Positions 1 through 64,000 of a stretch of 64,000 nt of DNA are shown here, one piece after another. The DNA is from Sphingomonas pruni NBRC 15498 (GTDB lineage: Bacteria > Pseudomonadota > Alphaproteobacteria > Sphingomonadales > Sphingomonadaceae), in assembly GCF_001598455.1 (NCBI RefSeq), contig NZ_BCYZ01000010.1, positions 1-64,000 on the forward strand, in the 5' to 3' direction. The notes beneath the pieces were generated by a model. It saw only the letters and a program-made list of their open reading frames with translations, did not search any database and had not been told where the DNA came from. How positions within the stretch are numbered: position 1 is the first letter of the stretch; each line of letters opens with the position of its first letter. The translations under genes and the position numbers were made by a program.

Positions 1-17
1 GGGTGGTTAGCGGCCGT

Positions 18-332
18 TCACAAGAATGCTCGCGAGGGGTGGGCGGCGGGTATGATTTTCGTGGGCACCTCAGACATCGAGCGATGAGGTGCACTGAGCG
101 CCCGATCTACAAGTTCTTCATCGGTGAGCGGCTCCAAGCACTCAACTATTAGCCAGCGAGCTTCAATCGGATCCGGACATCCTGCGCAGAAGTCGATGAG
201 CACCTGATCGACTTCGGTTTGTGTAAGGCCGCTCGCTTTTGGATTCATGAGCGTTCCAAGGAGGTTCAACAATTCGGCCCTATCAAGTGATCTTGCGTTC
301 AAGGCTCGCCTCCTTGCTTTGCCAGCTATCAT
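18..332 (-). CDS. Small hypothetical protein
   Basis: This 104-residue protein is not recognised. It has no signal peptide or membrane segment. The middle is rich in acidic and hydrophobic residues that would form amphipathic helices, with a Cys pair (CAGC) near residue 50 and another Cys near residue 65. The ATG overlaps the stop of a short upstream ORF by 4 bp. A second ATG at base 248 would give a 76-residue form. It lies at the left edge of the conjugative element among cargo-like genes. Confidence 0.5.
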   Translation of the reverse strand: MIAGKARRRALNARSLDRAELLNLLGTLMNPKASGLTQTEVDQVLIDFCAGCPDPIEARWLIVECLEPLTDEELVDRALSAPHRSMSEVPTKIIPAAHPSRAFL

Positions 333-541
333 CCCAAGCGGAACGTGTCAGCATTGAGTTCAGGCGAAAGCGATGTCAGCAATTGGGTCGGAAGCGGAAT
401 GGCGGTTTCCGGCTCGGCTCGGTCACCTGTCAAAGGCCGATAATCGGTGAAGAAGCGGCGACTACGATAGGTCGCCAATGAGGGGTGGCGGGGCTCTGGA
501 GCGTTCGTCCAGAAATCCCCGTAGTCCACGCGCCTCGTCAT
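329..541 (-). CDS. Possible small ORF upstream of the hypothetical gene
   Basis: A 70-codon frame ends with a TGA that overlaps the ATG of the next gene by 4 bp, an arrangement typical of translational coupling. The product is basic and proline-rich and resembles no known family. There is no convincing ribosome binding site before the ATG at 541. Only the coupling geometry supports it, so it may be chance. Confidence 0.22.
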   Translation of the reverse strand: MTRRVDYGDFWTNAPEPRHPSLATYRSRRFFTDYRPLTGDRAEPETAIPLPTQLLTSLSPELNADTFRLG

Positions 542-566
542 GCGAAGCGAGGTGGCTGGAGGCGGC

Positions 567-1466
567 CTACACCCCTGGCGCTCCCAGCCTGGGCGGTTCG
601 TTCGCGGGTAGAGCGAACACCGAGAGGCTGGCAATAACCAGCATAGCCAGGGTCAGGACGCTGCCCTCCGGACCATCGAATCCGCCTGTCAGGTAATCGG
701 GCCCGATCGGTACGAGTTTGACCAGCAGGGCCGGCAGGTGAGCATCCAGCCCCGTAATGGGGACACCGAATCCAACGCCGGCAAACCAATTCCATCCGGC
801 ATGCCAGCCCATGACCCCCCAAATGCTGTTGGCGCGGCGCGCCCAGGCGCATGCGAAGACCGAGAACAGGAATGAGAGGCAGGTCACGCGCAGGGGCTGG
901 TGCGGGGAATAATGGAGAAACGTAAAGGCAACCGAGGTCGCGACGATCCCCGCGACGAGATTCCATCTTCTCGTGACGGACGAGAGAAGCCAGCCGCGAA
1001 AGATGAATTCCTCGACGCCCGACTGGAAGGCGAAGCAAGGCAGCAGCAACGCGATCCAGGCAAGAGACGAGGCCGAGGCGAATGCCGGAAAACCCGCCTC
1101 GACCCGATAGCCGCCGGCCAGCCAGATTGCCGAAATCGCCAGACCCATCATCGCGATGCCGATGGCCAGGCCGCCCAGGAACTTTCGCAGCCGGCCGGAC
1201 CCGGTAAGCCCCAGGGTCTTCAGTGCGCGACGCTCGACATAACGGGACCATGCGTAAGTTGCCGCGGCCATGGTCGCGAACGGCAGCAGGAGGAAAAGGC
1301 AGAAGGCCGCCGCAGTCAGCGGATCGCCCTTGGCATCGACCAAACCCCAATGCTCCATGAGGAAGTCGATTGGAACGCTCGAAAGAGCGACCAGCAAGAT
1401 GCATATAACCGGGGCAAGCCAAACGAAGGGCAACCAGCCTCGATGCGGGGTCGGCTCGTAAATCAT
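567..1466 (-). CDS. CPBP-family intramembrane metalloprotease
   Basis: This polytopic protein of about 299 residues has the three CPBP (Abi/CAAX protease-like) motifs in order: EEFIFRGW with the paired glutamates and arginine, FLHY with the first metal-ligand histidine, and GWHAGWNW with the second. Hydrophobic stretches near the start (FVWLAPVICILLVAL) and around the motifs would make about eight membrane helices. Family members cleave within the membrane, and in bacteria some act in bacteriocin immunity or peptide maturation. The reading frame opens further upstream, to 1,601. I chose the ATG at 1,466 because the first membrane helix follows shortly after it. No clear ribosome binding site decides the start. 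It appears to be ICE cargo. Confidence 0.85.
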   Translation of the reverse strand: MIYEPTPHRGWLPFVWLAPVICILLVALSSVPIDFLMEHWGLVDAKGDPLTAAAFCLFLLLPFATMAAATYAWSRYVERRALKTLGLTGSGRLRKFLGGLAIGIAMMGLAISAIWLAGGYRVEAGFPAFASASSLAWIALLLPCFAFQSGVEEFIFRGWLLSSVTRRWNLVAGIVATSVAFTFLHYSPHQPLRVTCLSFLFSVFACAWARRANSIWGVMGWHAGWNWFAGVGFGVPITGLDAHLPALLVKLVPIGPDYLTGGFDGPEGSVLTLAMLVIASLSVFALPANEPPRLGAPGV

Positions 1467-1624
1467 GTTCGGCACTGTATTGCCGTTATAATACACCTGT
1501 GCCGAAGTCAAGACTTCTACTTTTCGGCCATCCTGCTCGAGCTCAGGTCCGGGAGTCCGGCACGCCATCTTGAACGCAAGGCAGATTGGCGTCCGCCCCA
1601 TAAAACGTTTTCCGCACGACGGGT

Positions 1625-1822
1625 TCAGGGATTGCTGAAGCTTTCGTAAGCGGATTTTGCCGGGATGCTTATCGAAATGACCGTCCCCTTGCCGAACTCG
1701 CTTTCGAGCGTGAGGGCGCCACCAATGCGTTCCGCCGGTTCCCGCATGCCGATCAGCCCGAATGAACGCCGCCGCGATCTTGACCGGTCATCAGCGGATC
1801 TACACCTCCGATAGGCCAGCAA
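1625..1822 (-). pseudogene. Remnant of a sensor histidine kinase (ATPase C-terminus)
   Basis: The last ~45 residues match the end of a NarL/DesK-type kinase ATPase domain: a G-box-like GLIGMREPAERIGG followed by LESEFGKGTVISISIP. The sequence before it (an Arg/Ser-rich stretch) is not kinase-like, and no frame upstream restores the dimerisation or N-box parts. About nine tenths of the gene is therefore missing. An intact kinase would sense a signal and phosphorylate a response regulator; no regulator gene is adjacent. It probably marks an old insertion or deletion junction inside the element. Confidence 0.6.
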
Positions 1823-2093
1823 TGAATCGATTGGCTGGATGGGCGTGCCGCGGCGGACAGTCGTCTATAGTTGAGGATGGCTAGCGCCTGGAATCCTCGA
1901 GATTTCCGCTGCTCAGCTCCAGGCATTCGTCTCAGCCTGTGCGGAACTGCGCCAACGCTGAACCCTGTCCCGGTGTGGCAGGGGGGTCGAATTCGCGCAT
2001 AGCCGTTTTCGACCCTGCACGGCGCGGGTCGAGCGGGCGAAAAGGAGCCCGACGCGGCGCACTCGGGCGCTGCGCTGGAACCCCGGATGCGCC

Positions 2094-2318
2094 ATGCCCG
2101 ATGTTGACGACCGCGCCGCCAAGGCGCGTACGAGCTGTCCGTTTCTGACCGCCAAGCAGGCGGCCTACCATCTCGGGCTGGCGGCCAGTTCGATGAAAGG
2201 GCTGCGCGCCAGGGGCAGGGGGCCGCGGTGCCGCCTCCACGGCCGTGCCTGGTATTATCATATCGACGATCTCGAGGCGTGGTCCCTCGCGCAAGTCCGG
2301 GGCGAAGGTCGTGATTGA
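2094..2318 (+). CDS. Helix-turn-helix DNA-binding protein
   Basis: A 74-residue protein with a MerR/excisionase-like helix-turn-helix (FLTAKQAAYHLGL, about residues 17-29) followed by a wing containing WYYHIDDLEAW. This layout matches the small HTH_17 proteins that open many conjugative modules and act as regulators or directionality factors. It overlaps the start of the TraF gene by 8 bp, so the two are probably co-transcribed. The target site is unknown. Confidence 0.75.
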   Translation: MPDVDDRAAKARTSCPFLTAKQAAYHLGLAASSMKGLRARGRGPRCRLHGRAWYYHIDDLEAWSLAQVRGEGRD

Positions 2319-2880
2319 TCGGGTCGATCGTGCGCTCGCGAGCTTTGGCGACGCGCTGCGCCGGGCGCGTGCCCGCCGCCGCCGGCTGGTCTGGTTGAGC
2401 GGGCTCACGGCAATCGGGTGTCTGGCCCTTCTGGAGCCGATGGTTTTGCCATCGCGGCCACGGCTGCTCTGGAATGCCAGCGCGAGCATGCCGATTGGCC
2501 TCTATCGCGTCGGCCCAGCGCAAGCGCTCCGGGTCGGCGATCTCGCCATCGCCTTTCCGCCCGCCCCGGCAGCGGCGATCGCGGGGGCGCGCGGCTATGT
2601 GCCGCGCGCGGTACCGCTGCTCAAGGATATCGCCGCGATCGCCGGGCAGCGCGTCTGCGCCCAGGGCACGGTCGTTTCGGTCGACGGCTGGCCGGTTGCT
2701 CTCCGCCATCGGCTCGATCGCCGCGGCCGTCCTTTGCCATGGTGGTCGGGCTGTCGTCGCCTCGGCATGGGCGACCTGTTCCTCCTCGGGCGGTCGGCGG
2801 ATTCGTTCGACGGCCGCTATTTCGGCCCGACCGATCGACCGGACGTGCTTGGTCGCGCGGTGCCGTTATGGCTGCGCTGA
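2311..2880 (+). CDS. traF: TraF-like S26 signal peptidase of the conjugation system
   Basis: The 189-residue protein has one N-terminal membrane segment (LVWLSGLTAIGCLALL), then the S26 serine block (ASMPIGLYR, serine before MPIG) and the lysine block (PLLKDIAAIAGQRVC). These form the Ser-Lys dyad of TraF/LepB-type peptidases. In RP4-like systems TraF cyclises the TrbC pilin after its C-terminal processing, which fits the trbC gene 20 kb downstream. I chose the GTG at 2,311, which has a purine-rich GGCGAAGG upstream and overlaps the HTH gene. Its end overlaps the transglycosylase start by 13 bp. Confidence 0.85.
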   Translation: MIDRVDRALASFGDALRRARARRRRLVWLSGLTAIGCLALLEPMVLPSRPRLLWNASASMPIGLYRVGPAQALRVGDLAIAFPPAPAAAIAGARGYVPRAVPLLKDIAAIAGQRVCAQGTVVSVDGWPVALRHRLDRRGRPLPWWSGCRRLGMGDLFLLGRSADSFDGRYFGPTDRPDVLGRAVPLWLR

Positions 2881-3431
2881 GATTGCTGGCGATCGCCGTG
2901 GCATTCGCGCCAGTGCCGGCCGCTGCCCGACGCGTGGCCGACTGGCAACCCTATATGGCCGAAGCGTCGCAGCGTTTCGCTGTGCCCGTCTCCTGGATCG
3001 CGGCGGTGATGCGCATCGAAAGCGGCGGCCAGACGACGCTGGGCGGGCGTCCGATCGTCAGCCGCGCGGGGGCGATGGGGCCCATGCAGGTGATGCCCGC
3101 GACCTGGGCGTCGCTGCGGGCCGCATTGGCGTTGGGCCAGGACCCGTTCGATCCCCATGACAATATCCTGGCAGGCGCTGCCTATCTGCGGATGATGTAC
3201 GACCGCTTCGGCTATCCCGGTTGCTTTGCCGCCTATAATGCCGGGCCCGCCCGATATGCCGCCTATCTCGCGGGGCGCCCGCTCCCGGCGGAAACCGTCG
3301 ACTATGTGGCGGCGGTCGGATCGCTGCGTACAGGCGATGCCGGGGTGACCGGGCGGGTTGGGTCCGGTGGTGTAGTGCGCGCGATTACGCCCGCTGCCGC
3401 CACTGTCTTCGCCATCCCGCCGCGATGGTGA
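2868..3431 (+). CDS. Lytic transglycosylase (SLT domain) for conjugation
   Basis: A signal peptide (LRLLAIAVAFAPVPAAA) is followed by an SLT goose-lysozyme-like domain. It has the catalytic glutamate in MRIESGG, then GAMGPMQVMPATW and FAAYNAGPARY, all standard family motifs. The product, 187 residues, would act in the periplasm to open peptidoglycan locally so that the mating channel can be built (VirB1 role). It is translationally coupled to the peptidase gene upstream. About 180 bp without a gene separates it from the giant cargo gene that follows. Confidence 0.9.
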   Translation: MAALRLLAIAVAFAPVPAAARRVADWQPYMAEASQRFAVPVSWIAAVMRIESGGQTTLGGRPIVSRAGAMGPMQVMPATWASLRAALALGQDPFDPHDNILAGAAYLRMMYDRFGYPGCFAAYNAGPARYAAYLAGRPLPAETVDYVAAVGSLRTGDAGVTGRVGSGGVVRAITPAAATVFAIPPRW

Positions 3432-3611
3432 CCGGGCCTCGTTCGCGCGCGCACACCCGCTAACCTCATCATCTTGGCACCATCGGCTTGCTATTTGCCC
3501 CAGGCTTCAAGCAGATGGCGCGATGGGCGAGGGGGCTGAACTTCACGACTGTCTGCGGTTCGGCGTTTGCCGTGCGCCCGGCCTGTTCGCCGGGACGTCG
3601 GCGCGCGGCTG

Positions 3612-6600
3612 ATGGCAGTGCCGGGCATCGATCCGCCCCAACAGGAAACGCGGCCGCCGCGGCTCGAAGGCTGGGACTGGCAGCAGCTCGAGCGCCTGAC
3701 CGAAGCATTGCTGGCACACGAACCCGATGTGGTGACGGCCAGTCAGTATGGCATTCCGGGGCAGACGCAGTTCGGCATCGACACCAAGGCCGAGCTGCAG
3801 GGCGGCGGCTGCCATGTCGCGTCGTGCAAGGCTCATGCGGCAATCGAGAAGGGCGATCTCGCCACCTGGTCGACGGCGTTCCTGAAACATTGGGACAGCA
3901 AATGGAAAGCCAAGCGCGTCGGGCGCTTTATCCTTACGACGACCGCGCCGGTCGCGCCCACCCATGTCGTCGACGAGGCCGACACCGAGCGCGAGCGGTT
4001 CCGCAAGGTCGGGGTTCAATATGAATTGTGGGGGCAGCCCCAGCTGATCGAGCGGATGCGGCCGCACCGCGGCATCGTCGCTCAATATCTCGGCACCGAC
4101 TGGGTCGACCGGCTGTGCGGGCCGCGGCAGCGCGAAGCGCTGCAGGCGCTCGGATCCTCGGTCGGGACCCAGCCGGTCGAGACGAGCCAGATCGCCGAAT
4201 TGCGCGCCATGCTATCGGGCGAGGCCGAGAAGAAGGTCGCGCGCGCGCTCGACGACTTGCGCGCCGGGGAGGTCGGCGCGGTCGAGCGCAGCCTGGCGGA
4301 GTTGCGTGATCCGCAATTGTGGTGCCAGCTCGAGCCGGGCGCTCAGGCGCGCGTGCTGCGCTTTGCCGCCTCGACGGCGCTCCATCGCGAGGACCTCGAT
4401 GGCGCCGCCGCGCTCGATGCCGAAGCGACGGCGATCCAGCCGGCGGCCGAACCGCGCATCGCGGCCCGGATCGCCGCCGTGCGCGACGGTGCCCGCGCCG
4501 GCCTCGCCACGCTCGGCACGCCTACGACCCGTGACGGCCGCCAGCTCCAGACGGCATTGTACCTGTCATGCGGCGATATCGACAGCGCGGAGGCGGTGCT
4601 CGCGCTCCTCGCCGCCGATGAGCCCGATCCGGAAACCACCCGGCTCCAGGCCTGGGCCCTGCTGATGCGCAACAAGCGAACCGAGGCGCTCGACCTCGTC
4701 GAGCAGCTCGAACGCGAGGCCGGACACTGGACCGCGTCGATACGCACGATTGCCATTGTACGCTACGCCGCCGCCTTGTCGCCGATGCTGGCGCCCGAAT
4801 GGTTCCTCAATGCCAGCCCGGTCGATTTCGATCTCGTCCGCGACGATGACGAAGCCCATGCCTGGCTAGTCAGCGCCACCACCGGCCTGCAGTCGCTCGT
4901 CGACCGCGGCGGCGATCGCGACGATCGTCACTGGCTGCTCGCCGCGCTTTCGAACCAGCTTGAGCGCCGCGCTGACGCCGAGGCGCTGGCGTGCGCGCTC
5001 CTCCTGAAAGATCCCGGCGATCCGATTCCGGTCGCCTGGTCGCTCTCGCGCCGATTCACCGTGGACCTCGCCGAAAGCCGGCGGCTTTATGCCGACCGTT
5101 ATGCCGCCGGCATGACCGAGCAGATCGAAGCCCGTATCCATGCGCTGCTGCTCGTGTCCGAGGGCGATACCGCCGCTGCCCGTGTGGCGCTCGAGGCCCA
5201 TCTCGCGGCCCAGTCGGGCGAGGCGCGCAGCGAGGCGGAGACCTGGATCGCCCGGCTCGCCGCTGATCTCGGCGAGGGTGATACCGGGACACCGGTGCCG
5301 GCGACCGACACGTTCGTCGACGACATCCAGGCCGCGCGGTCGAGCGGCGACTGGTCGGGGGTCAAGCAGGGGTTCGACACGCTCGCCGGGAGCGGCCAGC
5401 CGCAGACGCTCGCGGCGGCCCAGCTGATCGCTGCAGAAGGCCAATGGTCGATCCTCCAGCCGCACCGGAGCGCGATCCTTGGTTTCGCGACGGCTGAGGC
5501 GGTCCGCATCGTCGCGTATCTCATCGCCTCGACCGGCGTCGACGGCGAGCTGGTCGAGTTCATCGAACAACATCGCGCCGTGTTCCGCAACGGCGTGCCG
5601 CCGCCCGATGTCCGGCGGCTCATCGTCGACCAGCAGCAGAAGGCGGGCGACCTGGTCGGCGCACTCGAGACCGCCCGCGCGCTCAGCGCCGAATCGGGCG
5701 CGGCGGTCGACCGCCACCTCGAGGCGCGGCTGCGGGCGGGTATCGGCGATACCGGCGGCGCGGCGCGGATCGTGCGCGACCTGATGCGCAGCGCCGATCT
5801 GGCCCCCGACGCCGCGCTTGCCTGGGTCGAGACCTTGCGCGCGAGCGACATGACGCTCGCCCAGGAACTGTGGCGGTTCGCCGTCGAGCGCGATGCGCAG
5901 CGCCGCCTTGCCGTGTCGGCGTTCGTCCAGGCCTTCTCGATCGGGCTCGAGAATGAGGCAGCGCCCTTCCGGCTCGACTTCATGCAGGCCGCCGATGAGG
6001 GGACAGGGCCCGCCCGTAAATTCGATGTCGCCGAGCTGCCGGCCTTCATCGCCTCGCAGAACGCCACCGCCGAGGAGCATTGGGCGCTCTATCTCGACGG
6101 CCGCATCCCCGCCCATCTGCTCGCCGAGCACCAGAACCTCTCGCTCGACGCCCTGCTGCTCGAATCGCCCAACAGCGCAGCCGGCCCGCTCAAACTCCGG
6201 CTGTGGCGGAACGGCGCCCGGCCGCGCCATCTCGATGTCGGGCTGCCATGGTCGCAGTGGCGTCTGCACATGGATATTTCGGCGCTGCTCGTCGCCGCGC
6301 ATGCCGACCTCCTCGATATCGTCGAACGCCACCCCAATCCGGTGCGGATCTCGCCGGCCGTGCCCGCGGCGCTCGTCGACATGCATCGGCGCGTCGCACC
6401 GGCACAGCCCGCGCGCCTCGCCTCGCTGCGCACACTCGCCGATATGTTCGGCAACGGTCTCGTCGAGCGGGCGCGGGAGAGTGGCGGTCGCGTCGTCGCG
6501 CTGCGCGACCCGGATGGCGATCGGGACATGGACATGGATGTCGGCCAGCTGGTCGATGCCGCCTTTGCGGCCGGGGTGATCGACGAGGCCACGACGTTGC

Positions 6601-9600
6601 GTGCGCGCGCCGCAATGCCGGCGCCGGCCGCCGACCAGGCCGCGGTGACCACGCCGCTTGTCGCCGGCGACCGCCTGTGGCTCGCGGGTGCGGCCGCCGA
6701 GCAGCTCCTTGAGCTGGACCTTTTGTCCGCGCTGTGTCTCGGGTTCGATGTCGGGATCGACCCCGAGGTCGCGCGCGGGATACGCCATTATGTCGCGGCC
6801 GAGGAGGGCAAGGCGCGCCGCGCCGCGTTCCTCGACAGCTTGCGCGAGCGGATCCGGCTAGGCATCGAGGCAGGCCGGTTCGAGCTGATCCGGCGACATG
6901 CGGATCGCGAGGTTGATACCCGCAACCCCACGACCCTGTGTCTTATCGATCTGCTCAACGCCGAGCCGATCGACGGCGCGGTCGATTGGTACGAAGACCG
7001 CCAGCTGACTGGCTATCCGGCCAATAACAGCCATGTGATCGTCGAGCTGGTCGACATTCTCGGCGCGCTCGTCGCCGATGGCGTCCTGAGCGAGGCCGAA
7101 GCGCGGGCCCGATTGAGTCGCTTGCTCGGTGACGGGGCCGGGCTGATCCAGCTCGAGTCCGCCGACGTGGTCCCGGCAATTCTTGCGGCGCCCGTCGTCG
7201 ACGGCGAATTGCGCGAGACGCCTGCCTTGGTCGCGATCCGCCGCAACCGCGCGGCACACCGGCTGTTGGAGCCGCGGCTGAAAGTCGGGAAAAGCGACGA
7301 TCCCGACGATCACCGCCCCGACGAAACGCGCTTGGTGCTGGCCGATATGAGGCTCGCCGAAGAATGCCTCGCGGCGATCTGGTCGGACCCGGTGCAATCG
7401 ATCGCGAGTTGCGCCGCGCGCTCTGAATGGGTCTGGGCAACGCTCAGAATGGAGCGATCACTGCGGGCGATTCCCGAGGACGCCCCCGGCGGCGCGGCGC
7501 GCACGCTCGCAGCGCTCTCCTTCCATTCGGCGGTCGAGACGCTCGCGATGCCGGGCGAGGTGCCGCTTGGGCTGCGCCGCATCCGCCGGCGCGCCTTTGC
7601 CAACTGGTTCTGGCTAACGGCGCTCGGCCCCCACCGCAAAGGCGATCCCGACATCCTCGAGCGCATCGCCGATCTCTTCGAAGCGCTTTATCTGCCCCGT
7701 TTGACCGGGCGCGACCCAACCGCGACACGCCCTGCAGTCGAGCTGTCGCTGATCAAGATTCGCGCCGGGGCGCTGCCGCAGCCCTTGATCAGCGTGCTGG
7801 CGACGCGCCCGATCGGCCCTTGGCTCGGGCTGCACTCGAACGAGGTTGTCACTATTCGCGGCGCGCGCTTCGAGGCCGATCGCTTCTGGCGCGCCGTGCG
7901 CACCGCGCGTCGCTACGGTCCGACCAACGTGCGCACGCTCGAGGGCAAGAAATGCCGTATCGTGCGCACCGACAATGGCGTCGCGATCAGCGGAGCGGTG
8001 CGCGCGCGGCTCGCGGATACGCTGTGCAGCCTGTTCGACCCACGGGTGCGCCCGATCGACCGATATGATGAGTTGCTCGCCGAGCTCGAGCTGACCGCGG
8101 CCGATCTCGAAAAATTCAGGGTCGAGGGGCGCGCGGCCCGCACGCCCAACCGGCTGGTCAGCGCGCTGATCGCCGCGCGCAAGCGCAGCGCCCGCGCGGT
8201 CTATGGCGATCTCGATGCCGCATTCCAGCCCAATCTGCGCATCGCACTCGGCGCCTTCTACCCGCCGCCAGCGAGCGCCCTGCTGCGCTACCTGCGGATC
8301 GAGCCGGGTGACGCTCCCTTCACCGACCGGCTGCGCACAGCCGGTCCGCGCCTCGCCGCCGATGTCGGCGCGCGGATGGCGCTGCGCCGCTTGAGCGGTT
8401 TGCCGATCGCCGGTCTGCTCGGCCTGGCCGGACTTCCGCTCTCGCCCGAGATTCAGGCCGAGCTCGATCGCGCCGTGACGCCGATCCAGCTTTATCGCCG
8501 CGCCGAGAACGCGCTCCGTGACGCGCCCGATACGGCCGGACGGCAAGCGATCGTGCACGCGCTGATCGAAGCGCTGCGCGCGACTGGCCCGGCGCTGACC
8601 GCCATCCTGCGCTGGACTGTGCGAGCCTTCTGGGAGGATTCGGAATTCCGGGCGCTGGGCGCGGCCGATCGGCTGGCGCTCACCTGGGTGCATGCCAATC
8701 GCGTGCTCGACACGTTCCTGCGCCGCAACGCCGATACCGACTTACTGACCCGCTTCTTCACCGAAGGCCATTTCGACGAGAATATCGCCGATCGCCTCAA
8801 CTTCGCACGGTTTGGCGACCGCGACGCCGCGTCGTCGAGCGGGATGTCCGCCGATGCCTTGCTCTATCACGCGCTCGGGGCGTTGATCGGCGACGCGCCG
8901 ATGGCCGATTATGTCGACGAGGGCGAGCTCGACGATCTGGTGAACGGTCTCCAGATCGCCGAGCCCGATGGGTCGGTGCCGATCCCGGCGCTGATCCTGC
9001 GCAACTTTGCCGGCCAGAACCTGCTCGGCAGCTTCCTGACGGCCCATGCGCCGGCGCTCGATGCGCTGATCGGGGATCCGATGGTGAAGCGCGCGAGTCT
9101 CGGCGACGACGCGATCCGAGATATCAGGGCGAACCGCGAAGACGGCATCGCCTGGTCGATGCTGATGCAGCATTCGCGCACCGGGCTGTCCCCTGAGCAG
9201 GAGGCGTCGGCGCAGGCCCTGTTGCGCGACAGCGATCTGGAGGGGCTGTCGATGGGGGCGCGCGACGGACTGCCGGTTCCGCGTGCCATGATCCGCACGA
9301 TCGGACTGTTGTTGCCGCAAGCCGACCATGGGAGAGCGCTCGACGTGATCCGGGCGGTGGCGCGCGCAGCAGCGGCGGACGGCCTGTCGCCCTTGCTGTC
9401 GGGCGATCGCGAGGAAGGCAGCGCGCTCGATCCTGTCCATGAGCTGCTCGAACTCGCCGGATGCTATGCCGGGATCGAGGAAGCCGATCTGTTCGAGCGG
9501 TTCGAGGCGGCGATCGTGGCGGCGGTCGAGGAATGGCCGGCCGCGGCGCCGTCGTTGCGCAAGCTGGTCGACCGGCTGATCCGCAGTAACGGCGTGATCC

Positions 9601-9650
9601 ACGCCGAGGCGCTGTGGCGGCTCTACCTCTACCTCAACGCCCGTCCCTGA
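3612..9650 (+). CDS. Giant 2,012-residue protein with possible Mrr-like nuclease N-terminus; defence candidate
   Basis: Residues 1-170 resemble a restriction-endonuclease fold. QYGIPGQTQFGID (about 45-57) supplies a Gln/Gly-rich loop and the motif aspartate. HVASCKAH (68-75) supplies the lysine, but serine replaces the Gln/Glu usually two residues before it, so activity is uncertain. The remaining ~1,840 residues are Leu/Ala/Arg/Asp-rich and look helical, with TPR/HEAT-like spacing. No Walker A motif, membrane segment or signal peptide is visible. It lies between conserved backbone genes, where ICEs often carry cargo. The reading frame opens at a TTG at 3,567; I prefer the ATG at 3,612, with no clear ribosome binding site for either. 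I do not recognise a named family. A defence role is inference from architecture and position. Confidence 0.72.
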   Translation: MAVPGIDPPQQETRPPRLEGWDWQQLERLTEALLAHEPDVVTASQYGIPGQTQFGIDTKAELQGGGCHVASCKAHAAIEKGDLATWSTAFLKHWDSKWKAKRVGRFILTTTAPVAPTHVVDEADTERERFRKVGVQYELWGQPQLIERMRPHRGIVAQYLGTDWVDRLCGPRQREALQALGSSVGTQPVETSQIAELRAMLSGEAEKKVARALDDLRAGEVGAVERSLAELRDPQLWCQLEPGAQARVLRFAASTALHREDLDGAAALDAEATAIQPAAEPRIAARIAAVRDGARAGLATLGTPTTRDGRQLQTALYLSCGDIDSAEAVLALLAADEPDPETTRLQAWALLMRNKRTEALDLVEQLEREAGHWTASIRTIAIVRYAAALSPMLAPEWFLNASPVDFDLVRDDDEAHAWLVSATTGLQSLVDRGGDRDDRHWLLAALSNQLERRADAEALACALLLKDPGDPIPVAWSLSRRFTVDLAESRRLYADRYAAGMTEQIEARIHALLLVSEGDTAAARVALEAHLAAQSGEARSEAETWIARLAADLGEGDTGTPVPATDTFVDDIQAARSSGDWSGVKQGFDTLAGSGQPQTLAAAQLIAAEGQWSILQPHRSAILGFATAEAVRIVAYLIASTGVDGELVEFIEQHRAVFRNGVPPPDVRRLIVDQQQKAGDLVGALETARALSAESGAAVDRHLEARLRAGIGDTGGAARIVRDLMRSADLAPDAALAWVETLRASDMTLAQELWRFAVERDAQRRLAVSAFVQAFSIGLENEAAPFRLDFMQAADEGTGPARKFDVAELPAFIASQNATAEEHWALYLDGRIPAHLLAEHQNLSLDALLLESPNSAAGPLKLRLWRNGARPRHLDVGLPWSQWRLHMDISALLVAAHADLLDIVERHPNPVRISPAVPAALVDMHRRVAPAQPARLASLRTLADMFGNGLVERARESGGRVVALRDPDGDRDMDMDVGQLVDAAFAAGVIDEATTLRARAAMPAPAADQAAVTTPLVAGDRLWLAGAAAEQLLELDLLSALCLGFDVGIDPEVARGIRHYVAAEEGKARRAAFLDSLRERIRLGIEAGRFELIRRHADREVDTRNPTTLCLIDLLNAEPIDGAVDWYEDRQLTGYPANNSHVIVELVDILGALVADGVLSEAEARARLSRLLGDGAGLIQLESADVVPAILAAPVVDGELRETPALVAIRRNRAAHRLLEPRLKVGKSDDPDDHRPDETRLVLADMRLAEECLAAIWSDPVQSIASCAARSEWVWATLRMERSLRAIPEDAPGGAARTLAALSFHSAVETLAMPGEVPLGLRRIRRRAFANWFWLTALGPHRKGDPDILERIADLFEALYLPRLTGRDPTATRPAVELSLIKIRAGALPQPLISVLATRPIGPWLGLHSNEVVTIRGARFEADRFWRAVRTARRYGPTNVRTLEGKKCRIVRTDNGVAISGAVRARLADTLCSLFDPRVRPIDRYDELLAELELTAADLEKFRVEGRAARTPNRLVSALIAARKRSARAVYGDLDAAFQPNLRIALGAFYPPPASALLRYLRIEPGDAPFTDRLRTAGPRLAADVGARMALRRLSGLPIAGLLGLAGLPLSPEIQAELDRAVTPIQLYRRAENALRDAPDTAGRQAIVHALIEALRATGPALTAILRWTVRAFWEDSEFRALGAADRLALTWVHANRVLDTFLRRNADTDLLTRFFTEGHFDENIADRLNFARFGDRDAASSSGMSADALLYHALGALIGDAPMADYVDEGELDDLVNGLQIAEPDGSVPIPALILRNFAGQNLLGSFLTAHAPALDALIGDPMVKRASLGDDAIRDIRANREDGIAWSMLMQHSRTGLSPEQEASAQALLRDSDLEGLSMGARDGLPVPRAMIRTIGLLLPQADHGRALDVIRAVARAAAADGLSPLLSGDREEGSALDPVHELLELAGCYAGIEEADLFERFEAAIVAAVEEWPAAAPSLRKLVDRLIRSNGVIHAEALWRLYLYLNARP

Positions 9651-10270
9651 TCATTTATGGTCTCGCGCCTCGCGGGCTGGCCGCCCGCGACCGCCGCTCT
9701 ATGGCGCTGGCGCATGGCGCCGCGCCACCGAGCCCCTGGACGGGTCTCGGCCGAAGGTGACGATCGGACTGGCGGGTCGGCTGACGCCGACCTTGGTGGA
9801 GCGGGGCTGAGGACGCGTTCTGGCGCCGCGCTGCGCTTGCCGCCAGGGAACGGCGCCTGACGAAAAGGGCCCCGCCGGCACACCGGCCGCGCGGCCGGGC
9901 GGGGCGCCCGGTTTCGCTGGCGGACGACAGGCCCCGTCCGCTGGCGCGAAGCCCGGTTCGACCCCGCTGATCCGCCCGTGCGGCGCGGAGGTCCGTTTTT
10001 GTCCGGGGCGGCAGAGCCGCCATCAAGCGGTCGCCGCGCGGGCGCGGCGGCGTTGTGGTCGCCCCCGGTCAAGCGCGGGTGGGCGGCGCTCCCGCCTAGG
10101 CGCGGCCGCGGGCGCGGCAAGCCGGCGCTACGCGCCGGCTCCTCCATTGCATTACGGTCCTGATCGGATGCCGCCCCCGCTCGGGGCCGCGCCTTTCTGG
10201 TCGCTGGTTGCCGCCCACCCCCGCTTTCCCGGGGGCCTGCTGGGTTCGGGGCGGGATCGGAGGCACGGAC
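9651..10270. other. GC-rich intergenic region with hairpins, no gene seen
   Basis: These 620 bases carry no convincing coding frame: the open frames are short, arginine- and proline-rich and lack family matches. The sequence is extremely GC-rich and dense in short inverted repeats. The clearest is a perfect 9-bp hairpin with a TAC loop at 10,120-10,140. The last 15 bases contain the GGAGG ribosome binding site of ardC. It may hold the ardC promoter and leader. Confidence 0.5.
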
Positions 10271-11284
10271 GTGGCACAGGCAACCAACCGCAGCGCGCGG
10301 CGCGCGCGCAGGACCCGCACAACGGCGAACGCGCGCGCGCATGCGCCGCGCGTCAATATCTATGACGAGGCGACGCAGCGCATCATCGCCGAACTCGAGG
10401 CCGGGACCGTCCCATGGGTGCGGCCGTGGGGTGGGGTCGCGGCGGGCCAGCCCGGTCTGCCGGTCAACGCCACCACCGGGCGGTCTTATTCGGGGATCAA
10501 TATCCTGATCCTGTGGGGCGCGGTCATCGCCGCCGACTATCCCAGTCAGGGCTGGCTCACCTTCCGCCAAGCGCTCGACGCAGGCGGGTCGGTCCGAAAG
10601 GGCGAGAAGGGGACCGGCATCGTCTATGCCGACCGCTTCACCCCCCGTGATTCAAAGGAATCGCTCCGGGGGAGCGATTCCGGTGATCGCGCCGAAAAGG
10701 CGCGCGCCGCCAATGATGGCGGCGACGCGCGCGTGGTGCCGTTCCTCAAACGCTTCACCGTGTTCAACGTCGCGCAATGCGAGGGTCTGCCCGACCGCTA
10801 CGCCGCCACCCCGCCACCCTTGCCGCCGCAAGCCCTGATCCCCGCCGCCGAAGAAGTGATCGCCGGAAGCGGGGTCGGATTTCGCATCGGCGGCGACCGC
10901 GCGTTCTATGCGCCCGGCCCCGATCTGGTCTGCGTTCCCCCGCAGCCCGCCTTCTTCGAGGCGCTCGATTATTACCGGGTCGCCTTGCACGAACTGACCC
11001 ACGCCACCGGTCATCCGGCCCGGCTCGCGCGCAACCAGACGGGCGCGTTCGGGTCGAAAGACTATGCCCGCGAGGAACTGGTCGCCGAAATGGGCTCGGC
11101 CTTCCTGTGCGCGGCGCTCGGCATCGTCCCGACCTTGCGCCATGCCGACTATCTCGCCTCATGGCTTGAGGTGCTGCGCGAGGACAATCGCGCGGTCGTC
11201 CGCGCGGCAAGTGCGGCGAGCAAGGCCGCCGACTGGCTGCTCACCCGCCGCGCGCAGGAAGCGGAGGCGGCCCAATGCGCTTGA
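10271..11284 (+). CDS. ardC: ArdC-like antirestriction protein
   Basis: The 337-residue protein has an N-terminal ssDNA-binding domain (VNIYDEATQRIIAELEAG, then PWVRPW and NATTGRSYSGINILIL) and a C-terminal zinc metalloprotease-like domain with ALHELTHATGH and the downstream EELVAEMGSAFL. ArdC proteins protect incoming single-stranded conjugative DNA from host restriction. I chose the GTG at 10,271 because GGAGG stands 8 bases before it. A linker around residues 130-155 is longer than usual and contains a perfect DNA hairpin. The stop overlaps the DUF2958 gene by 10 bp. Confidence 0.9.
   Translation: MAQATNRSARRARRTRTTANARAHAPRVNIYDEATQRIIAELEAGTVPWVRPWGGVAAGQPGLPVNATTGRSYSGINILILWGAVIAADYPSQGWLTFRQALDAGGSVRKGEKGTGIVYADRFTPRDSKESLRGSDSGDRAEKARAANDGGDARVVPFLKRFTVFNVAQCEGLPDRYAATPPPLPPQALIPAAEEVIAGSGVGFRIGGDRAFYAPGPDLVCVPPQPAFFEALDYYRVALHELTHATGHPARLARNQTGAFGSKDYAREELVAEMGSAFLCAALGIVPTLRHADYLASWLEVLREDNRAVVRAASAASKAADWLLTRRAQEAEAAQCA
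10657..10681. repeat. Perfect 11-bp inverted repeat inside ardC
   Basis: GGAATCGCTCC at 10,657-10,667 pairs with GGAGCGATTCC at 10,671-10,681 across a 3-base loop. It lies in frame within the variable, hydrophilic linker between the two ArdC domains, so it can be translated without breaking the protein. Confidence 0.8.
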
Positions 11285-11685
11285 TCCCCGAGGCCATGCG
11301 ACTTGCGCTGCGCGCCAACGCCATCGCGCATCACGATGCGCAGCTATTCGGCCACGTCGACCTTGACCCCGCGCCGGTCGTCAAACTCTTCAATCCGGTC
11401 GGTGCGGCGACATGGCTCGCTACCGAACTCGACGAGGACGGCGACACACTGTTCGGCTTGGCCGATCTCGGCTTCGGCTGCCCCGAACTCGGCTATTTCA
11501 GCCTCGCCGAAATCGCCGCCGTGCGGCTGCCGTTCGGCCTTCACATCGAGCGCGACGAGGCATTCGCCACCGACGTGCCGCTCTCGCGCTGGGCCGACGT
11601 TGCCCGTCGCAAAGGCTCGATCATTCTCGCGCAGGCCGCGCTCGCTTGCCCGCACCCGCTTCCGCCCGATCCATCGGACGGCTGA
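11275..11685 (+). CDS. DUF2958 domain protein
   Basis: The 136-residue product matches the DUF2958 pattern: LIPEAMRLALRANA at the start, VVKLFNPVGAATWLATEL in the middle, then GLADLGFGCPELGYFSL. The family is of unknown function and is almost always found next to ardC and ParB-like genes on conjugative elements. It is soluble, without signal or membrane segments. The ATG overlaps the ardC stop, which implies co-expression with the antirestriction gene. A role in establishing the incoming element is inferred from context only. Confidence 0.85.
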   Translation: MRLIPEAMRLALRANAIAHHDAQLFGHVDLDPAPVVKLFNPVGAATWLATELDEDGDTLFGLADLGFGCPELGYFSLAEIAAVRLPFGLHIERDEAFATDVPLSRWADVARRKGSIILAQAALACPHPLPPDPSDG

Positions 11686-11809
11686 GGGCTCCCATCGAAG
11701 TAGTACTTTGATGGGGCCCTGACGCAGCGGGCGCGTTTCGCCCGCAATCCTAGCCGGTCCCGTATCAGTGGAAGTGGCACGGGACCGGCGCTCTTGAAGG
11801 AGCAATGCC

Positions 11810-13621
11810 ATGAAACTCGACTTTATCCCGCTCGACAAGCTGCATCGCAGCCATTCGAACATGCGTTTCGCCAGGAAAGCGCCCGACGTCACCGACATCC
11901 TGCCCTCGATCCGCGCGCGCGGCGTGATCGTGCCGATCATCGTCCGCCCCGAACCCGACGAGGCGGGCGCGCCCGGGTTCGGCGTGATTGCGGGCGACCG
12001 CCGTTACACCGCCGCCGTGCTGGTCGCGAACCACGTGGCGGCGGCGGGCGGCGATCCCGAGCCGATGCCGTGCGCGATCATGGAGGAAGGCGACGATGCC
12101 GCCGCGCTCGAAGCCTCGATGATCGAGAATATGGCGCGGCTCGACCCGGACGAGGTGAAGCGCTGGGAAAGCTTCACCCGGTTGGTCAAGGACGGGCGCA
12201 GCGTCGAGGATATCGCCGCGACGTTCGGGCTGCCCGAACTTGCGGTGAAGCGCACGCTTGCGCTCGGCAATCTCTTGCCACGCATCCGCAGCCTCTATTC
12301 GAGCGGTGAGATCGACCGCGCGACCGTCCGCACGCTGACCTTGGCGAGCAAGCGCCAGCAAGCCGATTGGCTCAAGCTGGTCGACGACCCGCAAAGCTAT
12401 GCGCCACGCGGGTCCAACCTCAAATCGTGGCTGCTCGGCGGACAGACGATCAAGGCCGACTACGCCTTGTTCGACGCGACCGACGCCAAGCTCGCGACCA
12501 TCGCCGACCTGTTCGGCGAGGACCAGTGCTTCGCCGATGCCTCGGCCTTCTGGACGGCGCAGAACGCCGCCATCGAGGCGCGGCGCGAGCAGTATCTGGC
12601 CGCTGGCTGGGCCGAGGTTGTGATCGTCCCGCCGTCCGAGCATTTCGCGACATGGGAATATGAGAAGCGCGCCAAGCGCAAGGGCGGGCGCGTCTATCTC
12701 GACGTGCGCGGCTCGGGCGAGGTCGTGATCCACGAAGGCTATGTCTCGCGCCGCGAGGCCGAGCGCGCCGCGCGCAATGTCGTCGCCGGCAGCGAGAAGC
12801 CCAAGCGTCCCGAAATCAGCTCGGCGACGCAGGCCTATGTCGATCTGCACCGCCGCGCCGCCGTGGCGGCGACATTGACCGAGCATCCCGGCGTCGCGCT
12901 GCGCCTGATGCTCGCCTTCGCGATTGCGGGGGCGCCGCTCTGGAACGTGAAGCCCGACCAGAGCGTCGCGCGCGACGAGGCTGCCCAGGAGAGCGTCGAG
13001 ACGTGCGCCGCCGAAACCGCGTTCGACGCGCGCCGCCGCGCGGTCCTCGCCTTGCTCGGCTGTCCCGAGGACAAGCCGACCGTCACCAACGCTTATGGCA
13101 GCGACGACCGTCATCTGGTGACGATCTTCCTGCGGCTGCTCGATCTGCCCGATCCGGCGGTGCTCGATGTGGTCGCGGTGGTGATGGGCGAGACGCTCGG
13201 CGCGGGCCATGCCGCGATCGAGGCCGTCGGTCTGACGCTGGGCATCGACATGGCGCGGTGGTGGCAGGCCGACCCGGCGTTCTTCGACCTGATCCGCGAC
13301 AAGCAGGTGCTGACCGCGATGGTCGCCGAGGTGGCGGGCCAGACCGTCGCCGACGCCAACGCCAAGGAGAAGGGCGCGACCTTGAAGAAGATCGTGACCG
13401 ATCATCTGGCGGGCGCGGACGGGCGCGCGCAGGTCACCGGCTGGGTGCCGCGCTGGATGCGCTTCCCGCCCGCCGCCTATACCGAGCGCGGCGGCGTGGC
13501 GACGGTCGCGGCCAATGCGAAGGTCGCCGCAGCCAAGGCGGCGGCGGAGGAACCAATGGTCGAGCGCGTCGATGACGTGGTGCCCGAGGTCGCGCCGGAA
13601 CCCGAGCGGCTGGCAGCCTGA
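11810..13621 (+). CDS. ParB/Spo0J-like nuclease-domain protein of the ICE
   Basis: The 603-residue protein starts with a ParB N-terminal (sulfiredoxin-like) domain: FIPLDKLHRSHSNMR, then GVIVPIIVRP, GVIAGDRRYTAA and the ENMARLDPDE motif. A KorB/ParB-type helix-turn-helix follows (SVEDIAATFGLPELAVKRTL). The long C-terminal half is not a typical dimerisation domain. Such proteins are standard in sphingomonad conjugative elements and may stabilise or regulate the element; CTPase switching is known for canonical ParB but not shown here. No parA gene is adjacent. The ATG at 11,810 has GAAGGAG upstream. Confidence 0.85.
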   Translation: MKLDFIPLDKLHRSHSNMRFARKAPDVTDILPSIRARGVIVPIIVRPEPDEAGAPGFGVIAGDRRYTAAVLVANHVAAAGGDPEPMPCAIMEEGDDAAALEASMIENMARLDPDEVKRWESFTRLVKDGRSVEDIAATFGLPELAVKRTLALGNLLPRIRSLYSSGEIDRATVRTLTLASKRQQADWLKLVDDPQSYAPRGSNLKSWLLGGQTIKADYALFDATDAKLATIADLFGEDQCFADASAFWTAQNAAIEARREQYLAAGWAEVVIVPPSEHFATWEYEKRAKRKGGRVYLDVRGSGEVVIHEGYVSRREAERAARNVVAGSEKPKRPEISSATQAYVDLHRRAAVAATLTEHPGVALRLMLAFAIAGAPLWNVKPDQSVARDEAAQESVETCAAETAFDARRRAVLALLGCPEDKPTVTNAYGSDDRHLVTIFLRLLDLPDPAVLDVVAVVMGETLGAGHAAIEAVGLTLGIDMARWWQADPAFFDLIRDKQVLTAMVAEVAGQTVADANAKEKGATLKKIVTDHLAGADGRAQVTGWVPRWMRFPPAAYTERGGVATVAANAKVAAAKAAAEEPMVERVDDVVPEVAPEPERLAA

Positions 13622-13673
13622 TCGCGGGGCGGGCGGCGGCAGCGCCGTCGCCCGTTACCCAATAGGGGAGGGA

Positions 13674-13826
13674 TCAGATTTCGGCCGCTTGCCGCGCGCC
13701 GTCCCGGTCGTGCAGCATTTCGTAGCTGGCGCGCGACTGGGGTTTGTACCCGATCTTCTCGCGACACTCGCGCGCCCAGCGTTCGGCCTCGTCGGCCCGC
13801 CGGCGATATCCTTCGACATCGGTCAT
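13674..13826 (-). CDS. Small acidic/basic helical protein (50 residues)
   Basis: I translated this frame from the sequence. The product begins MTDVEGYRRRADEAERWA and ends ARQAAEI. The YRxRAxExxxWA pattern is common in short alphaproteobacterial helical proteins of unknown function. It runs opposite to its neighbours in the gap between the ParB-like and DUF736 genes. No function can be assigned. The amphipathic pattern is the main reason to think it real. Confidence 0.45.
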   Translation of the reverse strand: MTDVEGYRRRADEAERWARECREKIGYKPQSRASYEMLHDRDGARQAAEI

Positions 13827-14212
13827 GCTGCCGAGATAGTCGGTTGCGCGCCGGTGCCAAGCGAAAGGCGCCGCGACAGCGCGAATGTTGCGGCCAGTCT
13901 GGCTCGATCTTGACGCCCACGCTCCCGTCAGACGGATCCCGTCGAACAGGGCCGCTCGGTCTACTTCGACGCGGGCAGGACCATATCCCGGTGGCGAACG
14001 CTGACGACCTATGGCCGGTCGGCGCCGCCCGAAACCATCGCGCCCGACTATTTTCCCCAGGCGCTTTCAGCGCCTTCCTCGCGCGGCAAAATAGCCGGGT
14101 CGCTCCGGTCCTCCGCTCATCGCTTCGGCCTTCGGTTCGGCGCCGCCTTGTCCCGGCCAGCTGGTCTGCGTGTCGCCGGGAATGGTCCCGGCCGCATGAA
14201 GGAGTGAAGACC
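13827..14212. other. Intergenic region before DUF736, no gene seen
   Basis: These 386 bases have no frame with protein-like composition on either strand. The final 20 bases hold the AAGGAG ribosome binding site of the DUF736 gene. The stretch probably contains its promoter, but no clear -35/-10 pair stands out. Confidence 0.4.
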
Positions 14213-14533
14213 ATGCCTGCCATCGGATATGTGACCAAGAGCGAAGACGGTTCGTTCAAGGGCCAGCTCAAGACCCTCAGCATCAGCGCCGACATCGCGA
14301 TCGTCACCAATCGCAGCAAGTCCACTGAGCAGCAGCCCGACTATCGGGTGCTGTCCGACGGCGTCGAAATCGGCGCGGGCTGGCTGCGCAAGTCGGAGAC
14401 CTCGGGCCGCGATTATGTGTCGCTGAGCCTCGCGGCGCCCGAGTTCGGACCCCGACGCCTCTACGCCAATCTCGGCCAGGCGGCCGGCGGCCCCGAAGAC
14501 CGGTTCGCGGTGATCTGGAACCCGGCCGACTGA
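14213..14533 (+). CDS. DUF736 domain protein
   Basis: This 106-residue protein has the hallmarks of DUF736: an opening IGYVTKSEDGSFKGQLKTLSI, the central QPDYRVLSDGVEIGAGW and the closing LYANLGQ...RFAVIWNP. Members are small beta-rich cytoplasmic proteins of unknown role. They occur in nearly all trb-type sphingomonad and rhizobial conjugative elements, between partition and relaxase genes. The ATG is preceded by AAGGAG at a good distance. A hairpin-like GC-rich sequence separates its stop from the convergent nuclease gene. Confidence 0.88.
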   Translation: MPAIGYVTKSEDGSFKGQLKTLSISADIAIVTNRSKSTEQQPDYRVLSDGVEIGAGWLRKSETSGRDYVSLSLAAPEFGPRRLYANLGQAAGGPEDRFAVIWNPAD

Positions 14534-14578
14534 TCGGTGACCCGCCCCGGCGCTTCGGCGCCGGGGCTCTTCGTTGGA

Positions 14579-15082
14579 TCAACGGGCGAGGTCCGGGCAG
14601 GTCGCCGCGACGAGCCCGTCATTGTCCCAGCGCGGCTTGTAGATCGCTTGCCCGTGCGCAAGTTGCCAGCAGGACAGGTCGCCCTTCGCGCCTTTCACCA
14701 TCGCAAGCGTGCGGCCGTAGCGATCGGTGCCGACGATTGCTTCGGGGAGCGACCCACCGTCGCCCATCGCGTCGCCGAGGCTGCGGCTCGATTGATAAGG
14801 GTCGCCGGGCGCGCAGTCGCGCCCTTCAGCGCAATGGCCGGGAAGCTCCGGTGCGTCGATCCCGAGCAGCCGGATACGGCCGCCGTCGCAGTGGAGCGTG
14901 TCGCCATCGACGACGCGGCAATGGGTCGCGCTGTCGGCATAGTGCACCGGGCTTCCGCCTGCCCCCGCCGTCGATCCAGCACCGCTCGATGCCCACCAGC
15001 CGAGCGCGCCGCCCGCCACCACGACGGGGACGAGGGCTCCCATCGGCAAGGCTTTGCGCGCACGGCTGGTCGATCTGGTCAT
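14579..15082 (-). CDS. Thermonuclease (staphylococcal nuclease) family protein
   Basis: The 167-residue protein carries an N-terminal membrane anchor or signal (MGALVPVVVAGGALGWWA) and an SNase domain with VVDGDTLHC, GGRIRLLGIDAPELPG and the late DRYGRTLAMV. These include the acidic Ca-binding and arginine residues of the family. It would hydrolyse nucleic acids outside the cytoplasm. Such genes are regular passengers of this ICE type, oriented against the relaxase operon. The ATG at 15,082 is preferred over a TTG at 15,106; neither has a strong ribosome binding site. Confidence 0.82.
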   Translation of the reverse strand: MTRSTSRARKALPMGALVPVVVAGGALGWWASSGAGSTAGAGGSPVHYADSATHCRVVDGDTLHCDGGRIRLLGIDAPELPGHCAEGRDCAPGDPYQSSRSLGDAMGDGGSLPEAIVGTDRYGRTLAMVKGAKGDLSCWQLAHGQAIYKPRWDNDGLVAATCPDLAR

Positions 15083-15321
15083 GTGCGGTGAACGCTCCGG
15101 GGCCAACGGGGAGGGACGTTACTCGTGGTCGTCCGAGCATGGCGGCCGGCGGCGCGGCTATCAAGGCCCGTGGGTGCCCCCCAATTTGCTGCGCAAATCG
15201 GTTCCCCCCACGTCCGCTTCGCGGCGCCTCCGCTTCGCTCCGGCGGCCCTGACAGCCGCGCCGCCGACCGCCGTCGACTGAGGTGTCTTCGAGGATGAAG
15301 ACGCAAGCGATGGAGATTGTC

Positions 15322-15681
15322 ATGACCATGATTCAACCGATTTCGGCGGCGTCGGATCGCGTGATGGGCGCACTGATCGCGGGTCTCGAACTTGAATTCG
15401 GGCGGGGTGCGGCGGAAGCATTGGCGGACCGGTTTATCGCAGCGGAGGAGTGCGATTTCTGCTGGGATGCGCGCGTCGAAGAGCGCTGGCTGGGGGCCTA
15501 TTCAGCCGACGTCGAAGACGATTTCGAGCTCGATCGGATCGCAATCCTGGGCCGGCTGGACGGACGCTGGCTGGTCGCAGTGGTCATCGTGGACGGCGAC
15601 GAAATGGCGCACGGCATGATGGGAAAGCGCGCGTTTCGCAGCCGAAAGGCAGCGCGGATTGCCTATGATCGGCTGCGGTGA
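15322..15681 (+). CDS. ICE-associated hypothetical protein
   Basis: A 119-residue acidic protein, not recognised by domain. The body includes CDFCWDARVEERWLGAY and a beta-rich DRIAILGRLDGRWLVAVVIVDGDE, and suggests a compact soluble domain. I chose the ATG at 15,322 because GGAGA stands 7 bases upstream; an earlier frame start at 15,283 lacks one. A strong terminator follows, so it is a separate transcription unit ahead of the relaxase. Its place near the putative transfer origin is suggestive only. Confidence 0.65.
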   Translation: MTMIQPISAASDRVMGALIAGLELEFGRGAAEALADRFIAAEECDFCWDARVEERWLGAYSADVEDDFELDRIAILGRLDGRWLVAVVIVDGDEMAHGMMGKRAFRSRKAARIAYDRLR

Positions 15682-15698
15682 TCGCGCGTTTCGACTGC

Positions 15699-15744
15699 AG
15701 CCGGGATGTTGTGTCGCAGGGCATCGCATCCCGGCTTCTTCTTT
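15699..15744 (+). terminator. Rho-independent terminator
   Basis: A perfect 10-bp stem (AGCCGGGATG at 15,699-15,708 with CATCCCGGCT at 15,727-15,736) and an 18-base loop are followed by TCTTCTTT. It lies 17 bases after the stop of the preceding hypothetical gene. Confidence 0.8.
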
Positions 15745-15790
15745 GGCTGGCGGGGTGAGCTGTAAGGAGCGGTGATTGGGGGAGGGAAAG

Positions 15791-15900
15791 GGTTGAAGGC
15801 AGGGGGTTGAAGGCAAGATAAACCGCGTCACGGCTCGTCGCATGCGTGACGCTAACGCTTTGTCTGCACATCCTTTTTCCTGGAGCCTGTTTGTCTCCGA
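15791..15900 (+). other. Candidate origin of transfer (oriT)
   Basis: This gene-free stretch just upstream of the relaxase has two direct copies of GGTTGAAGGCA (15,791-15,801 and 15,805-15,815). An 8-bp inverted repeat follows, GCGTCACG (15,825-15,832) with CGTGACGC (15,845-15,852), and then an ACATCCTTT sequence that loosely recalls the ATCCTG nic core of RP4-like systems. Iterons, inverted repeat and nic-like sequence in that order are what an oriT should look like. The position between a terminator and the relaxase fits, but the nick site is not established. Confidence 0.35.
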
Positions 15901-16011
15901 TGACGGTCGCGGAGAGACTGTCACGCCGGATGTCCGTCGAAAATGGCGGATTTCCGCAGTTCCTGCGCGAGATACTTTAGCGCCTCGGTGAACCTCTCCA
16001 TATCTTCACCG

Positions 16012-18006
16012 ATGGACAGTGAGGACGACGATTTCGAGCCGAGACTGGGCCGGATGCGCCCGCGCGGCCGGGCGCCCCGGCTACGCGCCGTGCTTGTCGT
16101 TCGCGTGCGCCGCGCCGCTAGCGGTACGCCCCGCTATGCGAAAGCGCCGAGCAGCGGACGGTTCAACCAGCGAGGCCGCGGCGCGCGGGTGGCAGCGGCG
16201 CTGCCGCGGGATAACGGCTGGTCATTCGATCGCGGCCTGGGGCTCAACGTCCGGGCGCGCCGGGTGGCGGTGAAGGTCCGGGTCGTAAAACTGGGCGGCA
16301 AGCTCGCCAAGGTTACCGCGCATTTGCGCTATATCGAGCGCGACGGCGTCGCGCGTGACGGCGCGGGAGGGCGACTCTATTCGACGTTCAGCGATGATGT
16401 GGATGGCGAGACATTCGTCGATCGCCAAAGTGGAGACCGTCACCAGTTCCGGCTGATCGTTTCACCCGAGGACGGCAAGGAGTTCGCGGATCTGCGCCCC
16501 TTCACGCGCGACCTCATGGCGGCAATGGAACGCGATCTTGGCACGACGCTCGACTGGGTCGCCGTCGACCATCACGACACCGGTCATCCTCACACCCATA
16601 TCGTGATCCGCGGGCGGTGCGAGGACGGCAGGACGCTCAACATCGCGGGCGATTATATCGCGCATGGCATTCGGCATCGCGCATCGGAAATCATGACGCG
16701 CGCGCTCGGGCCGCAGACCGAGCGCGACGTCGCCGACCAGCTTGCGCGCGAAGTCGATGCCGATCGTTTCACGCGCCTGGATCGCGCGCTGCTTGGCCGG
16801 GCGTCGGCAGGCCTCGTCGATCTCCGGTTCGGCGACGAAGACCCCGCGTTCCACCAAATGCTCGTCGGTCGGGCGCGCGCGCTGGAGTCGCTGGGCCTGG
16901 CGAAGCGGGAAGAGCCCCTGACCTGGCGGCTCGACGATAATGCGGGCGCGCGCCTCACCGAGATGGGGCGCCGCGGCGACATCATCCGCACCATGCATCA
17001 CGAGATGCAGCGTGCGGCAATCGCGCGCCCGCCGGAACTCTATGCCCTGGACAGCGAGGACGGTCTGCGTGCGGCCGTGGTAGGTCGCCTGATCCGCTTC
17101 GGCGCGAGCGACGAGTTTCACGATCGCCGTTTCGCGCTGATCGACGGGATCGACGGGTATACCCATCATGTCGATATCGGCGAGAACCGCGACCATTTGA
17201 TCGTCGGCGCGGTCCTTCGGCTCTCGCCGCGCGAGATCGAGGTGAAGGCGGTCGACCGCACAGTCGCCCAGGTGGCGGCAGCCCATGGCGGCAGGTACAG
17301 CGTCGATCTGCATCTCGCCCACGATCCCGACGCGTCCGAAGACTTTGCGCAAAGCCATATCCGGCGGCTCGAGGCATTGCGCCGGGCAGGTGCCGCCGTG
17401 GAGCGCGAGACCGATGGCACATGGCGGATCTCGACCGATCACATCCGTGAAGTCGAGGCGGCAGAACGACGCCGCATCCAGGATGCCCCGGTCGTCGTCG
17501 AGCATTTGTCGCGCGAACCGTTAGCCCGCCTCGTCACGCACGATGGGCCAACGCTGCTCGACCGCGAGCTTGTCGGCGAACGCATGACAGAGAGCGCCGG
17601 TTACGGGTTCGGGGAGGATTGGCGCACCGCACTCGACCGGCGGCGGCAATGGTTGATAGAGCAAGATCTGGCGGAGGCGCACGGTCAGACGGCGTCCTAT
17701 CGCCCCGACCTCATCCAGCGCCTGCGCACGCGCGAGCTGTCGGCACTTGCGACGGGCCTGTCGACCGAACTCGGCCTCGATTATCGCGAGGCGGTGACGG
17801 GCGATCGCATTGCTGGCCGCCTGACCCGCGACGTCCAGAGCGGTGGCAACCGCTATGCGCTCATCGAGCGCGCCCACGACTTCACGCTGCTGCCCTGGCG
17901 CGACGTGCTGGACCGGCAGATCGGGAAACCCGTCAGCGGGATCGTCCGGCCGAACGGCGTGAGCTGGACCTTGGGTCGCGACCGAGCCGGGCCGAGCATT
18001 TCCTGA
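16012..18006 (+). CDS. DUF3363-type relaxase
   Basis: The 664-residue protein has the HUH metal-binding motif HHDTGHPHTHIVIRG near residues 186-200, preceded by YIERDGVARDG and the QFRLIVSPEDG strand typical of VirD2/TraI-like MOB relaxases of the DUF3363 family. It would nick one strand at oriT, stay covalently bound and be led to TraG. The C-terminal half (FHDRRFALIDGIDGYTHHVDIG onward) matches the DUF3363 region. I chose the ATG at 16,012; the open frame runs back to 15,943 but that part resembles no family. The CopG gene follows after 84 bp. Confidence 0.88.
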   Translation: MDSEDDDFEPRLGRMRPRGRAPRLRAVLVVRVRRAASGTPRYAKAPSSGRFNQRGRGARVAAALPRDNGWSFDRGLGLNVRARRVAVKVRVVKLGGKLAKVTAHLRYIERDGVARDGAGGRLYSTFSDDVDGETFVDRQSGDRHQFRLIVSPEDGKEFADLRPFTRDLMAAMERDLGTTLDWVAVDHHDTGHPHTHIVIRGRCEDGRTLNIAGDYIAHGIRHRASEIMTRALGPQTERDVADQLAREVDADRFTRLDRALLGRASAGLVDLRFGDEDPAFHQMLVGRARALESLGLAKREEPLTWRLDDNAGARLTEMGRRGDIIRTMHHEMQRAAIARPPELYALDSEDGLRAAVVGRLIRFGASDEFHDRRFALIDGIDGYTHHVDIGENRDHLIVGAVLRLSPREIEVKAVDRTVAQVAAAHGGRYSVDLHLAHDPDASEDFAQSHIRRLEALRRAGAAVERETDGTWRISTDHIREVEAAERRRIQDAPVVVEHLSREPLARLVTHDGPTLLDRELVGERMTESAGYGFGEDWRTALDRRRQWLIEQDLAEAHGQTASYRPDLIQRLRTRELSALATGLSTELGLDYREAVTGDRIAGRLTRDVQSGGNRYALIERAHDFTLLPWRDVLDRQIGKPVSGIVRPNGVSWTLGRDRAGPSIS

Positions 18007-18090
18007 TCCTCAGCGCACCGCTGGTGCCCGCTACACGCGGTTCAACCGCCAACGCGGGCGCGCGACACCGACTCGCTTCCGGAGTCCGCG

Positions 18091-18483
18091 ATGAAGACCT
18101 TCAAGAAACGACACCAGTTGTTCCTTCCCGAGAATTTGTCGCGTCGATTGGAAACGATCGCGCGCAACTCCGGCCGCGCCCGCTCCGAAATCCTCGTCGA
18201 GGCGCTCGAGGCATGGCTCGAACGAAGGGGCTCGGCCGATGCCAGCGAAACAGTCCTGGCGCGGTTGACGCGCATCGATCGCGCCTTGCTCCGGCTCAAC
18301 GGCAATGGCGACCTCCTATGGGAGGCGATGTCCCGGTTGGTTCGCCATCAGTTGATCACCGCCGCGAACCTACCGCCGGTAACGGAGAATGCCCGCGCGA
18401 TTGGTGACAAGGCGCATCGGGCATTCCTGCGCGAGATAGCGGAGCGGCAGGGCAGGGACTTCCCGCCAAGTGGCAACGATTGA
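18091..18483 (+). CDS. CopG-type ribbon-helix-helix protein
   Basis: The first 50 residues form a ribbon-helix-helix: KKRHQLFLPENLSRRLETIA, then GRARSEILVEALEAWLERR. The remainder is helical. Proteins of this type next to relaxase genes often act as relaxosome accessory factors or autoregulators of the mobilisation operon. It is 130 residues long and follows the relaxase on the same strand. No operator was identified. Confidence 0.82.
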   Translation: MKTFKKRHQLFLPENLSRRLETIARNSGRARSEILVEALEAWLERRGSADASETVLARLTRIDRALLRLNGNGDLLWEAMSRLVRHQLITAANLPPVTENARAIGDKAHRAFLREIAERQGRDFPPSGND

Positions 18484-18522
18484 AAGGGCGGTCGTCTCGC
18501 GGCGCCGTGGGTAGCGGTGGCG

Positions 18523-19362
18523 CTAGGCCGGCTTTCCGGCTTCGACATAATTGTAACCAGCGTCGGTGACCTCGTAGAAGTCGGTGCTTTCCTCCCTGAT
18601 CAGCCCTTGTTGTTCGAGGTTCTCGACCGCTGCCATCCACCGCGCGAGGTCGCGATTCGTCTCGCCCCTGCCATACGCAAATCCGCTGGTCTGGACCGAC
18701 TGGCTGTCGAGGCTTCGGCTGATGATGACGATGCCATCGCCGCCGGCGGCAGCGCGCAGCAACGTGTCGCCATGTTCGCTCAGCGCGATCGGCGCGTCGC
18801 GCAGGCCGTCCTCGAAGAACTGGACAAGATCGATCTCGGTGTGACCGCGGATATAGCCATTGTTCTGGAGCATCTGCTGAAGATGGCGGCGAAAGTCGTC
18901 CTTGAACGCGGCAACGCTCGCATAAGAGGCGACGAGCCCCTTGGCTTGCGCCCAGCTGCGAAACTCCTTCACGGCAGCATATTGGTTCGGGTCGACGCTG
19001 CCGGGGCTGACGGGCGCATCGGAGAAATAGAGCATCACGGGTTTTCCCGTCTGATGGTGTTCCTGAACCTCTTCCACCGTGCCGCTGCTCGCCTTGCCGG
19101 TCGGCGTACCGAGCCGCGTCCAGAAGATTCCGACGACGACGTCGGCATGTGCGAGCACGCGATCGTTGATCATTTGCTGAGGCCGGCCGTCCAGTTCCGG
19201 CGACGCATGCGTGTCCCAGCCGATCGGCAACAGCACGACTTGCTTGTCGCGCGCGTGAACCGCGTTCCACTCGGCAATGACGTCACGAACGATGTCACGC
19301 TCCGCGCTCACGTCGCCGGGCGATGCGATCATCACCTCGATCACTTTCGCATCATAGGGCAT
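18523..19362 (-). CDS. DUF4062/TIR-like protein with winged-helix C-terminus
   Basis: Residues 5-110 match the DUF4062 (TIR-like) pattern: VMIASPGDVSAERDIVRDV, LPIGWDTHASPEL, VVVGIFWTRLGTPTGKASSGTVEEV and PVMLYFSD. The glutamates in SGTVEEV sit where TIR and nucleoside-deoxyribosyltransferase folds place a catalytic Glu. The C-terminus (LEQQGLIREESTDFYEVTDAGYNYVE) looks like a winged helix. The gene is reversed relative to the transfer operon and stands between the CopG and traG genes, as cargo would. NAD cleavage or a defence role is inference. At 279 residues it is a complete small member. Confidence 0.75.
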   Translation of the reverse strand: MPYDAKVIEVMIASPGDVSAERDIVRDVIAEWNAVHARDKQVVLLPIGWDTHASPELDGRPQQMINDRVLAHADVVVGIFWTRLGTPTGKASSGTVEEVQEHHQTGKPVMLYFSDAPVSPGSVDPNQYAAVKEFRSWAQAKGLVASYASVAAFKDDFRRHLQQMLQNNGYIRGHTEIDLVQFFEDGLRDAPIALSEHGDTLLRAAAGGDGIVIISRSLDSQSVQTSGFAYGRGETNRDLARWMAAVENLEQQGLIREESTDFYEVTDAGYNYVEAGKPA

Positions 19363-19521
19363 TCGGACGGGCTCCAGGCTTTCGCGGTCGCGGACGGATT
19401 CTCAGGATATCGCGCGTCGCGGGAGCTGAATAGCGCCGCGTGACGCCGCGCCGCGCTCTCCCGTTTTTCGCGGGCATGGGGGATTTTTTGCCCCGCCGGA
19501 TCGACCGGCAGGAGCGACCTC

Positions 19522-21534
19522 GTGACACCCACCAAATTGCTGATCGGGCAGATCGTGCTCGTCTTCGCGATCGTGATCGCCGGCGTGTGGATCGCGACAC
19601 AATGGGCGGCCGCGATGCTGGCATACCAACCCGAGCTCGGCACACCCTGGTTCTCCGTCGGACGCCTCCCGGTCTATCACCCCTGGGCGCTGTTCGGCTG
19701 GTGGTATTCCTACGACGCCTATGCGCCGCAGGTTTTCGACAAGGCCGGGCTGATCGCCGGTGCATCGGGTTTCGTCGGGTGCGGCGCGGCGGTCTCGGGA
19801 TCGCTGTGGCGCGCACGGCAACGAAACAACGTCACGACCTATGGCTCGGCCCGCTGGGCATCGGCGCGCGAAATGGAACGCGCCGGGCTGTACGCCGATC
19901 GCGGCATTTTGCTCGGCCAGCTCGACGGGCGCTATCTGCGGCACGCAGGGCCCGAGCACGTTATGGCATTCGCGCCCACGCGCTCGGGCAAGGGCGTCGG
20001 CCTCGTCGTCCCAACGCTGCTCAGCTGGACTGGCTCCGCGATCGTCCATGATATCAAGGGCGAAAACTGGACCCTCACCGCAGGATGGCGATCGCGCTTT
20101 TCGCATTGCCTGCTCTTCAATCCGACCGATGAGCGGTCGGCGCGCTACAATCCGCTGCTGGAGGTTCGCCGTGGCGCTGATGAAGTCCGCGACGTGCAGA
20201 ATATCGCCGATATTCTGGTCGATCCCGAAGGCGCGCTCGAGCGACGGAATCATTGGGAAAAAACCAGCCATTCCCTTCTCGTAGGGGCGATCCTTCACGT
20301 TCTGTACGCGGAAGAGGACAAGACGCTCGCGCGCGTCGCGACGTTCCTCTCGGACCCGCGCCGCAGTTTCGTCGCGACGCTCAAGCGGATGATGGAGACC
20401 AACCATCTCGGCACTGAGGACGCGCCGCGTGTCCATCCCGTCGTCGCCTCGGCCGCCCGCGAGCTGCTCAACAAGAGCGAGAACGAACGCTCCGGCGTCC
20501 TGTCGACCGCAATGTCCTTCCTGGGATTGTATCGCGACCCGACCGTCGCTGCGGTCACCTCGGCCTGCGACTGGCGGATCGCGGACATTATCGAGGCCGT
20601 CCGGCCGCTCTCGCTCTACCTCGTCATCCCGCCCTCCGACATCAGCCGGACCAAACCACTCGTGCGGCTCGTACTCAATCAGATCGGCCGGCGCCTGACC
20701 GAGCGGCTCGACGGCGCCGGCAGCGCGCGCCGCCATCAGCTGCTCCTCATGCTCGATGAATTCCCGGCGCTCGGGCGGCTGGATTTCTTCGAGACCAGCC
20801 TGGCCTTCATGGCGGGCTACGGCGTCCGCGCCGTCCTCATCGCCCAAAGCCTCAACCAGATCGAGAAGGCTTATGGCGAGCACAATTCGATCCTCGACAA
20901 TTGTCACGTTCGCGTCGCGTTCGCGACCAATGACGAGCGCACGGCGAAGCGCATCTCGGATGCGCTTGGCACCGCGACCGAGCAGCGCGCGATGCGCAAC
21001 TATGCCGGGCACCGGCTCGCACCCTGGCTCGCGCATGTCATGGTCAGCCGTCAGGAAACTGCCCGGGCGCTGCTGACGCCCGGCGAGGTCATGCAGCTGC
21101 CTCCGACCGACGAGCTGGTGCTGATCTCGGGGCTGGCGCCGATCCGGGCTCACAAGCTGCGCTATTACGAGGACCGCAACTTCACGGCGCGCGTCTGCCC
21201 CGCGCCGGTGCTGGGGCAGGGGCCCTATGCCGATTGCCCGGCCGATCGGCCCTGTGACTGGAACGCCGACGCCCGCACGTCGGACGCGCGTCTTGCCGCG
21301 CCTGCCGAGGACGAAGGCGAGGGTGCCGATGGCGGGCTCGAGCAGCAGCGTCATCCCGGGCTTGGCGAAGACGTACCGTCGCACGTGCTCGTCCAGGAGC
21401 CCTTGCCACTGTTCGACGAGGTCGACGACGACGGCGCCGCCGACCAGCGCGCGATGGAACTCGCGCGCGGTGTCGCCACGCGCGGTTACGGTCTCAACGA
21501 GGCCGATCATCACGACCTTTTTCCCGGGATCTGA
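19522..21534 (+). CDS. traG: TraG/VirD4 coupling ATPase
   Basis: The 670-residue protein has N-terminal membrane helices (LIGQIVLVFAIVIAGVWIA and a second near residue 80), Walker A APTRSGKG near residue 150 and Walker B LLLMLDEFPALG near 406. It carries the relaxosome to the Trb channel at the inner membrane. The GTG at 19,522 has CAGGAG upstream. The tail after ~570 is acidic and variable, as is normal. Its stop is 3 bases from trbB, which starts the channel operon. Confidence 0.93.
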   Translation: MTPTKLLIGQIVLVFAIVIAGVWIATQWAAAMLAYQPELGTPWFSVGRLPVYHPWALFGWWYSYDAYAPQVFDKAGLIAGASGFVGCGAAVSGSLWRARQRNNVTTYGSARWASAREMERAGLYADRGILLGQLDGRYLRHAGPEHVMAFAPTRSGKGVGLVVPTLLSWTGSAIVHDIKGENWTLTAGWRSRFSHCLLFNPTDERSARYNPLLEVRRGADEVRDVQNIADILVDPEGALERRNHWEKTSHSLLVGAILHVLYAEEDKTLARVATFLSDPRRSFVATLKRMMETNHLGTEDAPRVHPVVASAARELLNKSENERSGVLSTAMSFLGLYRDPTVAAVTSACDWRIADIIEAVRPLSLYLVIPPSDISRTKPLVRLVLNQIGRRLTERLDGAGSARRHQLLLMLDEFPALGRLDFFETSLAFMAGYGVRAVLIAQSLNQIEKAYGEHNSILDNCHVRVAFATNDERTAKRISDALGTATEQRAMRNYAGHRLAPWLAHVMVSRQETARALLTPGEVMQLPPTDELVLISGLAPIRAHKLRYYEDRNFTARVCPAPVLGQGPYADCPADRPCDWNADARTSDARLAAPAEDEGEGADGGLEQQRHPGLGEDVPSHVLVQEPLPLFDEVDDDGAADQRAMELARGVATRGYGLNEADHHDLFPGI

Positions 21535-21537
21535 GCG

Positions 21538-22551
21538 ATGACCGACGCTCCTCCCGAACCTGTCGGCGTCGACACCGTTTCGGTCGCGCGCCGCCGTGCC
21601 ATGCTGCGCACCGCGATGGGGCCGGCGATCGCCGCCGCGCTCGGCGATCCGCGTGTGCTCGAAGTGATGGTCAATCCCGACGGCGCGCTCCGCCTCGACC
21701 GACTTGGCGAGGGACGAAGCGACACCGGCGTGCGCTACGAGCCGGCGCAGGTCGAGCGGATCGTCCGCCTCGTCGCGAGCCACGCGCGCACCGACGTTCA
21801 CGCAAATGCACCGATCGTTTCGGCCGAACTCCCGCCGCACGGGTCGGGCGCGGGCGAGCGGTTTGAAGGCGTGTTGCCGCCGGTCGCGCTTGCACCGTGC
21901 TTCTCGATACGCAAGCCGGCGACGCGGCTCTACACGCTGATGGACTATGTCGCCGACGGGATCATGTCGGCGGACACCGCGCGATTGCTGTCGCTCGCGG
22001 TCGTCGATCGTCGCAACATCCTCGTCGTCGGCGGCACGAGCTCTGGCAAAACCACGCTCGCCAATGCGCTCCTCGCCGAGATGGCGCATCTCGACGAGCG
22101 GCTCTTGATCATCGAGGACACACGCGAGCTGCAGTCGCCCGCCGCCGACACGGTCGCCCTCCGCACGCGGCCCGGTAGCGTGACGATGGCCGATCTCGTC
22201 CGCTCGACGCTTCGTCTCCGCCCCGATCGCATCATCGTCGGCGAGGTGCGCGGCCCCGAGGCGCTCGACATGCTCAAGGCCTGGAACACCGGGCATCCGG
22301 GCGGAATCGCGACGGTCCACGCCAACAGCGCGCGCTCGGCGCTGCTGCGGATCGAGCAACTCATCCAGGAAGCCGTGGTCACGGTGCCGCGCCGGCTGAT
22401 CGCCGAGGCGATCGACATGGTGGTGTTCATCGCCGGGCGCGGCGCCTCGCGCCGCGTCGAGACGATCGCCCGCGTCGCCGGGCTCGATCCGGACGGCGGC
22501 TACGCCGTGATCGACCTCTCCCAACCACCTGCACCCCCAGAAGGAGACTGA
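21538..22551 (+). CDS. trbB: TrbB conjugative-transfer ATPase (VirB11 family)
   Basis: A 337-residue soluble hexameric ATPase with Walker A GGTSSGKTT (about 165-173), the Asp box LLIIEDTREL, Walker B LRPDRIIVGEVRGPEA and the His box HPGGIATVHANS. These are diagnostic of VirB11/TrbB. It energises pilus and channel assembly from the cytoplasmic side. The gene lies 3 bp after traG and 2 bp before trbC, so it is within the same operon. Confidence 0.94.
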   Translation: MTDAPPEPVGVDTVSVARRRAMLRTAMGPAIAAALGDPRVLEVMVNPDGALRLDRLGEGRSDTGVRYEPAQVERIVRLVASHARTDVHANAPIVSAELPPHGSGAGERFEGVLPPVALAPCFSIRKPATRLYTLMDYVADGIMSADTARLLSLAVVDRRNILVVGGTSSGKTTLANALLAEMAHLDERLLIIEDTRELQSPAADTVALRTRPGSVTMADLVRSTLRLRPDRIIVGEVRGPEALDMLKAWNTGHPGGIATVHANSARSALLRIEQLIQEAVVTVPRRLIAEAIDMVVFIAGRGASRRVETIARVAGLDPDGGYAVIDLSQPPAPPEGD

Positions 22552-22553
22552 CC

Positions 22554-22886
22554 ATGATTCTGTTCCGCGCGTGCCGGCGTCTCCGGCTCACCCTTTCCAG
22601 TATCTCGCTCGGCATCGGCATCGGCATGGCGACGCCGGCTTACGCCAGCGGCTCCGGCATGCCCTGGGAGCAACCGCTCCAGCAGGTGCTGGAATCGGTG
22701 CAGGGGCCGGTCGCCAAGATCATCGCGGTGATGGTGATCATTACGACGGGCTTGACGCTCGCCTTCGGTGAGACCGCAGGCGGTTTCCGGCGGCTGATCC
22801 AGATCGTGTTCGGCCTCTCGATCGCGTTCGCGGCCTCGTCCTTCTTCCTCTCGTTCTTCAGCTTCGGCGGCGGGGCGCTCGTCTGA
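22554..22886 (+). CDS. trbC: TrbC pilin (VirB2-like)
   Basis: The 110-residue protein has a basic N-terminus, a signal segment ending near AYASGSG, then two long hydrophobic helices (VAKIIAVMVIITTGLTLAF and LIQIVFGLSIAFAASSFFL) around a short hydrophilic loop. This is the layout of conjugative pilins. It is the expected substrate of the TraF peptidase at 2,311. AAGGAG lies before the ATG. The stop overlaps trbD by one base. Confidence 0.9.
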   Translation: MILFRACRRLRLTLSSISLGIGIGMATPAYASGSGMPWEQPLQQVLESVQGPVAKIIAVMVIITTGLTLAFGETAGGFRRLIQIVFGLSIAFAASSFFLSFFSFGGGALV

Positions 22887-23161
22887 TGCTCGTCACCGGC
22901 AGTCATCATATCGACGGATTCGAGGCGCCCATCCACGGGAGCCTGAGATCGCCGATCCTGTTGGGGGGCGCCCCGCGTGGGCTGGCGATCGTCAATGGCA
23001 CGATCGCCGCCGCGGTCGGTCTCGGGCTGCAGCAATGGCTCGCCGGCCTGATCCTCTGGGCGATCGGGCATTCAGTCGCGGTCGCCGCAGCGCGCCGCGA
23101 CCCGGACTTTGCCCCCGTCCTCCTGCGCCACCTTCGCCAGCGGAGTCATTTCGCATGCTGA
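22886..23161 (+). CDS. trbD: TrbD (VirB3-like) channel protein
   Basis: A 91-residue inner-membrane protein with PIHGSLRSPILLGGAPRGLAI at the start, a motif shared by TrbD/VirB3 proteins, then two hydrophobic segments (LAIVNGTIAAAVGLGL and LAGLILWAIGHSVAVAAA) and a basic end. VirB3-like proteins work with the TrbE ATPase in pilus biogenesis. It overlaps trbC by one base and trbE by 7 bases. Confidence 0.88.
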   Translation: MLVTGSHHIDGFEAPIHGSLRSPILLGGAPRGLAIVNGTIAAAVGLGLQQWLAGLILWAIGHSVAVAAARRDPDFAPVLLRHLRQRSHFAC

Positions 23162-25569
23162 ACTTGCGCGAATATCGGCATCGCGCCGATCGCCTCGCCG
23201 ATCATCTGCCCTGGGCGGCGCTCGTCGCGCCGGGGGTCGTCCTCAACAAGGACGGCAGCTTCCAGCGCACGCTGCGCTTTCGCGGCCCCGATCTGGAGAG
23301 CGCGACCGAAGCCGGACTGGTCGGTGCGTGTGCCCGCGCCAACAATGTGCTCAAGCGTTTCGGCACCGGCTGGGCGCTGTTCTTCGAGGCCGAGCGCGTC
23401 GAGGCGCTCGACTATCCGGCCAGCGATTTTCCGGATCCGGTCTCGGCGCTTGTCGACGAGGAACGTCGCGCCGCCTTCGAAGCCGAGGGCGCGCATTACG
23501 AGAGCCATTACTATCTGACGCTTGTTTTCCTGCCGCCGGCCGATGCGAGCGAGGCGGCAGGGCGCAAGCTCGTCGAGACAGAAACGCCCATGGCGCGCGA
23601 CTGGCGCGCGGCACTTGCCGGATTCGTCGCCGAGTGCGACCGGGTGCTCGACCTGTTTGCCGGGTTCATGCCCGAGGTCCGGGCGCTCAACTCTGGCGAG
23701 ACGCTCACCTATCTGCACGGGTGCGTCTCACCACGCCGCCATCCGGTCGTGGTTCCCGAGACACCCATGTATCTCGACGCGCTGCTCGTCGACTCGCCGC
23801 TCACCGGCGGGCTCGAGCCGCGGCTCGGGCAGATGCATCTGCGTACAGTCACCGTGCTCGGGCTCCCCAATATGAGCCGGCCCGGCATCCTCGACGCGCT
23901 CAACGCGACCGACTTTAGCTATCGCTGGACGACGCGGTTCATCGCGCTCGACCGGACCGATGCGACCAAGACCCTGACCCGCATTCGCCGGCAATGGTTC
24001 AACAAGCGCAAGTCGATCTCGGCGATGGTGCGCGAGGTAATGTACAACCAGCCGGCGCAGCTGCTCGACAGCGACGCCGACAACAAGGTGGTGGACGCCG
24101 ACCAGGCGCTGCAGGCGCTGGGCGCCGACTATGTCGCGTTCGGCTATCTCACCACGACGATCACGGTGAGCGACGTGGATCGCGCCCGGGTCGAGGCGAA
24201 GGTCCGTTCGGTCGAGCGCATCGTCAATGGCCTGGGCTTCACCTGCGTGCGCGAAGGCGTGAACGCGGTCGAGGCGTGGCTCTCCTCGCTCCCGGGCCAT
24301 GTCTACGCCAATGTCCGCCAGCCGATCGTCCATACCCTCAACCTCGCGCATCTGATGCCGCTCTCGGCGATCTGGGCGGGACCGACGCACAACAAGCATC
24401 TTGGCGGACCGCCGCTCTTGATGGCGCAGACTTCGGGATCGACGCCGTTCCGGCTCTCCACCCATGTCGGCGACGTCGGGCACATGCTCGCGGTCGGGCC
24501 GACGGGCGCCGGCAAGTCAGTGCTGCTCGCGCTGATCGCGCTTCAGTTCCGCCGCTATCCTGGCGCGCAAATCTATATCTTCGACAAAGGCTATTCGGCG
24601 CGCGCTGCGGTGCTGGCCATGGGCGGCAGGCATCACGCGCTCGGACTTGGCGGTGGAGACGGGGAAGGGCTGGCCTTCCAACCGCTCGCCGGGATCGACC
24701 GGATCGACGAGCGCAGTTGGGCGGCTGAGTGGATTGCCGCCTTGCTCACTCACGAGAAGGTCGGTGTGACGCCCGAGGTCAAGGATGCGATCTGGTCGGC
24801 GCTCGGTAGCCTCGCAACGGCCCCGGTCGAGGAGCGCACGCTCACCGGGCTCGCGCTGCTGCTCCAGTCGGGGGCACTCCGGCTGGCGCTCGCCGCGTAT
24901 ACGCTCGAAGGTCCCTATGGCCGGCTGCTCGACGCCGCTGAACAGCAGCTGTCGCTGTCGTCGGTCGAATGTTTCGAGACCGAAGCGCTGATGGCCGAAG
25001 CCGGTGTGGTGGCACCCGTGCTCACCTATCTCTTCCACCGATTGGAGGAGCGGTTCGACGGCCGGCCGACGTTGCTCATCCTCGACGAAGCCTGGATCTT
25101 CCTCGACCATCCTTTGTTCGCTGCGCGCATCCACGAATGGCTGAAGACGCTCCGCAAAAAGAATGTCGCGGTGCTGTTCGCGACGCAGAGCCTAGCCGAC
25201 ATCGCTGACAGCGCGATCGCGCCTGCGATCATCGAGAGTTGCCCCCAGCGCATCCTGTTGCCCAACGAGCGCGCGATCGAGCCGCAGGGCAGGGCCGCCT
25301 ATGAGCGGTTCGGGCTGAACGACCGTCAGATCGAGCTGGTCGCCCGCGCCACGCCCAAGCGGGATTATTACCTGCAATCGGCGCGCGGTAACCGGCTGTT
25401 CGAGCTCGGCCTCGGGCCCATCGCGCTCGCCGTGTGCGGCGCCTCCGATCCTGCGAGCCAGCAGCGCATCGACAAGCTCCTAGCCGAGGGCGGCGACGAT
25501 TTCGCCGCGCGGTTCCTCGCATCGGCGGGCCTCGACTGGGCCGTCCCGCTCCTCGCCTCCCTTCGCTGA
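23155..25569 (+). CDS. trbE: TrbE ATPase (VirB4 family)
   Basis: This 804-residue ATPase has Walker A GPTGAGKSVLLALI near residue 447 and Walker B PTLLILDEAWIFLD near 640. They are followed by LRKKNVAVLFATQSLADI and LPNERA, all hallmarks of VirB4/TrbE. It powers pilin extraction and substrate transport. The open frame extends before 23,155, but the ATG there starts the family's MLNLREYRHRADRLADHLPW and overlaps the end of trbD, so it is the real start. Confidence 0.94.
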   Translation: MLNLREYRHRADRLADHLPWAALVAPGVVLNKDGSFQRTLRFRGPDLESATEAGLVGACARANNVLKRFGTGWALFFEAERVEALDYPASDFPDPVSALVDEERRAAFEAEGAHYESHYYLTLVFLPPADASEAAGRKLVETETPMARDWRAALAGFVAECDRVLDLFAGFMPEVRALNSGETLTYLHGCVSPRRHPVVVPETPMYLDALLVDSPLTGGLEPRLGQMHLRTVTVLGLPNMSRPGILDALNATDFSYRWTTRFIALDRTDATKTLTRIRRQWFNKRKSISAMVREVMYNQPAQLLDSDADNKVVDADQALQALGADYVAFGYLTTTITVSDVDRARVEAKVRSVERIVNGLGFTCVREGVNAVEAWLSSLPGHVYANVRQPIVHTLNLAHLMPLSAIWAGPTHNKHLGGPPLLMAQTSGSTPFRLSTHVGDVGHMLAVGPTGAGKSVLLALIALQFRRYPGAQIYIFDKGYSARAAVLAMGGRHHALGLGGGDGEGLAFQPLAGIDRIDERSWAAEWIAALLTHEKVGVTPEVKDAIWSALGSLATAPVEERTLTGLALLLQSGALRLALAAYTLEGPYGRLLDAAEQQLSLSSVECFETEALMAEAGVVAPVLTYLFHRLEERFDGRPTLLILDEAWIFLDHPLFAARIHEWLKTLRKKNVAVLFATQSLADIADSAIAPAIIESCPQRILLPNERAIEPQGRAAYERFGLNDRQIELVARATPKRDYYLQSARGNRLFELGLGPIALAVCGASDPASQQRIDKLLAEGGDDFAARFLASAGLDWAVPLLASLR

Positions 25570-25592
25570 CCCTCCAACAGAAAGGATCTCCC

Positions 25593-26333
25593 ATGTCTCG
25601 GCGAATTGCTCGTTATCTCACCACTATGGCCGCTCCGGCGGTGCTGCTGCTTGTCGGGGGCACGGTCCTCACCGCGGCGCCGGCGGCCGCACAGATCACG
25701 GTGTTCGACCCGACCAACTACTCGCAGAACCTGCTGACGGCGGCGCGTGAGCTGCAGCAGATCAACAATCAGATTCAGCAACTCCAGAACCAGGCGACGA
25801 TGCTGACCAATCAGGCGAAAAACCTGATGCGGCTCGACTTTCCCGAAGCGCAGGCGCTGACCCAGACGATCAACCGGGTCCAGCAGCTGATGGATCAGGC
25901 GCGCGGCATCAGTTTCAGGATCGATACCGCCGGGACCCAGTTCAGCCAGCTGTACCCGCAAGGCCTGACCTCGGTGCTCACCACCGACCAGAGCCTGGCG
26001 GCCGCCAGGTCGCGCTACGACGCGGCAATGGCCGCCTACACCAACACGGTGAATGTCCAGGCCAGCGTCGTCGGCAGCATCGCCAGCGATACCAGCACGC
26101 TGGCCGCGATCACCGCGCGCAGCCAGTCGGCGCAGGGTCAGCTTCAGGCGAGCCAGGCGACCAACCAGCTGCTCGCGCTGGTCGCCAAGCAGCAACTCGA
26201 AATCTCGCAGCTGATGGCCGCGCAATATCGGGCTCAATCGCTCGAAGCTGCAACCCGCGCCCAGGCTGAGGCGGAAGGACGGGCGGCGGCGCAAAAGTTC
26301 ATCGGCAACGGCAAGGCCTACACCCCCCGATAG
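25593..26333 (+). CDS. trbJ: TrbJ (VirB5-like) periplasmic channel protein
   Basis: The 246-residue protein has a signal peptide (LTTMAAPAVLLLVGGTVLTAAPAAAQ), followed by ITVFDPTNYSQNLLTAAREL, the standard opening of mature TrbJ. Long Gln/Asn-rich helices follow (INNQIQQLQNQATMLTNQ) and form a coiled coil. VirB5-like proteins cap or nucleate the pilus and contact the recipient. The ATG has AAAGGA upstream. No trbK-like entry-exclusion lipoprotein gene is seen between it and trbL. Confidence 0.9.
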   Translation: MSRRIARYLTTMAAPAVLLLVGGTVLTAAPAAAQITVFDPTNYSQNLLTAARELQQINNQIQQLQNQATMLTNQAKNLMRLDFPEAQALTQTINRVQQLMDQARGISFRIDTAGTQFSQLYPQGLTSVLTTDQSLAAARSRYDAAMAAYTNTVNVQASVVGSIASDTSTLAAITARSQSAQGQLQASQATNQLLALVAKQQLEISQLMAAQYRAQSLEAATRAQAEAEGRAAAQKFIGNGKAYTPR

Positions 26334-26450
26334 GGCCACCCCCACGCCGATGGTGACGGCGGGTGCGCCCCCGCCCGCCGTCACACCCCGCGAGGCGCGC
26401 GGCACCGCTCCCCCGTCGCGCGTCTCGTGGGGCTCCAATGCAGCAGGACA

Positions 26451-27770
26451 ATGCGTATGGACGACCTGAGCGTCATCGACCGGTTCATGGCCGGGTTCAC
26501 CCAATATATCGACAACGGGTTCGGCTTGTTGGGGGGTGACGTCCATTTCCTTGCCGCCACGCTGATCGGCATCGATGTGACGCTCGCGGGCCTATTCTGG
26601 GCGCTCGGCGGCGAAGCCGATGTGATGGGGCGCTTCATCAAGAAAATCCTCTATGTCGGCGCCTTCGCCTACATCATCGGCAGCTTCTCGACCCTGGCCG
26701 GGATCATCTTCAGGTCATTCGCTGCAGCCGGCGTCACCGCCAGCGGCGGTACCATCAGCGCTGGCGATCTTCTGAAACCCGGAACGCTGGCCGAAGCCGG
26801 TTGGGAAGCGGCCTGGCCGCTCCTCCAGCAGATCAACGGCTTAACCGGTCCGGTTGCCTTCTTCACCAACGTCGGCACGATCCTGATCCTGCTGATCGCC
26901 TGGCTGCTGGTTGTCCTCGCCTTTTTCATTCTCGCGATCCAGGTCTTCGTGACGATCATCGAGTTCAAACTCACGACACTCGCGGGATTCGTGCTCGTGC
27001 CGTTCGCGCTGTGGAACCGCACGAGCTTTTTGGCAGAGCGCGTGCTCGGCAACGTCGTCAGCTCGGGCATCAAGATCATGGTGCTCGCCGTTATCATCGG
27101 CATCGGTTCGAACTTTTTCCAGCAATACGCCACCTCGCTCGACGCCAACACGCCGGACATCGTCAAGGCGCTGACTCTCGTTCTTGCGGCCCTCACCATT
27201 TTCGGGCTCGGCATTTTCGGCCCAGGGGTCGCGGCCGGTCTGGTTTCCGGCGCGCCGCAGCTCGGCGCGGGTGCCGCGGTCGGCACGACCTTGGGCGCAG
27301 CTGGCGTCATCGCGGTCGGCGGCGGCGCGGTCGCGGCGGGCGCGGGCGCTGCGGGTAGCGCGGCACTCGGTGCCGTCCGCGCGGGCACGTCAATGGGGTC
27401 GGCGGCCTCCACTGCCTACAAACTCGGCCAAGAAGGCGCTCAGTCGAAGAGTGTCGGCGCCGGGCTTTCCGGAATCGCCCAGGCCGGTGCCGGTGCAATG
27501 CGCGCGAGGGCGGCCGAGGCAGCCGGATCGTTCGGCATCGGCGAGGCGGCCGCCTCGGGCCGCCAGGCGGCGTTCGACGCGCTGACCAATCGCACCGAGG
27601 CCAAGGCTGCCAAAGCGACTAGCGGCGAGGGTGGGGCGCCGGGCTGGGCGCAGGCGCTGCGCCGCGAATCCGAAGCCCGCCACCAGCGCCAGATCGTCGC
27701 CCACACCTTGAAGGAAGGCGATTCCGCCAGCGCTGCCGCCAACCCCGACATTTCAGAGAAGGAGGATTGA
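26451..27770 (+). CDS. trbL: TrbL (VirB6-like) polytopic channel protein
   Basis: The 439-residue protein opens with the family's DRFMAGFTQYIDNGFGLL and has at least six hydrophobic segments, for example ILILLIAWLLVVLAFFILAI and VLAVIIGIGSNFF. A long Gly/Ala-rich cytoplasmic or periplasmic tail (from about 270) follows. TrbL/VirB6 forms the inner-membrane pore. AGGA precedes the ATG at 26,451; the ATG at 26,457 is an alternative. The trbF gene starts 4 bases after the stop. Confidence 0.9.
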   Translation: MRMDDLSVIDRFMAGFTQYIDNGFGLLGGDVHFLAATLIGIDVTLAGLFWALGGEADVMGRFIKKILYVGAFAYIIGSFSTLAGIIFRSFAAAGVTASGGTISAGDLLKPGTLAEAGWEAAWPLLQQINGLTGPVAFFTNVGTILILLIAWLLVVLAFFILAIQVFVTIIEFKLTTLAGFVLVPFALWNRTSFLAERVLGNVVSSGIKIMVLAVIIGIGSNFFQQYATSLDANTPDIVKALTLVLAALTIFGLGIFGPGVAAGLVSGAPQLGAGAAVGTTLGAAGVIAVGGGAVAAGAGAAGSAALGAVRAGTSMGSAASTAYKLGQEGAQSKSVGAGLSGIAQAGAGAMRARAAEAAGSFGIGEAAASGRQAAFDALTNRTEAKAAKATSGEGGAPGWAQALRRESEARHQRQIVAHTLKEGDSASAAANPDISEKED

Positions 27771-27774
27771 CCCG

Positions 27775-28593
27775 ATGATCTTCAAACGTGCCGTCCAGCG
27801 CTATGGGCGGACGCCCGAGCCCGCGACTCCCTTCCAACGCGCCGGCCAACTCTGGGATGAGCGGATCGGTTCGGCCCGCGTCCAGGCGCGCAACTGGCGA
27901 CTGATGGCGTTCGGTGCGCTCGGGCTCACCACGGCAATGTCGGGCGCGGTCGTCTGGCAATCGCTCCAGAGCCGCGTCACACCCTATGTCGTCGAGGTCG
28001 ACCGTCTGGGCGAGGCGCGCGCGGTCACCGAAGTCGAGGCGAGCTATCGGCCGACCGATCCTCAGGTAGCGTGGCATCTCGCCAGGTTCGTCGAGAACGT
28101 CCGCTCGGTGTCGCTCGACCCGGTGCTGATGCGCCGCAACTGGCTCACCGCCTACGACTTCGTGACCAAACGCGGTGCGATTGCGCTCGGCGACTATGCG
28201 CGCAGCGCCAACCCGTTCGGTGCCCTGGGTGACAAGACCGTCTCGGTACAGGTCACGAGCGTCGTTCGTGCGTCCGACCAGTCGTTCCAGATCAAGTGGA
28301 TCGAGACTGCCTACGACCGAGGCGCGCAGACCGGCACGAGCCATTGGACCGGAATCCTCAGCATCAAGCTGATCCCGCCCGTCGATGCCGACACGATCCG
28401 CAAGAACCCGCTCGGGGTTTATGTCGATGCGATCGACTGGAGTCGCGAGCTCGAGCCGCCAAGTGCTGCGCCGTCCCCGCCGGCGAGTGCGCCCGCGGTC
28501 CCTGCCGTCGACCCGACCGTGCCTTCGGGTTCGCCGCTCGATCCCACCTCCGGCGCGCGCCCGGCGCCCGCCCTCCCGGAGACCCAGAAATGA
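27775..28593 (+). CDS. trbF: TrbF (VirB8-like) inner-membrane assembly protein
   Basis: The 272-residue protein has one membrane helix (LMAFGALGLTTAMSGAVVW, about 43-61) and a periplasmic NTF2-like VirB8 domain. Family motifs include TPYVVEVDRLGEA, NVRSVSLDPVLMRRNW and WTGILSIKLIPP. The C-terminal 40 residues are proline/alanine-rich. It links the inner-membrane complex with the core channel. The stop overlaps the trbG ATG by 4 bases. Confidence 0.92.
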   Translation: MIFKRAVQRYGRTPEPATPFQRAGQLWDERIGSARVQARNWRLMAFGALGLTTAMSGAVVWQSLQSRVTPYVVEVDRLGEARAVTEVEASYRPTDPQVAWHLARFVENVRSVSLDPVLMRRNWLTAYDFVTKRGAIALGDYARSANPFGALGDKTVSVQVTSVVRASDQSFQIKWIETAYDRGAQTGTSHWTGILSIKLIPPVDADTIRKNPLGVYVDAIDWSRELEPPSAAPSPPASAPAVPAVDPTVPSGSPLDPTSGARPAPALPETQK

Positions 28594-29438
28594 CCAGCCT
28601 TCGCTCCTTGCCATTGCTCGCTCTCGCGATCGCGTCGAGCGCGTCCGCCTCGCCGGCAAAGCGAGTTCCTGCGCGTCCAATTGCGGCCCGGGCTGTTGCC
28701 GCCGCCAACGCGGCAAGCACGGTTGAGCCCGCCGCCAACACCTTCATCGCCGCGAGCGCGGTGCTGCCGTTCGTCGACGGCCAGATTTACCATGTGCTGA
28801 CCGCTCCCGAAGCGGTGACCGACATCCTGCTGCAGCCAGGCGAGACGCTCGGCTCGGTCGCGGCGGGGGATACCGCACGCTGGGTGATCGGGGACACGAC
28901 CAGCGGCAGCGGTGCCGACAAGCGCGCGCACGTTCTGGTGAAACCCATCGGCCCTGGTCTCGCCACCAACCTCATCATCACCACCGACCGGCGAACCTAC
29001 CATCTGACGCTGACCAGCACCGCTGGGCCGGCAATGTCTGCGCTGTCCTGGACCTATCCGCAGGACAGCATGCTGGCGCTGAAGCGCGCCGCCGATGCCA
29101 CCGCCGCCGCGGTGCCGGTCGCCGCGGGGCTCGACATCGACCAGCTGCATTTCGATTACGCGATATCGGGCGACAAGGTCGCCTGGCGTCCCTTGCGCGC
29201 CTTCGACGATGGCAAGCAGACCTATATCGAACTGCCCGCCGGGCTCGGCGCGACCGACGCACCACCGCTGTTCGTGATCGGCGCCAAGGGCGCGGCCGAG
29301 CTCGTCAACTTCCGCCTGCGCGGTCGCTATTATGTCGTCGACCGGCTCTTCGACGTCGCCGAGATGCGGCTCGGCACCAAGCACCAGCAGATCGTGCGGA
29401 TCGTTCGCGGAACGGCGCGGCGCGGGAGGGCGGCATGA
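28590..29438 (+). CDS. trbG: TrbG (VirB9-like) core-channel protein
   Basis: A secreted 282-residue protein: a signal peptide (RSLPLLALAIASSASA) precedes an alanine-rich linker. The N-terminal VirB9 domain contains GQIYHVLTAPEAVTDILLQPGE, and the C-terminal beta domain contains LHFDYAISGDKVAWRPLRAFDDG. VirB9 proteins line the outer ring of the transfer channel. The ATG at 28,590 overlaps trbF. An upstream extension of the frame is only a shadow of trbF. Confidence 0.92.
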   Translation: MTSLRSLPLLALAIASSASASPAKRVPARPIAARAVAAANAASTVEPAANTFIAASAVLPFVDGQIYHVLTAPEAVTDILLQPGETLGSVAAGDTARWVIGDTTSGSGADKRAHVLVKPIGPGLATNLIITTDRRTYHLTLTSTAGPAMSALSWTYPQDSMLALKRAADATAAAVPVAAGLDIDQLHFDYAISGDKVAWRPLRAFDDGKQTYIELPAGLGATDAPPLFVIGAKGAAELVNFRLRGRYYVVDRLFDVAEMRLGTKHQQIVRIVRGTARRGRAA

Positions 29439-30667
29439 CCGAGCCGCTGATGAACGACGACGCGCCGGCGCCGATCCCGGAGAAGCTCGATCCCGAATCG
29501 CTTGTCCTGCGCGCTCGGCCGGCCCGCGCAATTCGCTTCCGCCGCGGGGTCATCGTGTCGCTTGCCGCGGTTGCGGCTGGGGGCGTGGCGGTGACATCGT
29601 GGTTCGCGTTCGAACCCCATGCGCTCCATCTCGCTGCCAATCCCGACGACCAGCAGCCCGGCGTCAAGCCGCCGAGCGACACGCTGAGCGCGCTCCCGGC
29701 GAGCTATGGCGACACCCCGAAGCTGGGCCCACCGCTGCCGGGCGATCTGGGACGACCGATCCTCGATCGCCAGCGCCAGCCCGCGACCGTCCCAACCGGG
29801 CAACCGGTGCCGCCTTCCGGCATCGACAAGGCACAGGCTGCTGCCGAGGCGCGGCAGCGGCGGCTGGAGGCGTTGGCGGCCGCGCGCGCGTCGGGATTGA
29901 TGGTCCAGTCGTCGACTCGCCCTGCCGGCACGTCTGCCGGAGCGGCGACACCGGTACCATCGTCAGCGCCGGGCGAGGCGGCTGCAAAATTGCCGCTCGA
30001 TCCCGCGAACGATCCCAACGACCAGCAACGCAAGATCGACTTTGCCTCGAGCGCGACAAAGGACGTCGAGGTCAACCCGAACCGGATCGCGCCCGCGCCG
30101 TCTCCGTACACGCTCTCGGCGGGAAGCCTGATCACGGCCAGTCTGAGCACGGGGCTGCGCTCCGATCTGCCGGGAATGGTCACGGCGCAGGTCACGCAGC
30201 GCGTGTTCGACAGCGCGACGGGCTCGATCCTGCTCGTACCGCAAGGCGCGCGCCTGATCGGCAAGTACGATTCGGTGGTGGCTTTCGGGCAGCGCCGGGC
30301 GCTGGTCATCTGGCAGCGGATCATCTTTCCCGACGGGAGTTCGATCAGGATCGATAATGCGCCGGCGAGCGATCCCTCCGGCTATGCCGGACTCGCTGAC
30401 AAGGTGGACTTCCACACCTGGGCCCTCCTCAAGGGCGTCGTGCTCTCGACAATGCTTGGAGTCGGGGCGGAGTTGCAGTTCAGTGGTCGCGGCGATCTGG
30501 TCGATGCACTGCGTCAGTCGGCCGAGCAGAACGTGTCGAGGGCAGGGGATCAGATTACCTCGCGTAACCTGCAGATCCAGCCAACGATCACGGTGCGACC
30601 CGGCGCTTCGGTCAGGCTGCTCGTGAACCAGGATCTCGTATTGAAGCCTTGGCAGGAGCCGCGGTGA
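29435..30667 (+). CDS. trbI: TrbI (VirB10-like) core-channel protein
   Basis: The 410-residue protein has a cytoplasmic N-terminus, one membrane helix (GVIVSLAAVAAGGVAVTSWFAF), a proline-rich periplasmic stretch and the VirB10 beta-barrel domain: SAGSLITASLSTGLRSDLPG, ILLVPQGARLIGKYDS and IWQRIIFPDGSSIRI. It spans from the inner to the outer membrane. The start overlaps trbG by 4 bases, and the stop shares a base with the DUF2274 start. Confidence 0.93.
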   Translation: MTEPLMNDDAPAPIPEKLDPESLVLRARPARAIRFRRGVIVSLAAVAAGGVAVTSWFAFEPHALHLAANPDDQQPGVKPPSDTLSALPASYGDTPKLGPPLPGDLGRPILDRQRQPATVPTGQPVPPSGIDKAQAAAEARQRRLEALAAARASGLMVQSSTRPAGTSAGAATPVPSSAPGEAAAKLPLDPANDPNDQQRKIDFASSATKDVEVNPNRIAPAPSPYTLSAGSLITASLSTGLRSDLPGMVTAQVTQRVFDSATGSILLVPQGARLIGKYDSVVAFGQRRALVIWQRIIFPDGSSIRIDNAPASDPSGYAGLADKVDFHTWALLKGVVLSTMLGVGAELQFSGRGDLVDALRQSAEQNVSRAGDQITSRNLQIQPTITVRPGASVRLLVNQDLVLKPWQEPR

Positions 30668-30888
30668 TGGCCGATCTCAAGCTCGGGCGGCTTCCGGACC
30701 GCACACCGGTCAAACTCAGCATACAGGTGACGCCGCAACTCCAGGCCGATCTGACCCGCTATGCCGACGCGTATGAGGCGGCTTATGGCCAACGCGAGGC
30801 GATCGCCGACCTCATACCGTTCATGCTCACCAGCTTTCTCGCCACCGATCGTGGTTTTGCCCGCTTTCTGGCCAAGGAAACGTCATGA
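30667..30888 (+). CDS. DUF2274 protein
   Basis: The 73-residue product matches DUF2274: MADLKLGRLPDRTPVKLSI, QLQADLTRYADAYEAAYGQ and IPFMLTSFLATDRGFARF. The family resembles a ribbon-helix-helix domain (PVKLSIQV followed by two helices) and always closes the trb operon in alphaproteobacterial elements. DNA binding and control of the operon are plausible but unproven. It overlaps both neighbours. Confidence 0.88.
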   Translation: MADLKLGRLPDRTPVKLSIQVTPQLQADLTRYADAYEAAYGQREAIADLIPFMLTSFLATDRGFARFLAKETS

Positions 30889-31106
30889 TGTCGCGAGCTC
30901 GACTGGAATCGGGGGAGGGGCAAGGGCCGGCGCTGTCGGAACGGCTCAGTGTTCGCATTCCTGTCGCCGTCGAGCTCACCGGCATCAGCCGATCCAAACT
31001 CTATGAGCTCATCAGGACCGGACAGGTGGCGATCGTCAAAGTCGGGGCGGCGACGGTGATTCCGATGGAGAGCCTCCGCCAGTTCATCGACGCAAACAAG
31101 CGCTGA
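30885..31106 (+). CDS. AlpA/excisionase-like HTH protein
   Basis: This 73-residue protein has a MerR-type helix-turn-helix core (IPVAVELTGISRSKLYELIRTG) and a wing (VAIVKVGAATVIPMESLRQFI), as in AlpA regulators and tyrosine-integrase excisionases. It is the last gene of the trb operon and ends 39 bases from the convergent integrase stop. This is a common place for a recombination directionality factor. Which role it plays cannot be told from sequence. Confidence 0.8.
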   Translation: MMSRARLESGEGQGPALSERLSVRIPVAVELTGISRSKLYELIRTGQVAIVKVGAATVIPMESLRQFIDANKR

Positions 31107-31145
31107 TCCGGTCTGGCCTTGACTGTCGGCCGCAGCGTCCGACAC

Positions 31146-32315
31146 CTAGATCGCCAACGTGTCCAGGGCTCTCACGGCCTCGTCGCCAACGAGGTGGCCG
31201 TAGTGCCGTTCGATCATCTGCACGCTCGTGTCGGAGATTTGCGCGACGGTGAGCAGGGGAAGCCTGGCGACAACAAGGTCAGTCAGCACGCAGTGCCGAA
31301 GAGTGTACGCGGTCGCTCCAGTCGGGAGGCCCGCCCGCGTCACGGCGTCCTTGATCGGTACTTTCCAGCCGTCCTTCTCCCAGCGGCGCCCGTCATCGCG
31401 CGAGAAGATATACGCAGCAGGGAGCTTGCCCTTGATGCGCTCGACCAGGAAGTCGGACACGCTTTGTGGAAGCATGATCTGCCGCGGCTTTCCGTTTTTG
31501 TCCTTGCCAATCGTGAGCGTCCGGGTCCGCTTGTCGAAATCGCCCGTCCGCAGACCTGCGAGAGCACCGGGGCGTAGAGGCAGCAGACAGAGACCCCGCA
31601 GGAACGGGTGCACCTCCGGGTCGGCGGCTTCCAACAACTTCTTGCGCTCGTCGCGATCGAGATAGAGGTCGCGGCGGCGATCAGCCCCCTTGGCCGGCTT
31701 CAGCGCCTCTTGCCATGCTGCTTCGGTGTTTGGAGCACCAAGCGGCAGAACTCTCCCTAGGGCTGCCCGAAGTGGAACCATGTCGCGATTGACGGTGGCG
31801 GCGGACCGCTCCTTGGTCTCGTTCTTCCCGAGTTTGCGTCGACCGACGAGGGCAGGAGCGTTCTCCAAGCGCTTTCGCCATTCCTTCGTGTGCCGCCGAC
31901 GAAGCTTGTCCAGCTTCACCTTGGCGATGGGGTCTTTGTAAACGTGCCGTCGAAACACCCCTTCCGCGATCGACCCCGGCTTTTCCTCCAGATAAGCTCG
32001 ACAGGCGTCCGCGACGGTTTCGAGCTTCTCCGAAGGCGTACCGCCGGTTTCCACCAACTCAGCCCAGGCTTCGGCATCCTTCTTCGCCTGGGTGAAAACG
32101 TCGTTGCCCGTGAGGGCGCCGTAGTCGCCCAACGCCTTGCGGGAATATTTCCCCGTATCCTCGTCGAAGGCTCGAGCGATCCATGTGCCTTTGCCCCCGC
32201 GCTTGGACGGGCGGAAGCCGATGTAGCAGCCTGCGTGGAGTCTCTGCCAATGCGGCTCCTTGTTCGCGTTGGGCTTAAGCTCTTCGCGTTTTCCGATCTT
32301 GCTCAGGTCAGGCAT
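31146..32315 (-). CDS. int: Tyrosine integrase of the ICE
   Basis: A 389-residue phage-type recombinase. The C-terminal catalytic domain shows the first arginine in LLPLRPGALAGLRTGDF, a lysine in GKDKNGKPR, the YTLRHCVLTDL box (Arg340, with Tyr at the position usually held by His) and the nucleophile Tyr372 in ERHYGHL. The N-terminus has an arm-binding/SAM-like helical part. It would catalyse integration at the tRNA-Val 3' half 132 bp upstream of its start. The reading frame opens to 32,450, across AT-rich repeats. I chose the ATG at 32,315 because the sequence before it is translated repeat DNA. Confidence 0.9.
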   Translation of the reverse strand: MPDLSKIGKREELKPNANKEPHWQRLHAGCYIGFRPSKRGGKGTWIARAFDEDTGKYSRKALGDYGALTGNDVFTQAKKDAEAWAELVETGGTPSEKLETVADACRAYLEEKPGSIAEGVFRRHVYKDPIAKVKLDKLRRRHTKEWRKRLENAPALVGRRKLGKNETKERSAATVNRDMVPLRAALGRVLPLGAPNTEAAWQEALKPAKGADRRRDLYLDRDERKKLLEAADPEVHPFLRGLCLLPLRPGALAGLRTGDFDKRTRTLTIGKDKNGKPRQIMLPQSVSDFLVERIKGKLPAAYIFSRDDGRRWEKDGWKVPIKDAVTRAGLPTGATAYTLRHCVLTDLVVARLPLLTVAQISDTSVQMIERHYGHLVGDEAVRALDTLAI

Positions 32316-32335
32316 GCCAATCACCGCGATGCAAA

Positions 32336-32364
32336 CGTATGAAACGTATGAAACACGTATGAAA
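32336..32364. repeat. Three direct repeats upstream of the integrase
   Basis: CGTATGAAA occurs three times, at 32,336-32,344, 32,345-32,353 and 32,356-32,364, in an AT-rich stretch between the integrase start and the tRNA-derived end. Spacings of 9 and 11 bases resemble arm-type integrase or excisionase sites, or an autoregulatory operator. Confidence 0.8.
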
Positions 32365-32447
32365 TACAGGGGTGAACGGCGCTGAACAAGAGTGTATATA
32401 TTACATGTACTTAGCTGTCCGAGAATGTCCGTATTTGTCCTAGTTCC

Positions 32448-32497
32448 CATCCTTCACACGGGTGGGGTCACAGGTTCAATCCCTGTCGCGCCCACCA
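32448..32497 (+). other. Attachment site: 3' half of tRNA-Val(CAC)
   Basis: The bases fold as an anticodon arm (CATCC, loop TTCACAC with anticodon CAC, GGGTG), a variable loop and a T-arm (ACAGG, TTCAATC, CCTGT). The 3' acceptor strand CGCGCCC and an encoded ACCA follow. No matching 5' acceptor strand or D-arm stands before it; that sequence is AT-rich with TGTCC repeats. It is therefore a displaced tRNA half, the right att site of the element, with the crossover probably in or near the anticodon arm. Confidence 0.85.
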
Positions 32498-32523
32498 TCG
32501 CTTCCTGGCGATCGGTATCAACG

Positions 32524-32547
32524 GCGGCCTTGCGGGGTCCGCTTTTT
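32524..32547 (+). terminator. Probable terminator of the original tRNA-Val gene
   Basis: A GCGGCC / GGTCCGC stem with one bulged T is followed by TTTTT, 27 bases after the tRNA half. Its place fits the chromosomal terminator left behind after the element separated it from the tRNA 5' half. Confidence 0.5.
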
Positions 32548-32625
32548 CATTGCCGCCGATTCATGCCGGCAATCGAGCTACACCGCCGACCGGTTTGGCG
32601 ACACTTTGCAGGAAATGGGCCGAGT

Positions 32626-33042
32626 CTAATCCTCGATGATCGTATCGCGGCCCTGCTCCTTCATGCGGGCGAGATTGTCCTTCATCTCCTGAAGTCGCTC
32701 AGGAGAATGGCCGATCCAATCCTCGACCTCGCCGATGATCCGTAGCGGATCGACCGAGCGGTAGGACGCGGTCATGTTGCCGGGAAACTTCTTATCGGTG
32801 AGGTTCGGATCATCCTCGAATGGACCGGTCGGCTCAACGATGAAAATGCGGCCTCTGGCTTCTCCCTTAGCGAGTTCCGCGCCCCAGGTGGCCGCGTCGA
32901 GCGTCGCTGTGAAATAGACGTGTTTCAGTCCGCGTTCGACGAAATTGCTTCCGAAGCCCGGTGTGATGAGGCCGCCGATATCGAGCTCTGCCTTGGTGCC
33001 GTGATAGAAGATGGTCCCGGTAGGGACGTCCTTGGCGTACAC
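32626..33042 (-). CDS. arr: NAD+-rifampin ADP-ribosyltransferase
   Basis: The 138-residue product closely follows the Arr pattern: TIFYHGTKAELDIGGLITPGF, HVYFTATLDAATWGAELA, RIFIVEPTGPFEDDPNLTDK and the closing RSVDPLRIIGEVEDW. Arr transfers ADP-ribose from NAD to the rifamycin ansa-chain hydroxyl and so blocks RNA-polymerase binding. A GTG at 33,042 with GAGGAG upstream gives the typical length; longer starts run into the upstream gene. It begins 10 bases after the glutathione-transferase stop, so the two are co-transcribed. It is the first gene beyond the ICE right end. Confidence 0.9.
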   Translation of the reverse strand: MYAKDVPTGTIFYHGTKAELDIGGLITPGFGSNFVERGLKHVYFTATLDAATWGAELAKGEARGRIFIVEPTGPFEDDPNLTDKKFPGNMTASYRSVDPLRIIGEVEDWIGHSPERLQEMKDNLARMKEQGRDTIIED

Positions 33043-33052
33043 TGGAGTCTCC

Positions 33053-33700
33053 TCAGGCTGGGTCGGCCGCGGCGAAATGGGCCATCTGGTCGTCATATGC
33101 TTTTGCGAAGGCGGGCCGAGCCGTGGCGCGGGCGACGAACGCGCGGCAATTGGGGTGGCTTGCCAGCCCGTCGAATCGATCCACCTGTCGCAGGACATCC
33201 GCCATCAGGAGATCCGCCACCGAGAAGCGGTCGCGCACGAGCCATTCGCGGCAGGTCAGGGCCGCCTCCATGCGGTCGAGTCGGGCTTTCAGGAATTCCT
33301 CAACGAACTTCGCTTCGGGCGCTTCTCCCGGGAAGCCCATGAAGCGGAACAAGGCCCATGGCTGGCACGGCAAATCGACCGAATTGAGCGCGGCGATGAC
33401 CCAGGCCATGACCTCCGCCCGGCCGTACCGATCCGTCGGCATCAGGGCTTCACTCTTCTCGGCCAGGTGCAACAGGATCGCGCCACTCTCGAAGATCGTC
33501 AGGTCTCCATCGGTCAACCATGGTACCTGACCGAACGGCTGCGCCGCGAAATGGTCGGGGCCGCGATCGTGAAACGAGGTGCTTTCCACCCGATAGGCCA
33601 AGCCGGCCTCTTCCAGCGCCCAGCGCACTCTCAGGTCGCGGACCAGACCGCGTGGCAGTTCAGGGACCCAGTCATAGGTCGTGAGGACGAGTTCGCTCAT
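33053..33700 (-). CDS. Glutathione S-transferase
   Basis: The 215-residue protein has a thioredoxin-like N-terminal domain (LVLTTYDW, VRWALEEAGLAYRVE, FGQVPWLTDGDLTIFESGAILLHLAE, with the cis-proline and ESGAI glutathione-contact motif). A helical C-terminal domain (FSVADLLMADVLRQV) follows. It would conjugate glutathione to electrophiles. GGGAG precedes the ATG at 33,700. The arr gene follows in the same unit, and a TetR regulator diverges from it, suggesting joint control. The natural substrate is unknown. Confidence 0.88.
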   Translation of the reverse strand: MSELVLTTYDWVPELPRGLVRDLRVRWALEEAGLAYRVESTSFHDRGPDHFAAQPFGQVPWLTDGDLTIFESGAILLHLAEKSEALMPTDRYGRAEVMAWVIAALNSVDLPCQPWALFRFMGFPGEAPEAKFVEEFLKARLDRMEAALTCREWLVRDRFSVADLLMADVLRQVDRFDGLASHPNCRAFVARATARPAFAKAYDDQMAHFAAADPA

Positions 33701-33732
33701 CATTAGCTCCCAGGACTTGACGGCCAATCAAA

Positions 33733-33749
33733 CGGAGGAATATTCTCCG
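33733..33749. promoter_or_regulatory. Possible TetR operator
   Basis: CGGAG and CTCCG arms flank an AATATT core in the 98-bp gap between the divergent transferase and TetR genes. TetR proteins usually bind such dyads next to their own gene. Assignment is by position and symmetry only. Confidence 0.35.
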
Positions 33750-33798
33750 GTTATGAATACGTCAAGGAGATCGGCGAAAAACCGGCTGCGAGTTCGCG

Positions 33799-34371
33799 GT
33801 GCGGGCTGACGCGCTAAAGAACCGCCAGCGACTGATCGACGTCGCGATCGAGTTGGTTCTGGAAGTTGGCGGCGAGCCGGCACGAGACGCCATCGCCGAA
33901 CGGGCCGGCGTTGGTATCGGAACGCTCTACAGACACTTTCCCGACCAGCAGTCGTTGTTGCATGCCGCCACTCGTCACGTGTTGGAAAAGAGCGTCGCTG
34001 CCGGAGAGGCGCTGATCGAAGCCGTTCCCGACGGTGTCGACGCGCTCCGCCAATATATGCACATGGCGCTGGATAACGGCATCGGCGCGGTGAACATTCT
34101 CCATCCTCTCCTAGAGAAACCTGACTGGCCCGATCTCCGCGTCCGGGCGGCTACGCTGATGAAATCGATGGTTGGCCGCGCCGCGCGCCAGGGTACTCTC
34201 CGCAAGGATCTGTCCGAACGTGACATCGTGTTCGGCTTGACGCGCTTCGCCCGTCCCTTGGCGGTGGGATTGTCATCGGACGAGGAACGGTCGCTTGCCC
34301 ATCGGCACCTCGATTTCTACCTCGACGGGCTGTGCGCGGAGCAGTCGCGACGCGGCGCTCTGGAGCCGTAG
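33799..34371 (+). CDS. TetR-family transcriptional regulator
   Basis: The 190-residue protein has an N-terminal TetR helix-turn-helix (LIDVAIELVLEVGGEPARDAIAERAGVGIGTLYRHFPDQQSLL) and a helical C-terminal ligand domain. It diverges from the glutathione-transferase/arr unit and most likely represses it and itself. No upstream ATG exists in frame before a stop, so the GTG at 33,799 is the start. The inducer is unknown. Confidence 0.88.
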   Translation: MRADALKNRQRLIDVAIELVLEVGGEPARDAIAERAGVGIGTLYRHFPDQQSLLHAATRHVLEKSVAAGEALIEAVPDGVDALRQYMHMALDNGIGAVNILHPLLEKPDWPDLRVRAATLMKSMVGRAARQGTLRKDLSERDIVFGLTRFARPLAVGLSSDEERSLAHRHLDFYLDGLCAEQSRRGALEP

Positions 34372-34424
34372 GAGGGCCGGGCCGGTTCGCAGTTGGCCGA
34401 ACCCGGTAATGCATTGTTCGCCGA

Positions 34425-35147
34425 TCAGATACCGGCGACAGGATCGACCGTGATGCCGGCGGATTTACGTTCCGAATAGCGATCGACCAATTGCGCCGCG
34501 TGCGGGCGCAGCAGTATCGTGAAGCGGACCAGTTCCTCCATCACGTCGACGATGCGATCGTAATAGCTGGAGGGCCTCATCCGGCCCGCCTCGTCGAATT
34601 CCTTGTACGCCATCGCGACCGAGGATTGGTTGGGGATAGTGTACATCCGCATCCACCGCCCCAATAACCGCATCGTATTGACCGCATTGAACGATTGCGA
34701 TCCGCCGGAGACCTGCATCACGGCGAGGGTACGCCCCTGGGTGGGGCGCATGCCCTTCGACTCAAGCGGTAGATGGTCAATCTGCGCCTTCATCAGTCCG
34801 GTGATCTGGCCGTGGCGTTCGGGGCTGCACCAGACATGGCCCTCCGACCACATCGACAATTCGCGCAGTTCGTTGACCGCCGGATGATCGTCGCCAGGTA
34901 TTTGATCGGGCAGCGGGAGATCGGAAGGATCGAAGATGCGAGTCTCGGCGCCGAAGAATCGCAACAGGCGCGCAGCTTCTTCGGTGGCCAGCCTGGAAAA
35001 GGAGCGCTCGCGCAGCGACCCGTAGAGCAGCAGGATTCGCGGGGCGGGCTCGTCGGGGCCAAGGCCGAGGGCGGGACGCCGGTAGGCGAAACGCGGATCG
35101 AGCGCCGGGAGAAGATCGGGCTCGGGAAGCGAGCGAACGCGGTTCAT
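34425..35147 (-). CDS. arsH: ArsH flavoprotein
   Basis: The 240-residue protein has a flavodoxin-like fold with the FMN-phosphate loop [12 protein letters not shown]. Family features include [46 protein letters not shown] and [20 protein letters not shown]. ArsH proteins are NADPH-dependent FMN reductases that oxidise organoarsenicals and can reduce metals. The ATG overlaps the stop of the arsenite-transporter gene by 4 bases. The same frame stays open far upstream, antisense-like over the transporter, but that part is not coding. Confidence 0.92.
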
Positions 35148-36220
35148 CGTCCTGCCGAGCTTGCTTCGTACCAGGTGCGGGTCCGCTTCACGATCGCGAC
35201 CACCGACAGCATGACCGGCACTTCGACCAGCACGCCGACCACCGTCGCCAAGGCGGCACCGGATTTGAGGCCGAACAGCGAAATCGCGGCAGCCACCGCC
35301 AGCTCGAAGAAATTGGACGCGCCGATGAGTGCCGCCGGTGCAGCCACGCACCAGGCGACGCCGAACCGGCGCGAGAGCCAATAGGCCAGCCCGGCGTTGA
35401 AATAGACCTGGATCAGGATCGGCACCGCGATCAGCGCGATGACCAGCGGCTGGGCGAGTATCTGTTGCCCCTGAAAGCCGAACAGCAGCACCAATGTCGT
35501 GAGCAATGCCGACAAGGATACCGGGCCGATCACCTTGAGGAACCGGTCGAGCGCCGCCGGTCCGCCCGAGGCCAGCAATGCGCGGCGGATCACCTGCGCC
35601 ACGATGACCGGGACGACGATATAGAGGATTACCGACAGCAACAGGGTATTCCACGGCACGCTGACCGAGGCGACGCCGAGCAGCAATGCGACCAAGGGCG
35701 CGAACAGGAACACCATCAGCACGTCGTTCAACGCGACCTGGCTGAGCGTGTAATTGGGCTCGCCGTCGCACAGGTTGGACCAGACGAACACCATCGCGGT
35801 GCAGGGAGCGGCCGCCAGCAGGATCAGCCCGGCGATGTAGGACGGGATCTCGCCGGCCGGCAGCAGGGGAGCGAACAGCCAGCCTAGAAAGACCGTGCCG
35901 AGCGCGGCCATGGAGAAGGGTTTGACCGCCCAGTTGATGAACAACGTGACCGCGACGCCTTTCCAATGCTGCCGAACTGACCCCAGCGAACCGAAATCGA
36001 TCTTGAGCAGCATCGGGATGATCATCAGCCAGATCAGGGCGGCGACGACCAGATTGACCTTGGCCACCTCCATCGAGGCGATCGAGGCGAACACGCCGGG
36101 AAGCGCATAACCAAGCGTGATGCCGACCAGGATGCACAGCGCTACCCAGATGCTGAGGAAACGTTCGAAGAAGCCGATGCCGGGCCGCGCGGCCAGTGCG
36201 GGGGAAACCGTCGCCATCAT
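35144..36220 (-). CDS. acr3: ACR3 arsenite efflux permease
   Basis: About ten membrane helices and ACR3 signatures are visible: [57 protein letters not shown] (with the conserved cysteine in APCTAMVF), and [15 protein letters not shown]3 extrudes As(III) using the proton gradient. The double ATG at 36,215-36,220 has GAGGA upstream. The 45 residues encoded before it are an artefact of the open frame. It begins 7 bases after the arsC stop. Confidence 0.94.
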
Positions 36221-36227
36221 CGATTCC

Positions 36228-36656
36228 TCATGCGCTCGCGCGCTGGCCGCGCTCGTCCACGACTTGCTCGCCGCCTTCCTTGGCGAATGCACCGCGCTGC
36301 GGCGCCGGCAGGATGTCGAGAACGACTTCGGACGGCCGGCACAGCCGCACGCCAAGCGGCGACACCACGAGCGGACGGTTGATCAGGATCGGATGGTCCA
36401 TCATCGCGTCGATCAAGGCGTCGTCCGACAAGTTCTCGTCGCCAAGGCCGAGTTCGGCATAGGGCGTACCCTTCTCGCGCAGCACTTGGCGAGGTGTCAG
36501 TCCCGCGCGCTCGATCAACTGCCGGAGCATGGCGCGCGAGGGCGGGGTCTTGAGATATTCGATGACGTGCGGCTCGATGCCGGCATTGCGGATCATCGCC
36601 AGCGTATTGCGCGACGTGCCGCAGTCTGGATTGTGATAGATGATGATGTCGGTCAC
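36228..36656 (-). CDS. arsC: Glutaredoxin-type arsenate reductase
   Basis: The 142-residue protein has the catalytic motif HNPDCGTSRN at residues 8-17 (Cys12), the LKTPPSRAMLRQL helix and the three-arginine region (NRPLVVSPLGVRLCRPSE). It reduces As(V) to As(III) with glutathione and glutaredoxin, feeding the ACR3 pump. A GTG at 36,656 preceded by GAGGGGGG is the start. It is the second gene of the arsR-arsC-acr3-arsH operon. Confidence 0.93.
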   Translation of the reverse strand: MTDIIIYHNPDCGTSRNTLAMIRNAGIEPHVIEYLKTPPSRAMLRQLIERAGLTPRQVLREKGTPYAELGLGDENLSDDALIDAMMDHPILINRPLVVSPLGVRLCRPSEVVLDILPAPQRGAFAKEGGEQVVDERGQRASA

Positions 36657-36691
36657 AATTCCCCCCTCACGAATGTCGGTTGTCCCCGGGT

Positions 36692-37045
36692 TCACGCTGC
36701 ACCCGTCGCGCCGCAGCGGCCGCGCAGGACGGTGTCGGCGAGCGAAGCGCAGATTTCGGGCGACCCGCCGCAGCAATCTTCCATCAGATATTCCAGCAGT
36801 GCCGTCATGGTCTCGTATCGAGCCGAGTAGATGACCGACCGTCCATCGCGCACGCCGGCGATCAAGCCGGCATGGCTGAGGATGGTGAGATTGGCCGAAA
36901 GTGTGTTTGCCGGCACGTCCAACCGGCGTGCGATCTCGCCGGCCGCGATTCCCTCGTGCCCCGCCTGAACCAGCATGCGGAATACGGACAGGCGGCCTTG
37001 ATGCGCGAGGGCGGAGAGGGCTGTGACGGCGCTATATATTTCCAT
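36692..37045 (-). CDS. arsR: ArsR-family arsenic-responsive repressor
   Basis: The 117-residue winged-helix protein opens with ALSALAHQGRLSVFRMLVQAG and has the recognition helix in ANTLSANLTILSHAGLI and the wing RDGRSVIYSARY. A cysteine pair (EDCCGG, near residue 90) and further cysteines toward the C-terminus (PEIC, RGRC) could form the arsenite site. That differs from the E. coli ELCVCDL placement and resembles other proteobacterial ArsR types. It heads the operon; a TTCC...GGAA dyad over its start could be the operator. Confidence 0.9.
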   Translation of the reverse strand: MEIYSAVTALSALAHQGRLSVFRMLVQAGHEGIAAGEIARRLDVPANTLSANLTILSHAGLIAGVRDGRSVIYSARYETMTALLEYLMEDCCGGSPEICASLADTVLRGRCGATGAA

Positions 37046-37182
37046 AATTCCTAGATACTGGAAATATCGATGCGTTGCAATGGCCGATGGGTAAGGGGCA
37101 TGAGTCTTTCGGCTTAGGAACGCGAGTCTGCGCGGTTGCGAGGCAGCTGCCCTCGCGGCCGATCCTCGTCACCCCTGGAGAT

Positions 37183-37215
37183 AAAAAAGGCGGCCTCCTT
37201 TCGGAAGCCGCCTTT
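37183..37215 (-). terminator. Rho-independent terminator of the TonB receptor gene
   Basis: On the minus strand a GGCGGCTTCC / GGAGGCCGCC stem with a GAAA loop is followed by TTTTTTAT. It sits 23 bases after the receptor stop. Confidence 0.88.
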
Positions 37216-37238
37216 CCCCTTTTATCCTAATCCGGGGA

Positions 37239-39716
37239 TCAGAACTTGACTGCCGCCTCGAAGCCGAAGGTGCGGGGCGGGTTGAAGTTGGCATAGTCGC
37301 CCAGCACCGCGGCGTTGGCCGCCGACCGGCGATAGATATGCTGTTCGTTCAACAGATTGCGGCTCCATGCCGACAGCGTGAACTTGGTCGTCTGGTTCAG
37401 CTTGATGTCGGCAAGGGCGATGCGGCCGTTGACGATGAACGAGCTGTCGGTCTTCACGCTCTCCGACTGGAAGCTGTACTGCGCATCGGCATAGTTGGCG
37501 TCGATGTGGAAGCGCAGCGCCATGTCATTGATCGGGATCTCGTAATCGATATAGCCCGACGCGGCGTTGGGCGGCGTGTAGACGGTGTACACCGGCGTCA
37601 GCACGCCGAAGGTCGGACCCGGGTTCGGGTTCGGCGTCGCCGGCACCTTGATCGAGGTGTAGGCGTAGGACGCGCCGATCGTCAGGTTGTCGATCGGCCG
37701 GGCAGTGAAGTCGACCTCGATACCGCGGATCTTGGAGATGCCGGGGGCATTCTGCGTATTCTCGGTGTGGAGGTTGAACGTCGGGTTGGGGATGTTCGTG
37801 CCGGGCAAGAACTGGGTCGTGTCGACATTGTCGAAGTCGATCTGGGTACCCGAACGATTCATCAGATAGCCGGCGATGTTCAACCGGACCCGATGGTCCA
37901 GCATCTCGAGCTTCGCGCCGATTTCATAAGCCTTCACCGTTTCCGGGCCGAACGCCCCGAAGGTCGATGAACGGTCGTTGGCGCCACCCGCGCGATAACC
38001 GGTCGAGTATTTGGCGTAGAGATTGACACCCTTCGCCGCATCGAGCGCCAGCACGATCAGCGGGTCGAACCGGCCCTTGTCGTACTTGAACGTCCAATTC
38101 GTCGGGATACCCGAGACGAGGTAGAGCGTGCCGTCGCGCTTGTCCTTGGTGTAGCGACCGCCGACCGTCAGGTGGAGGATGTCGCCGGCAAATTCAGGCG
38201 TATAGGTGAACTGGCCGAACGCGGCGTAGCTGCGCGCCTTGGCGAAGCTGGCGCGCTGCAGGAAGCGCGAATTGTAATCCCAGCCCTGGTTGCTTGAACT
38301 GATCGGACCGAACACCTGCGACGGCAGGATCGTATAGGCGGTGCCGTCGATGTTCCACTGGTTCGACGCCGGGGTAGCGGCCGATTCCCGCGCCTGTTCG
38401 TAGAAATAATAGAGGCCGGCGACGTAATCGATCTGCGGCAGGCTGCCGACCGCCTGGAATTCCTGGCTGAACTGGCTCTGATAGAGGTCCGACAGGCTGT
38501 AGCGGCTGAACTTGCCGTTCGGCGCGAACGGAACGCGCTCCGGACCGCCCGAATTGTCCCACTGGTTGGTCGACACCTTGCGCCATGCGGTGATCGAGCG
38601 CAGCTCGATTTCCGGCGCGATCTTGTAGGCCAATCGGGCCATCACGCCCGACGTCTTGTCGACGCTATACTGCTGCGGCACGCCGACGTCCGCCACGTCC
38701 TGGCGATCGGTATGGACCTTCACCAACGGCGGCAACGGCGCGATGCAGGTCGTCGGTGAAATGGTATTCGAGATGCACGACGGCGAGCCGGCCGGGGCGC
38801 CCGGCAGGATGATACGGCCGGTCGTGGTGTCGACGACGCCGACCGGGCGGCCCTTCGGGTTGAAGTTCACCAGCTGGCTGAAGAACGGCGTGTTCTCGTC
38901 CTTGGCCTGGTCATACGAGAAATCAGCGGTGAAGCCCTCGAACGGGGTCCAGCGCGCCGCGATGCGGCCGCCGACGCGGTTATAGGCGTTCCAGCCGATC
39001 TGTCCGGCCAGCGGATCCTTCACCGTCGGACCCTGATGCTGAACGACACCGTCCAGCTTCACCGCGAAATTGGCGAAGGACGGCAGGTCGAGATGCATCT
39101 CGCCATTATAGCTGCCGTAATTGCCGAAGCCGCCGCTCATGCGGCCGCCGAATTCGCCGGTCGGCGCCTTGGTGACGATGCTGAGCGCGCCGCCTTCGGT
39201 GTTGCGGCCGAAGAGCGTACCCTGCGGACCGCGCAGGACTTCGATTCGCTCGACGTCGAAGAGGGCGGCGTTGAGGCCCTGCGAACGGCCGAGATAGACA
39301 CCGTCGATATAGACGCCGACGCCTGGCTCACGCGCGGTCTGGTTCTGGTCGAACGGCACGATGCCGCGGATACCGACGGTCAGCGCCGACTGGCGCGCTT
39401 CGAAGGTCGCGACGCGCAGCGACGGGATGCCGCCGTCGGCCAGGTCGATCAGGCTCTGGACGTGGCGATCCTTGATCGTCGCGGTGTCGAGCACCGAGAT
39501 CGCGATCGGCGTCTTCTGCAGGTTGGTTTCGCGCTTGGTCGCGGTGACGACGATGTCGGGAACGCCAGAGCTGGTATTTTGCGGCGCGGCGGCCGCATCT
39601 TCGGGCGCCGGGGCGGCGGCCGGTGCCTTCGGGTCTTCGGCGGCGAAAGCCGGACTGGCGGTAACCGCGATCAGCGCGCTGGCCAGCAGCGTGCTCCGCA
39701 AGGTCGAGATCCCCAT
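37239..39716 (-). CDS. TonB-dependent outer-membrane receptor
   Basis: The 825-residue protein has a signal peptide (LLASALIAVTASPAFAAE) and a TonB-box-like DIVVTATKRETNLQKTPIAIS. The plug domain follows (GVGVYIDGVYLGRSQG, ERIEVLRGPQGTLFGRNTEGGALSI), then a 22-strand barrel ending in FGFEAAVKF with the usual C-terminal phenylalanine. It would import a large or scarce ligand across the outer membrane. The substrate cannot be told: no siderophore, vitamin or glycan genes adjoin it. The neighbouring upstream gene is a 2-oxoglutarate/iron oxygenase, which weakly hints at iron-related uptake. Confidence 0.93.
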   Translation of the reverse strand: MGISTLRSTLLASALIAVTASPAFAAEDPKAPAAAPAPEDAAAAPQNTSSGVPDIVVTATKRETNLQKTPIAISVLDTATIKDRHVQSLIDLADGGIPSLRVATFEARQSALTVGIRGIVPFDQNQTAREPGVGVYIDGVYLGRSQGLNAALFDVERIEVLRGPQGTLFGRNTEGGALSIVTKAPTGEFGGRMSGGFGNYGSYNGEMHLDLPSFANFAVKLDGVVQHQGPTVKDPLAGQIGWNAYNRVGGRIAARWTPFEGFTADFSYDQAKDENTPFFSQLVNFNPKGRPVGVVDTTTGRIILPGAPAGSPSCISNTISPTTCIAPLPPLVKVHTDRQDVADVGVPQQYSVDKTSGVMARLAYKIAPEIELRSITAWRKVSTNQWDNSGGPERVPFAPNGKFSRYSLSDLYQSQFSQEFQAVGSLPQIDYVAGLYYFYEQARESAATPASNQWNIDGTAYTILPSQVFGPISSSNQGWDYNSRFLQRASFAKARSYAAFGQFTYTPEFAGDILHLTVGGRYTKDKRDGTLYLVSGIPTNWTFKYDKGRFDPLIVLALDAAKGVNLYAKYSTGYRAGGANDRSSTFGAFGPETVKAYEIGAKLEMLDHRVRLNIAGYLMNRSGTQIDFDNVDTTQFLPGTNIPNPTFNLHTENTQNAPGISKIRGIEVDFTARPIDNLTIGASYAYTSIKVPATPNPNPGPTFGVLTPVYTVYTPPNAASGYIDYEIPINDMALRFHIDANYADAQYSFQSESVKTDSSFIVNGRIALADIKLNQTTKFTLSAWSRNLLNEQHIYRRSAANAAVLGDYANFNPPRTFGFEAAVKF

Positions 39717-40009
39717 TTAAATAGCTCCACTGGGTAAGGCGGCGGCTGGTTGCCGTCCGTCTGTTCGTGACGATCGTTCTGCGAGTCGGTGATTCCCGCC
39801 CGCCACGTCGTCGCGTTGGCCCCTATGAGTGGATTGCGTCGGCGCAGTTGCACTTGCGTGACTCCGCCATGGCTATTTGATGAAAGTCCTGTGACAATCC
39901 GAGAGCCGGGCGCGTCATTTCAATGGCGTGCTCCGCTCCAGTTATTTGCGGTCGCAGCATTTTCTTGTGGAAAACCGCTCGCCACTTTTCGAAGCGACGC
40001 CCGAGAATG

Positions 40010-40690
40010 TCACGAATCCCAGCCCCAGGGGCGCTCGCGGAACCACTTGGTAATGACGTACTTCATGCCGGCGCGCACCTTCATGCCTTGATGGATGGTG
40101 CTCGGATTGGGGCTGCCGTCGGGGCGCAGATTGTTCCAGCACAGCAATTTGCCGGTTTCCGGCTGGACGATCTTGTCGATCGCCTTGAACCGAGTCGCGC
40201 CGCCAGCTTCCGGCTCGTTCAGGTAGATCATCGCGGTCCAAGTGCGGTTGCCGGCGACCGACGTATATTTATCGAAGTCGATGCCGTCGGGCTCGAAATA
40301 GTCGGTGTGAGCCTTGAATTCCTGACCCACCGCATAACGCTGGCCCTGGATCGGTTCGCCATGCGCTGGGTCGAGGCCCATGAACGCCACAATGCGGCGT
40401 TCGAGTTCGGCGACCAGCGGAATCGCCTCGTCGAGGTCGCAGGTCTCGCTGGTGCGGAAGGCATGGTCGCCGTTGAAATCCGATATGGTCGATGGCCGTC
40501 GCTCCGCGTCGATCAGGGCGATCAGCTCGCGGCACATCTCGGCATCGATGAAACCCCGCTTCTGGAACAGCGTCAGTTTCTGGCTCGGTGTGCGCTGCAC
40601 CGCGGGCTGCGCCATTATATGCGCCACGACCGGCTCCGACGGGTAGCCCGAACCGAGATTGAGGGGCGGGAGGGGCAGGGAGGTCGACAT
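40010..40690 (-). CDS. 2-oxoglutarate/Fe(II) oxygenase (prolyl 4-hydroxylase-like)
   Basis: The 226-residue protein has a double-stranded beta-helix with the iron-binding pair in AHTDYFEPD (His, Asp) and the distal histidine in STIHQGMKVRAG. Lys in MKYVITKW would bind 2-oxoglutarate. Such P4H-like enzymes hydroxylate proline in proteins; bacterial targets are mostly unknown. I chose the ATG at 40,690 over a TTG at 40,708. It precedes the TonB receptor gene on the same strand, with a 293-bp gap holding no gene. Confidence 0.87.
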   Translation of the reverse strand: MSTSLPLPPLNLGSGYPSEPVVAHIMAQPAVQRTPSQKLTLFQKRGFIDAEMCRELIALIDAERRPSTISDFNGDHAFRTSETCDLDEAIPLVAELERRIVAFMGLDPAHGEPIQGQRYAVGQEFKAHTDYFEPDGIDFDKYTSVAGNRTWTAMIYLNEPEAGGATRFKAIDKIVQPETGKLLCWNNLRPDGSPNPSTIHQGMKVRAGMKYVITKWFRERPWGWDS

Positions 40691-40769
40691 GGCGATCAGC
40701 CTAGCCAAATGATAGTATGTCGTCAGCCTTGACCTGCACGGGTCGGTGCCGCTAGGGGCGCGCGTTCAC

Positions 40770-40847
40770 GGCGACCGTAGTTCAATTGGTTAGAGCGCCG
40801 GCTTGTGATGCCGGAAGTTGCGGGTTCAAGTCCCGTCGGTCGCCCCA
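40770..40847 (+). tRNA. tRNA-His (GTG)
   Basis: The cloverleaf is complete: acceptor GCGACCG with CGGTCGC, an extra 5' G at 40,770 facing a C discriminator as required for tRNA-His, anticodon loop TTGTGAT with anticodon GTG, T-loop TTCAAGT and encoded CCA. Confidence 0.95.
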
Positions 40848-40950
40848 TCATTCCAGCCATTTCGCGCTCGCGGCGCATTCGGGCTGGCCATCGCCGCTCT
40901 AGAAGAATATTACGCGGCTTCGTAATTTTCTTTGCCACACCGGAGCCAGC

Positions 40951-42003
40951 ATGACTTCCGTTTGGGACCTCCCCGATTTCGACGACCATGAGGGCGTTCA
41001 TTTGTTTCGCGATCCGAAAGCGGGGCTGACCGCGATTATCGCGGTGCATTCGACTCACCTCGGCCCGGCGGCGGGCGGCGTGCGGTTCTGGCATTATGCC
41101 GATGCCAATCGCGCCATCACCGACGCGCTCAGGCTGTCGCGCGGGATGAGCTACAAGAATGCCATGGCCGGACTTCCGCTGGGCGGCGGCAAGGGTGTCG
41201 TGCTGGCGTCGAAGCCGGGCGAGTCGATCAGCCAGGCGCAGCTCGAGGCGTTCGGCGCCGCGGTCGAGTCGCTCGGCGGGCGCTATGTGACGGCCGAGGA
41301 TGTCGGCATGTCGGAAGCGAGCATGAAAGTGATCGCGACGCGAACCAAACATGTGTCCGGCCTTCCGGTGGCCGCGGGCGGCGCGGGCGGCGATCCGGGC
41401 CCGTTCACGTCGAGCGGCGTCTATCAGGGCGTCAAGGCCGCGGCGAAGCGTGGCCTCGGCGTCGATGCGATGGCGGGCGTGCATGTCGCGATCCAGGGCG
41501 TGGGCAGTGTAGGCGGCGGTCTCGCGCGGTTGCTCGCCGCTGACGGGGCCAAGCTGACGCTGGCCGACGTCAACATCGACAAGGCGAAGGCGCTAGCGTC
41601 CGAACTGGGCGCCGCGACCGTGCCGACCGAAGAGATCCTCACGCTCGACGCCGATATCGTCAGCCCCAACGCGCTCGGCGCGATTCTGACCGCCGACACG
41701 ATCGCAGCGCTCAACACCAAGGTGATCGCTGGCGGCGCCAACAACCAGCTCGCGACGCGCGAAGACGGCTCGCGGCTCCATGCCCGCGGCATCCTCTATG
41801 CGCCCGATTACGTGATCAACGCCGGCGGCATCATCAATGTCGGGCTCGAATATCTCGGCCAGGGCGACCGCGCCGAGGTCGAGGCGCGGATCGCGCGGAT
41901 CCCCGAGCGCCTGATCGAAGTGTGGGACGAAAGCGACCGTACCGGCGAACCGGCATCGGACGTCGCGGACGCGATCGCTCGGCGACTGATCGGGCGGGGC
42001 TGA
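40951..42003 (+). CDS. Leucine/phenylalanine-type amino-acid dehydrogenase
   Basis: The 350-residue protein has the Glu/Leu/Phe/Val dehydrogenase pattern: STHLGPAAGGVRFWHY, SYKNAMAGLPLGGGKGVV with the catalytic lysine, TAEDVGMSEASM and the Rossmann motif VAIQGVGSVGGGLARLL. NAANNQL-like GGANNQLAT closes the cofactor site. It would deaminate a branched-chain or aromatic amino acid to its 2-oxo acid with NAD. The length and the GG(A)NNQ motif favour leucine or phenylalanine dehydrogenase over glutamate dehydrogenase. It is a single gene after tRNA-His. Confidence 0.9.
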   Translation: MTSVWDLPDFDDHEGVHLFRDPKAGLTAIIAVHSTHLGPAAGGVRFWHYADANRAITDALRLSRGMSYKNAMAGLPLGGGKGVVLASKPGESISQAQLEAFGAAVESLGGRYVTAEDVGMSEASMKVIATRTKHVSGLPVAAGGAGGDPGPFTSSGVYQGVKAAAKRGLGVDAMAGVHVAIQGVGSVGGGLARLLAADGAKLTLADVNIDKAKALASELGAATVPTEEILTLDADIVSPNALGAILTADTIAALNTKVIAGGANNQLATREDGSRLHARGILYAPDYVINAGGIINVGLEYLGQGDRAEVEARIARIPERLIEVWDESDRTGEPASDVADAIARRLIGRG

Positions 42004-42107
42004 GGCGCGTAAGCCAAGCGTAGCGTCGTTACCGCCGCTCGTTTCGGGTTGATATAAGTAGATGGACGGGGTGACTGTCGGTCGAACTTTGCGTAGGGCC
42101 GTCAGCC

Positions 42108-42830
42108 GTGGCTAGTCTTCACGCCCTCGCCAATCCCGCGCGTTTCCTGCGCCTGGCACGTCCGCTGACGCCGGCCCTCCTGCTGGCTGGCGCGGTGTTG
42201 ACCCTGTTCGGCTGCTGGGCTGGACTCACGCAGACGCCGCCAGACTATCTGCAGGGCGACAGCGTGCGAATTCTCTACATCCACGTGCCGACCGCCTGGT
42301 TGGGCATGGGCGGGTGGAGCGGGATCGCGCTCGCTAGTCTGTCCTATCTCGTCTGGCGGCATCCGCTGGCACGCGTCGCCGCGCGGGCGATCGCCTTGCC
42401 GGGCGCTGTGTTCGCATTTCTGTGCCTCGCCACCGGATCGATCTGGGGGCGGCCGACCTGGGGTACCTGGTGGGAGTGGGACGGCCGGCTGACCAGCATG
42501 TTGCTGCTGTTCTTCGTCTATCTCGCTTATATGGCGTTGGCGCGCGCAGACGCCGACCGTGGCGGGGACGGGCGGCTGCCGGCGATCTATGGCATCGCGG
42601 GCACGGTGCTGCTGCCGATCATTCGCTATTCGGTGGTGTGGTGGAATACCCTCCATCAGGGCGAAAGCATCGGGCTGACCAGCTCGACGATCGACTCCTC
42701 GATGTTGTGGCCGCTCTGGTTCACGCTCGCTGGCTTCACCTTTCTGTTCGCCGGCATCGTGCTGATGCGGATGCGGGCGATGCTGGCGCGCGAACGGCGC
42801 GAGGCAAGGATGCGGAGGATGGCGGCATGA
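42108..42830 (+). CDS. ccmC: CcmC haem-handling membrane protein
   Basis: The 240-residue protein has six membrane helices and the periplasmic tryptophan-rich motif GRPTWGTWWEWDGRLTS that binds haem. HVPTAWLGM and the later WWNTLHQG carry the two conserved haem-ligand histidines. CcmC attaches haem to CcmE in cytochrome c maturation system I. A GTG at 42,108 is the start. The stop overlaps ccmD by 4 bases. The ABC subunits ccmA and ccmB are not next to it. Confidence 0.94.
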   Translation: MASLHALANPARFLRLARPLTPALLLAGAVLTLFGCWAGLTQTPPDYLQGDSVRILYIHVPTAWLGMGGWSGIALASLSYLVWRHPLARVAARAIALPGAVFAFLCLATGSIWGRPTWGTWWEWDGRLTSMLLLFFVYLAYMALARADADRGGDGRLPAIYGIAGTVLLPIIRYSVVWWNTLHQGESIGLTSSTIDSSMLWPLWFTLAGFTFLFAGIVLMRMRAMLARERREARMRRMAA

Positions 42831-42940
42831 ATCAGTGGCTGTTCGTCGCCGCGGCTTATGGCCTGACGCTTGGCGCGACGGTCGCGCTGATCGGCTGGAG
42901 CTATGCCGCGATGCGCGCCGTGGAGCGCGAGCGCAAGTGA
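42827..42940 (+). CDS. ccmD: CcmD small membrane protein
   Basis: This 37-residue protein begins NQWLFVAAAYGLTLGA, has one membrane helix and ends in the basic RAVERERK, as CcmD does. CcmD helps release haem-loaded CcmE from CcmABC. It overlaps ccmC by 4 bases and ccmE by 4 bases. Confidence 0.9.
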   Translation: MNQWLFVAAAYGLTLGATVALIGWSYAAMRAVERERK

Positions 42941-43371
42941 AGCCGAAGCATCAGCGACTATGGCTCGCGGGGCTGGCGATCCTGGCGATCGCCGGGGCAA
43001 GCGCGCTCGCTTTGTCCGGGCTCAAGGACCAGGCGGCGTTCTTCTACGCGCCGTCCGACGTGAAGAAGCAGGGGTTGCCCTTGGGCAAGGCGGTTCGGCT
43101 CGGCGGCCTGGTCGAGGCCGGGTCGATCAAGCGCGCCGCCGACGGCGTGACGCTCGACTTCGTGGTGACCGACGGCGCCGCCAGCACGCCGGTGAGCTTC
43201 AAGGGGATCGCGCCCGATCTGTTCCGCGAGAAATCGGGCGTCGTCGCGGAGGGGCAATTCCAACCCGACGGCAGCTTCGTCGCGACCAATCTGCTCGCCA
43301 AGCACGATGAGAAATACCAGCCGCCAGAAATGGCCGGCAAGCTCCACGAGACGAGGTCGCTCAAGCAATGA
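42937..43371 (+). CDS. ccmE: CcmE haem chaperone
   Basis: The 144-residue protein has one N-terminal membrane helix (LAGLAILAIAGASALAL) and an OB-fold with FFYAPSDVKKQGLPLGKAVRLGGLV. The haem-binding segment LLAKHDEKYQPPE near the C-terminus contains the covalent-haem histidine and downstream tyrosine. It carries haem in the periplasm to CcmF. The GTG at 42,937 overlaps the ccmD stop; ccmF overlaps its end. Confidence 0.94.
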   Translation: MKPKHQRLWLAGLAILAIAGASALALSGLKDQAAFFYAPSDVKKQGLPLGKAVRLGGLVEAGSIKRAADGVTLDFVVTDGAASTPVSFKGIAPDLFREKSGVVAEGQFQPDGSFVATNLLAKHDEKYQPPEMAGKLHETRSLKQ

Positions 43372-45302
43372 TCGCCGAGGGGGGACTGGCGGCATTGTGG
43401 CTCGCCGCCGTGATGGCGGTGTTGCAGCTCGTGCTGGCGTCGAGCGCGGTGATTGGCGGTCGAGCGGAAATGGCGCGAGCGGTGCGTCCGGCGGCGATCG
43501 CGCAAGGCGTGCTGACGGCGCTGGCGATGCTGTGCCTGATCCTGGTGTTCGTCCAGTCCGACATGTCGGTCCTGCTGGTCGCGGAGAACAGCCATTCGCT
43601 CAAGCCGATGATCTACAAGATCGCCGGGGCTTGGGGGAATCACGAAGGATCGATGCTGCTCTGGGTGACGATCCTGGGGCTGGCCGGCGCGGCGGTCGCG
43701 ATCTTCGAGCGGCGGCTCGACCAACGCACGCTCAACGCGACGATCGGGGCACAGGCGCTGATCGCGATGGGCTTTTATGCCTTCCTGCTGTTCGCCTCGA
43801 ACCCGTTCGCACGGCTGTTTCCGTCGCCGCCCGACGGCAACGGCCTCAACCCGCTCCTCCAGGATCCCGGCTTGGCGTTCCATCCGCCGACCTTGTATGT
43901 CGGCTATGTCGGCATCTCGGTCGCCTTCTCGTTCGCGGTCGGGGCGCTGGTCACACGCGATGTCGGGCCGGCCTTTGCCCGCGCGATGCGCCCCTGGGTG
44001 CTGGGCGCGTGGATCTTCCTGACGATCGGCATCACCGCCGGCAGCTATTGGGCTTATTACGAGCTCGGCTGGGGTGGTTGGTGGTTTTGGGATCCGGTCG
44101 AGAATGCCAGCCTGATGCCCTGGCTGGCCGCGACCGCCTTGCTCCATTCGGTATCGGTATTGGCGACGCGCGACGGCTTGCGCGCCTGGACGATCATGCT
44201 GGCGGTGGTCGCTTTCTCGATGAGCATGATCGGCACGTTCCTGGTCCGCTCGGGGATTTTGACCAGCGTGCACGCCTTCGCCGTCGATCCGAAGCGCGGC
44301 GCGTTCCTGTTGGCGTTGCTGGCGATCTATATCGGCGGCGCGCTGGCGCTTTTCGCGGCGCGGATCGGGACCGTCCGGCAAGGCAATACCTTCGCGCCGG
44401 TCAGTCGCGAAGGCGCGCTGGTGGTCAACAATCTGCTCCTCTCGGTGGTCCTGGGAATCGTGCTGATCGGCACGCTCTATCCGCTCGCGGCGGCAGGCTG
44501 GGGCGTGCAGTTGTCGGTCGGCAAGCCATTCTTCGACAAGACGGTGGGACCGGTGGCGCTGGCGCTGGTCGTGTTCATGGCGATCGGGCCGCTGCTGCGC
44601 TGGCGACGCGACGAGACGCAAGCATTGCTCAAGCGGATGACCTGGCCGGTCGCGGCGTCCTGCGCCGCCCTGATCGTGCTGGTGCCGTTCGCTTGGGGCG
44701 CGGGCGTTTTGCCGCTGGCGGCCCTTGTGCTTGCCGCCGGGCTCGCGGTCGCCAGCGTCGCGCCGTTATGGGGACGCAATTTGCGCCGCACCCCGCTCTT
44801 CACCTGGGGCATGGTGGTCGCGCATCTGGGCGTCGCGGTGAGCCTGGCGGGCATGGCGAGCGACAGCGCCTTCACCAAGGAAACCCTGGCGGTTTTGCGC
44901 CAGGGCGAGACGCGCGCCGTCGGGCCGTATCTGGTCACCATGACCGGTATCCGTCCGGTGGTCGGGCCCAATTGGTCGGCGATCGCCGCCGATCTCAGCA
45001 TCCGCCGCGGCGAGAACGGCAAGCCGTTCATCCTGTCGCCGCAGTCGCGCTTCTTCGCCAGCCCGCCGACAACGACCAGCGAAAGCGCGATCGCGACCCG
45101 GCTCGACGGGCAACTCTACACCGTGCTCGGGCAGGCCGACGGCAAAGGCGGATGGCAGGTTCGCTTGTGGTGGAAGCCGTTCGTCACCTTGATCTGGCTG
45201 GGCGGGGCATTGATCGGGCTCGGCGGCGCCTTGTCGTTCCTTGGCCGGATCCGCCGTCGCAACCGGGCGGTCTATGAGGAACATGAGGAGGCAGTGGCGT
45301 GA
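43368..45302 (+). CDS. ccmF: CcmF cytochrome c haem lyase subunit
   Basis: A 644-residue polytopic protein with the WWD-type motif YELGWGGWWFWDPVENASLMPWL, the upstream GAWGNHEGSMLLW, and periplasmic histidines in FHPPTLYVGYVG. These are signatures of CcmF, which receives haem from CcmE and ligates it to apocytochrome CXXCH motifs with CcmH. The ATG overlaps the ccmE stop by 4 bases and the stop overlaps ccmG. Confidence 0.95.
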   Translation: MIAEGGLAALWLAAVMAVLQLVLASSAVIGGRAEMARAVRPAAIAQGVLTALAMLCLILVFVQSDMSVLLVAENSHSLKPMIYKIAGAWGNHEGSMLLWVTILGLAGAAVAIFERRLDQRTLNATIGAQALIAMGFYAFLLFASNPFARLFPSPPDGNGLNPLLQDPGLAFHPPTLYVGYVGISVAFSFAVGALVTRDVGPAFARAMRPWVLGAWIFLTIGITAGSYWAYYELGWGGWWFWDPVENASLMPWLAATALLHSVSVLATRDGLRAWTIMLAVVAFSMSMIGTFLVRSGILTSVHAFAVDPKRGAFLLALLAIYIGGALALFAARIGTVRQGNTFAPVSREGALVVNNLLLSVVLGIVLIGTLYPLAAAGWGVQLSVGKPFFDKTVGPVALALVVFMAIGPLLRWRRDETQALLKRMTWPVAASCAALIVLVPFAWGAGVLPLAALVLAAGLAVASVAPLWGRNLRRTPLFTWGMVVAHLGVAVSLAGMASDSAFTKETLAVLRQGETRAVGPYLVTMTGIRPVVGPNWSAIAADLSIRRGENGKPFILSPQSRFFASPPTTTSESAIATRLDGQLYTVLGQADGKGGWQVRLWWKPFVTLIWLGGALIGLGGALSFLGRIRRRNRAVYEEHEEAVA

Positions 45303-45826
45303 GGCGCATGCTGCTCTGGCTGCCGCTCCTGCTGTTCGCGGCGCTGTTCGGGCTGGTCGCGCTCGGGCTGTTCAAGCCGGCGGACCGCACCGTGCGCTCG
45401 GCGATGGTCGACAAGCCGCTGCCCGATTTCACGCTGCCGGCGATGCTGGCGAGCAAGCCGGGCATCGCGCGCTCCAGCTTCGGTGGCGGCAAGCCGCGCC
45501 TGATCAACGTGTTCGCCAGCTGGTGCGTACCGTGCATCGCCGAGGCGCCGGAACTGATGAAATTGAAAGCCGCCGGCGTGCCGATCGACGGTATCGCGAT
45601 CAACGACACGCCCGAGGCGATACAGACGTTTCTCGACCGCAACGGCGACCCCTATCAGCGGATCGGCAACGACAAGGCCAGCCAGGTGCAGATCGCCTTG
45701 GGCTCGTCCGGCGTGCCGGAGACCTTCCTGATCGACGGGCGCGGGCGGATCGTTCGGCAATATGTCAGCAATCTGCAGGACGATCAGGTCGACGACATCC
45801 TCAAGACGTGGCGGGGGATGCGATGA
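45299..45826 (+). CDS. ccmG: CcmG/DsbE thiol-disulfide oxidoreductase
   Basis: The 175-residue protein has a membrane anchor (LLWLPLLLFAALFGLVALGLF) and a thioredoxin fold with active site FASWCVPCIAEAP and the later cis-proline SGVPETFLID. It keeps the apocytochrome haem-binding cysteines reduced. It starts with a GTG overlapping ccmF by 4 bases and ends overlapping ccmH by 4 bases. Confidence 0.94.
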   Translation: MRRMLLWLPLLLFAALFGLVALGLFKPADRTVRSAMVDKPLPDFTLPAMLASKPGIARSSFGGGKPRLINVFASWCVPCIAEAPELMKLKAAGVPIDGIAINDTPEAIQTFLDRNGDPYQRIGNDKASQVQIALGSSGVPETFLIDGRGRIVRQYVSNLQDDQVDDILKTWRGMR

Positions 45827-46338
45827 GACCTCTCCCCCGCTTCCTGCGTCATGCCGGGCTTGTTCCGGCACCCAACGAGAGGCAGGCGAGTTGCGTGGAG
45901 TCGAAAGGCATACGCTTGCGGCGCGTTGGACCCCGGCACAAAGCCGGGGTGACGGTAGTGTTGGGGCTGATCCTGGCCGCCATCAATCCCGCACTCGCCG
46001 AAAAAGCCTCGCTCGCCGACACCCAGCTCAGCGATCCTGCCAAGGAGGCGCAGGCCAAGGCGTTGATGGAGACGATCCGTTGCGTCGAGTGCCAAGGGCA
46101 AGCGATCTCCGACAGCAACGCCGATATCGCCGGCAACATGCGCTCGCTGATCCGCGAGCGGATCAAAGCCGGCGAGAGCCCGGAACAGGTGCGCGCCTGG
46201 CTGATCCAGCGCTATGGCGATTATATCAGCTATGACCCGCCATTGGGCGGCGCGACCTGGCCGCTCTGGGCAGCGCCGTTCGTGCTGCTCACGATCGGAA
46301 TCGTCATCGCGCGGTCGAGCTTCAGGAGGAAGCGCTGA
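45823..46338 (+). CDS. ccmH: CcmH/CycL haem-lyase subunit with in-frame repeat insertion
   Basis: The mature part has the CcmH redox motif IRCVECQGQAISDSNADIA, the helix RSLIRERIKAGES and a C-terminal membrane helix (LWAAPFVLLTIGIVIA). It reduces or holds apocytochrome for ligation with CcmF. Codons 9-44 are exactly a 108-bp palindromic element. Removing them would join MRPLPRFL to VVLGLILAAINPALA, a normal signal peptide. The present N-terminus is thus a 44-residue extended region before the hydrophobic core. A GTG at 45,952 is an alternative start, but it lacks a basic n-region. Confidence 0.88.
   Translation: MRPLPRFLRHAGLVPAPNERQASCVESKGIRLRRVGPRHKAGVTVVLGLILAAINPALAEKASLADTQLSDPAKEAQAKALMETIRCVECQGQAISDSNADIAGNMRSLIRERIKAGESPEQVRAWLIQRYGDYISYDPPLGGATWPLWAAPFVLLTIGIVIARSSFRRKR
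45847..45954. repeat. 108-bp palindromic repeat element inside ccmH
   Basis: The ends are inverted: CGTCATGCCGGGCTTG at the left and CAAAGCCGGGGTGACG at the right. Another internal GGACCCCGGCACAAAG-type arm is seen. The length is exactly 36 codons and contains no stop in the ccmH frame. A related 89-bp element with the same CGTCA...TGACG termini lies at 50,792-50,880. Confidence 0.8.
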
Positions 46339-46982
46339 TGGGCTGGATTATGCTCGCGCTGATCGGGCTGATGACGGCGGCTTTGCTCGCCGTGCTCCGC
46401 CTGCCGCGGACCTTGTGGCCGATGGCCGGCGCCGCGCTGATGCTGGGGGCGGCCGGCTATGCCTGGCAGGGTCAGCCCGACCTCGCCGCGCAGCCGGTCG
46501 CGGCCGACGCGGTCAAGCTGCCGCAGAGCTTCGCGTACAAGAAGCTGCGCGACACCTTCTTTGGCCGCTTCGGTGGCGAGTCGATGTATTTCGGCATTTC
46601 CGATGTCGCGCTGGCCAATGGCGATCCCGACTTCGCGGCGCGCGCGCTGACCGGCGGGGTCGATTATGCTCCGCAGAACGCGGCGATGTGGAGCGAACTC
46701 GGCAACGTGATCGCGCTGCACGATCGTGGCATGGTGTCGCCGGCGTCGTTGCTGGCCTATCGCCGCGCGATGATGCTGGCGCCGCAGAATCCGGGGCCAC
46801 CCTTGTTCCTCGGTCTCGCCTACATTCGCGCCGGAGAATTCGCCAAGGCGCGGCCGCTGTGGAAGCACGCGCTGGATCTGACCCCCAAGGATGCGAGCTA
46901 TCGCGACGAGATCGCTCGCCGGCTGGCGCTGCTCGACACGCTGCTCGCCGAAATCGCCCGCGAACCATCCGCCCCACGCTGA
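46338..46982 (+). CDS. ccmI: CcmI-like TPR cytochrome c biogenesis protein
   Basis: The 214-residue protein has two N-terminal membrane helices and a periplasmic TPR domain (PDFAARALTGGVDYAPQNAAMWSELGN, then LLAYRRAMMLAPQNPGPPLFLGLAYIRAGEFAKARPLWKHAL). CcmI/NrfG-type proteins hold the apocytochrome C-terminus for the lyase. It closes the ccmCDEFGHI operon, overlapping ccmH by one base, and is convergent with ald. Confidence 0.88.
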   Translation: MGWIMLALIGLMTAALLAVLRLPRTLWPMAGAALMLGAAGYAWQGQPDLAAQPVAADAVKLPQSFAYKKLRDTFFGRFGGESMYFGISDVALANGDPDFAARALTGGVDYAPQNAAMWSELGNVIALHDRGMVSPASLLAYRRAMMLAPQNPGPPLFLGLAYIRAGEFAKARPLWKHALDLTPKDASYRDEIARRLALLDTLLAEIAREPSAPR

Positions 46983-47017
46983 ACGCGGGGCGGATCGTCA
47001 GAGGGCCTTCCGCCTGA

Positions 47018-48124
47018 TCAGGCGCGCCAGGCCTCGAACGGGAGATCGAGCGCTTCGGCCACCGCCTGGTGGGTGATCTTGCCCTTGTAGACGTTGAGCC
47101 CATTGGCGAGGTGCGGGTCGGCCTTCATCGCCGCCTCGGCGCCCAGATTGGCGAGCTTGAGCGCGAAGGGCAGGGTGGCGTTGTTGAGCGCGAAGGCCGA
47201 GGTGCGGGCGACCGCGCCCGGCATATTGGCGACGCAATAATGGATCACGCCGTCGACCTCGAACACCGGATCCTCGTGCGTCGTCGCGTGGCTGGTCTCG
47301 AAGCAGCCGCCCTGGTCGATCGCGATGTCGACCAGCACAGAGCCGCGCTTCATCGTCTTGACCATCTCGCGCGTGACGAGCTTGGGCGCGGCCGCACCGG
47401 GAACCAGCACCGCGCCGATCACGAGGTGCGCGTTCTTGACCGCCTGCGCGATCGCCGACTTGGACGCATATTGCGTCTTGATCTGGCTCGAGAAGAACAT
47501 GTCGAGCTCGGCCAGACGGTCGTTGTTGATGTCGTAGATGGTGACGTCGGCGCGCATGCCGACCGCCATCTGCGCGGCGTTGACGCCCGAGACGCCGCCG
47601 CCAAGGATCGCGACCTTGGCCGGCGCCACGCCGGGCACGCCGCCCAGCAGGACGCCGCGGCCGCCCTGCTCCTTTTCGAGATAGTGCGCGCCGACCTGGA
47701 CCGACATGCGGCCGGCGACTTCGGACATCGGCTTCAAGAGGGGCAGACCGCCGCGCGCCGCGGTAACTGTCTCATAGGCGATGCAGGTCGCGCCGGACTT
47801 CATCAGGCCCTCGGCCTGAGGCTTGTCGGCGGCGAGGTGGAGATAGGTGAAGAGGACATGGCGCGGCTCGAGCATCGCCACTTCCTGCGGCTGCGGCTCC
47901 TTGACCTTCACGATCATGTCGGACTCGGCGAACACGGTCTTCGCATCGGGCACGATCCGCGCGCCGGCGTCGATATAGGCCTGGTCCTCGAAATCGATGC
48001 CCATGCCGGCCTTGGTCTCGACGATCACTTCGTGGCCGGCGGCATGGAGTTCGGCGACCGACGAAGGGGTCAGGCCGACGCGATATTCGTGATTCTTGAT
48101 TTCCTTGGGGACACCGACTCGCAT
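47018..48124 (-). CDS. ald: Alanine dehydrogenase
   Basis: The 368-residue protein matches alanine dehydrogenase throughout: MRVGVPKEIKNHEYRVGLTP, IVKVKEPQPQE with the active-site lysine, LFTYLHLAAD with the catalytic histidine, and the Rossmann stretch AILGGGVSGVNAAQMAVGM. It interconverts L-alanine and pyruvate with NAD. AGGAGAG precedes the ATG at 48,124. The longer open frame upstream overlaps the divergent regulator and is not coding. The divergent Lrp gene probably regulates it in response to alanine. Confidence 0.95.
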   Translation of the reverse strand: MRVGVPKEIKNHEYRVGLTPSSVAELHAAGHEVIVETKAGMGIDFEDQAYIDAGARIVPDAKTVFAESDMIVKVKEPQPQEVAMLEPRHVLFTYLHLAADKPQAEGLMKSGATCIAYETVTAARGGLPLLKPMSEVAGRMSVQVGAHYLEKEQGGRGVLLGGVPGVAPAKVAILGGGVSGVNAAQMAVGMRADVTIYDINNDRLAELDMFFSSQIKTQYASKSAIAQAVKNAHLVIGAVLVPGAAAPKLVTREMVKTMKRGSVLVDIAIDQGGCFETSHATTHEDPVFEVDGVIHYCVANMPGAVARTSAFALNNATLPFALKLANLGAEAAMKADPHLANGLNVYKGKITHQAVAEALDLPFEAWRA

Positions 48125-48248
48125 GTGAACTCTCCTGAGGGGTTTGGCTGCAAATAGCGCCGACGAGGCGAGAGAGGTTCGCAAGTTTTTTGACAGGAGC
48201 GACCCCTGGCAGGATATGTTTGCGTGATTATATTTCAATGAGAGAAAA

Positions 48249-48692
48249 ATGCTCGACCATCTCGATCGCAAGATCCTCAAACAACTCGTCGTCAATTCGG
48301 ACCTGACAAGTGCGGAACTCGGCGAGGCGGTAGGCCTGTCGGGAAGCGCTGCGCACCGCCGCGTCGGCAGCCTGCGCGACCGCGGGCTGATCGCGGGGTT
48401 CCGCGCGGTACTGTCGCATGAGGCGCGGGGACATCCCGCGGTGGTCATGGTCAACGTCACGCTCCGCGACCAGCGGCAGGAGACGATGGCGGCATTCGAG
48501 GCAGAGATTAAAGAATGTCCGGAAGTACGCGACTGTTTCCTGATGAGCGGCGAGGCCGATTACATGCTCCATGTCGAGGTGACGCGCGACGACAGTTTCG
48601 AGCGGATTCACCGCGAGACGCTGTCGCGCCTGCCCGGCGTCACGCGGCTCGCGTCGCACTTCGTCATTCGCGAGGTCATCCGTCGCCCGTGA
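48249..48692 (+). CDS. Lrp/AsnC-family regulator
   Basis: The 147-residue protein has the Lrp helix-turn-helix (LDRKILKQLVVNSDLTSAELGEAVGLSGSAAHRRVGSLRDRGLI). A RAM ligand-binding domain follows (VNVTLRDQ, FLMSGEADYMLHVEV). It diverges from ald across a 124-bp gap, the classic arrangement in which an AldR-like regulator activates alanine dehydrogenase. Confidence 0.9.
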   Translation: MLDHLDRKILKQLVVNSDLTSAELGEAVGLSGSAAHRRVGSLRDRGLIAGFRAVLSHEARGHPAVVMVNVTLRDQRQETMAAFEAEIKECPEVRDCFLMSGEADYMLHVEVTRDDSFERIHRETLSRLPGVTRLASHFVIREVIRRP

Positions 48693-48831
48693 CCGGCTGG
48701 CTGACCCATAACGAGCCGGCGCATCCAATGCCCCGTTGCGGGCGTTCCTATGCAATGCTAGGGCGCCGCCACCGTAAACAGGGGCTTCATACGGTCATCA
48801 TGACCTTTCGTGCGAACGCGCGGCGCTTGCC

Positions 48832-50769
48832 GTGAGCGCGGCCACTCCTTCCATCGCAATAACCGACGGGCACGGCGACGACGCGCACGCCGGCCACGCG
48901 CATGCGCATGGTAATGACGGGCTGATCAAGCTCGCCCTCGGCGCGATCGGTATCGTCTTCGGGGATATCGGCACCAGTCCGCTCTACGCATTCCGCGAGA
49001 CGTTCGCCGGGCATCACAAGCTCAGCCTCGACCATGCCCATATCATGGGCGTCACCAGCCTGATGTTCTGGTCGATGATGGTGGTGGTGACGATCAAGTA
49101 TGTCGCGATCATCATGCGCGCCGACAATAAGGGAGAGGGGGGGAGCCTGGCGCTGCTCGCACTCATTTCCAGCAAGGCGCAGACCAAGAAATGGACTGCA
49201 GGCATCATTCTGCTGGGCGTGTTCGCGACGTCGCTTTTCTATGGCGACTCGATGATCACGCCGGCGGTGTCGGTCTTGTCGGCGGTCGAAGGTCTCGCGG
49301 TGGCGCAGCCCGGCATGGCGCATTTCGTGCTGCCGATCGCCATCGCGATCCTGATCTTCCTGTTCGCAATCCAGCAGAGCGGCACGGCGAAAGTGGGGCT
49401 GTTCTTTGGCCCGATCATGCTATTCTATTTCCTGACGATCGCGCTGCTGGGCTCGCTCAGCGTCGCCAAGTCGCCCGAAGTGCTGTGGGCGTTCTCGCCG
49501 ACTTATGCCGTCGAATTCTTCCTGCTCGATCCGGTCCGCGCATTCCTCGCGCTGGGCTCGGTGGTGCTGGCGGTGACCGGTGCCGAAGCGCTCTATGCCG
49601 ATATGGGGCATTTCGGGCGCAAGCCGATCGGCATGTCCTGGCTGTGCTTCGTGCTCCCGGCGCTGATTCTCAATTATATGGGCCAGGCGGCATTGCTGAC
49701 GCGCGACGGTGCGCCCGCGCTGGAAAGCCCGTTCTATCTGCTGGCGCCGGACTGGTTGCAGCTGCCGCTCGTCATCCTGGCGACCGCAGCCGCGGTGATC
49801 GCGTCGCAGGCGGTGATCTCGGGCGCCTTCTCGGTGACGCAACAGGCGATCCAGCTCGGCTTCGTGCCGCGCCTGCGGATCGAGCATACCAGCGCGGCGA
49901 CGGCCGGGCAGATCTATATTCCGCTGATCAACTGGATGCTGATGACGATGGTCATCATCCTGGTATTGTTCTTCCGCACCTCGTCCAATTTGACGAGCGC
50001 TTACGGCATCGCGGTCACCGGCGCGATGACGATCGATACCTGCCTGTTGGCGGTCGTTCTGTTCCGGCTGTGGCATTGGCCGAAATGGGCGGCGATCCCG
50101 CTGCTCGGGCTCTTCTTCCTGGTCGACGGCGCTTATCTGACCGCCAATCTGACCAAAATCCCCGATGGCGGCTGGTTCCCGCTTTTGGTCGGGCTGATCG
50201 TCTTCACCATCCTGACGACCTGGGCCAAGGGCCGGCATCTGATGATGGCGCGGCTGCGCGAGGCGGCGATGCCGATCAAGGTGTTCATTTCGTCGGCCGC
50301 GACCTCGGCGACGCGCGTCCCCGGCACCGCGGTGTTCATGACCTCGACCGCCGAGGGCGTGCCGCACGCGCTGCTCCATAACCTCAAGCACAACAAGGTG
50401 CTGCACGAGCGCATCATCCTGCTGACGGTCAAGATCGCCGACGTGCCGTTCGTGCGCCAGGCCGAGAGGGTCAAGCTCGAGCATCTCGGCCATGGCTTCC
50501 ACCGCCTGGTGCTGCGCTATGGTTTCATGGAGGAACCGGATGTGCCCGCAGCGTTGGCGCTGGTCACCGGCTGCGGCGACAAGTTCAAGATGATGGACAC
50601 CAGCTTCTTCTTGGCGCGCCAGACATTGTTGCCGTCGAGCAAGCCGGGCATGGCGATCTGGCGCGAAAAGCTGTTTGCCTGGATGCTCCGCAACGCCGAA
50701 AGCGCGATGGAATTCTTCCGCCTGCCGACCAACCGCGTGGTCGAGGTGGGGAGCCAGGTCGAGATCTGA
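48832..50769 (+). CDS. kup: Kup potassium uptake transporter
   Basis: The 645-residue protein has the KUP signature [22 protein letters not shown], twelve predicted membrane helices and family motifs [15 protein letters not shown] and [23 protein letters not shown]-terminal cytoplasmic domain follows. It imports K+ with protons. The N-terminus carries a histidine-rich run ([16 protein letters not shown]) ahead of the first helix. The start is a GTG at 48,832 following a gene-free stretch. Confidence 0.94.
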
Positions 50770-50791
50770 GCGAGCCGACCTGTCCTTTTGC

Positions 50792-50880
50792 CGTCACCTC
50801 CGCGCAAGCGGGAGCCCGTCTCTCAACTTTGCATGAAGGGTGAAGGCAGGAGATGGGTTCCCGCTTTCGCGGGAATGACG
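50792..50880. repeat. 89-bp palindromic repeat element
   Basis: The left arm CGTCACCTCCGCGCAAGCGG and the right arm, which reads CGTCATTCCCGCGAAAGCGG on the minus strand, are inverted copies with mismatches. It is an intergenic copy of the CGTCA...TGACG element family also found inside ccmH. Its translation gives the PAFAGMT-type peptide often mis-annotated as protein. Confidence 0.75.
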
Positions 50881-50889
50881 AGGAAAGTG

Positions 50890-51396
50890 ATGCAGGCGTC
50901 GGCACCAATTATCATAACCGCCATCATCGGGCGGGAGGACCAGGCATGGCTCGACGCGCTGCGCCGCGCGCATTTTCCGCCCGAGCGCAATTTCCTCGCC
51001 GCGCACCTGACGATGTTCCACCATCTCCCGCCATCGCTTGCGGCTGAAGTGCGGCAACGGCTCGGCGACCTTGCACGGGAAGGGGCACCGGCCGCGCGCA
51101 TCGCCGGACCGATGTCGCTCGGCCGTGGGGTTGCCTATCGTATCGACTCCCCCGAACTGGAGGACCTCCGCGCCCGGCTCGCCGATTGCTGGGCCGATGT
51201 GCTGACGCCGCAGGACCGCGCGCCGTGGCGCCCGCATGTCACGATCCAGAACAAGGTCGAGCCGGCGGAGGCGCGGGTATTGTTCGAGCGCCTGAAACGC
51301 GACTTTCGGCCGATGCGACTCGAGATAGATGGTTTCGCCAGCTGGTATTATCGCGGCGGACCCTGGGAGACGCTTTCGCGCCACATGGTCGCTTGA
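50890..51396 (+). CDS. LigT-like 2H phosphodiesterase (2'-5' RNA ligase family)
   Basis: The 168-residue protein has the two H-x-T-x motifs of the 2H superfamily: AAHLTMFHHLP in the N-terminal lobe and RPHVTIQNKV in the C-terminal lobe. Members open 2',3'-cyclic phosphates or 2'-5' linkages in RNA. The ATG at 50,890 has GAGGAAAG upstream. The frame extends back through a palindromic repeat, which is not part of the protein. Confidence 0.85.
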   Translation: MQASAPIIITAIIGREDQAWLDALRRAHFPPERNFLAAHLTMFHHLPPSLAAEVRQRLGDLAREGAPAARIAGPMSLGRGVAYRIDSPELEDLRARLADCWADVLTPQDRAPWRPHVTIQNKVEPAEARVLFERLKRDFRPMRLEIDGFASWYYRGGPWETLSRHMVA

Positions 51397-51451
51397 CCGC
51401 GTCGGGAGCGCTACTTATAGGCCGCCGCTCGCGGCAACGCGGGCCTTTCGG

Positions 51452-51528
51452 GGCGGAGTAGCTCAGCTGGTTAGAGCACGGGAATCATAATCCTGGGGTC
51501 GGGGGTTCAAGTCCCTCCTCCGCTACCA
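51452..51528 (+). tRNA. tRNA-Met (CAT), elongator type
   Basis: Acceptor GGCGGAG pairs with CTCCGCT; the anticodon stem CGGGA/TCCTG closes the loop ATCATAA with anticodon CAT; T-loop TTCAAGT and ACCA are encoded. The G1-T72 pair and the body resemble the elongator tRNA rather than the initiator or tRNA-Ile2, though lysidine modification cannot be excluded by sequence. Its last 14 bases form one copy of a 15-bp direct repeat. Confidence 0.9.
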
Positions 51529-52920
51529 TATTGAACCCCCGACGGGTAAAATAGAAGGATAATAAAGAGTTATCTGAAGGTTTGGTGTCGCACCGCTACC
51601 AATTCATCTGAAAAACGGCCGAAAACAGCCGGTTTGTCCGTCTTGACTCCCCGACGATGGTTGAGTGCGACAAACTCTGGAAATCAGAGCGGACAAACTT
51701 ATTTGTCAGCCATGGCACCGCAGCATCAGCCTTACGTTCCGCGACTGCTGTTGAAGGGCTTTTTAAGTCGCGATCCAGCTAAGGCATCGAAAGAGCAGGT
51801 CCATGTCTTCGATCTGGAGACGGGAAACTCGTTTACGCCGCCTATCGACAAAATCATGGGCGAGACACGGTTCAACGACTTTTGGCTCGACGACGAAACG
51901 TTAGCGACGATTGAACCTGCGGCGAGTCGGATCGAGAGCCGCCTGGCGCCCCTCGTTGAGAATATTCGCGCAACGAAACGGTTGGAGCGGTCGCGCGAGG
52001 AGCGAGAGGATCTCGCCCTCCTTATGGCGTTTCAGTTCATCCGGACGAAGAAAATTCGTCTGCTTCCCGAGAGTCTTGATCGACAAATCCGGGTCCAGGT
52101 CGAGGAGATGGGTTTCGACCCCGGAAGAATAAAGGGCCTCCCGCTATTGAGCGAGGAGATACTCAAGCGAGAGCATGTGAGGCATCAGGTTCAGAACCTC
52201 GATACTTATGCGAAAATTATCGCCGAGAAGGAGCTGTTCCTGATGATGGCGCCGGACGGATGTACCTTTTATATCGGTGATAACCCGGTCGTCATGCACA
52301 CCGATGAGGAGCGGAAGGGATCAAGAGGCCACCTTGGATTGGGCGCTCCTTACATCCAAATTTATCTTCCGCTGTCCGCCGACGTAATGCTCTGCGCCTA
52401 TGATAAAGCGGTCTTAGGCCAGCTCATGAGAAGCAATGATGCGGAGGCCAGGCAAATTCAAATGGAGGCGCTTGGTATGCTCACCCGAGGTGAAATCACC
52501 CCATCTCAAATGAAGCGGACGCTGAATGACATGGCAGCGCTTGATGTTACGACGCCATTGATCAAAACCATTCGCGCCGGCGAGGCGGTGGCCGTGGCAG
52601 CCGAACAAGTCCAATGTTATAACTCACTCCAGGCTTTCCACGCGCATCGCTTTGTAATCGACCCCGACGGCAAGTTCGAAGTAGCAGCGGAAATGGTGGC
52701 GGAGCGAAAGGCTGCGGCCGATTGAGAGTGGGAGATGGCTGGAAAAAGCCGTCACCTATGTTTGCGCGAAAGGCAAAATGACCCATCGTGGAATGCCCGA
52801 TCCGCACGGCCCCGGCGGCAAAACCCACCCCACCAGGGTTTCTTTAAACCCATGAAAAATAAAACAAAAGTTCCATCCGTTGTAGTGTGCGTAACGACTG
52901 TTTCGCTCCTCCGCTACCAT
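51515..52920. mobile_element. 1.4-kb mini-island in tRNA-Met with DUF4238 cargo
   Basis: The tRNA-Met 3' end and one following base, CTCCTCCGCTACCAT at 51,515-51,529, recur exactly at 52,906-52,920. The 1,391 bp between the starts of the two copies are less GC-rich than the flanks. They contain one gene and no integrase or other recombinase. A tRNA-end duplication of this kind is the footprint of site-specific integration. Confidence 0.75.
51712..52725 (+). CDS. DUF4238 protein
   Basis: The 337-residue protein begins APQHQPYVPRLLLKGFLS, close to the QHYVP...L+.F opening of DUF4238. Further family-like blocks are DKIMGETRFNDFWLDDETLATIEPAASRIESRLAPLV, LMAFQFIRTKKIR, and FLMMAPDGCTFYIGDNPVVMHT, the last near residue 190. 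The function of the family is unknown. It is soluble and complete. Codon use is less GC-rich than the neighbours (for example AAA, TAT and ATT are frequent), which suggests transfer. It is the only gene in the tRNA-Met mini-island. The ATG at 51,712 is preferred over an earlier frame start whose sequence is not family-like. Confidence 0.8.
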   Translation: MAPQHQPYVPRLLLKGFLSRDPAKASKEQVHVFDLETGNSFTPPIDKIMGETRFNDFWLDDETLATIEPAASRIESRLAPLVENIRATKRLERSREEREDLALLMAFQFIRTKKIRLLPESLDRQIRVQVEEMGFDPGRIKGLPLLSEEILKREHVRHQVQNLDTYAKIIAEKELFLMMAPDGCTFYIGDNPVVMHTDEERKGSRGHLGLGAPYIQIYLPLSADVMLCAYDKAVLGQLMRSNDAEARQIQMEALGMLTRGEITPSQMKRTLNDMAALDVTTPLIKTIRAGEAVAVAAEQVQCYNSLQAFHAHRFVIDPDGKFEVAAEMVAERKAAAD

Positions 52921-52962
52921 TTCGACAGTCCGGTTGGACGTCTGGCGGATGATTTGGCGGTG

Positions 52963-52990
52963 GCACCGCCATTGTCGCACCGCCATTGTC
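52963..52990. repeat. Tandem duplication of 14 bp
   Basis: GCACCGCCATTGTC occurs twice in direct contact, at 52,963-52,976 and 52,977-52,990. It lies 43 bases after the right att copy of the mini-island. Confidence 0.85.
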
Positions 52991-53049
52991 GATACGCACA
53001 CCTTCCGCTTCCAAGCCTTTGGCCTCATCGGACTGCGCTCTAGAGTCGT

Positions 53050-53220
53050 TTTCAGCTTCGCTGAATCGGTACCGGCCCGCTCCCCCACCCGGCCGCCCAT
53101 AGAATACCCTGTTCGGCGGCCGGGTGGGGGAGCGGGCGGAGCAGAAGGTTCCGGCGATGCGCAGCATCGTTGGAATGACTGCGTAGGGCGGTACCGCAAC
53201 CGTTTCAGCTTCGCTGAAAC
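53050..53220. repeat. Nested inverted-repeat cluster
   Basis: A perfect 23-bp inverted repeat (53,075-53,097 with 53,115-53,137, 17-base loop) is flanked on both sides by the same hairpin sequence TTTCAGCTTCGCTGAA (53,050-53,065 and 53,203-53,218) and by CGGTACCG (53,067-53,074 and 53,189-53,196). The layout resembles REP-type or other palindromic non-autonomous units. No transposase lies nearby. Confidence 0.8.
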
Positions 53221-53500
53221 AGAGTTTAGGCAGGGCGCCTTTCTCCAATTCGGACATTCTGTCTGGCCATCGGCGGCGAGTTTCTCGCCGTCGCGTGAGC
53301 CTGCCCGGACGCCACTGCGCGTTCTCGCGAGCCTCGCTGCCGCGTCATCGGGGTTGTCCGATGAGATCAAGCGCGACTGAGACGCTGCAGGACAGCAAAA
53401 TTTTTAGGTAGTCCCACAATCTGGGATATGCGCACAATATTTGGCCTTTACACTCCGTGCCGATCTGTCTGACAATCCGCTTTTTGAAGATTGGGAAGAC

Positions 53501-54853
53501 ATGAAGCTGATCGCCGCCGCATTGCTCGCCCTGACTGCCATCGTCGGGTCGGCCGCGGCACCGGCCGCAGATACGCCGCGCGAATGGGTCGACGCCAAGA
53601 CCGGGCACCATGTCGTCCGAATCTCGACCGGTCCCGGCATGTCGAGCCTCTATTTCAATCAGCAGGCCTTCACCCCGCAAGGGGACAAGATGGTCATCTC
53701 GACGGCGCAAGGGATCGCTGCGGTCGATATGAAGACGTGGAAAATTTCACCCATCGTCATCGGCAAGGGACTGCAATTGCTGTTCACCGGCCGCAAGACG
53801 CGCACCGTCTATTATTCGACGCGGGGCCGCTCGATCGACGGCGCCGGTGCGGCGGACCGCGATGGCCAGACTGGCCCGATCGAGGTCTGGGCGGCGGACA
53901 TCGACAGCGGAAAGACCCGGAAGATCGCGGACGTACCGGCTGGCGGCATCGCCACGATCAACGCCGATGAAACCTTGCTGGCCGGAGCGGTGACCGAACG
54001 GGCGATGCCGCTTCAGCCGGGCGCGGCCGGGCGTGACTCCCGTTTCGACCAGGCGGCCTATGCCGCCAACGGCCCCGACGGCAAGCCGTTGACGTTCGCA
54101 GAGGCCAAGGAAGTACGGCTCAACGAACGGCTCGAAGCCAAGATACCGATGGAGATATTCACCATCGATATCCGAACCGGCGAGCGCAAGAGGGTGGTCG
54201 CGTCGACCGACTGGCTCAACCACCTTCAATTCTCGCCCACCGATCCTGGTCTGCTGATGTTTTGCCATGAGGGCCCCTGGCACAAGGTCGACCGGATCTG
54301 GACGATCAGGACCGACGGCACCGGCCTGACCAAGATCCATAGTCGTACGATGAACATGGAAATCGCCGGACACGAATTCTGGTCACCCGACGGCAAGACC
54401 ATCTGGTACGACCTGCAAACGCCGCGCGGCGAAGTTTTCTGGCTCGCGGGATACGATCTCGCGACGGCCAAGCGGCGCTGGTACAAGGTCGACCGCAACC
54501 AATGGTCGGTCCATTACAATATCTCGCCCGACCAGACCCTATTCTCCGGCGACGGCGGTGACAGCGAAATGGTCGCGCACGCGCCGGACGGCAAATGGCT
54601 GTATTTGTTTCGCCCCAAGGCAATTCCCGATGTCGCGGGCATCCATGCGTCGGGCTCAGAGGCGCTAATCGCGCCCGGCACATTAGAGGGCGAGAAGCTC
54701 GTCGACATGTCCAGGCAGGATTATCGGCTGGAGCCCAACGCCCGTTTTTCACCCGACGGCAAATGGCTGATCTTCCGCTCGAACATGGAAGGTGAGCCGG
54801 GAATCTACGCGGTCGAGATCGCCCGCTCGGGAGTGACGAAGCGGCCCTCGTGA
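53501..54853 (+). CDS. ogl: Oligogalacturonide lyase (PL22)
   Basis: The 450-residue protein has a signal peptide (KLIAAALLALTAIVGSAAAPA) and a seven-bladed propeller with PL22 hallmarks: STDWLNHLQFSPTDPGLLMFCHEGPWHKVDRIW, GHEFWSPDGKTIWYD, and NQWSVHYNISPDQ. The His/Gln residues in these blocks form the metal site. It cleaves small oligogalacturonides by beta-elimination. The predicted export places it in the periplasm, unlike the cytoplasmic enterobacterial Ogl. The ATG at 53,501 starts a good signal peptide. Confidence 0.85.
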   Translation: MKLIAAALLALTAIVGSAAAPAADTPREWVDAKTGHHVVRISTGPGMSSLYFNQQAFTPQGDKMVISTAQGIAAVDMKTWKISPIVIGKGLQLLFTGRKTRTVYYSTRGRSIDGAGAADRDGQTGPIEVWAADIDSGKTRKIADVPAGGIATINADETLLAGAVTERAMPLQPGAAGRDSRFDQAAYAANGPDGKPLTFAEAKEVRLNERLEAKIPMEIFTIDIRTGERKRVVASTDWLNHLQFSPTDPGLLMFCHEGPWHKVDRIWTIRTDGTGLTKIHSRTMNMEIAGHEFWSPDGKTIWYDLQTPRGEVFWLAGYDLATAKRRWYKVDRNQWSVHYNISPDQTLFSGDGGDSEMVAHAPDGKWLYLFRPKAIPDVAGIHASGSEALIAPGTLEGEKLVDMSRQDYRLEPNARFSPDGKWLIFRSNMEGEPGIYAVEIARSGVTKRPS

Positions 54854-55025
54854 CTATGGGCGGTGCTGGTGATGTGCTGTGTGGTCGGTCACGCCGGTCC
54901 CTTTCTCTTCCGTTTCGAGCTTCGGACAGCTAGTGAAAGGGCGGGGAGGAAACTATCTCGTTCCGCGACCCTCAGACTAATCAGCATTCACCAGTGCGCC
55001 AACGTTAGCGCGGAGATAGAATTCG

Positions 55026-55811
55026 ATGTCGAAAGATACTGACGTCAAGGATCCCTACGCTTCGTTGAAGGGCGCTCAATCGTTGATGCGCGCGTTGGAC
55101 ATTCTCGACCAAGTAATCAACGGCCCGGTGAAATCGGCGGACTTGGCGCGAAATCTCGATCTCACGCGATCGACGACGCATCGACTTGCCCAGGCCCTGA
55201 GGGCGCGCGACTATCTTGCGATCACCCCGGACGGATATTCGCTGGGTCCGAAGCTTCTCCAGCTCGGATCGATGGCGCAGGAGCAGACCGATTACGTGCG
55301 GGTCGCCAGGCCGCATCTCGAAGCGCTTTCGGCGGAAACCGGATATTGCGTGTTTCTCGGCAAGCGCGAGGGCGACTGGTCTCGCCACCTCGATCGGGTG
55401 ACCGGGCGGCAGCGGCTGCGTGTGGCGACGGCACCCGGGGACCGGCGATTGATTGTCGAAACCGGCATCGGCAAGGCGCTGCTGCTCGACCAATCGGAAG
55501 ACTCGCTCACCAAATTGTTCCAGGCCGAAAAGCCCGACGCCAGCGCGAAGAAGCTGAAAGAATGGCTCGACGCGATGCGCGAGAACAAGGCGCGCGGTGT
55601 GGTGCTGCACGAGAGCGAAGCCGGCGATTTCGTTCGGTCCGTCGCTGCGCCGGTGCGGAACGACAAGGGCAACATCGTCGTCGCCATCAGCATCGCCGGA
55701 GCGGCCGCCTATCTGACGGACAAGGTCCTCGACGAGCTCGCCGCCCCGGTGAAAGCGGCGGCAGCGAGCATCGGTGCCTCGCTTGGATATAGAGCGTCCA
55801 CTTCCGACTAA
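55026..55811 (+). CDS. IclR-family regulator (KdgR-like)
   Basis: The 261-residue protein has the IclR winged helix (SLMRALDILDQV, LARNLDLTRSTTHRLAQALRARDYL) and effector domain (YCVFLGKREGDW, RLIVETGIGKALL, GDFVRSVAAPVRND). IclR/KdgR proteins control pectin and uronate catabolism in proteobacteria, and it sits between oligogalacturonide-lyase and RG-I genes. It probably regulates this locus; the effector is unknown. Confidence 0.88.
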   Translation: MSKDTDVKDPYASLKGAQSLMRALDILDQVINGPVKSADLARNLDLTRSTTHRLAQALRARDYLAITPDGYSLGPKLLQLGSMAQEQTDYVRVARPHLEALSAETGYCVFLGKREGDWSRHLDRVTGRQRLRVATAPGDRRLIVETGIGKALLLDQSEDSLTKLFQAEKPDASAKKLKEWLDAMRENKARGVVLHESEAGDFVRSVAAPVRNDKGNIVVAISIAGAAAYLTDKVLDELAAPVKAAAASIGASLGYRASTSD

Positions 55812-55848
55812 GCCCCGGTGTCAGTAGAGCGGAAATAGGCGTCGCTCA

Positions 55849-57759
55849 TCACGGGTTCGGCATGGTGAACAGCCGGTCATAATCGCGCCAATGTGCATTC
55901 ATGGTGCGGACCTTTTGCCGCAGCACGGATTGGAAATTGGGGCCTAGTTTCATGATCGTCTCCTCGCCGTTGCTGGCGGCGAGATCGAGCAGCGGGCGGC
56001 TGCTGCTCGACATCAGCTTGTCGAGCGCCACCGCCGTATCGATCTCGCGTCGCGCGGTGTTGATCATGTCGGCGCGCGCCCAATCGCTCTGTGTGCCCAG
56101 GACCGGATGGGCTTCGGGTTTTGCGTTCAGCGCCGTGACACGGTCCAGCTGGGCCTGATAGCCGACCATGTCGTCGGCCGACTGCAACAAATAGCCGAGT
56201 GCATGAACCCTCTTGCTCGTGAGCCGCCAATAGTCCGCAGCGTCGGACGTGGTTGCGGAGGCGGCGAGGGTGTCGAAATCCTTCTGCGCGCGTCGGACGC
56301 GCGGCATGGAGATTTCGATGGCGCGTTGGAACAGCAGGTGCGCGCCCCATCCTTCGTACATGCGCATTGCCTGGATGTCGGCCAGATTGGACGCCGATTC
56401 TTCGGTTCCGGCCTGAAAGAGAAAGCGGCGATAGCCGGCCTTTTCGGCGTCGGTCAGCTCGGCCGGGATCGGCACCATCGGCCGTTCGATCCAGCGATTG
56501 AGCACGTGGCCCATGCGCAGCATCGGACCGAAGTCGAGCACGTCGAGATATTTGCGGACATCGTTGAGCGCGCTCCAGGCATCGATCAGCGTGTCGGCCT
56601 GGTTGTCGCCCACTTCGGATGCTGCGAAGCGGCGTAGCGCCGAGAGCCGCTCGGCCGTCGTCGCCATCGGCTGATCAGCGGTCGACTTGAACAATCGGAA
56701 GGCGAAATCCTCGCTTTCGCGATCGCCGAGCAGATAGGCCTTGTGGGTACCGCTCGACCTGGGGATTGGATCGAAACTCGGAACGACGAGCCCGACGACC
56801 GGAGAGAACGCGCCGTCGTCGATTCTGGTGATGCCGGTCTCGAACGGGCGTCCGTCAGGGCCTTCCTTGCCGTTTACGGCGAGATCGGTCGGGAGCTTGC
56901 GCTGGATATTTTCGAGCACGTCCGGACCGAAGGTGGGGATCATCCAGGGCCGTGGCGGTATCTGATTGACGTTGATGCGGATCCGGTGCCCCGACGTGGC
57001 TGCCGCCTGCTGAATGTTGCTCATGAAGCCGACCACTCTGTCGGCGAGCGGCACGTCGCGGTTTTCGGGTACGCCATTCGCGCCGGGATACAGGCCAGGC
57101 GCCCAATCGAAGCCCGACCCGGCGTCGGTCGTGACCCACAGAAACGTCTCGATCTGCGGGCATGCCGACAGGAGTGCATTGGTCGACTCCCGATACATCG
57201 CCAGCACATCGGGATTGGCCACGTTCGGTGCGAAATAGACCTTCTTCGATCGCGTGACCTGGTCGATGCGGGGGCCGCGATATTCGGGATGGGCGGCGAA
57301 GAACGCCTCGGGCAGGACGCCGGGCTCGTTCGCGCTCCAGATCGCTTTCAGATCGTATTTGCCGAGAATGCGGCAGCGCTCCGCAACGATGCGCTGGACG
57401 CGCGCCGCATAGGCCACGTCCATGAACGGTCGGACCGCCTCGGGCGGGAATATCTTGAACAAGGTGGCGTGGTGCGCGAACCACGCCGGATAGGGATCGT
57501 CGGCGTCCAATTCCCAATAGGCGATCGGAAGCCCTTCGGTGACGACTACCTCCGTCGCACCCAATTCGCGCGCCATCCTGGCGCGGCGGTCGAAGTCGGC
57601 GAGATCGTCGGCATCCCGGCTCGCCATCGAAGCGCCGGTCGACTTTTCCCTTGAGGTGGCGATTTTTCCGGCTGCGACGGCGGGCGTAGCGACCATCGTC
57701 GGCGCGAGCACCGCAAGAAGGGACATCGTCACGGCGCGCCACGTCGGCAAACGTCTCAT
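55849..57759 (-). CDS. Secreted putative glycosidase of the pectin locus
   Basis: A 636-residue exported protein (signal LLAVLAPTMVATPAVAAG). The first half looks like a TIM barrel with LPIAYWELDADDPYPAWF, LKAIWSANEPGVLPEAF and IETFLWVTTDAGSGFDWAPG. The NEP triplet recalls the acid/base motif of clan-A glycoside hydrolases such as alpha-glucuronidase-like families. The second half is helical. I do not recognise the family. It follows the PL26-like gene after 55 bp on the same strand, so action on an RG-I fragment is a reasonable guess. GGAG precedes the ATG at 57,759. Confidence 0.6.
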   Translation of the reverse strand: MRRLPTWRAVTMSLLAVLAPTMVATPAVAAGKIATSREKSTGASMASRDADDLADFDRRARMARELGATEVVVTEGLPIAYWELDADDPYPAWFAHHATLFKIFPPEAVRPFMDVAYAARVQRIVAERCRILGKYDLKAIWSANEPGVLPEAFFAAHPEYRGPRIDQVTRSKKVYFAPNVANPDVLAMYRESTNALLSACPQIETFLWVTTDAGSGFDWAPGLYPGANGVPENRDVPLADRVVGFMSNIQQAAATSGHRIRINVNQIPPRPWMIPTFGPDVLENIQRKLPTDLAVNGKEGPDGRPFETGITRIDDGAFSPVVGLVVPSFDPIPRSSGTHKAYLLGDRESEDFAFRLFKSTADQPMATTAERLSALRRFAASEVGDNQADTLIDAWSALNDVRKYLDVLDFGPMLRMGHVLNRWIERPMVPIPAELTDAEKAGYRRFLFQAGTEESASNLADIQAMRMYEGWGAHLLFQRAIEISMPRVRRAQKDFDTLAASATTSDAADYWRLTSKRVHALGYLLQSADDMVGYQAQLDRVTALNAKPEAHPVLGTQSDWARADMINTARREIDTAVALDKLMSSSSRPLLDLAASNGEETIMKLGPNFQSVLRQKVRTMNAHWRDYDRLFTMPNP

Positions 57760-57814
57760 CCTTTCACTCCAAATATGCCTCGCGCCTTCCACAGCCCCAG
57801 GCGTCCGCGGCGCC

Positions 57815-60529
57815 CTAGTCGCGGCCGGAATCGCGCAGCCGCCGGCGTCCGGGGGCGTCGGGTGCGACGATCGGCACATGGTCGAGCGCGTCGGGGATCA
57901 GGGCCAGGCATTGGATCGCCGCCAGTCCCCATTGCGCCGAGGCGTTGGTCGATACGCCCGGCCATTCGAGCACGCCATCGACCATGTGCCGCGGATCGCG
58001 CGGCCATGTTCCGAGACCGGCGTCGCCCGACAGGAACTCGCCGGCCGCGCGCGTCGCCAGCGCTGCATCCTTCTCCTGAAACGCCGCATAGGCGGTCAGG
58101 CGCGAATGTCCTTCGCGCAGGTTGCGCGGCCCGAACGGCGGTCCGAACTTCGCCAGATATTCGGCCTGCGGCGCGTTGTACCAACGGCAATATTCGAGCC
58201 AGGCGGCGCGATAGGAAGGGACGTCGAGGAGGCGCAGCAGTTCCGCACTGACTTCCACCGCTCCGAACACCGCATTGAGATGGGAGAGGCCGATGCCGCG
58301 CTTCTGGTCGACGAAACGTCCCGTTGCCAGTTCGAACGGCGCGCTGCCGGTCATCCAGCCGTGCGGCAGGCGACCGATCGTCTCCAGCCCGGCAACGATG
58401 CGATCGCGCCACTTGGTGTTTCCCGTCCGCTCCCATTCGGTCAGCCAGGCGGCGGCGAGGGGGCACCAAGTGGTGCCGAACGTCATCTCGATCGTGCCGG
58501 GGGGCAATTGCAGCTTCTTGGCGCCGGGGACCTTTCGCCCGATCTCGACATCGATCAACGCGTGATCGGAGGTGACGAGCGCGCGCATCAGGTCGCCGAC
58601 CCGATCATCGGCGGTCAGATAATAAAAAATCCGGCGATAGGTGGCGTTGCTGACACGCGGTTGCTTCGAACTGTCACCCCAATGTTGCACCCCATGGCGC
58701 GTGCCGAGACCGGCGAACCGGCCGGTGTGATAGACGTCGACTTCGCTGGTGTGCCGCGTCATCGCTTCGGCCAGACGCCAGGTTTGGGCGTCGCCGGTCC
58801 GAAGCGCCTGATACCACAGCCACAGGTCGGTCGAGAGCTCGCTATTGTCCCAGGCGAAACCGCCAATGTCGTAGCGCCAGCGATGGCGGTCGCTGTCATA
58901 GGTGTGCATCACGTCGCCATGGTTCCAGAAGCCGTACCAGGAGCGGCGGTCGACCTCCCCGGCGTAGAAATCGACCAGATTGGACAGCTGGTTCTCGATC
59001 GCGGTGCGATTGGGAGTCGAGCGGTCGGGAAGGCCGTAATCGGCGAATATTCCGGCGGCATGGAGGTGGCCGGGCGCGGCCATCAATTGTGGCGGTTGCG
59101 CCTGAAAAGCAGACATCGCCGCCAACGTGTCATGATCGGGCGTGGCGGGCAGCGCCCACAGCATCAATTCGTTGGTGCGCGCAATGCCAGAGGCGTCGTC
59201 CCAGCCGGGCTCGTAATCCTCATAAGTGACCGACAGTCCCTCATTCTGCGCGTCGTACCCCTCCATTCCCATCGTGCCGTGATAGGGGCGCAGATCCATG
59301 GCGGGCGCCTCGGGCGACCAGAGCCAGGCGGTCAGCTTTGCGGTGTCGCCCGTCGCGCCGTCGATATGCAGCGCGGTCGGATGGCGTTGCCAGAAATAGC
59401 GCACGCCGATCGCGGCTCCTCCCTCCGGCCCGCCGACATAAGCGAGGCCAGGCGCGCGCCGCCCTTCCGCGGCGTCGATCCGTCCCTGATCCTGCCCGGT
59501 GCGCTTGGTCAGCGCCCAGCCATTGGCGGTCGGCTGCTCCAAGCGGAAGTCGCCCCAGGCGGGAACGCGCTCTAGCGTCGCGCGGACCGCATTGGCCATG
59601 CGGTCGAGCGAGGGTACCGCGCGGCCCGCTATCTGGGCGTCCCGAAACGCCTTGCCGGGGTCGCGGCGCAATCCGGTCAGCGGGCGAACTGCCTCGACGA
59701 ACATCTGGCCGTCGGTTGCGACGCGGACATGACGATCGTGAAGCTCGCCGCGCATCGGGACTGCCGCGCTTATGCCGAGCGAGGAAACGAAGTCCTTGCT
59801 CGCGCTGCCATCGAACACCACCGAGTGGACGACGCGCAGGCCGGTCGACCCAGCATAAGCGTAGAGGCGGACAGTGAACGGCATCCAGGCGCGCTCGCCC
59901 GACACATGGCGACCATCGATCCGCACCACCGCGCGAACCGGGCCGCGCTGCTCGATCGTCACCGTGTCGATCCGACCGGTGAACGGCGTATCGGCGCCAT
60001 GGAGTGGTTCGGTGCGCGACGATCCGACCAATGAGACGGGGCCGAGCACCGTCTTGCCGCCCTGCGTCGCCGATCGGATCAGCGCATCGCCGCTCTTCGC
60101 GATTTCCCAGGCGAGGTTGCCAACGCGGATCGTGATTGTGGCTGCGTTGTCGGCGACTGCAACAGGCTGGGTCGGCGGGACAGGCCGGCCGAACGTGACG
60201 GTCAGCGCGTCCGGCGACAGGTCGGCCGGGATCGCGTGCGCAGTCCACTTGAGCGACCCATCGGGCCAGGTCGCGGTGATCCAGGTTTGCGATGGTACCG
60301 GCTTTCCCGCGCCATCGAGAACGGTCAGCGGCGTATCGCGCTTGACGGTTCCGCGCGGCCAGGCGACGCCAAAGGTCTGGCCGCCATGCATGATGGGGGC
60401 TTGCCCGTCGATCCAGCGCACCGGCGCGGGGGCGACGCTGGGGCGCGCAGCGTCAAGTCTGAACGGAAGCAAGGTCGTCGCGCCTGCCAACAAGCCGGCC
60501 TTCAGCGCTTCCCGACGGCTCAGATGCAT
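57815..60529 (-). CDS. Tat-exported PL26/YetA-like putative rhamnogalacturonan lyase
   Basis: The 904-residue protein begins with a twin-arginine signal (HLSRREALKAGLLAGATTLLP). Three regions follow. The first is a beta domain (RWIDGQAPIMHGGQTFGVAWPRGTV, PVPSQTWITATWPDGSLKWTAHA). The second is a central beta-sandwich (GPVRAVVRIDGRH, RLYAYAGSTGLRVVHSVVFDG). The third is a helical-barrel C-terminal part (SWYGFWNHGDVMHTYD, HWGDSSKQPRVSNATYRRIFYYL). This order matches exo-rhamnogalacturonan lyase-like (PcRGLX/PL26) and Bacillus YetA proteins as I remember them. It would act in the periplasm on the RG-I backbone. GGAGAGAG precedes the ATG at 60,529. Confidence 0.65.
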   Translation of the reverse strand: MHLSRREALKAGLLAGATTLLPFRLDAARPSVAPAPVRWIDGQAPIMHGGQTFGVAWPRGTVKRDTPLTVLDGAGKPVPSQTWITATWPDGSLKWTAHAIPADLSPDALTVTFGRPVPPTQPVAVADNAATITIRVGNLAWEIAKSGDALIRSATQGGKTVLGPVSLVGSSRTEPLHGADTPFTGRIDTVTIEQRGPVRAVVRIDGRHVSGERAWMPFTVRLYAYAGSTGLRVVHSVVFDGSASKDFVSSLGISAAVPMRGELHDRHVRVATDGQMFVEAVRPLTGLRRDPGKAFRDAQIAGRAVPSLDRMANAVRATLERVPAWGDFRLEQPTANGWALTKRTGQDQGRIDAAEGRRAPGLAYVGGPEGGAAIGVRYFWQRHPTALHIDGATGDTAKLTAWLWSPEAPAMDLRPYHGTMGMEGYDAQNEGLSVTYEDYEPGWDDASGIARTNELMLWALPATPDHDTLAAMSAFQAQPPQLMAAPGHLHAAGIFADYGLPDRSTPNRTAIENQLSNLVDFYAGEVDRRSWYGFWNHGDVMHTYDSDRHRWRYDIGGFAWDNSELSTDLWLWYQALRTGDAQTWRLAEAMTRHTSEVDVYHTGRFAGLGTRHGVQHWGDSSKQPRVSNATYRRIFYYLTADDRVGDLMRALVTSDHALIDVEIGRKVPGAKKLQLPPGTIEMTFGTTWCPLAAAWLTEWERTGNTKWRDRIVAGLETIGRLPHGWMTGSAPFELATGRFVDQKRGIGLSHLNAVFGAVEVSAELLRLLDVPSYRAAWLEYCRWYNAPQAEYLAKFGPPFGPRNLREGHSRLTAYAAFQEKDAALATRAAGEFLSGDAGLGTWPRDPRHMVDGVLEWPGVSTNASAQWGLAAIQCLALIPDALDHVPIVAPDAPGRRRLRDSGRD

Positions 60530-60738
60530 CTCTCTCTCCATCAACGGCTGATGTCGGCGACCCTATGGGTCACGGGGCGTGCCCCGAAGGGCGTGCGTGC
60601 CAGCCGGATTATGCCCATCGCCTCATCGCCCCTTTGCTTTCCACGCTGTTGTCGCGTGTTTGTTCTATTAGGTCGCCTAGCATGTCCCGAAATATAGAAG
60701 CAATGTCTACATATTGGGAAAAATTGTAGCAAAATATC

Positions 60739-60750
60739 GCAACCGGTTGC
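60739..60750. promoter_or_regulatory. LacI-type operator palindrome
   Basis: GCAACCGGTTGC is a perfect 12-bp palindrome with the AACCGGTT core favoured by many LacI/GalR sugar regulators. It lies in the 271-bp gap between the divergent PL26-like and acetylesterase genes. A CTACA...TGTAG dyad stands just upstream. No LacI-type gene is present in the window. Confidence 0.45.
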
Positions 60751-60800
60751 GGCTTGTAGGACGTGGTCGCATAATGCGGCACAAAGCAGCGAAGGAGAGA

Positions 60801-61604
60801 ATGATGCGGGTGTCCAGCGTGCTGATCGGGGCGGCAGCCATGTTCCTGGCAGCAAATGTGCAGGCCTCGTCGCCAGCGCCGATGCGCATCTTCATCGCCA
60901 GCGATTCGACCGCACAGGATTACAAACCGGACAGATATCCGCAGTCTGGATGGGGCACGATGCTGCGGTGCGCGGTGGATCCGGGCGTGACGATCGAGAA
61001 CCGCGCGATCGGCGGGCGCAGTACCAACAGCTTCATTCGCGAAGGCCGGCTCGACAAGATCGCCGCCGATCTGAGAAAGGGCGACACCCTGCTGATCCAG
61101 TTCGGCCATAACGATGCCAGCATCGACAAGCCGGAACGCTACACGACGATCGAGCAATATATCGCCAACCTTCACCGTTTCCTCGACGTGGCGAAAAAAG
61201 CGGGGGCGAAGGCGGTGATCCTGACCCCGGTCGCACGCCGCGATTTCAAGGAGGGCGTCGAGCAGCCGAGCTTCCCCGCTTATGCCGACGCCGCGCGTCG
61301 CGTGGCGAAGGAAACGCACACGCCGTTGATCGATCTGGGCAAGAGCTCGCAGGCGATGGTCCAGGCGCTCGGTCCGGAGGCCGCCAAGGGTTACTATCTG
61401 CATTATGACGGCGCGGCAGGGGCACCGGGTTATCCCAACGGCGTATCCGACGACACGCATTTCAGCGAGGTCGGCGCACGCCATATCGCCGACTTGGTGG
61501 CGACGAGCCTCAAGGCGCTGCGCTTGCCGATTTCGAAGCGCGTGACGCCGCACACCCCGGCGCTGACCCGCAATATTCCGGTGGGCGGGCCGTCATGCGT
61601 CTGA
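60801..61604 (+). CDS. Rhamnogalacturonan acetylesterase (SGNH)
   Basis: The 267-residue secreted esterase (signal VLIGAAAMFLAANVQAS) has the SGNH blocks: ASDSTAQDY with the serine nucleophile, NRAIGGRST, QFGHNDAS and SDDTHFSEVGARHIA with the Asp-His pair. This spacing fits the RGAE (CE12-like) family that deacetylates galacturonate in RG-I so that lyases can act. AAGGAG precedes the double ATG. The stop overlaps the second acetylesterase start by 10 bases. Confidence 0.85.
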   Translation: MMRVSSVLIGAAAMFLAANVQASSPAPMRIFIASDSTAQDYKPDRYPQSGWGTMLRCAVDPGVTIENRAIGGRSTNSFIREGRLDKIAADLRKGDTLLIQFGHNDASIDKPERYTTIEQYIANLHRFLDVAKKAGAKAVILTPVARRDFKEGVEQPSFPAYADAARRVAKETHTPLIDLGKSSQAMVQALGPEAAKGYYLHYDGAAGAPGYPNGVSDDTHFSEVGARHIADLVATSLKALRLPISKRVTPHTPALTRNIPVGGPSCV

Positions 61605-62827
61605 TCGCAATCGTCGCGATGATCGCCGCCGCGACGATCCAACCGGCTAGCGCTCAGGTCCGCCGCTTTGCGCTGGGAATTACGCCGGCATCCCCCGATA
61701 CCGTTACGGTCGCTCCAGGGCGCGCCTATGCGGAGGGATATGGCTATGAGATGGGCAGCGACCGGTTGTTCTCGGTCGCGGCGGCACCGGGCAATTACCG
61801 CGTGACGGTGACGATCGGGCTACCGAACATAGCGACAGAGACCACGATCAAGGCAGAGTCGCGCCGCCTGATGGTCGATGCGCTGAAGGTCGCGGCCGGA
61901 CGCCATGTGACCGTCAGCTTCATCGTCAACGTGCGCAATGCCAACCTAGTGCCGCCGCCGCCCAATGCGCCCGGTGGATCCCGAGTACTGCTGAAGCCGC
62001 GCGAACAGGGTTCGTTCAGCTGGGACGACAAGCTGACACTCGAGATACTCGGCGAGCATCCCGGCGTGACGGCCATCGCGGTCGAGCCGGTGACCGTGCC
62101 GACCGTGTTCCTGCTCGGGGACTCGACCGTCACAGACCAGCCGGCCGAGCCGGCTGCCAGCTGGGGACAGATGCTTCCCGCCTTATTCGCGCCCGACATT
62201 GCCATCGCGAATCACGCCGAAAGCGGCGAAACGATGAAGTCATTCATGACCGAGTTGCGCCTCGCCAAGGTGCTCGAGCTTGCCAGGCCCGGCGACTGGG
62301 CGTTGATCCAGTTCGGCCATAACGACCAGAAGGCGAACTGGCCGCAAACCTATGCCGCGGCCGAGACGACTTATCGCGATTATCTGCGCGCCTGGATCGC
62401 AGAGTTCCGCAGGCGCGGTGTTACGCCGGTACTGGTCACCTCTCCCGAGCGGCGTTTCTGGGCGGGTACGAAAATCCGTCCGACCCTGAGCGATTATGCC
62501 GCAGCGGTGAAGGCGGTCGGCGCCGAACTCGATGTGCCGGTGATCGACCTCAATACGATGAGCATGGCCTTTTATGAGGCGCTGGGGCCTGATCGGGCAC
62601 CGATGGCCTTCAATGACAATGGCAAGGATGCGACGCATCATGACAATTATGGCGCCTGGGTGCTGGCGCGGAGCGTGGCGAAGGGAGTGGCGGATGCGAA
62701 ATTATCCTTGGCGCGGCATTTGAAAACCGACCTGCCGCCGTTCGATCCGTCACGTCCGCCCGATCCGTCCGGCTTTCGTCTGGCACCCAGCATCGCGCAC
62801 GACACGCGCCGTCCGGACGGCAATTGA
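61595..62827 (+). CDS. Rhamnogalacturonan acetylesterase with N-terminal carbohydrate-binding-like domain
   Basis: After a signal peptide (LIAIVAMIAAATIQPASA) comes a ~130-residue beta domain (GRAYAEGYGYEMG, FSVAAAPGNYRVTVTIG) of the malectin/CBM type seen in such esterases. A CE12-like SGNH domain follows: FLLGDSTVTDQ, NHAESGETMKSF, FGHNDQKANW and DATHHDNYGA. The 410-residue protein overlaps the previous esterase gene by 10 bp and the next by 1 bp. Two esterases in a row suggest different acetyl positions or oligomer sizes. Confidence 0.85.
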   Translation: MRLIAIVAMIAAATIQPASAQVRRFALGITPASPDTVTVAPGRAYAEGYGYEMGSDRLFSVAAAPGNYRVTVTIGLPNIATETTIKAESRRLMVDALKVAAGRHVTVSFIVNVRNANLVPPPPNAPGGSRVLLKPREQGSFSWDDKLTLEILGEHPGVTAIAVEPVTVPTVFLLGDSTVTDQPAEPAASWGQMLPALFAPDIAIANHAESGETMKSFMTELRLAKVLELARPGDWALIQFGHNDQKANWPQTYAAAETTYRDYLRAWIAEFRRRGVTPVLVTSPERRFWAGTKIRPTLSDYAAAVKAVGAELDVPVIDLNTMSMAFYEALGPDRAPMAFNDNGKDATHHDNYGAWVLARSVAKGVADAKLSLARHLKTDLPPFDPSRPPDPSGFRLAPSIAHDTRRPDGN

Positions 62828-63807
62828 TGCCGACGCGCCGTTCTCTGATCGCCGGCTCCATCGCCGCATCTTTTGCCCTTCCCGCGACGCTTAGCGCGGC
62901 GCCGGACGGGGCGGGTGAGGGCGTCACGGTCGATCGCTTCCCGATCTGGCCCAAGGGGCCGCCCGGCGCGCCGACGCCGGCGGTGGTCGAACAATGGGTC
63001 AAGAGATCGCCCAATGGGGGCGTCGACGATATCGCATGGCCGCATGTCGCGACGCCGATGCTGACTGTGGTCAAGCCGGCCAAGCCGAACGGCGCCGCGG
63101 TGCTCATTTGTCCGGGCGGGGGCTATGCCCGCGTGGCGGTGGGCCGCATGGGCGGCGCGATCGCGCGTGAATTCGCCGCGCGCGGAATTACCGCGTTCGA
63201 GTTGCTCTATCGGCTGCCGCACGACAATTGGGCAGCCGGGCCGGATACCCCGCTCCAGGATGCGCAGCGCGCCCTGCGAGTGATCCGCGCCGGCGCGGGG
63301 AAGCGCTGGCCGATCGACCCGGGGCGCGTTGCGGTCACCGGTTTTTCGGCCGGCGGGCATCTCGCCGCGCGATTGGCGAGTAGGTCCGGTCTTTCGACGT
63401 ATCAGCCGCAGGATGCCGCCGATCGTCTGTCTGCGGCGCCCGTCGTGGCGGGGTTGTTCTTTCCGGTCATCACGATGATGGACGATGGCGTCCATGCCCA
63501 GTCGCGTCGCGAGCTATTGGGCGGGCACGCGGCGGATCCGCAATGGCAGCAGCGTTATTCGGCGCAGCGCGACTTGCCGGCGTCGATGCCGCCCAGCTTC
63601 GTCGCCTGCAACGGCGATGATCCGGTGGTGCCGTTCCGTAACGCGATGCTGATGTTCGAGGCGTTGAAGGCGACGCAGGTCCCGGCCGAACTGATGGTGT
63701 TCGAAAAAGGCGGCCACGGCCCGCCCGCCAACCATAAGGACGGCACGCCGGTGCCATGGCTGGACCTGTTCCTGGCGTGGAGCCGCGATCACGGTTGGCC
63801 CGGCTGA
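62827..63807 (+). CDS. Alpha/beta-hydrolase esterase
   Basis: The 326-residue protein has an N-terminal signal with paired arginines (TRRSLIAGSIAASFALPATLSAA). The fold carries the oxyanion GGGYARV, the nucleophile elbow GFSAGGHLA, the acid in CNGDDPVVP and the histidine in EKGGHGPP. It resembles acetyl-xylan or pectin acetylesterase-like hydrolases found in plant-polysaccharide loci. The ATG shares a base with the previous stop. The exact ester is unknown. Confidence 0.82.
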   Translation: MPTRRSLIAGSIAASFALPATLSAAPDGAGEGVTVDRFPIWPKGPPGAPTPAVVEQWVKRSPNGGVDDIAWPHVATPMLTVVKPAKPNGAAVLICPGGGYARVAVGRMGGAIAREFAARGITAFELLYRLPHDNWAAGPDTPLQDAQRALRVIRAGAGKRWPIDPGRVAVTGFSAGGHLAARLASRSGLSTYQPQDAADRLSAAPVVAGLFFPVITMMDDGVHAQSRRELLGGHAADPQWQQRYSAQRDLPASMPPSFVACNGDDPVVPFRNAMLMFEALKATQVPAELMVFEKGGHGPPANHKDGTPVPWLDLFLAWSRDHGWPG

Positions 63808-63844
63808 CTCGCCCTGATTTGAACTGAGCGCGGCGGCGGCGCCA

Positions 63845-64000
63845 TCATTGCGCCGCCGTGTCGCTCGGTTTCAGGGCGCCGGGAAAGTAGCTGAGATGTG
63901 GCGGCTGGTTATAGGCGGTGTTCTGCCACGCCACGCCGGCCCGATAGACCGGATCCTGCATCAGCGTAACCAAACGATGCGTCGTCGGATACGGTGTGGT
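63845..64000 (-). CDS. C-terminal end of a PL11 rhamnogalacturonan lyase (cut by window edge)
   Basis: I translated 51 codons read leftward from base 64,000. They include TPYPTTHRLVTLMQDPVYR and GVAWQNTAYNQPPHLSYF, the typical ending of PL11 rhamnogalacturonan endolyases (LM.DP.YR...AWQN.AYNQPPH). The enzyme cleaves the RG-I backbone by beta-elimination and fits the locus. It converges with the esterase gene. Confidence 0.75.
   Translation of the reverse strand, partial: TTPYPTTHRLVTLMQDPVYRAGVAWQNTAYNQPPHLSYFPGALKPSDTAAQ

Follow-up and report, generated by a model that had tools for sequence, protein, structure and literature searches.

Within the window analysed here (the whole stretch of 64,000 nucleotides, which begins at the start of its contig), one gene encodes a protein of 2,012 residues, and the question it raises is what kind of system a single polypeptide of this size could represent. 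An earlier note on this DNA put the gene forward as a candidate single-gene defence system, in which a nuclease would be followed by an NTPase-free repeat solenoid, an architecture that the note was unable to match to any named system. A match can now be made through homologues that score over the Pfam cut-offs: by sequence, the window protein is a divergent new member of the predicted TPR-GreA/B-C-PIN conflict family, and the idea of a candidate single-gene defence system is supported.

The family was described by Kaur et al. in 2021 as a conflict system whose constant core, made up of TPR, GreA/B-C and PIN, evolves fast, is preceded by one of 13 exchangeable N-terminal effectors (REase included) and is encoded mostly by standalone genes; the same authors proposed that TPR-GreA/B-C-PIN acts on hijacked RNA polymerase (PMC8195603). 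TPR-GreA/B-PIN was later placed among the anti-phage systems (PMC9503650). In the literature searched, we found no experimental or phage-defence test of any TPR-GreA/B-C-PIN member.

The gene and its N-terminal nuclease domain

The gene (P0001, 3612-9650, forward strand) is an intact ORF, with its ATG at 3612 and its stop at 9650, exactly as the earlier note had placed it. A full-length relative with 80% identity is present in a second genome, that of Sphingomonas sp. GM_Shp_1 (G065, or L020). Between these two genes dN/dS is 0.15 overall and 0.10-0.19 by domain (0.17 in the nuclease and 0.10 in the GreAB-C-like part), values which indicate that the giant gene is under purifying selection and, since they are low in every domain as well as overall, that the 2,012-residue protein is maintained as a whole.

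The N-terminal domain (residues ~1-170, 3612..4121, +) contains the pair of motifs from which a PD-(D/E)XK nuclease had been suspected, QFGID at residues 53-57 and SCK at residues 71-73, with D57 encoded at 3780-3782, S71 at 3822-3824 and K73 at 3828-3830. An AlphaFold2 model of residues 1-190, built from a nine-sequence alignment (pLDDT 84), shows the element order alpha, beta, beta, beta, alpha, alpha, beta, alpha, beta, and places D57 just before a strand (58-62) and K73 at the end of another (67-73). The top Foldseek matches of this model in the PDB are consistently PD-(D/E)XK proteins (EcoO109I, EcoT38I, SfsA, Card1, N.BspD6I, Hjc and Cap4), with no match below 1e-3. Pfam Mrr_cat matches 12 of the 16 homologous nuclease domains (best 2e-5), in one case, the protein G627, above the Pfam cut-off, and five residues (G50, Q53, G55, D57 and K73) are invariant in all 16. 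The motif pair is not a chance occurrence, given the invariance of D57 and K73 in these aligned domains and the PD-(D/E)XK fold of the model. Model, fold search and alignment thus agree on an alpha-beta-beta-beta-alpha-beta core with a D and an [E/Q/S]xK, and on this modelled and comparative basis the N-terminus is a PD-(D/E)XK (Mrr-like) nuclease domain; the lack of such a fold, which the earlier note would have counted as a refutation, was not observed.

The serine two residues before the lysine had been taken as a hint of altered or lost catalysis, which is unlikely: of the 14 full-length relatives, 8 have Ser at position 71 and 6 have Gln, and all keep D57 and K73. With Ser in 8 of 14, Ser71 is a branch-wide variant and gives no sign of a dead predicted enzyme.

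The same type of nuclease is also found on NACHT-type proteins (L016 and L017). The second of these, encoded in another genome of the same genus (G024, L017 7791-12713), is a protein of ~1,640 aa in which the same Mrr-like nuclease precedes first a P-loop NTPase-like region and then repeats; it is related to the window protein through the nuclease domain only.

The core and its place in the TPR-GreA/B-C-PIN family

After the nuclease, the earlier note had seen about 1,840 helical-looking residues that would form the repeat solenoid. Its statement that there is no NTPase stands, as the Walker A motif is absent from the protein and no NTPase family is matched in Pfam, and helical regions do flank the core; the solenoid is nevertheless an incomplete description, since an HTH, two alpha/beta PIN-like units (~880-1180) and a beta-rich, permuted GreAB-C-like unit (~1410-1470) follow the TPR region.

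The window protein itself passes no curated Pfam cut-off, and therefore its membership of the family rests on homologues. A tblastn search of plasmids returned full-length relatives that align colinearly: those from cyanobacteria and Rhizobiales measure 2,041-2,130 aa, and one from Azospirillum is longer. The cyanobacterial relatives pass HTH_upst_double_PIN at ~1e-20, and PF20698 (PIN-TPR-GreABC, described in Pfam as 'PIN domain associated with the TPR-GreAB-C-PIN system') is above its cut-off in G375, in Methylophaga and in G627, and just below it in Leptolyngbya and Agrobacterium. One of these carriers, the fused protein G627 (2,055 aa), has Mrr_cat, HTH_upst_double_PIN and PIN-TPR-GreABC each above the Pfam cut-off, and in profile-profile alignment the window family matches it from residue 22 to residue 1446 (99.9%, E 4.6e-34). 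Against the G375 set, the alignment extends over 1,081 columns (100%, E 3e-42). The system is split over two genes in G375, Agrobacterium and Methylophaga, and the second gene aligns with window residues from ~1393 on, weakly and colinearly (E 4e-5, prob 71%); because this second gene is above the Permuted_GreAB-C (PF24388) cut-off in Agrobacterium and Methylophaga, the giant ORF appears to be the counterpart of the two-gene arrangement in fused form. It is this colinearity with carriers of HTH_upst_double_PIN, PIN-TPR-GreABC and Permuted_GreAB-C that places the window protein in the family.

Along the chain, all on the forward strand, a TPR-like helical region (residues ~190-800, 4179..6011) lies between effector and catalytic core; both the window protein and its homologues match TPR weakly here, and the profile alignment with G375 is colinear. 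An HTH_upst_double_PIN segment (PF24407, residues 808-853, 6033..6173) gives the only suggestive Pfam match of the protein (E 2e-4, below the curated cut-off, as compared with ~1e-16 to 1e-21 in homologues). PIN-like unit 1 (residues ~880-1010, 6249..6641) and PIN-like unit 2 (residues ~1018-1180, 6663..7151) are both alpha/beta in a model of residues 800-1640 (pLDDT 70.5); the first is further supported by a profile alignment (99.6%), the second by PF20698 matches at the aligned region of the homologues. The window family aligns through the whole PF20698 region at 99.6-99.9%, so that PIN-TPR-GreABC membership is given by homology, the protein's own score being below the cut-off. The permuted GreAB-C-like beta unit (residues ~1410-1475, 7839..8036) is suggested by strands in the same model (~1412-1468), by a weak PF24388 match in a Gloeocapsopsis homologue which corresponds to window residues 1421-1441, by the split-branch partners and by a weak profile alignment of this region (E 1.3e-4, prob 54%); with probabilities of 54-71%, this tentative assignment is the weakest step of the analysis. 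Finally, a C-terminal helical region (residues ~1480-2012, 8049..9647) has no Pfam match and can be aligned in part with the second gene found in the split relatives. A fold search with the 841-residue core model was dominated by helical solenoids and was uninformative on PIN or GreAB-C.

Other searches returned little. No relative of the giant protein was found in viral contigs with an alignment query, and single-sequence searches with it gave no significant PADLOC match, nothing in the PDB (phmmer) and nothing in the genome scan; PADLOC has no model for a TPR-GreA/B-C-PIN-type protein. Matches from a PDB profile search (ankyrin designs, prefoldin, chemokines) were set aside as spurious, an NCBIfam SctY match as a weak TPR-type resemblance well below cut-off, and a G129 match as an unrelated TPR protein.

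The exchange of effectors that is reported for the family is also seen here. Besides the REase, homologous cores carry a caspase (Leptolyngbya), an esterase (DUF676, Agrobacterium) or a different N-terminus (Azospirillum), and the Leptolyngbya caspase protein lies inside an otherwise REase-bearing cyanobacterial clade with a support of 100/100. Neighbours differ among the homologous plasmid loci, as would be expected of a standalone gene with no conserved partners. In Leptolyngbya, the caspase homologue (L011 3342-5708) is preceded at a short distance on its plasmid by genes for multiubiquitin and ThiF (E1-like). A related gene in Rhizobium beringeri (L015 7920-14174) is seemingly broken, an N-terminal ORF of 799 aa being followed downstream by two separate ones (304 and 552 aa).

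The PIN units bear on whether the core would cut RNA or sense it. In the 16 sequences of the window branch, D888 of unit 1 (6273-6275) and D1129-R1130 of unit 2 (6996-7001) are invariant and E1065 is kept in 14, whereas the first Asp of unit 2 is replaced in all 16 (by A, N, G, T, K, S or E), being Ala1025 (6684-6686) in the window protein. Outgroup homologues (G375, Agrobacterium, Methylophaga and G627) retain that Asp. The acidic site of a PIN RNase is thus incomplete in unit 2; unit 1 retains D888, the one of its acids that could be assigned. On these grounds we infer that the RNase function of unit 2 has been lost, and, given that the loss extends to all branch members, the core may sense RNA rather than cut it. 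In the published prediction (PMC8195603), the PIN part would cleave the RNA extruded by the polymerase and the DNase would act as a back-up suicide effector. Such a dual-nuclease defence agrees with the invariance of D888, D1129 and R1130 and with the near-invariance of E1065, but is at odds with the missing Asp, and we regard it as rather unlikely for this branch.

The genomic setting

Immediately upstream of the giant gene are two conjugation-associated ORFs identified by Pfam on the forward strand, an S26 signal-peptidase-like ORF (2245-2880) and an SLT lytic transglycosylase ORF (2418-3431), and downstream are genes for the ArdC anti-restriction protein, DUF2958 and a ParB-like protein (10208..13621, +; Pfam), a block which is also present in related elements. 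Further downstream are a relaxase, a TraG coupling protein and an integrase (31146-32450). Of 150 related genomes, only 2 have the giant gene at full length, as against ArdC relatives in 87 of 201 genus genomes, and the block ArdC-DUF2958-ParB occurs with no giant gene in 12 related elements (some of which did not match all three). The giant gene is accordingly accessory, and the survey of homologues does not show it as a fixed backbone gene of the ICE family with a transfer role.

In G065, the giant gene is likewise directly upstream of an ArdC gene, and in a related element of another genome (G479, L029 4176-10358) that place is taken by the Druantia type III gene DruE (PADLOC E = 0), which suggests a defence cargo site beside ArdC. 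The earlier claim that the gene interrupts a conserved backbone holds insofar as it lies between the S26/SLT pair and ArdC; the local order, however, is rearranged. In relatives with both genes located, comparison by eye places SLT downstream of ArdC at a distance of ~3-8 kb, so the position of S26/SLT upstream of ArdC in the window (2245-3431) points to a rearranged or composite element. No clean empty insertion site was found in the relatives compared by position, and with this difference in SLT/ArdC order none can be claimed. Elsewhere in the window, a 279-aa protein encoded between the relaxase and TraG genes, on the strand opposite to its neighbours (18523-19362, -), matches PADLOC PDC-S60 over the N-terminal part of the latter (E 1e-27) and has a weak match to DUF4062; it is possibly a second defence-related cargo gene.

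This setting also invites a reading in which the protein would selfishly protect its own element or exclude others, by targeting competing plasmids or ICEs and not phages. Homologues are common on conjugative plasmids, and the giant gene adjoins ArdC and ParB-like genes, but there is no specific link to exclusion and the family is reported as mostly standalone (PMC8195603), so that we judge this reading improbable. Still less can be said for an Mrr-type type IV restriction enzyme that would read modified DNA via the solenoid: the Mrr-like nuclease domain would suit it, but the core is common to caspase- and esterase-bearing proteins, for which reason it is more plausibly a general sensor than a DNA-specificity module, and we give this possibility very little weight. 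A conjugation accessory or transfer role in the ICE family, suggested by the place of the gene between conjugation-associated genes, is the least credible of all and was rejected because of the rarity of the gene as compared with ArdC and because of the effector swapping, which suits a transfer protein poorly; the homologues, moreover, occur in unrelated contexts.

Proposed mechanism and comparison with known systems

The giant gene probably encodes a single-chain anti-invader system of the TPR-GreA/B-C-PIN type, and a defence function, as predicted, is likely. The architecture, the homology, the effector swapping, the mobile-element setting and the purifying selection are evident from sequence. 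In this reading the exchangeable N-terminal effector is the Mrr-like PD-(D/E)XK DNase, and the constant part comprises the TPR-like solenoid, the HTH, the two PIN-like units, a permuted GreAB-C-like unit akin to a factor that binds RNA polymerase, and the C-terminal helical region. As in the proposal of Kaur et al. (2021), RNA polymerase or its transcript would be contacted by the GreAB-C-like and PIN part once an invader has seized transcription; with the first Asp of PIN unit 2 lost, the core would mainly sense RNA or polymerase. Activation would then release the DNase, which would cut DNA, and the invader would be stopped or the cell arrested. A more specific version, in which the double PIN is now a non-cleaving sensor of RNA or polymerase that directly gates the DNase of the same chain (one NTPase-free protein leading from hijacked transcription to DNA cutting), is offered only tentatively.

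With an intact and conserved one-gene example that has an identifiable DNase, the prediction of 2021 becomes directly testable. Four invariant residues (D57, K73, D888 and D1129) are available for mutation, and the altered PIN unit 2 separates the RNA-cutting from the DNA-cutting hypothesis.

Among known systems, the Avs/STAND/NACHT defence proteins (such as the homologues in L016 and G024) share the plan of a Mrr-like nuclease at the N-terminus with a long sensor behind it, but the window protein lacks the NTPase and its sensor core is unrelated. With Mrr and the type IV restriction nucleases it has in common the PD-(D/E)XK catalytic domain of the Mrr_cat type, unlike them having S-x-K in place of Q-x-K and no detected Mrr-type DNA recognition domain. 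The DS-3 PIN defence protein (PMC13092281), likened to the window protein by description only, is also a one-protein defence system built on PIN, its one PIN domain being described as split between the termini. The closest likeness is to TPR-GreA/B-C-PIN itself. In the archetype GreA/B-C comes before PIN, whereas here two PIN units follow an HTH and the GreAB-C-like unit comes after them, seemingly permuted; PIN unit 2 is without its first Asp, and the protein's own scores are below the curated cut-offs. What the window protein shares with that family is a variable N-terminal effector (REase being among those listed), a TPR-like region, PIN domains and, tentatively, a GreA/B-C-type domain, and the organization as a single standalone gene.

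What the first reader, a model, noticed from the sequence alone, without database searches (positions are those of the whole stretch)
51515..52920. Integrase-less mini-island flanked by a 15-bp tRNA-Met duplication
CTCCTCCGCTACCAT ends the tRNA-Met gene and recurs exactly 1,391 bp later. Only a DUF4238 gene lies between, with lower GC than the flanks. Such a small tRNA-bounded unit without its own recombinase is either a remnant or a satellite-like cassette moved in trans. DUF4238 is functionally unknown, so a defence or exclusion cargo is possible.
Basis: partly seen in the sequence, partly recalled or inferred. Interest (0 to 1): 0.7.

Follow-up and report, generated by a model that had tools for sequence, protein, structure and literature searches.

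The report
Recombinase-less mini-island carrying a defence gene
A 1.4-kb piece of foreign DNA with one gene from a proven anti-phage family sits inserted at the end of a tRNA-Met gene; it has both insertion scars but no recombinase of its own, and is probably the stripped-down remnant, or a passenger, of a larger mobile element.

Summary
CTCCTCCGCTACCAT occurs at 51515-51529 (tRNA-Met 3' end plus one base) and 52906-52920, nowhere else in the genome. Between them lies one intact DUF4238 gene at lower GC. Two close relatives carry a single copy there, followed by sequence homologous to the window's right flank and no DUF4238: a true empty site. DUF4238 is no longer wholly unknown: one DUF4238 gene from a P2-like phage hotspot gave strong T7 resistance (PMC9122126); mechanism unknown. 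This tRNA-Met is an island hot spot: at least 13 congeners carry 16-136 kb islands bounded by the same duplication. The window's attachment half-sites resemble those of an island with a large serine recombinase (G251), not the tyrosine-integrase islands, so a serine integrase probably made the insertion. Another congener (G158) carries a recombinase-less 1.47-kb element at the same 15-mer with different cargo (SMI1/KNR4), and G050 a 56-bp footprint of half-sites only. Best reading: a CIME-like remnant (attL and attR kept, recombinase lost). Movement of small cassettes in trans is not excluded. New member of a known kind, with a testable recombinase assignment.

The parts
51452..51528 (+). tRNA-Met(cat), the integration target; intact, 3' CCA encoded
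   Evidence: ARAGORN
51500..51511 (+). T-arm sequence CGGGGGTTCAAG, 3 nt from the core: candidate attB-side zinc-ribbon motif of a serine integrase
   Evidence: Sequence; rule from PMC3783163, (inferred)
51515..51529 (+). left core copy CTCCTCCGCTACCAT (attL)
51530..51547 (+). P' half-site next to the left core (ATTGAACCCCCGACGGGT), like G251's TCGTTACCCCCGATAAGGGT
   Evidence: inferred
51530..51711 (.). non-coding left interior; no relative in 295 congeners
51712..52725 (+). DUF4238 gene, 337 aa, intact; family with demonstrated anti-phage activity
   Evidence: PF14022 E 9.7e-32; PMC9122126
52726..52905 (.). non-coding right interior; no relative in congeners except the core-adjacent bases in G158
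52885..52905 (+). P half-site next to the right core: GTGTGC-GTAACGA-8 nt, as in G251 (GTAACGA at the same distance)
   Evidence: inferred
52906..52920 (+). right core copy CTCCTCCGCTACCAT (attR)
52921..53480 (.). right flank homologous to what follows the single tRNA-Met copy in G171 and G129 (old chromosome), interrupted by the dispersed repeat 53040-53224

Best explanation
A 1.39-kb integrated element at the 3' end of tRNA-Met. A site-specific recombinase, most likely a large serine integrase of the kind found on the G251 and G290 islands, joined a circular attP to attB at the tRNA end, which duplicated the 15-bp core and left the tRNA intact (insertion shown by the empty site; recombinase class inferred). 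The recombinase and any transfer genes are now missing, leaving attL, one DUF4238 gene and attR: the state called a CIME (cis-mobilizable element). Serine-integrase products do not reverse without a directionality factor, so the remnant would be stably held. The retained gene most likely gives phage resistance by an unknown mechanism (family activity shown elsewhere; this protein untested).
For: Two exact cores and nothing else in the genome. Single-copy empty sites in G171 and G129 with right-flank homology. Hot spot: 13 congeners with islands of 16-136 kb bounded by the same core. Half-sites on both sides resemble G251's serine-recombinase island (0 of 3,000 random pairs reach the sum; 12 other islands do not); same left edge of the core; the attP/attB 5-bp motif shift fits the serine-integrase rule. 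Serine recombinases at this tRNA in G251 and G290. Decay at this site is seen: about 87 C-terminal residues of a serine recombinase left in G181, a 56-bp half-site footprint in G050. DUF4238 family confers T7 resistance and its relatives lie in tRNA-associated loci and phage contigs.
Against: No recombinase fragment remains inside, so decay is not shown directly. The mini-island's two half-sites are not palindromic to each other, unlike those of G251 and G290; the half-site comparison is post hoc and rests on few bases. No parent island with the same interior ends was found in 295 congeners. A second element of nearly the same size at the same site (G158) fits a cassette as well.
Confidence: 0.58

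Rival explanations
1. A non-autonomous cassette that never had a recombinase: a small circle with a serine-integrase type attP and one cargo gene, integrated at tRNA-Met by a co-resident island's integrase acting in trans.
For: G158 has another recombinase-less element of nearly the same size (1,473 bp) with the identical 15-bp block and different cargo, and its own empty site in G033 and G047. No element between 1.5 and 15.9 kb was resolved. Both carry complete genes and no recombinase fragment.
Against: Only two elements, with unlike interior ends except next to the core. Decay at the same site is documented (G181, G050). No helper with a third core copy in the own genome, though a serine-recombinase search of it could not be run.
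Confidence: 0.25
2. The insertion was made by a tyrosine integrase of the P4 type, as in G040, G011 and G136, and the element is a remnant of such an island.
For: P4-type integrases sit next to the same tRNA with short identity blocks of 17-19 bp, close to the 15 bp here; a DUF4238 relative lies 10 kb from a tRNA-Tyr next to a P4-type integrase in G466.
Against: Their blocks start 3 bases further left (TCCCTCC...), and the window's half-sites do not resemble theirs (scores 0-7 per side against 14 and 11 for G251).
Confidence: 0.15
3. No mobile element: a core-genome DUF4238 gene with a chance or ancestral repeat next to it.
For: None found.
Against: Chance expectation about 6e-6 in 5 kb; the empty sites lack both the gene and the second copy; DUF4238 is absent from nearly all congeners.
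Confidence: 0.01

Closest known systems
CIME (cis-mobilizable element), a decayed ICE/IME that keeps attL and attR (definition in PMC5704250)
   Same: Both attachment sites kept at a tRNA 3' end, integration and transfer genes absent, one cargo gene kept
   Different: The parental ICE or IME is not identified, the recombinase was probably a serine integrase, and it is very small (1.39 kb)
DUF4238 single-gene defence system (PMC9122126)
   Same: Stand-alone gene of the same Pfam family on a mobile element
   Different: Carrier is a tRNA mini-island in an alphaproteobacterium, not a P2-like phage; direct similarity to the tested protein was not measured; activity untested
G251 tRNA-Met island with a large serine recombinase (23.5 kb)
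   Same: Same target, same left edge of the core, similar P and P' half-sites
   Different: Carries its recombinase and about 20 other reading frames; no DUF4238
G158 tRNA-Met element (1.47 kb)
   Same: Same target and identical 15-bp block, no recombinase, similar size, low GC
   Different: Cargo is a SMI1/KNR4 gene and a 128-codon frame; interior ends otherwise unrelated

Membership tests
CIME (cis-mobilizable element) | attL and attR retained | tested here: met
   Two exact 15-bp cores and single-copy empty sites
CIME (cis-mobilizable element) | Integration and transfer genes lost | tested here: met
   Only DUF4238 is present; no recombinase similarity. That they were once present is inferred.
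CIME (cis-mobilizable element) | Derived from an ICE or IME | tested here: inconclusive
   Half-sites resemble the G251 island; no parent with the same interior ends found
CIME (cis-mobilizable element) | Can be moved by a related element integrated in tandem | not testable with these tools
   Needs an experiment
DUF4238 protein family (PF14022) | Score above the curated cut-off over most of the domain | tested here: met
   110.9 bits against 27; profile 4-277 of 281
DUF4238 anti-phage system | Protects cells against phage | not testable with these tools
   Shown for one family member against T7; no PADLOC model matches this protein
Serine-integrase integrated element | P half-sites matching a serine-integrase attP, short core identity | tested here: inconclusive
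   Both sides resemble G251, 15-bp core, but the two arms are not palindromic to each other
Serine-integrase integrated element | Encodes a large serine recombinase | tested here: not met
   None inside; so it is not filed as an autonomous element
P4-type tyrosine-integrase tRNA island | Integrase gene next to attL and an identity block like those of G040, G011, G136 | tested here: not met
   No integrase; the block starts 3 bases later than theirs
Phage satellite (P4-like, PICI) | Own integrase and genes that hijack or redirect phage packaging | tested here: not met
   One DUF4238 gene only

The most novel reading that the evidence does not exclude
A family of about 1.4-kb recombinase-less cassettes, each with an attP of the serine-integrase type and one or two accessory or defence genes, that are inserted at tRNA-Met by the integrases of larger islands in trans; the window and G158 elements would be two members with different cargo.
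Probability: 0.22. Interest if true: 0.65.

Novelty: new member of a known kind. Interest (0 to 1): 0.42.

Why it matters
It gives one tRNA gene at which a whole series can be seen across one genus: full islands with serine or tyrosine recombinases, sites with a broken recombinase, 1.4-kb elements with one or two genes, and a 56-bp bare footprint. That makes it testable whether small defence cargos outlive their vehicles as remnants or travel as passengers of another element's integrase. It also places a DUF4238 defence gene in an alphaproteobacterium, with homologues near other tRNA genes and next to phage genes, as expected for a mobile defence gene.

Tried and rejected
Sister cassette with the same interior ends: none in 295 congeners; the short hits to the right end looked like chance matches inside unrelated coding sequence, except the G158 hit, which proved real. 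Recombinase remnant inside: none. Third degenerate core copy at 51593-51605: unexplained; CACCGCTACCA occurs four times in the genome, so it is weak evidence. Single-sequence structure model: unusable, pLDDT 38. With a 9-sequence alignment pLDDT is 78.5, but Foldseek gave no PDB match with E <= 0.001 and the second-look rows covered only residues 231-291 with middling Z, so the catalytic type of DUF4238 stays open; no PDB relative by sequence. PHROGs, NCBIfam and PADLOC gave no match to the protein, phage records none. The Porphyrobacter TH134 frame next to tRNA-Pro looked like a truncated integrase by eye, but Pfam and PHROGs gave no match, so I do not count it as one. The inverted repeat between the tRNA T-arm and the left interior was first taken as unique; similar sequence follows the core in G251 and G252, so it was reread as a P' half-site.

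Full report
Observation. The 15-mer CTCCTCCGCTACCAT stands at 51515-51529 and 52906-52920, 1,391 bp apart. It is found only at these two places in the 4.48-Mb genome and is far beyond chance. The tRNA-Met(cat) gene is 51452-51528, so the repeat covers the last 14 bases of the tRNA gene plus one. GC between the copies is 53% against 66% for the window, and the gene's GC3 is 63% against 87% for the neighbouring kup gene. The only gene inside is 51712-52725, a complete DUF4238 protein.

Empty site. The upstream side (kup, 2'-5' RNA ligase, tRNA-Met) is conserved in most congeners examined, and the downstream side is variable. Two close relatives, G171 and G129, share both sides with the window: tRNA-Met is followed by the oligogalacturonate-lyase-like gene (window 53501) 3.6-3.7 kb away. 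Both have a single copy of the core within the 19 kb examined, even at 2 mismatches, and the protein search found no DUF4238 in either G171 or G129 at order level (one search lists G171 without a match; G129 is not among the genomes with one). Sequence after their tRNA matches the window from 52921 on (local scores 51 and 37 against a shuffle maximum of 30), while the window's left interior does not. So the unit between the two cores was inserted, and the right-hand core marks the old chromosome. The same relatives carry a long gene between tRNA and lyase that looks like a TonB-dependent receptor by its sequence; it is missing in the window, a separate deletion.

Cargo. DUF4238 is rare: 3 of 100 relatives and 11 of 376 genomes of the order. 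Its closest relatives (60-61% identity) lie in tRNA-associated loci: in Porphyrobacter sp. TH134 on a 7-kb contig with a 20-bp tRNA-Pro 3'-end repeat 5.37 kb apart, and in G466 10 kb from a tRNA-Tyr with a P4-type integrase and a MobA/MobL relaxase between. A 52% relative sits in a viral contig near a terminase small subunit, and 32-36% relatives in prophage-like regions. On plasmids, distant family members (25-29%) neighbour a restriction gene in Agrobacterium and a DUF262 gene in E. coli. Rousset et al. cloned a single DUF4238 gene from a P2-like phage hotspot and saw strong resistance to T7 (PMC9122126). That is the only functional evidence; the mechanism is unknown. My model of the protein (pLDDT 78.5) has no PDB match with E <= 0.001 and one clear match among viral structures, an uncharacterised protein of Stenotrophomonas phage Smp131. 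Differences from the TH134 gene fall mostly at third codon positions (109, 71 and 218 at positions 1, 2 and 3), which suggests purifying selection. Whether this protein defends is inferred, not shown.

The site is a hot spot. Of 295 congeners 282 carry the 14-bp core, and 13 genomes have two same-strand copies on one contig, bounding islands of 16-136 kb. G051 adds one of 49.6 kb. Islands with tyrosine integrases have identity blocks of 45-67 bp, or of 17-19 bp for the P4-type integrases of G040, G011 and G136. G251 has a 14-bp block and a large serine recombinase (PF00239, PF07508, PF13408) directly next to the tRNA. Its attP has palindromic arms: CGGGGGTAACGA, 8 nt, core, TCGTTACCCCCG. G290 has a serine recombinase, a 15.9-kb island and the same geometry with a longer palindrome.

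Which recombinase made the mini-island? After its left core comes TATTGAACCCCCG and before its right core GTGTGC-GTAACGA-8 nt. Both resemble the G251 half-sites in place and sequence (anchored scores 14 and 11; no random pair in 3,000 reached the sum; the 12 other islands score 0-7 on each side). The block also starts at the same base as in G251, preceded by CG. The tRNA's own T-arm, CGGGGGTTCAAG, lies 3 nt from the core where the G251 P arm lies 8 nt away; a 5-bp inward shift of the zinc-ribbon motif in attB relative to attP is what was found for serine integrases (PMC3783163). I therefore favour a serine integrase at about 0.65. The comparison was made after the fact and on few bases, and the mini-island's two arms are not palindromic to each other.

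Remnant or passenger? At the same tRNA, G181 keeps only about 87 C-terminal residues of a serine recombinase, and G050 has a 56-bp footprint, two palindromic half-sites of the G290 type between two core copies. So decay at this place is real. On the other hand, G158 has a second recombinase-less element, 1,473 bp, with the identical 15-bp block, a SMI1/KNR4 (SUKH-1) gene and a 128-codon reading frame; congeners G033 and G047 show its empty site. No element between 1.5 and 15.9 kb was resolved, and several genomes with two copies were not resolved because their places were not listed. Two similar sizes are suggestive of cassettes but not enough. I put remnant (CIME-like; definition in PMC5704250) at about 0.6 and passenger in trans at about 0.25.

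Conclusion. As a kind it is known; the useful novelty is the graded series at one tRNA gene and the testable recombinase assignment.

Noticed in passing
L281 18114-19664 (G158, C1 about 418113-419663): A second recombinase-less tRNA-Met element, 1,473 bp between cores, identical 15-bp block, carrying a SMI1/KNR4 (SUKH-1) gene and a 128-codon frame; GC 58% against 65%.
   Followed up: partly
L136 (G050), just after the tRNA-Met core on the - strand: A 56-bp footprint: CTGAACCG...CGGTTCAG half-sites only, between two core copies (second with one mismatch), like an emptied G290-type serine-integrase element.
   Followed up: partly
L299/L300 (G181), next to tRNA-Met: Only about 87 C-terminal residues of a serine recombinase (74% to G290) remain next to the tRNA: a decayed island at the same site.
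   Followed up: partly
window 53460-53500: A long gene that looks like a TonB-dependent receptor lies between tRNA-Met and the lyase gene in G171 and G129 and is missing in the window, while the sequence before and after it is kept: a clean deletion.
   Followed up: partly
window 53040-53224: A dispersed repeat of about 185 bp, 98% identical copy on own contig C36, with 83-93% relatives elsewhere in G040, G129 and G171; absent from the empty sites.
   Followed up: no
window 26427-32450: TrbL and TrbI conjugation genes followed by a tyrosine integrase (31146-32450, -): the end of an ICE-like element about 20 kb upstream.
   Followed up: no
window 51593-51605 and 51638-51656: A degenerate third core copy (CCGCTACCAATTC, 12 of 13 to the right copy) and a degenerate second copy of the left half-site inside the element; origin unexplained.
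   Followed up: partly
L168 (Porphyrobacter sp. TH134) 1-7001: The 61% DUF4238 homologue lies between two copies of the last 20 bp of tRNA-Pro, 5.37 kb apart; a 393-aa frame next to the tRNA looks like a broken integrase but matches no family.
   Followed up: partly
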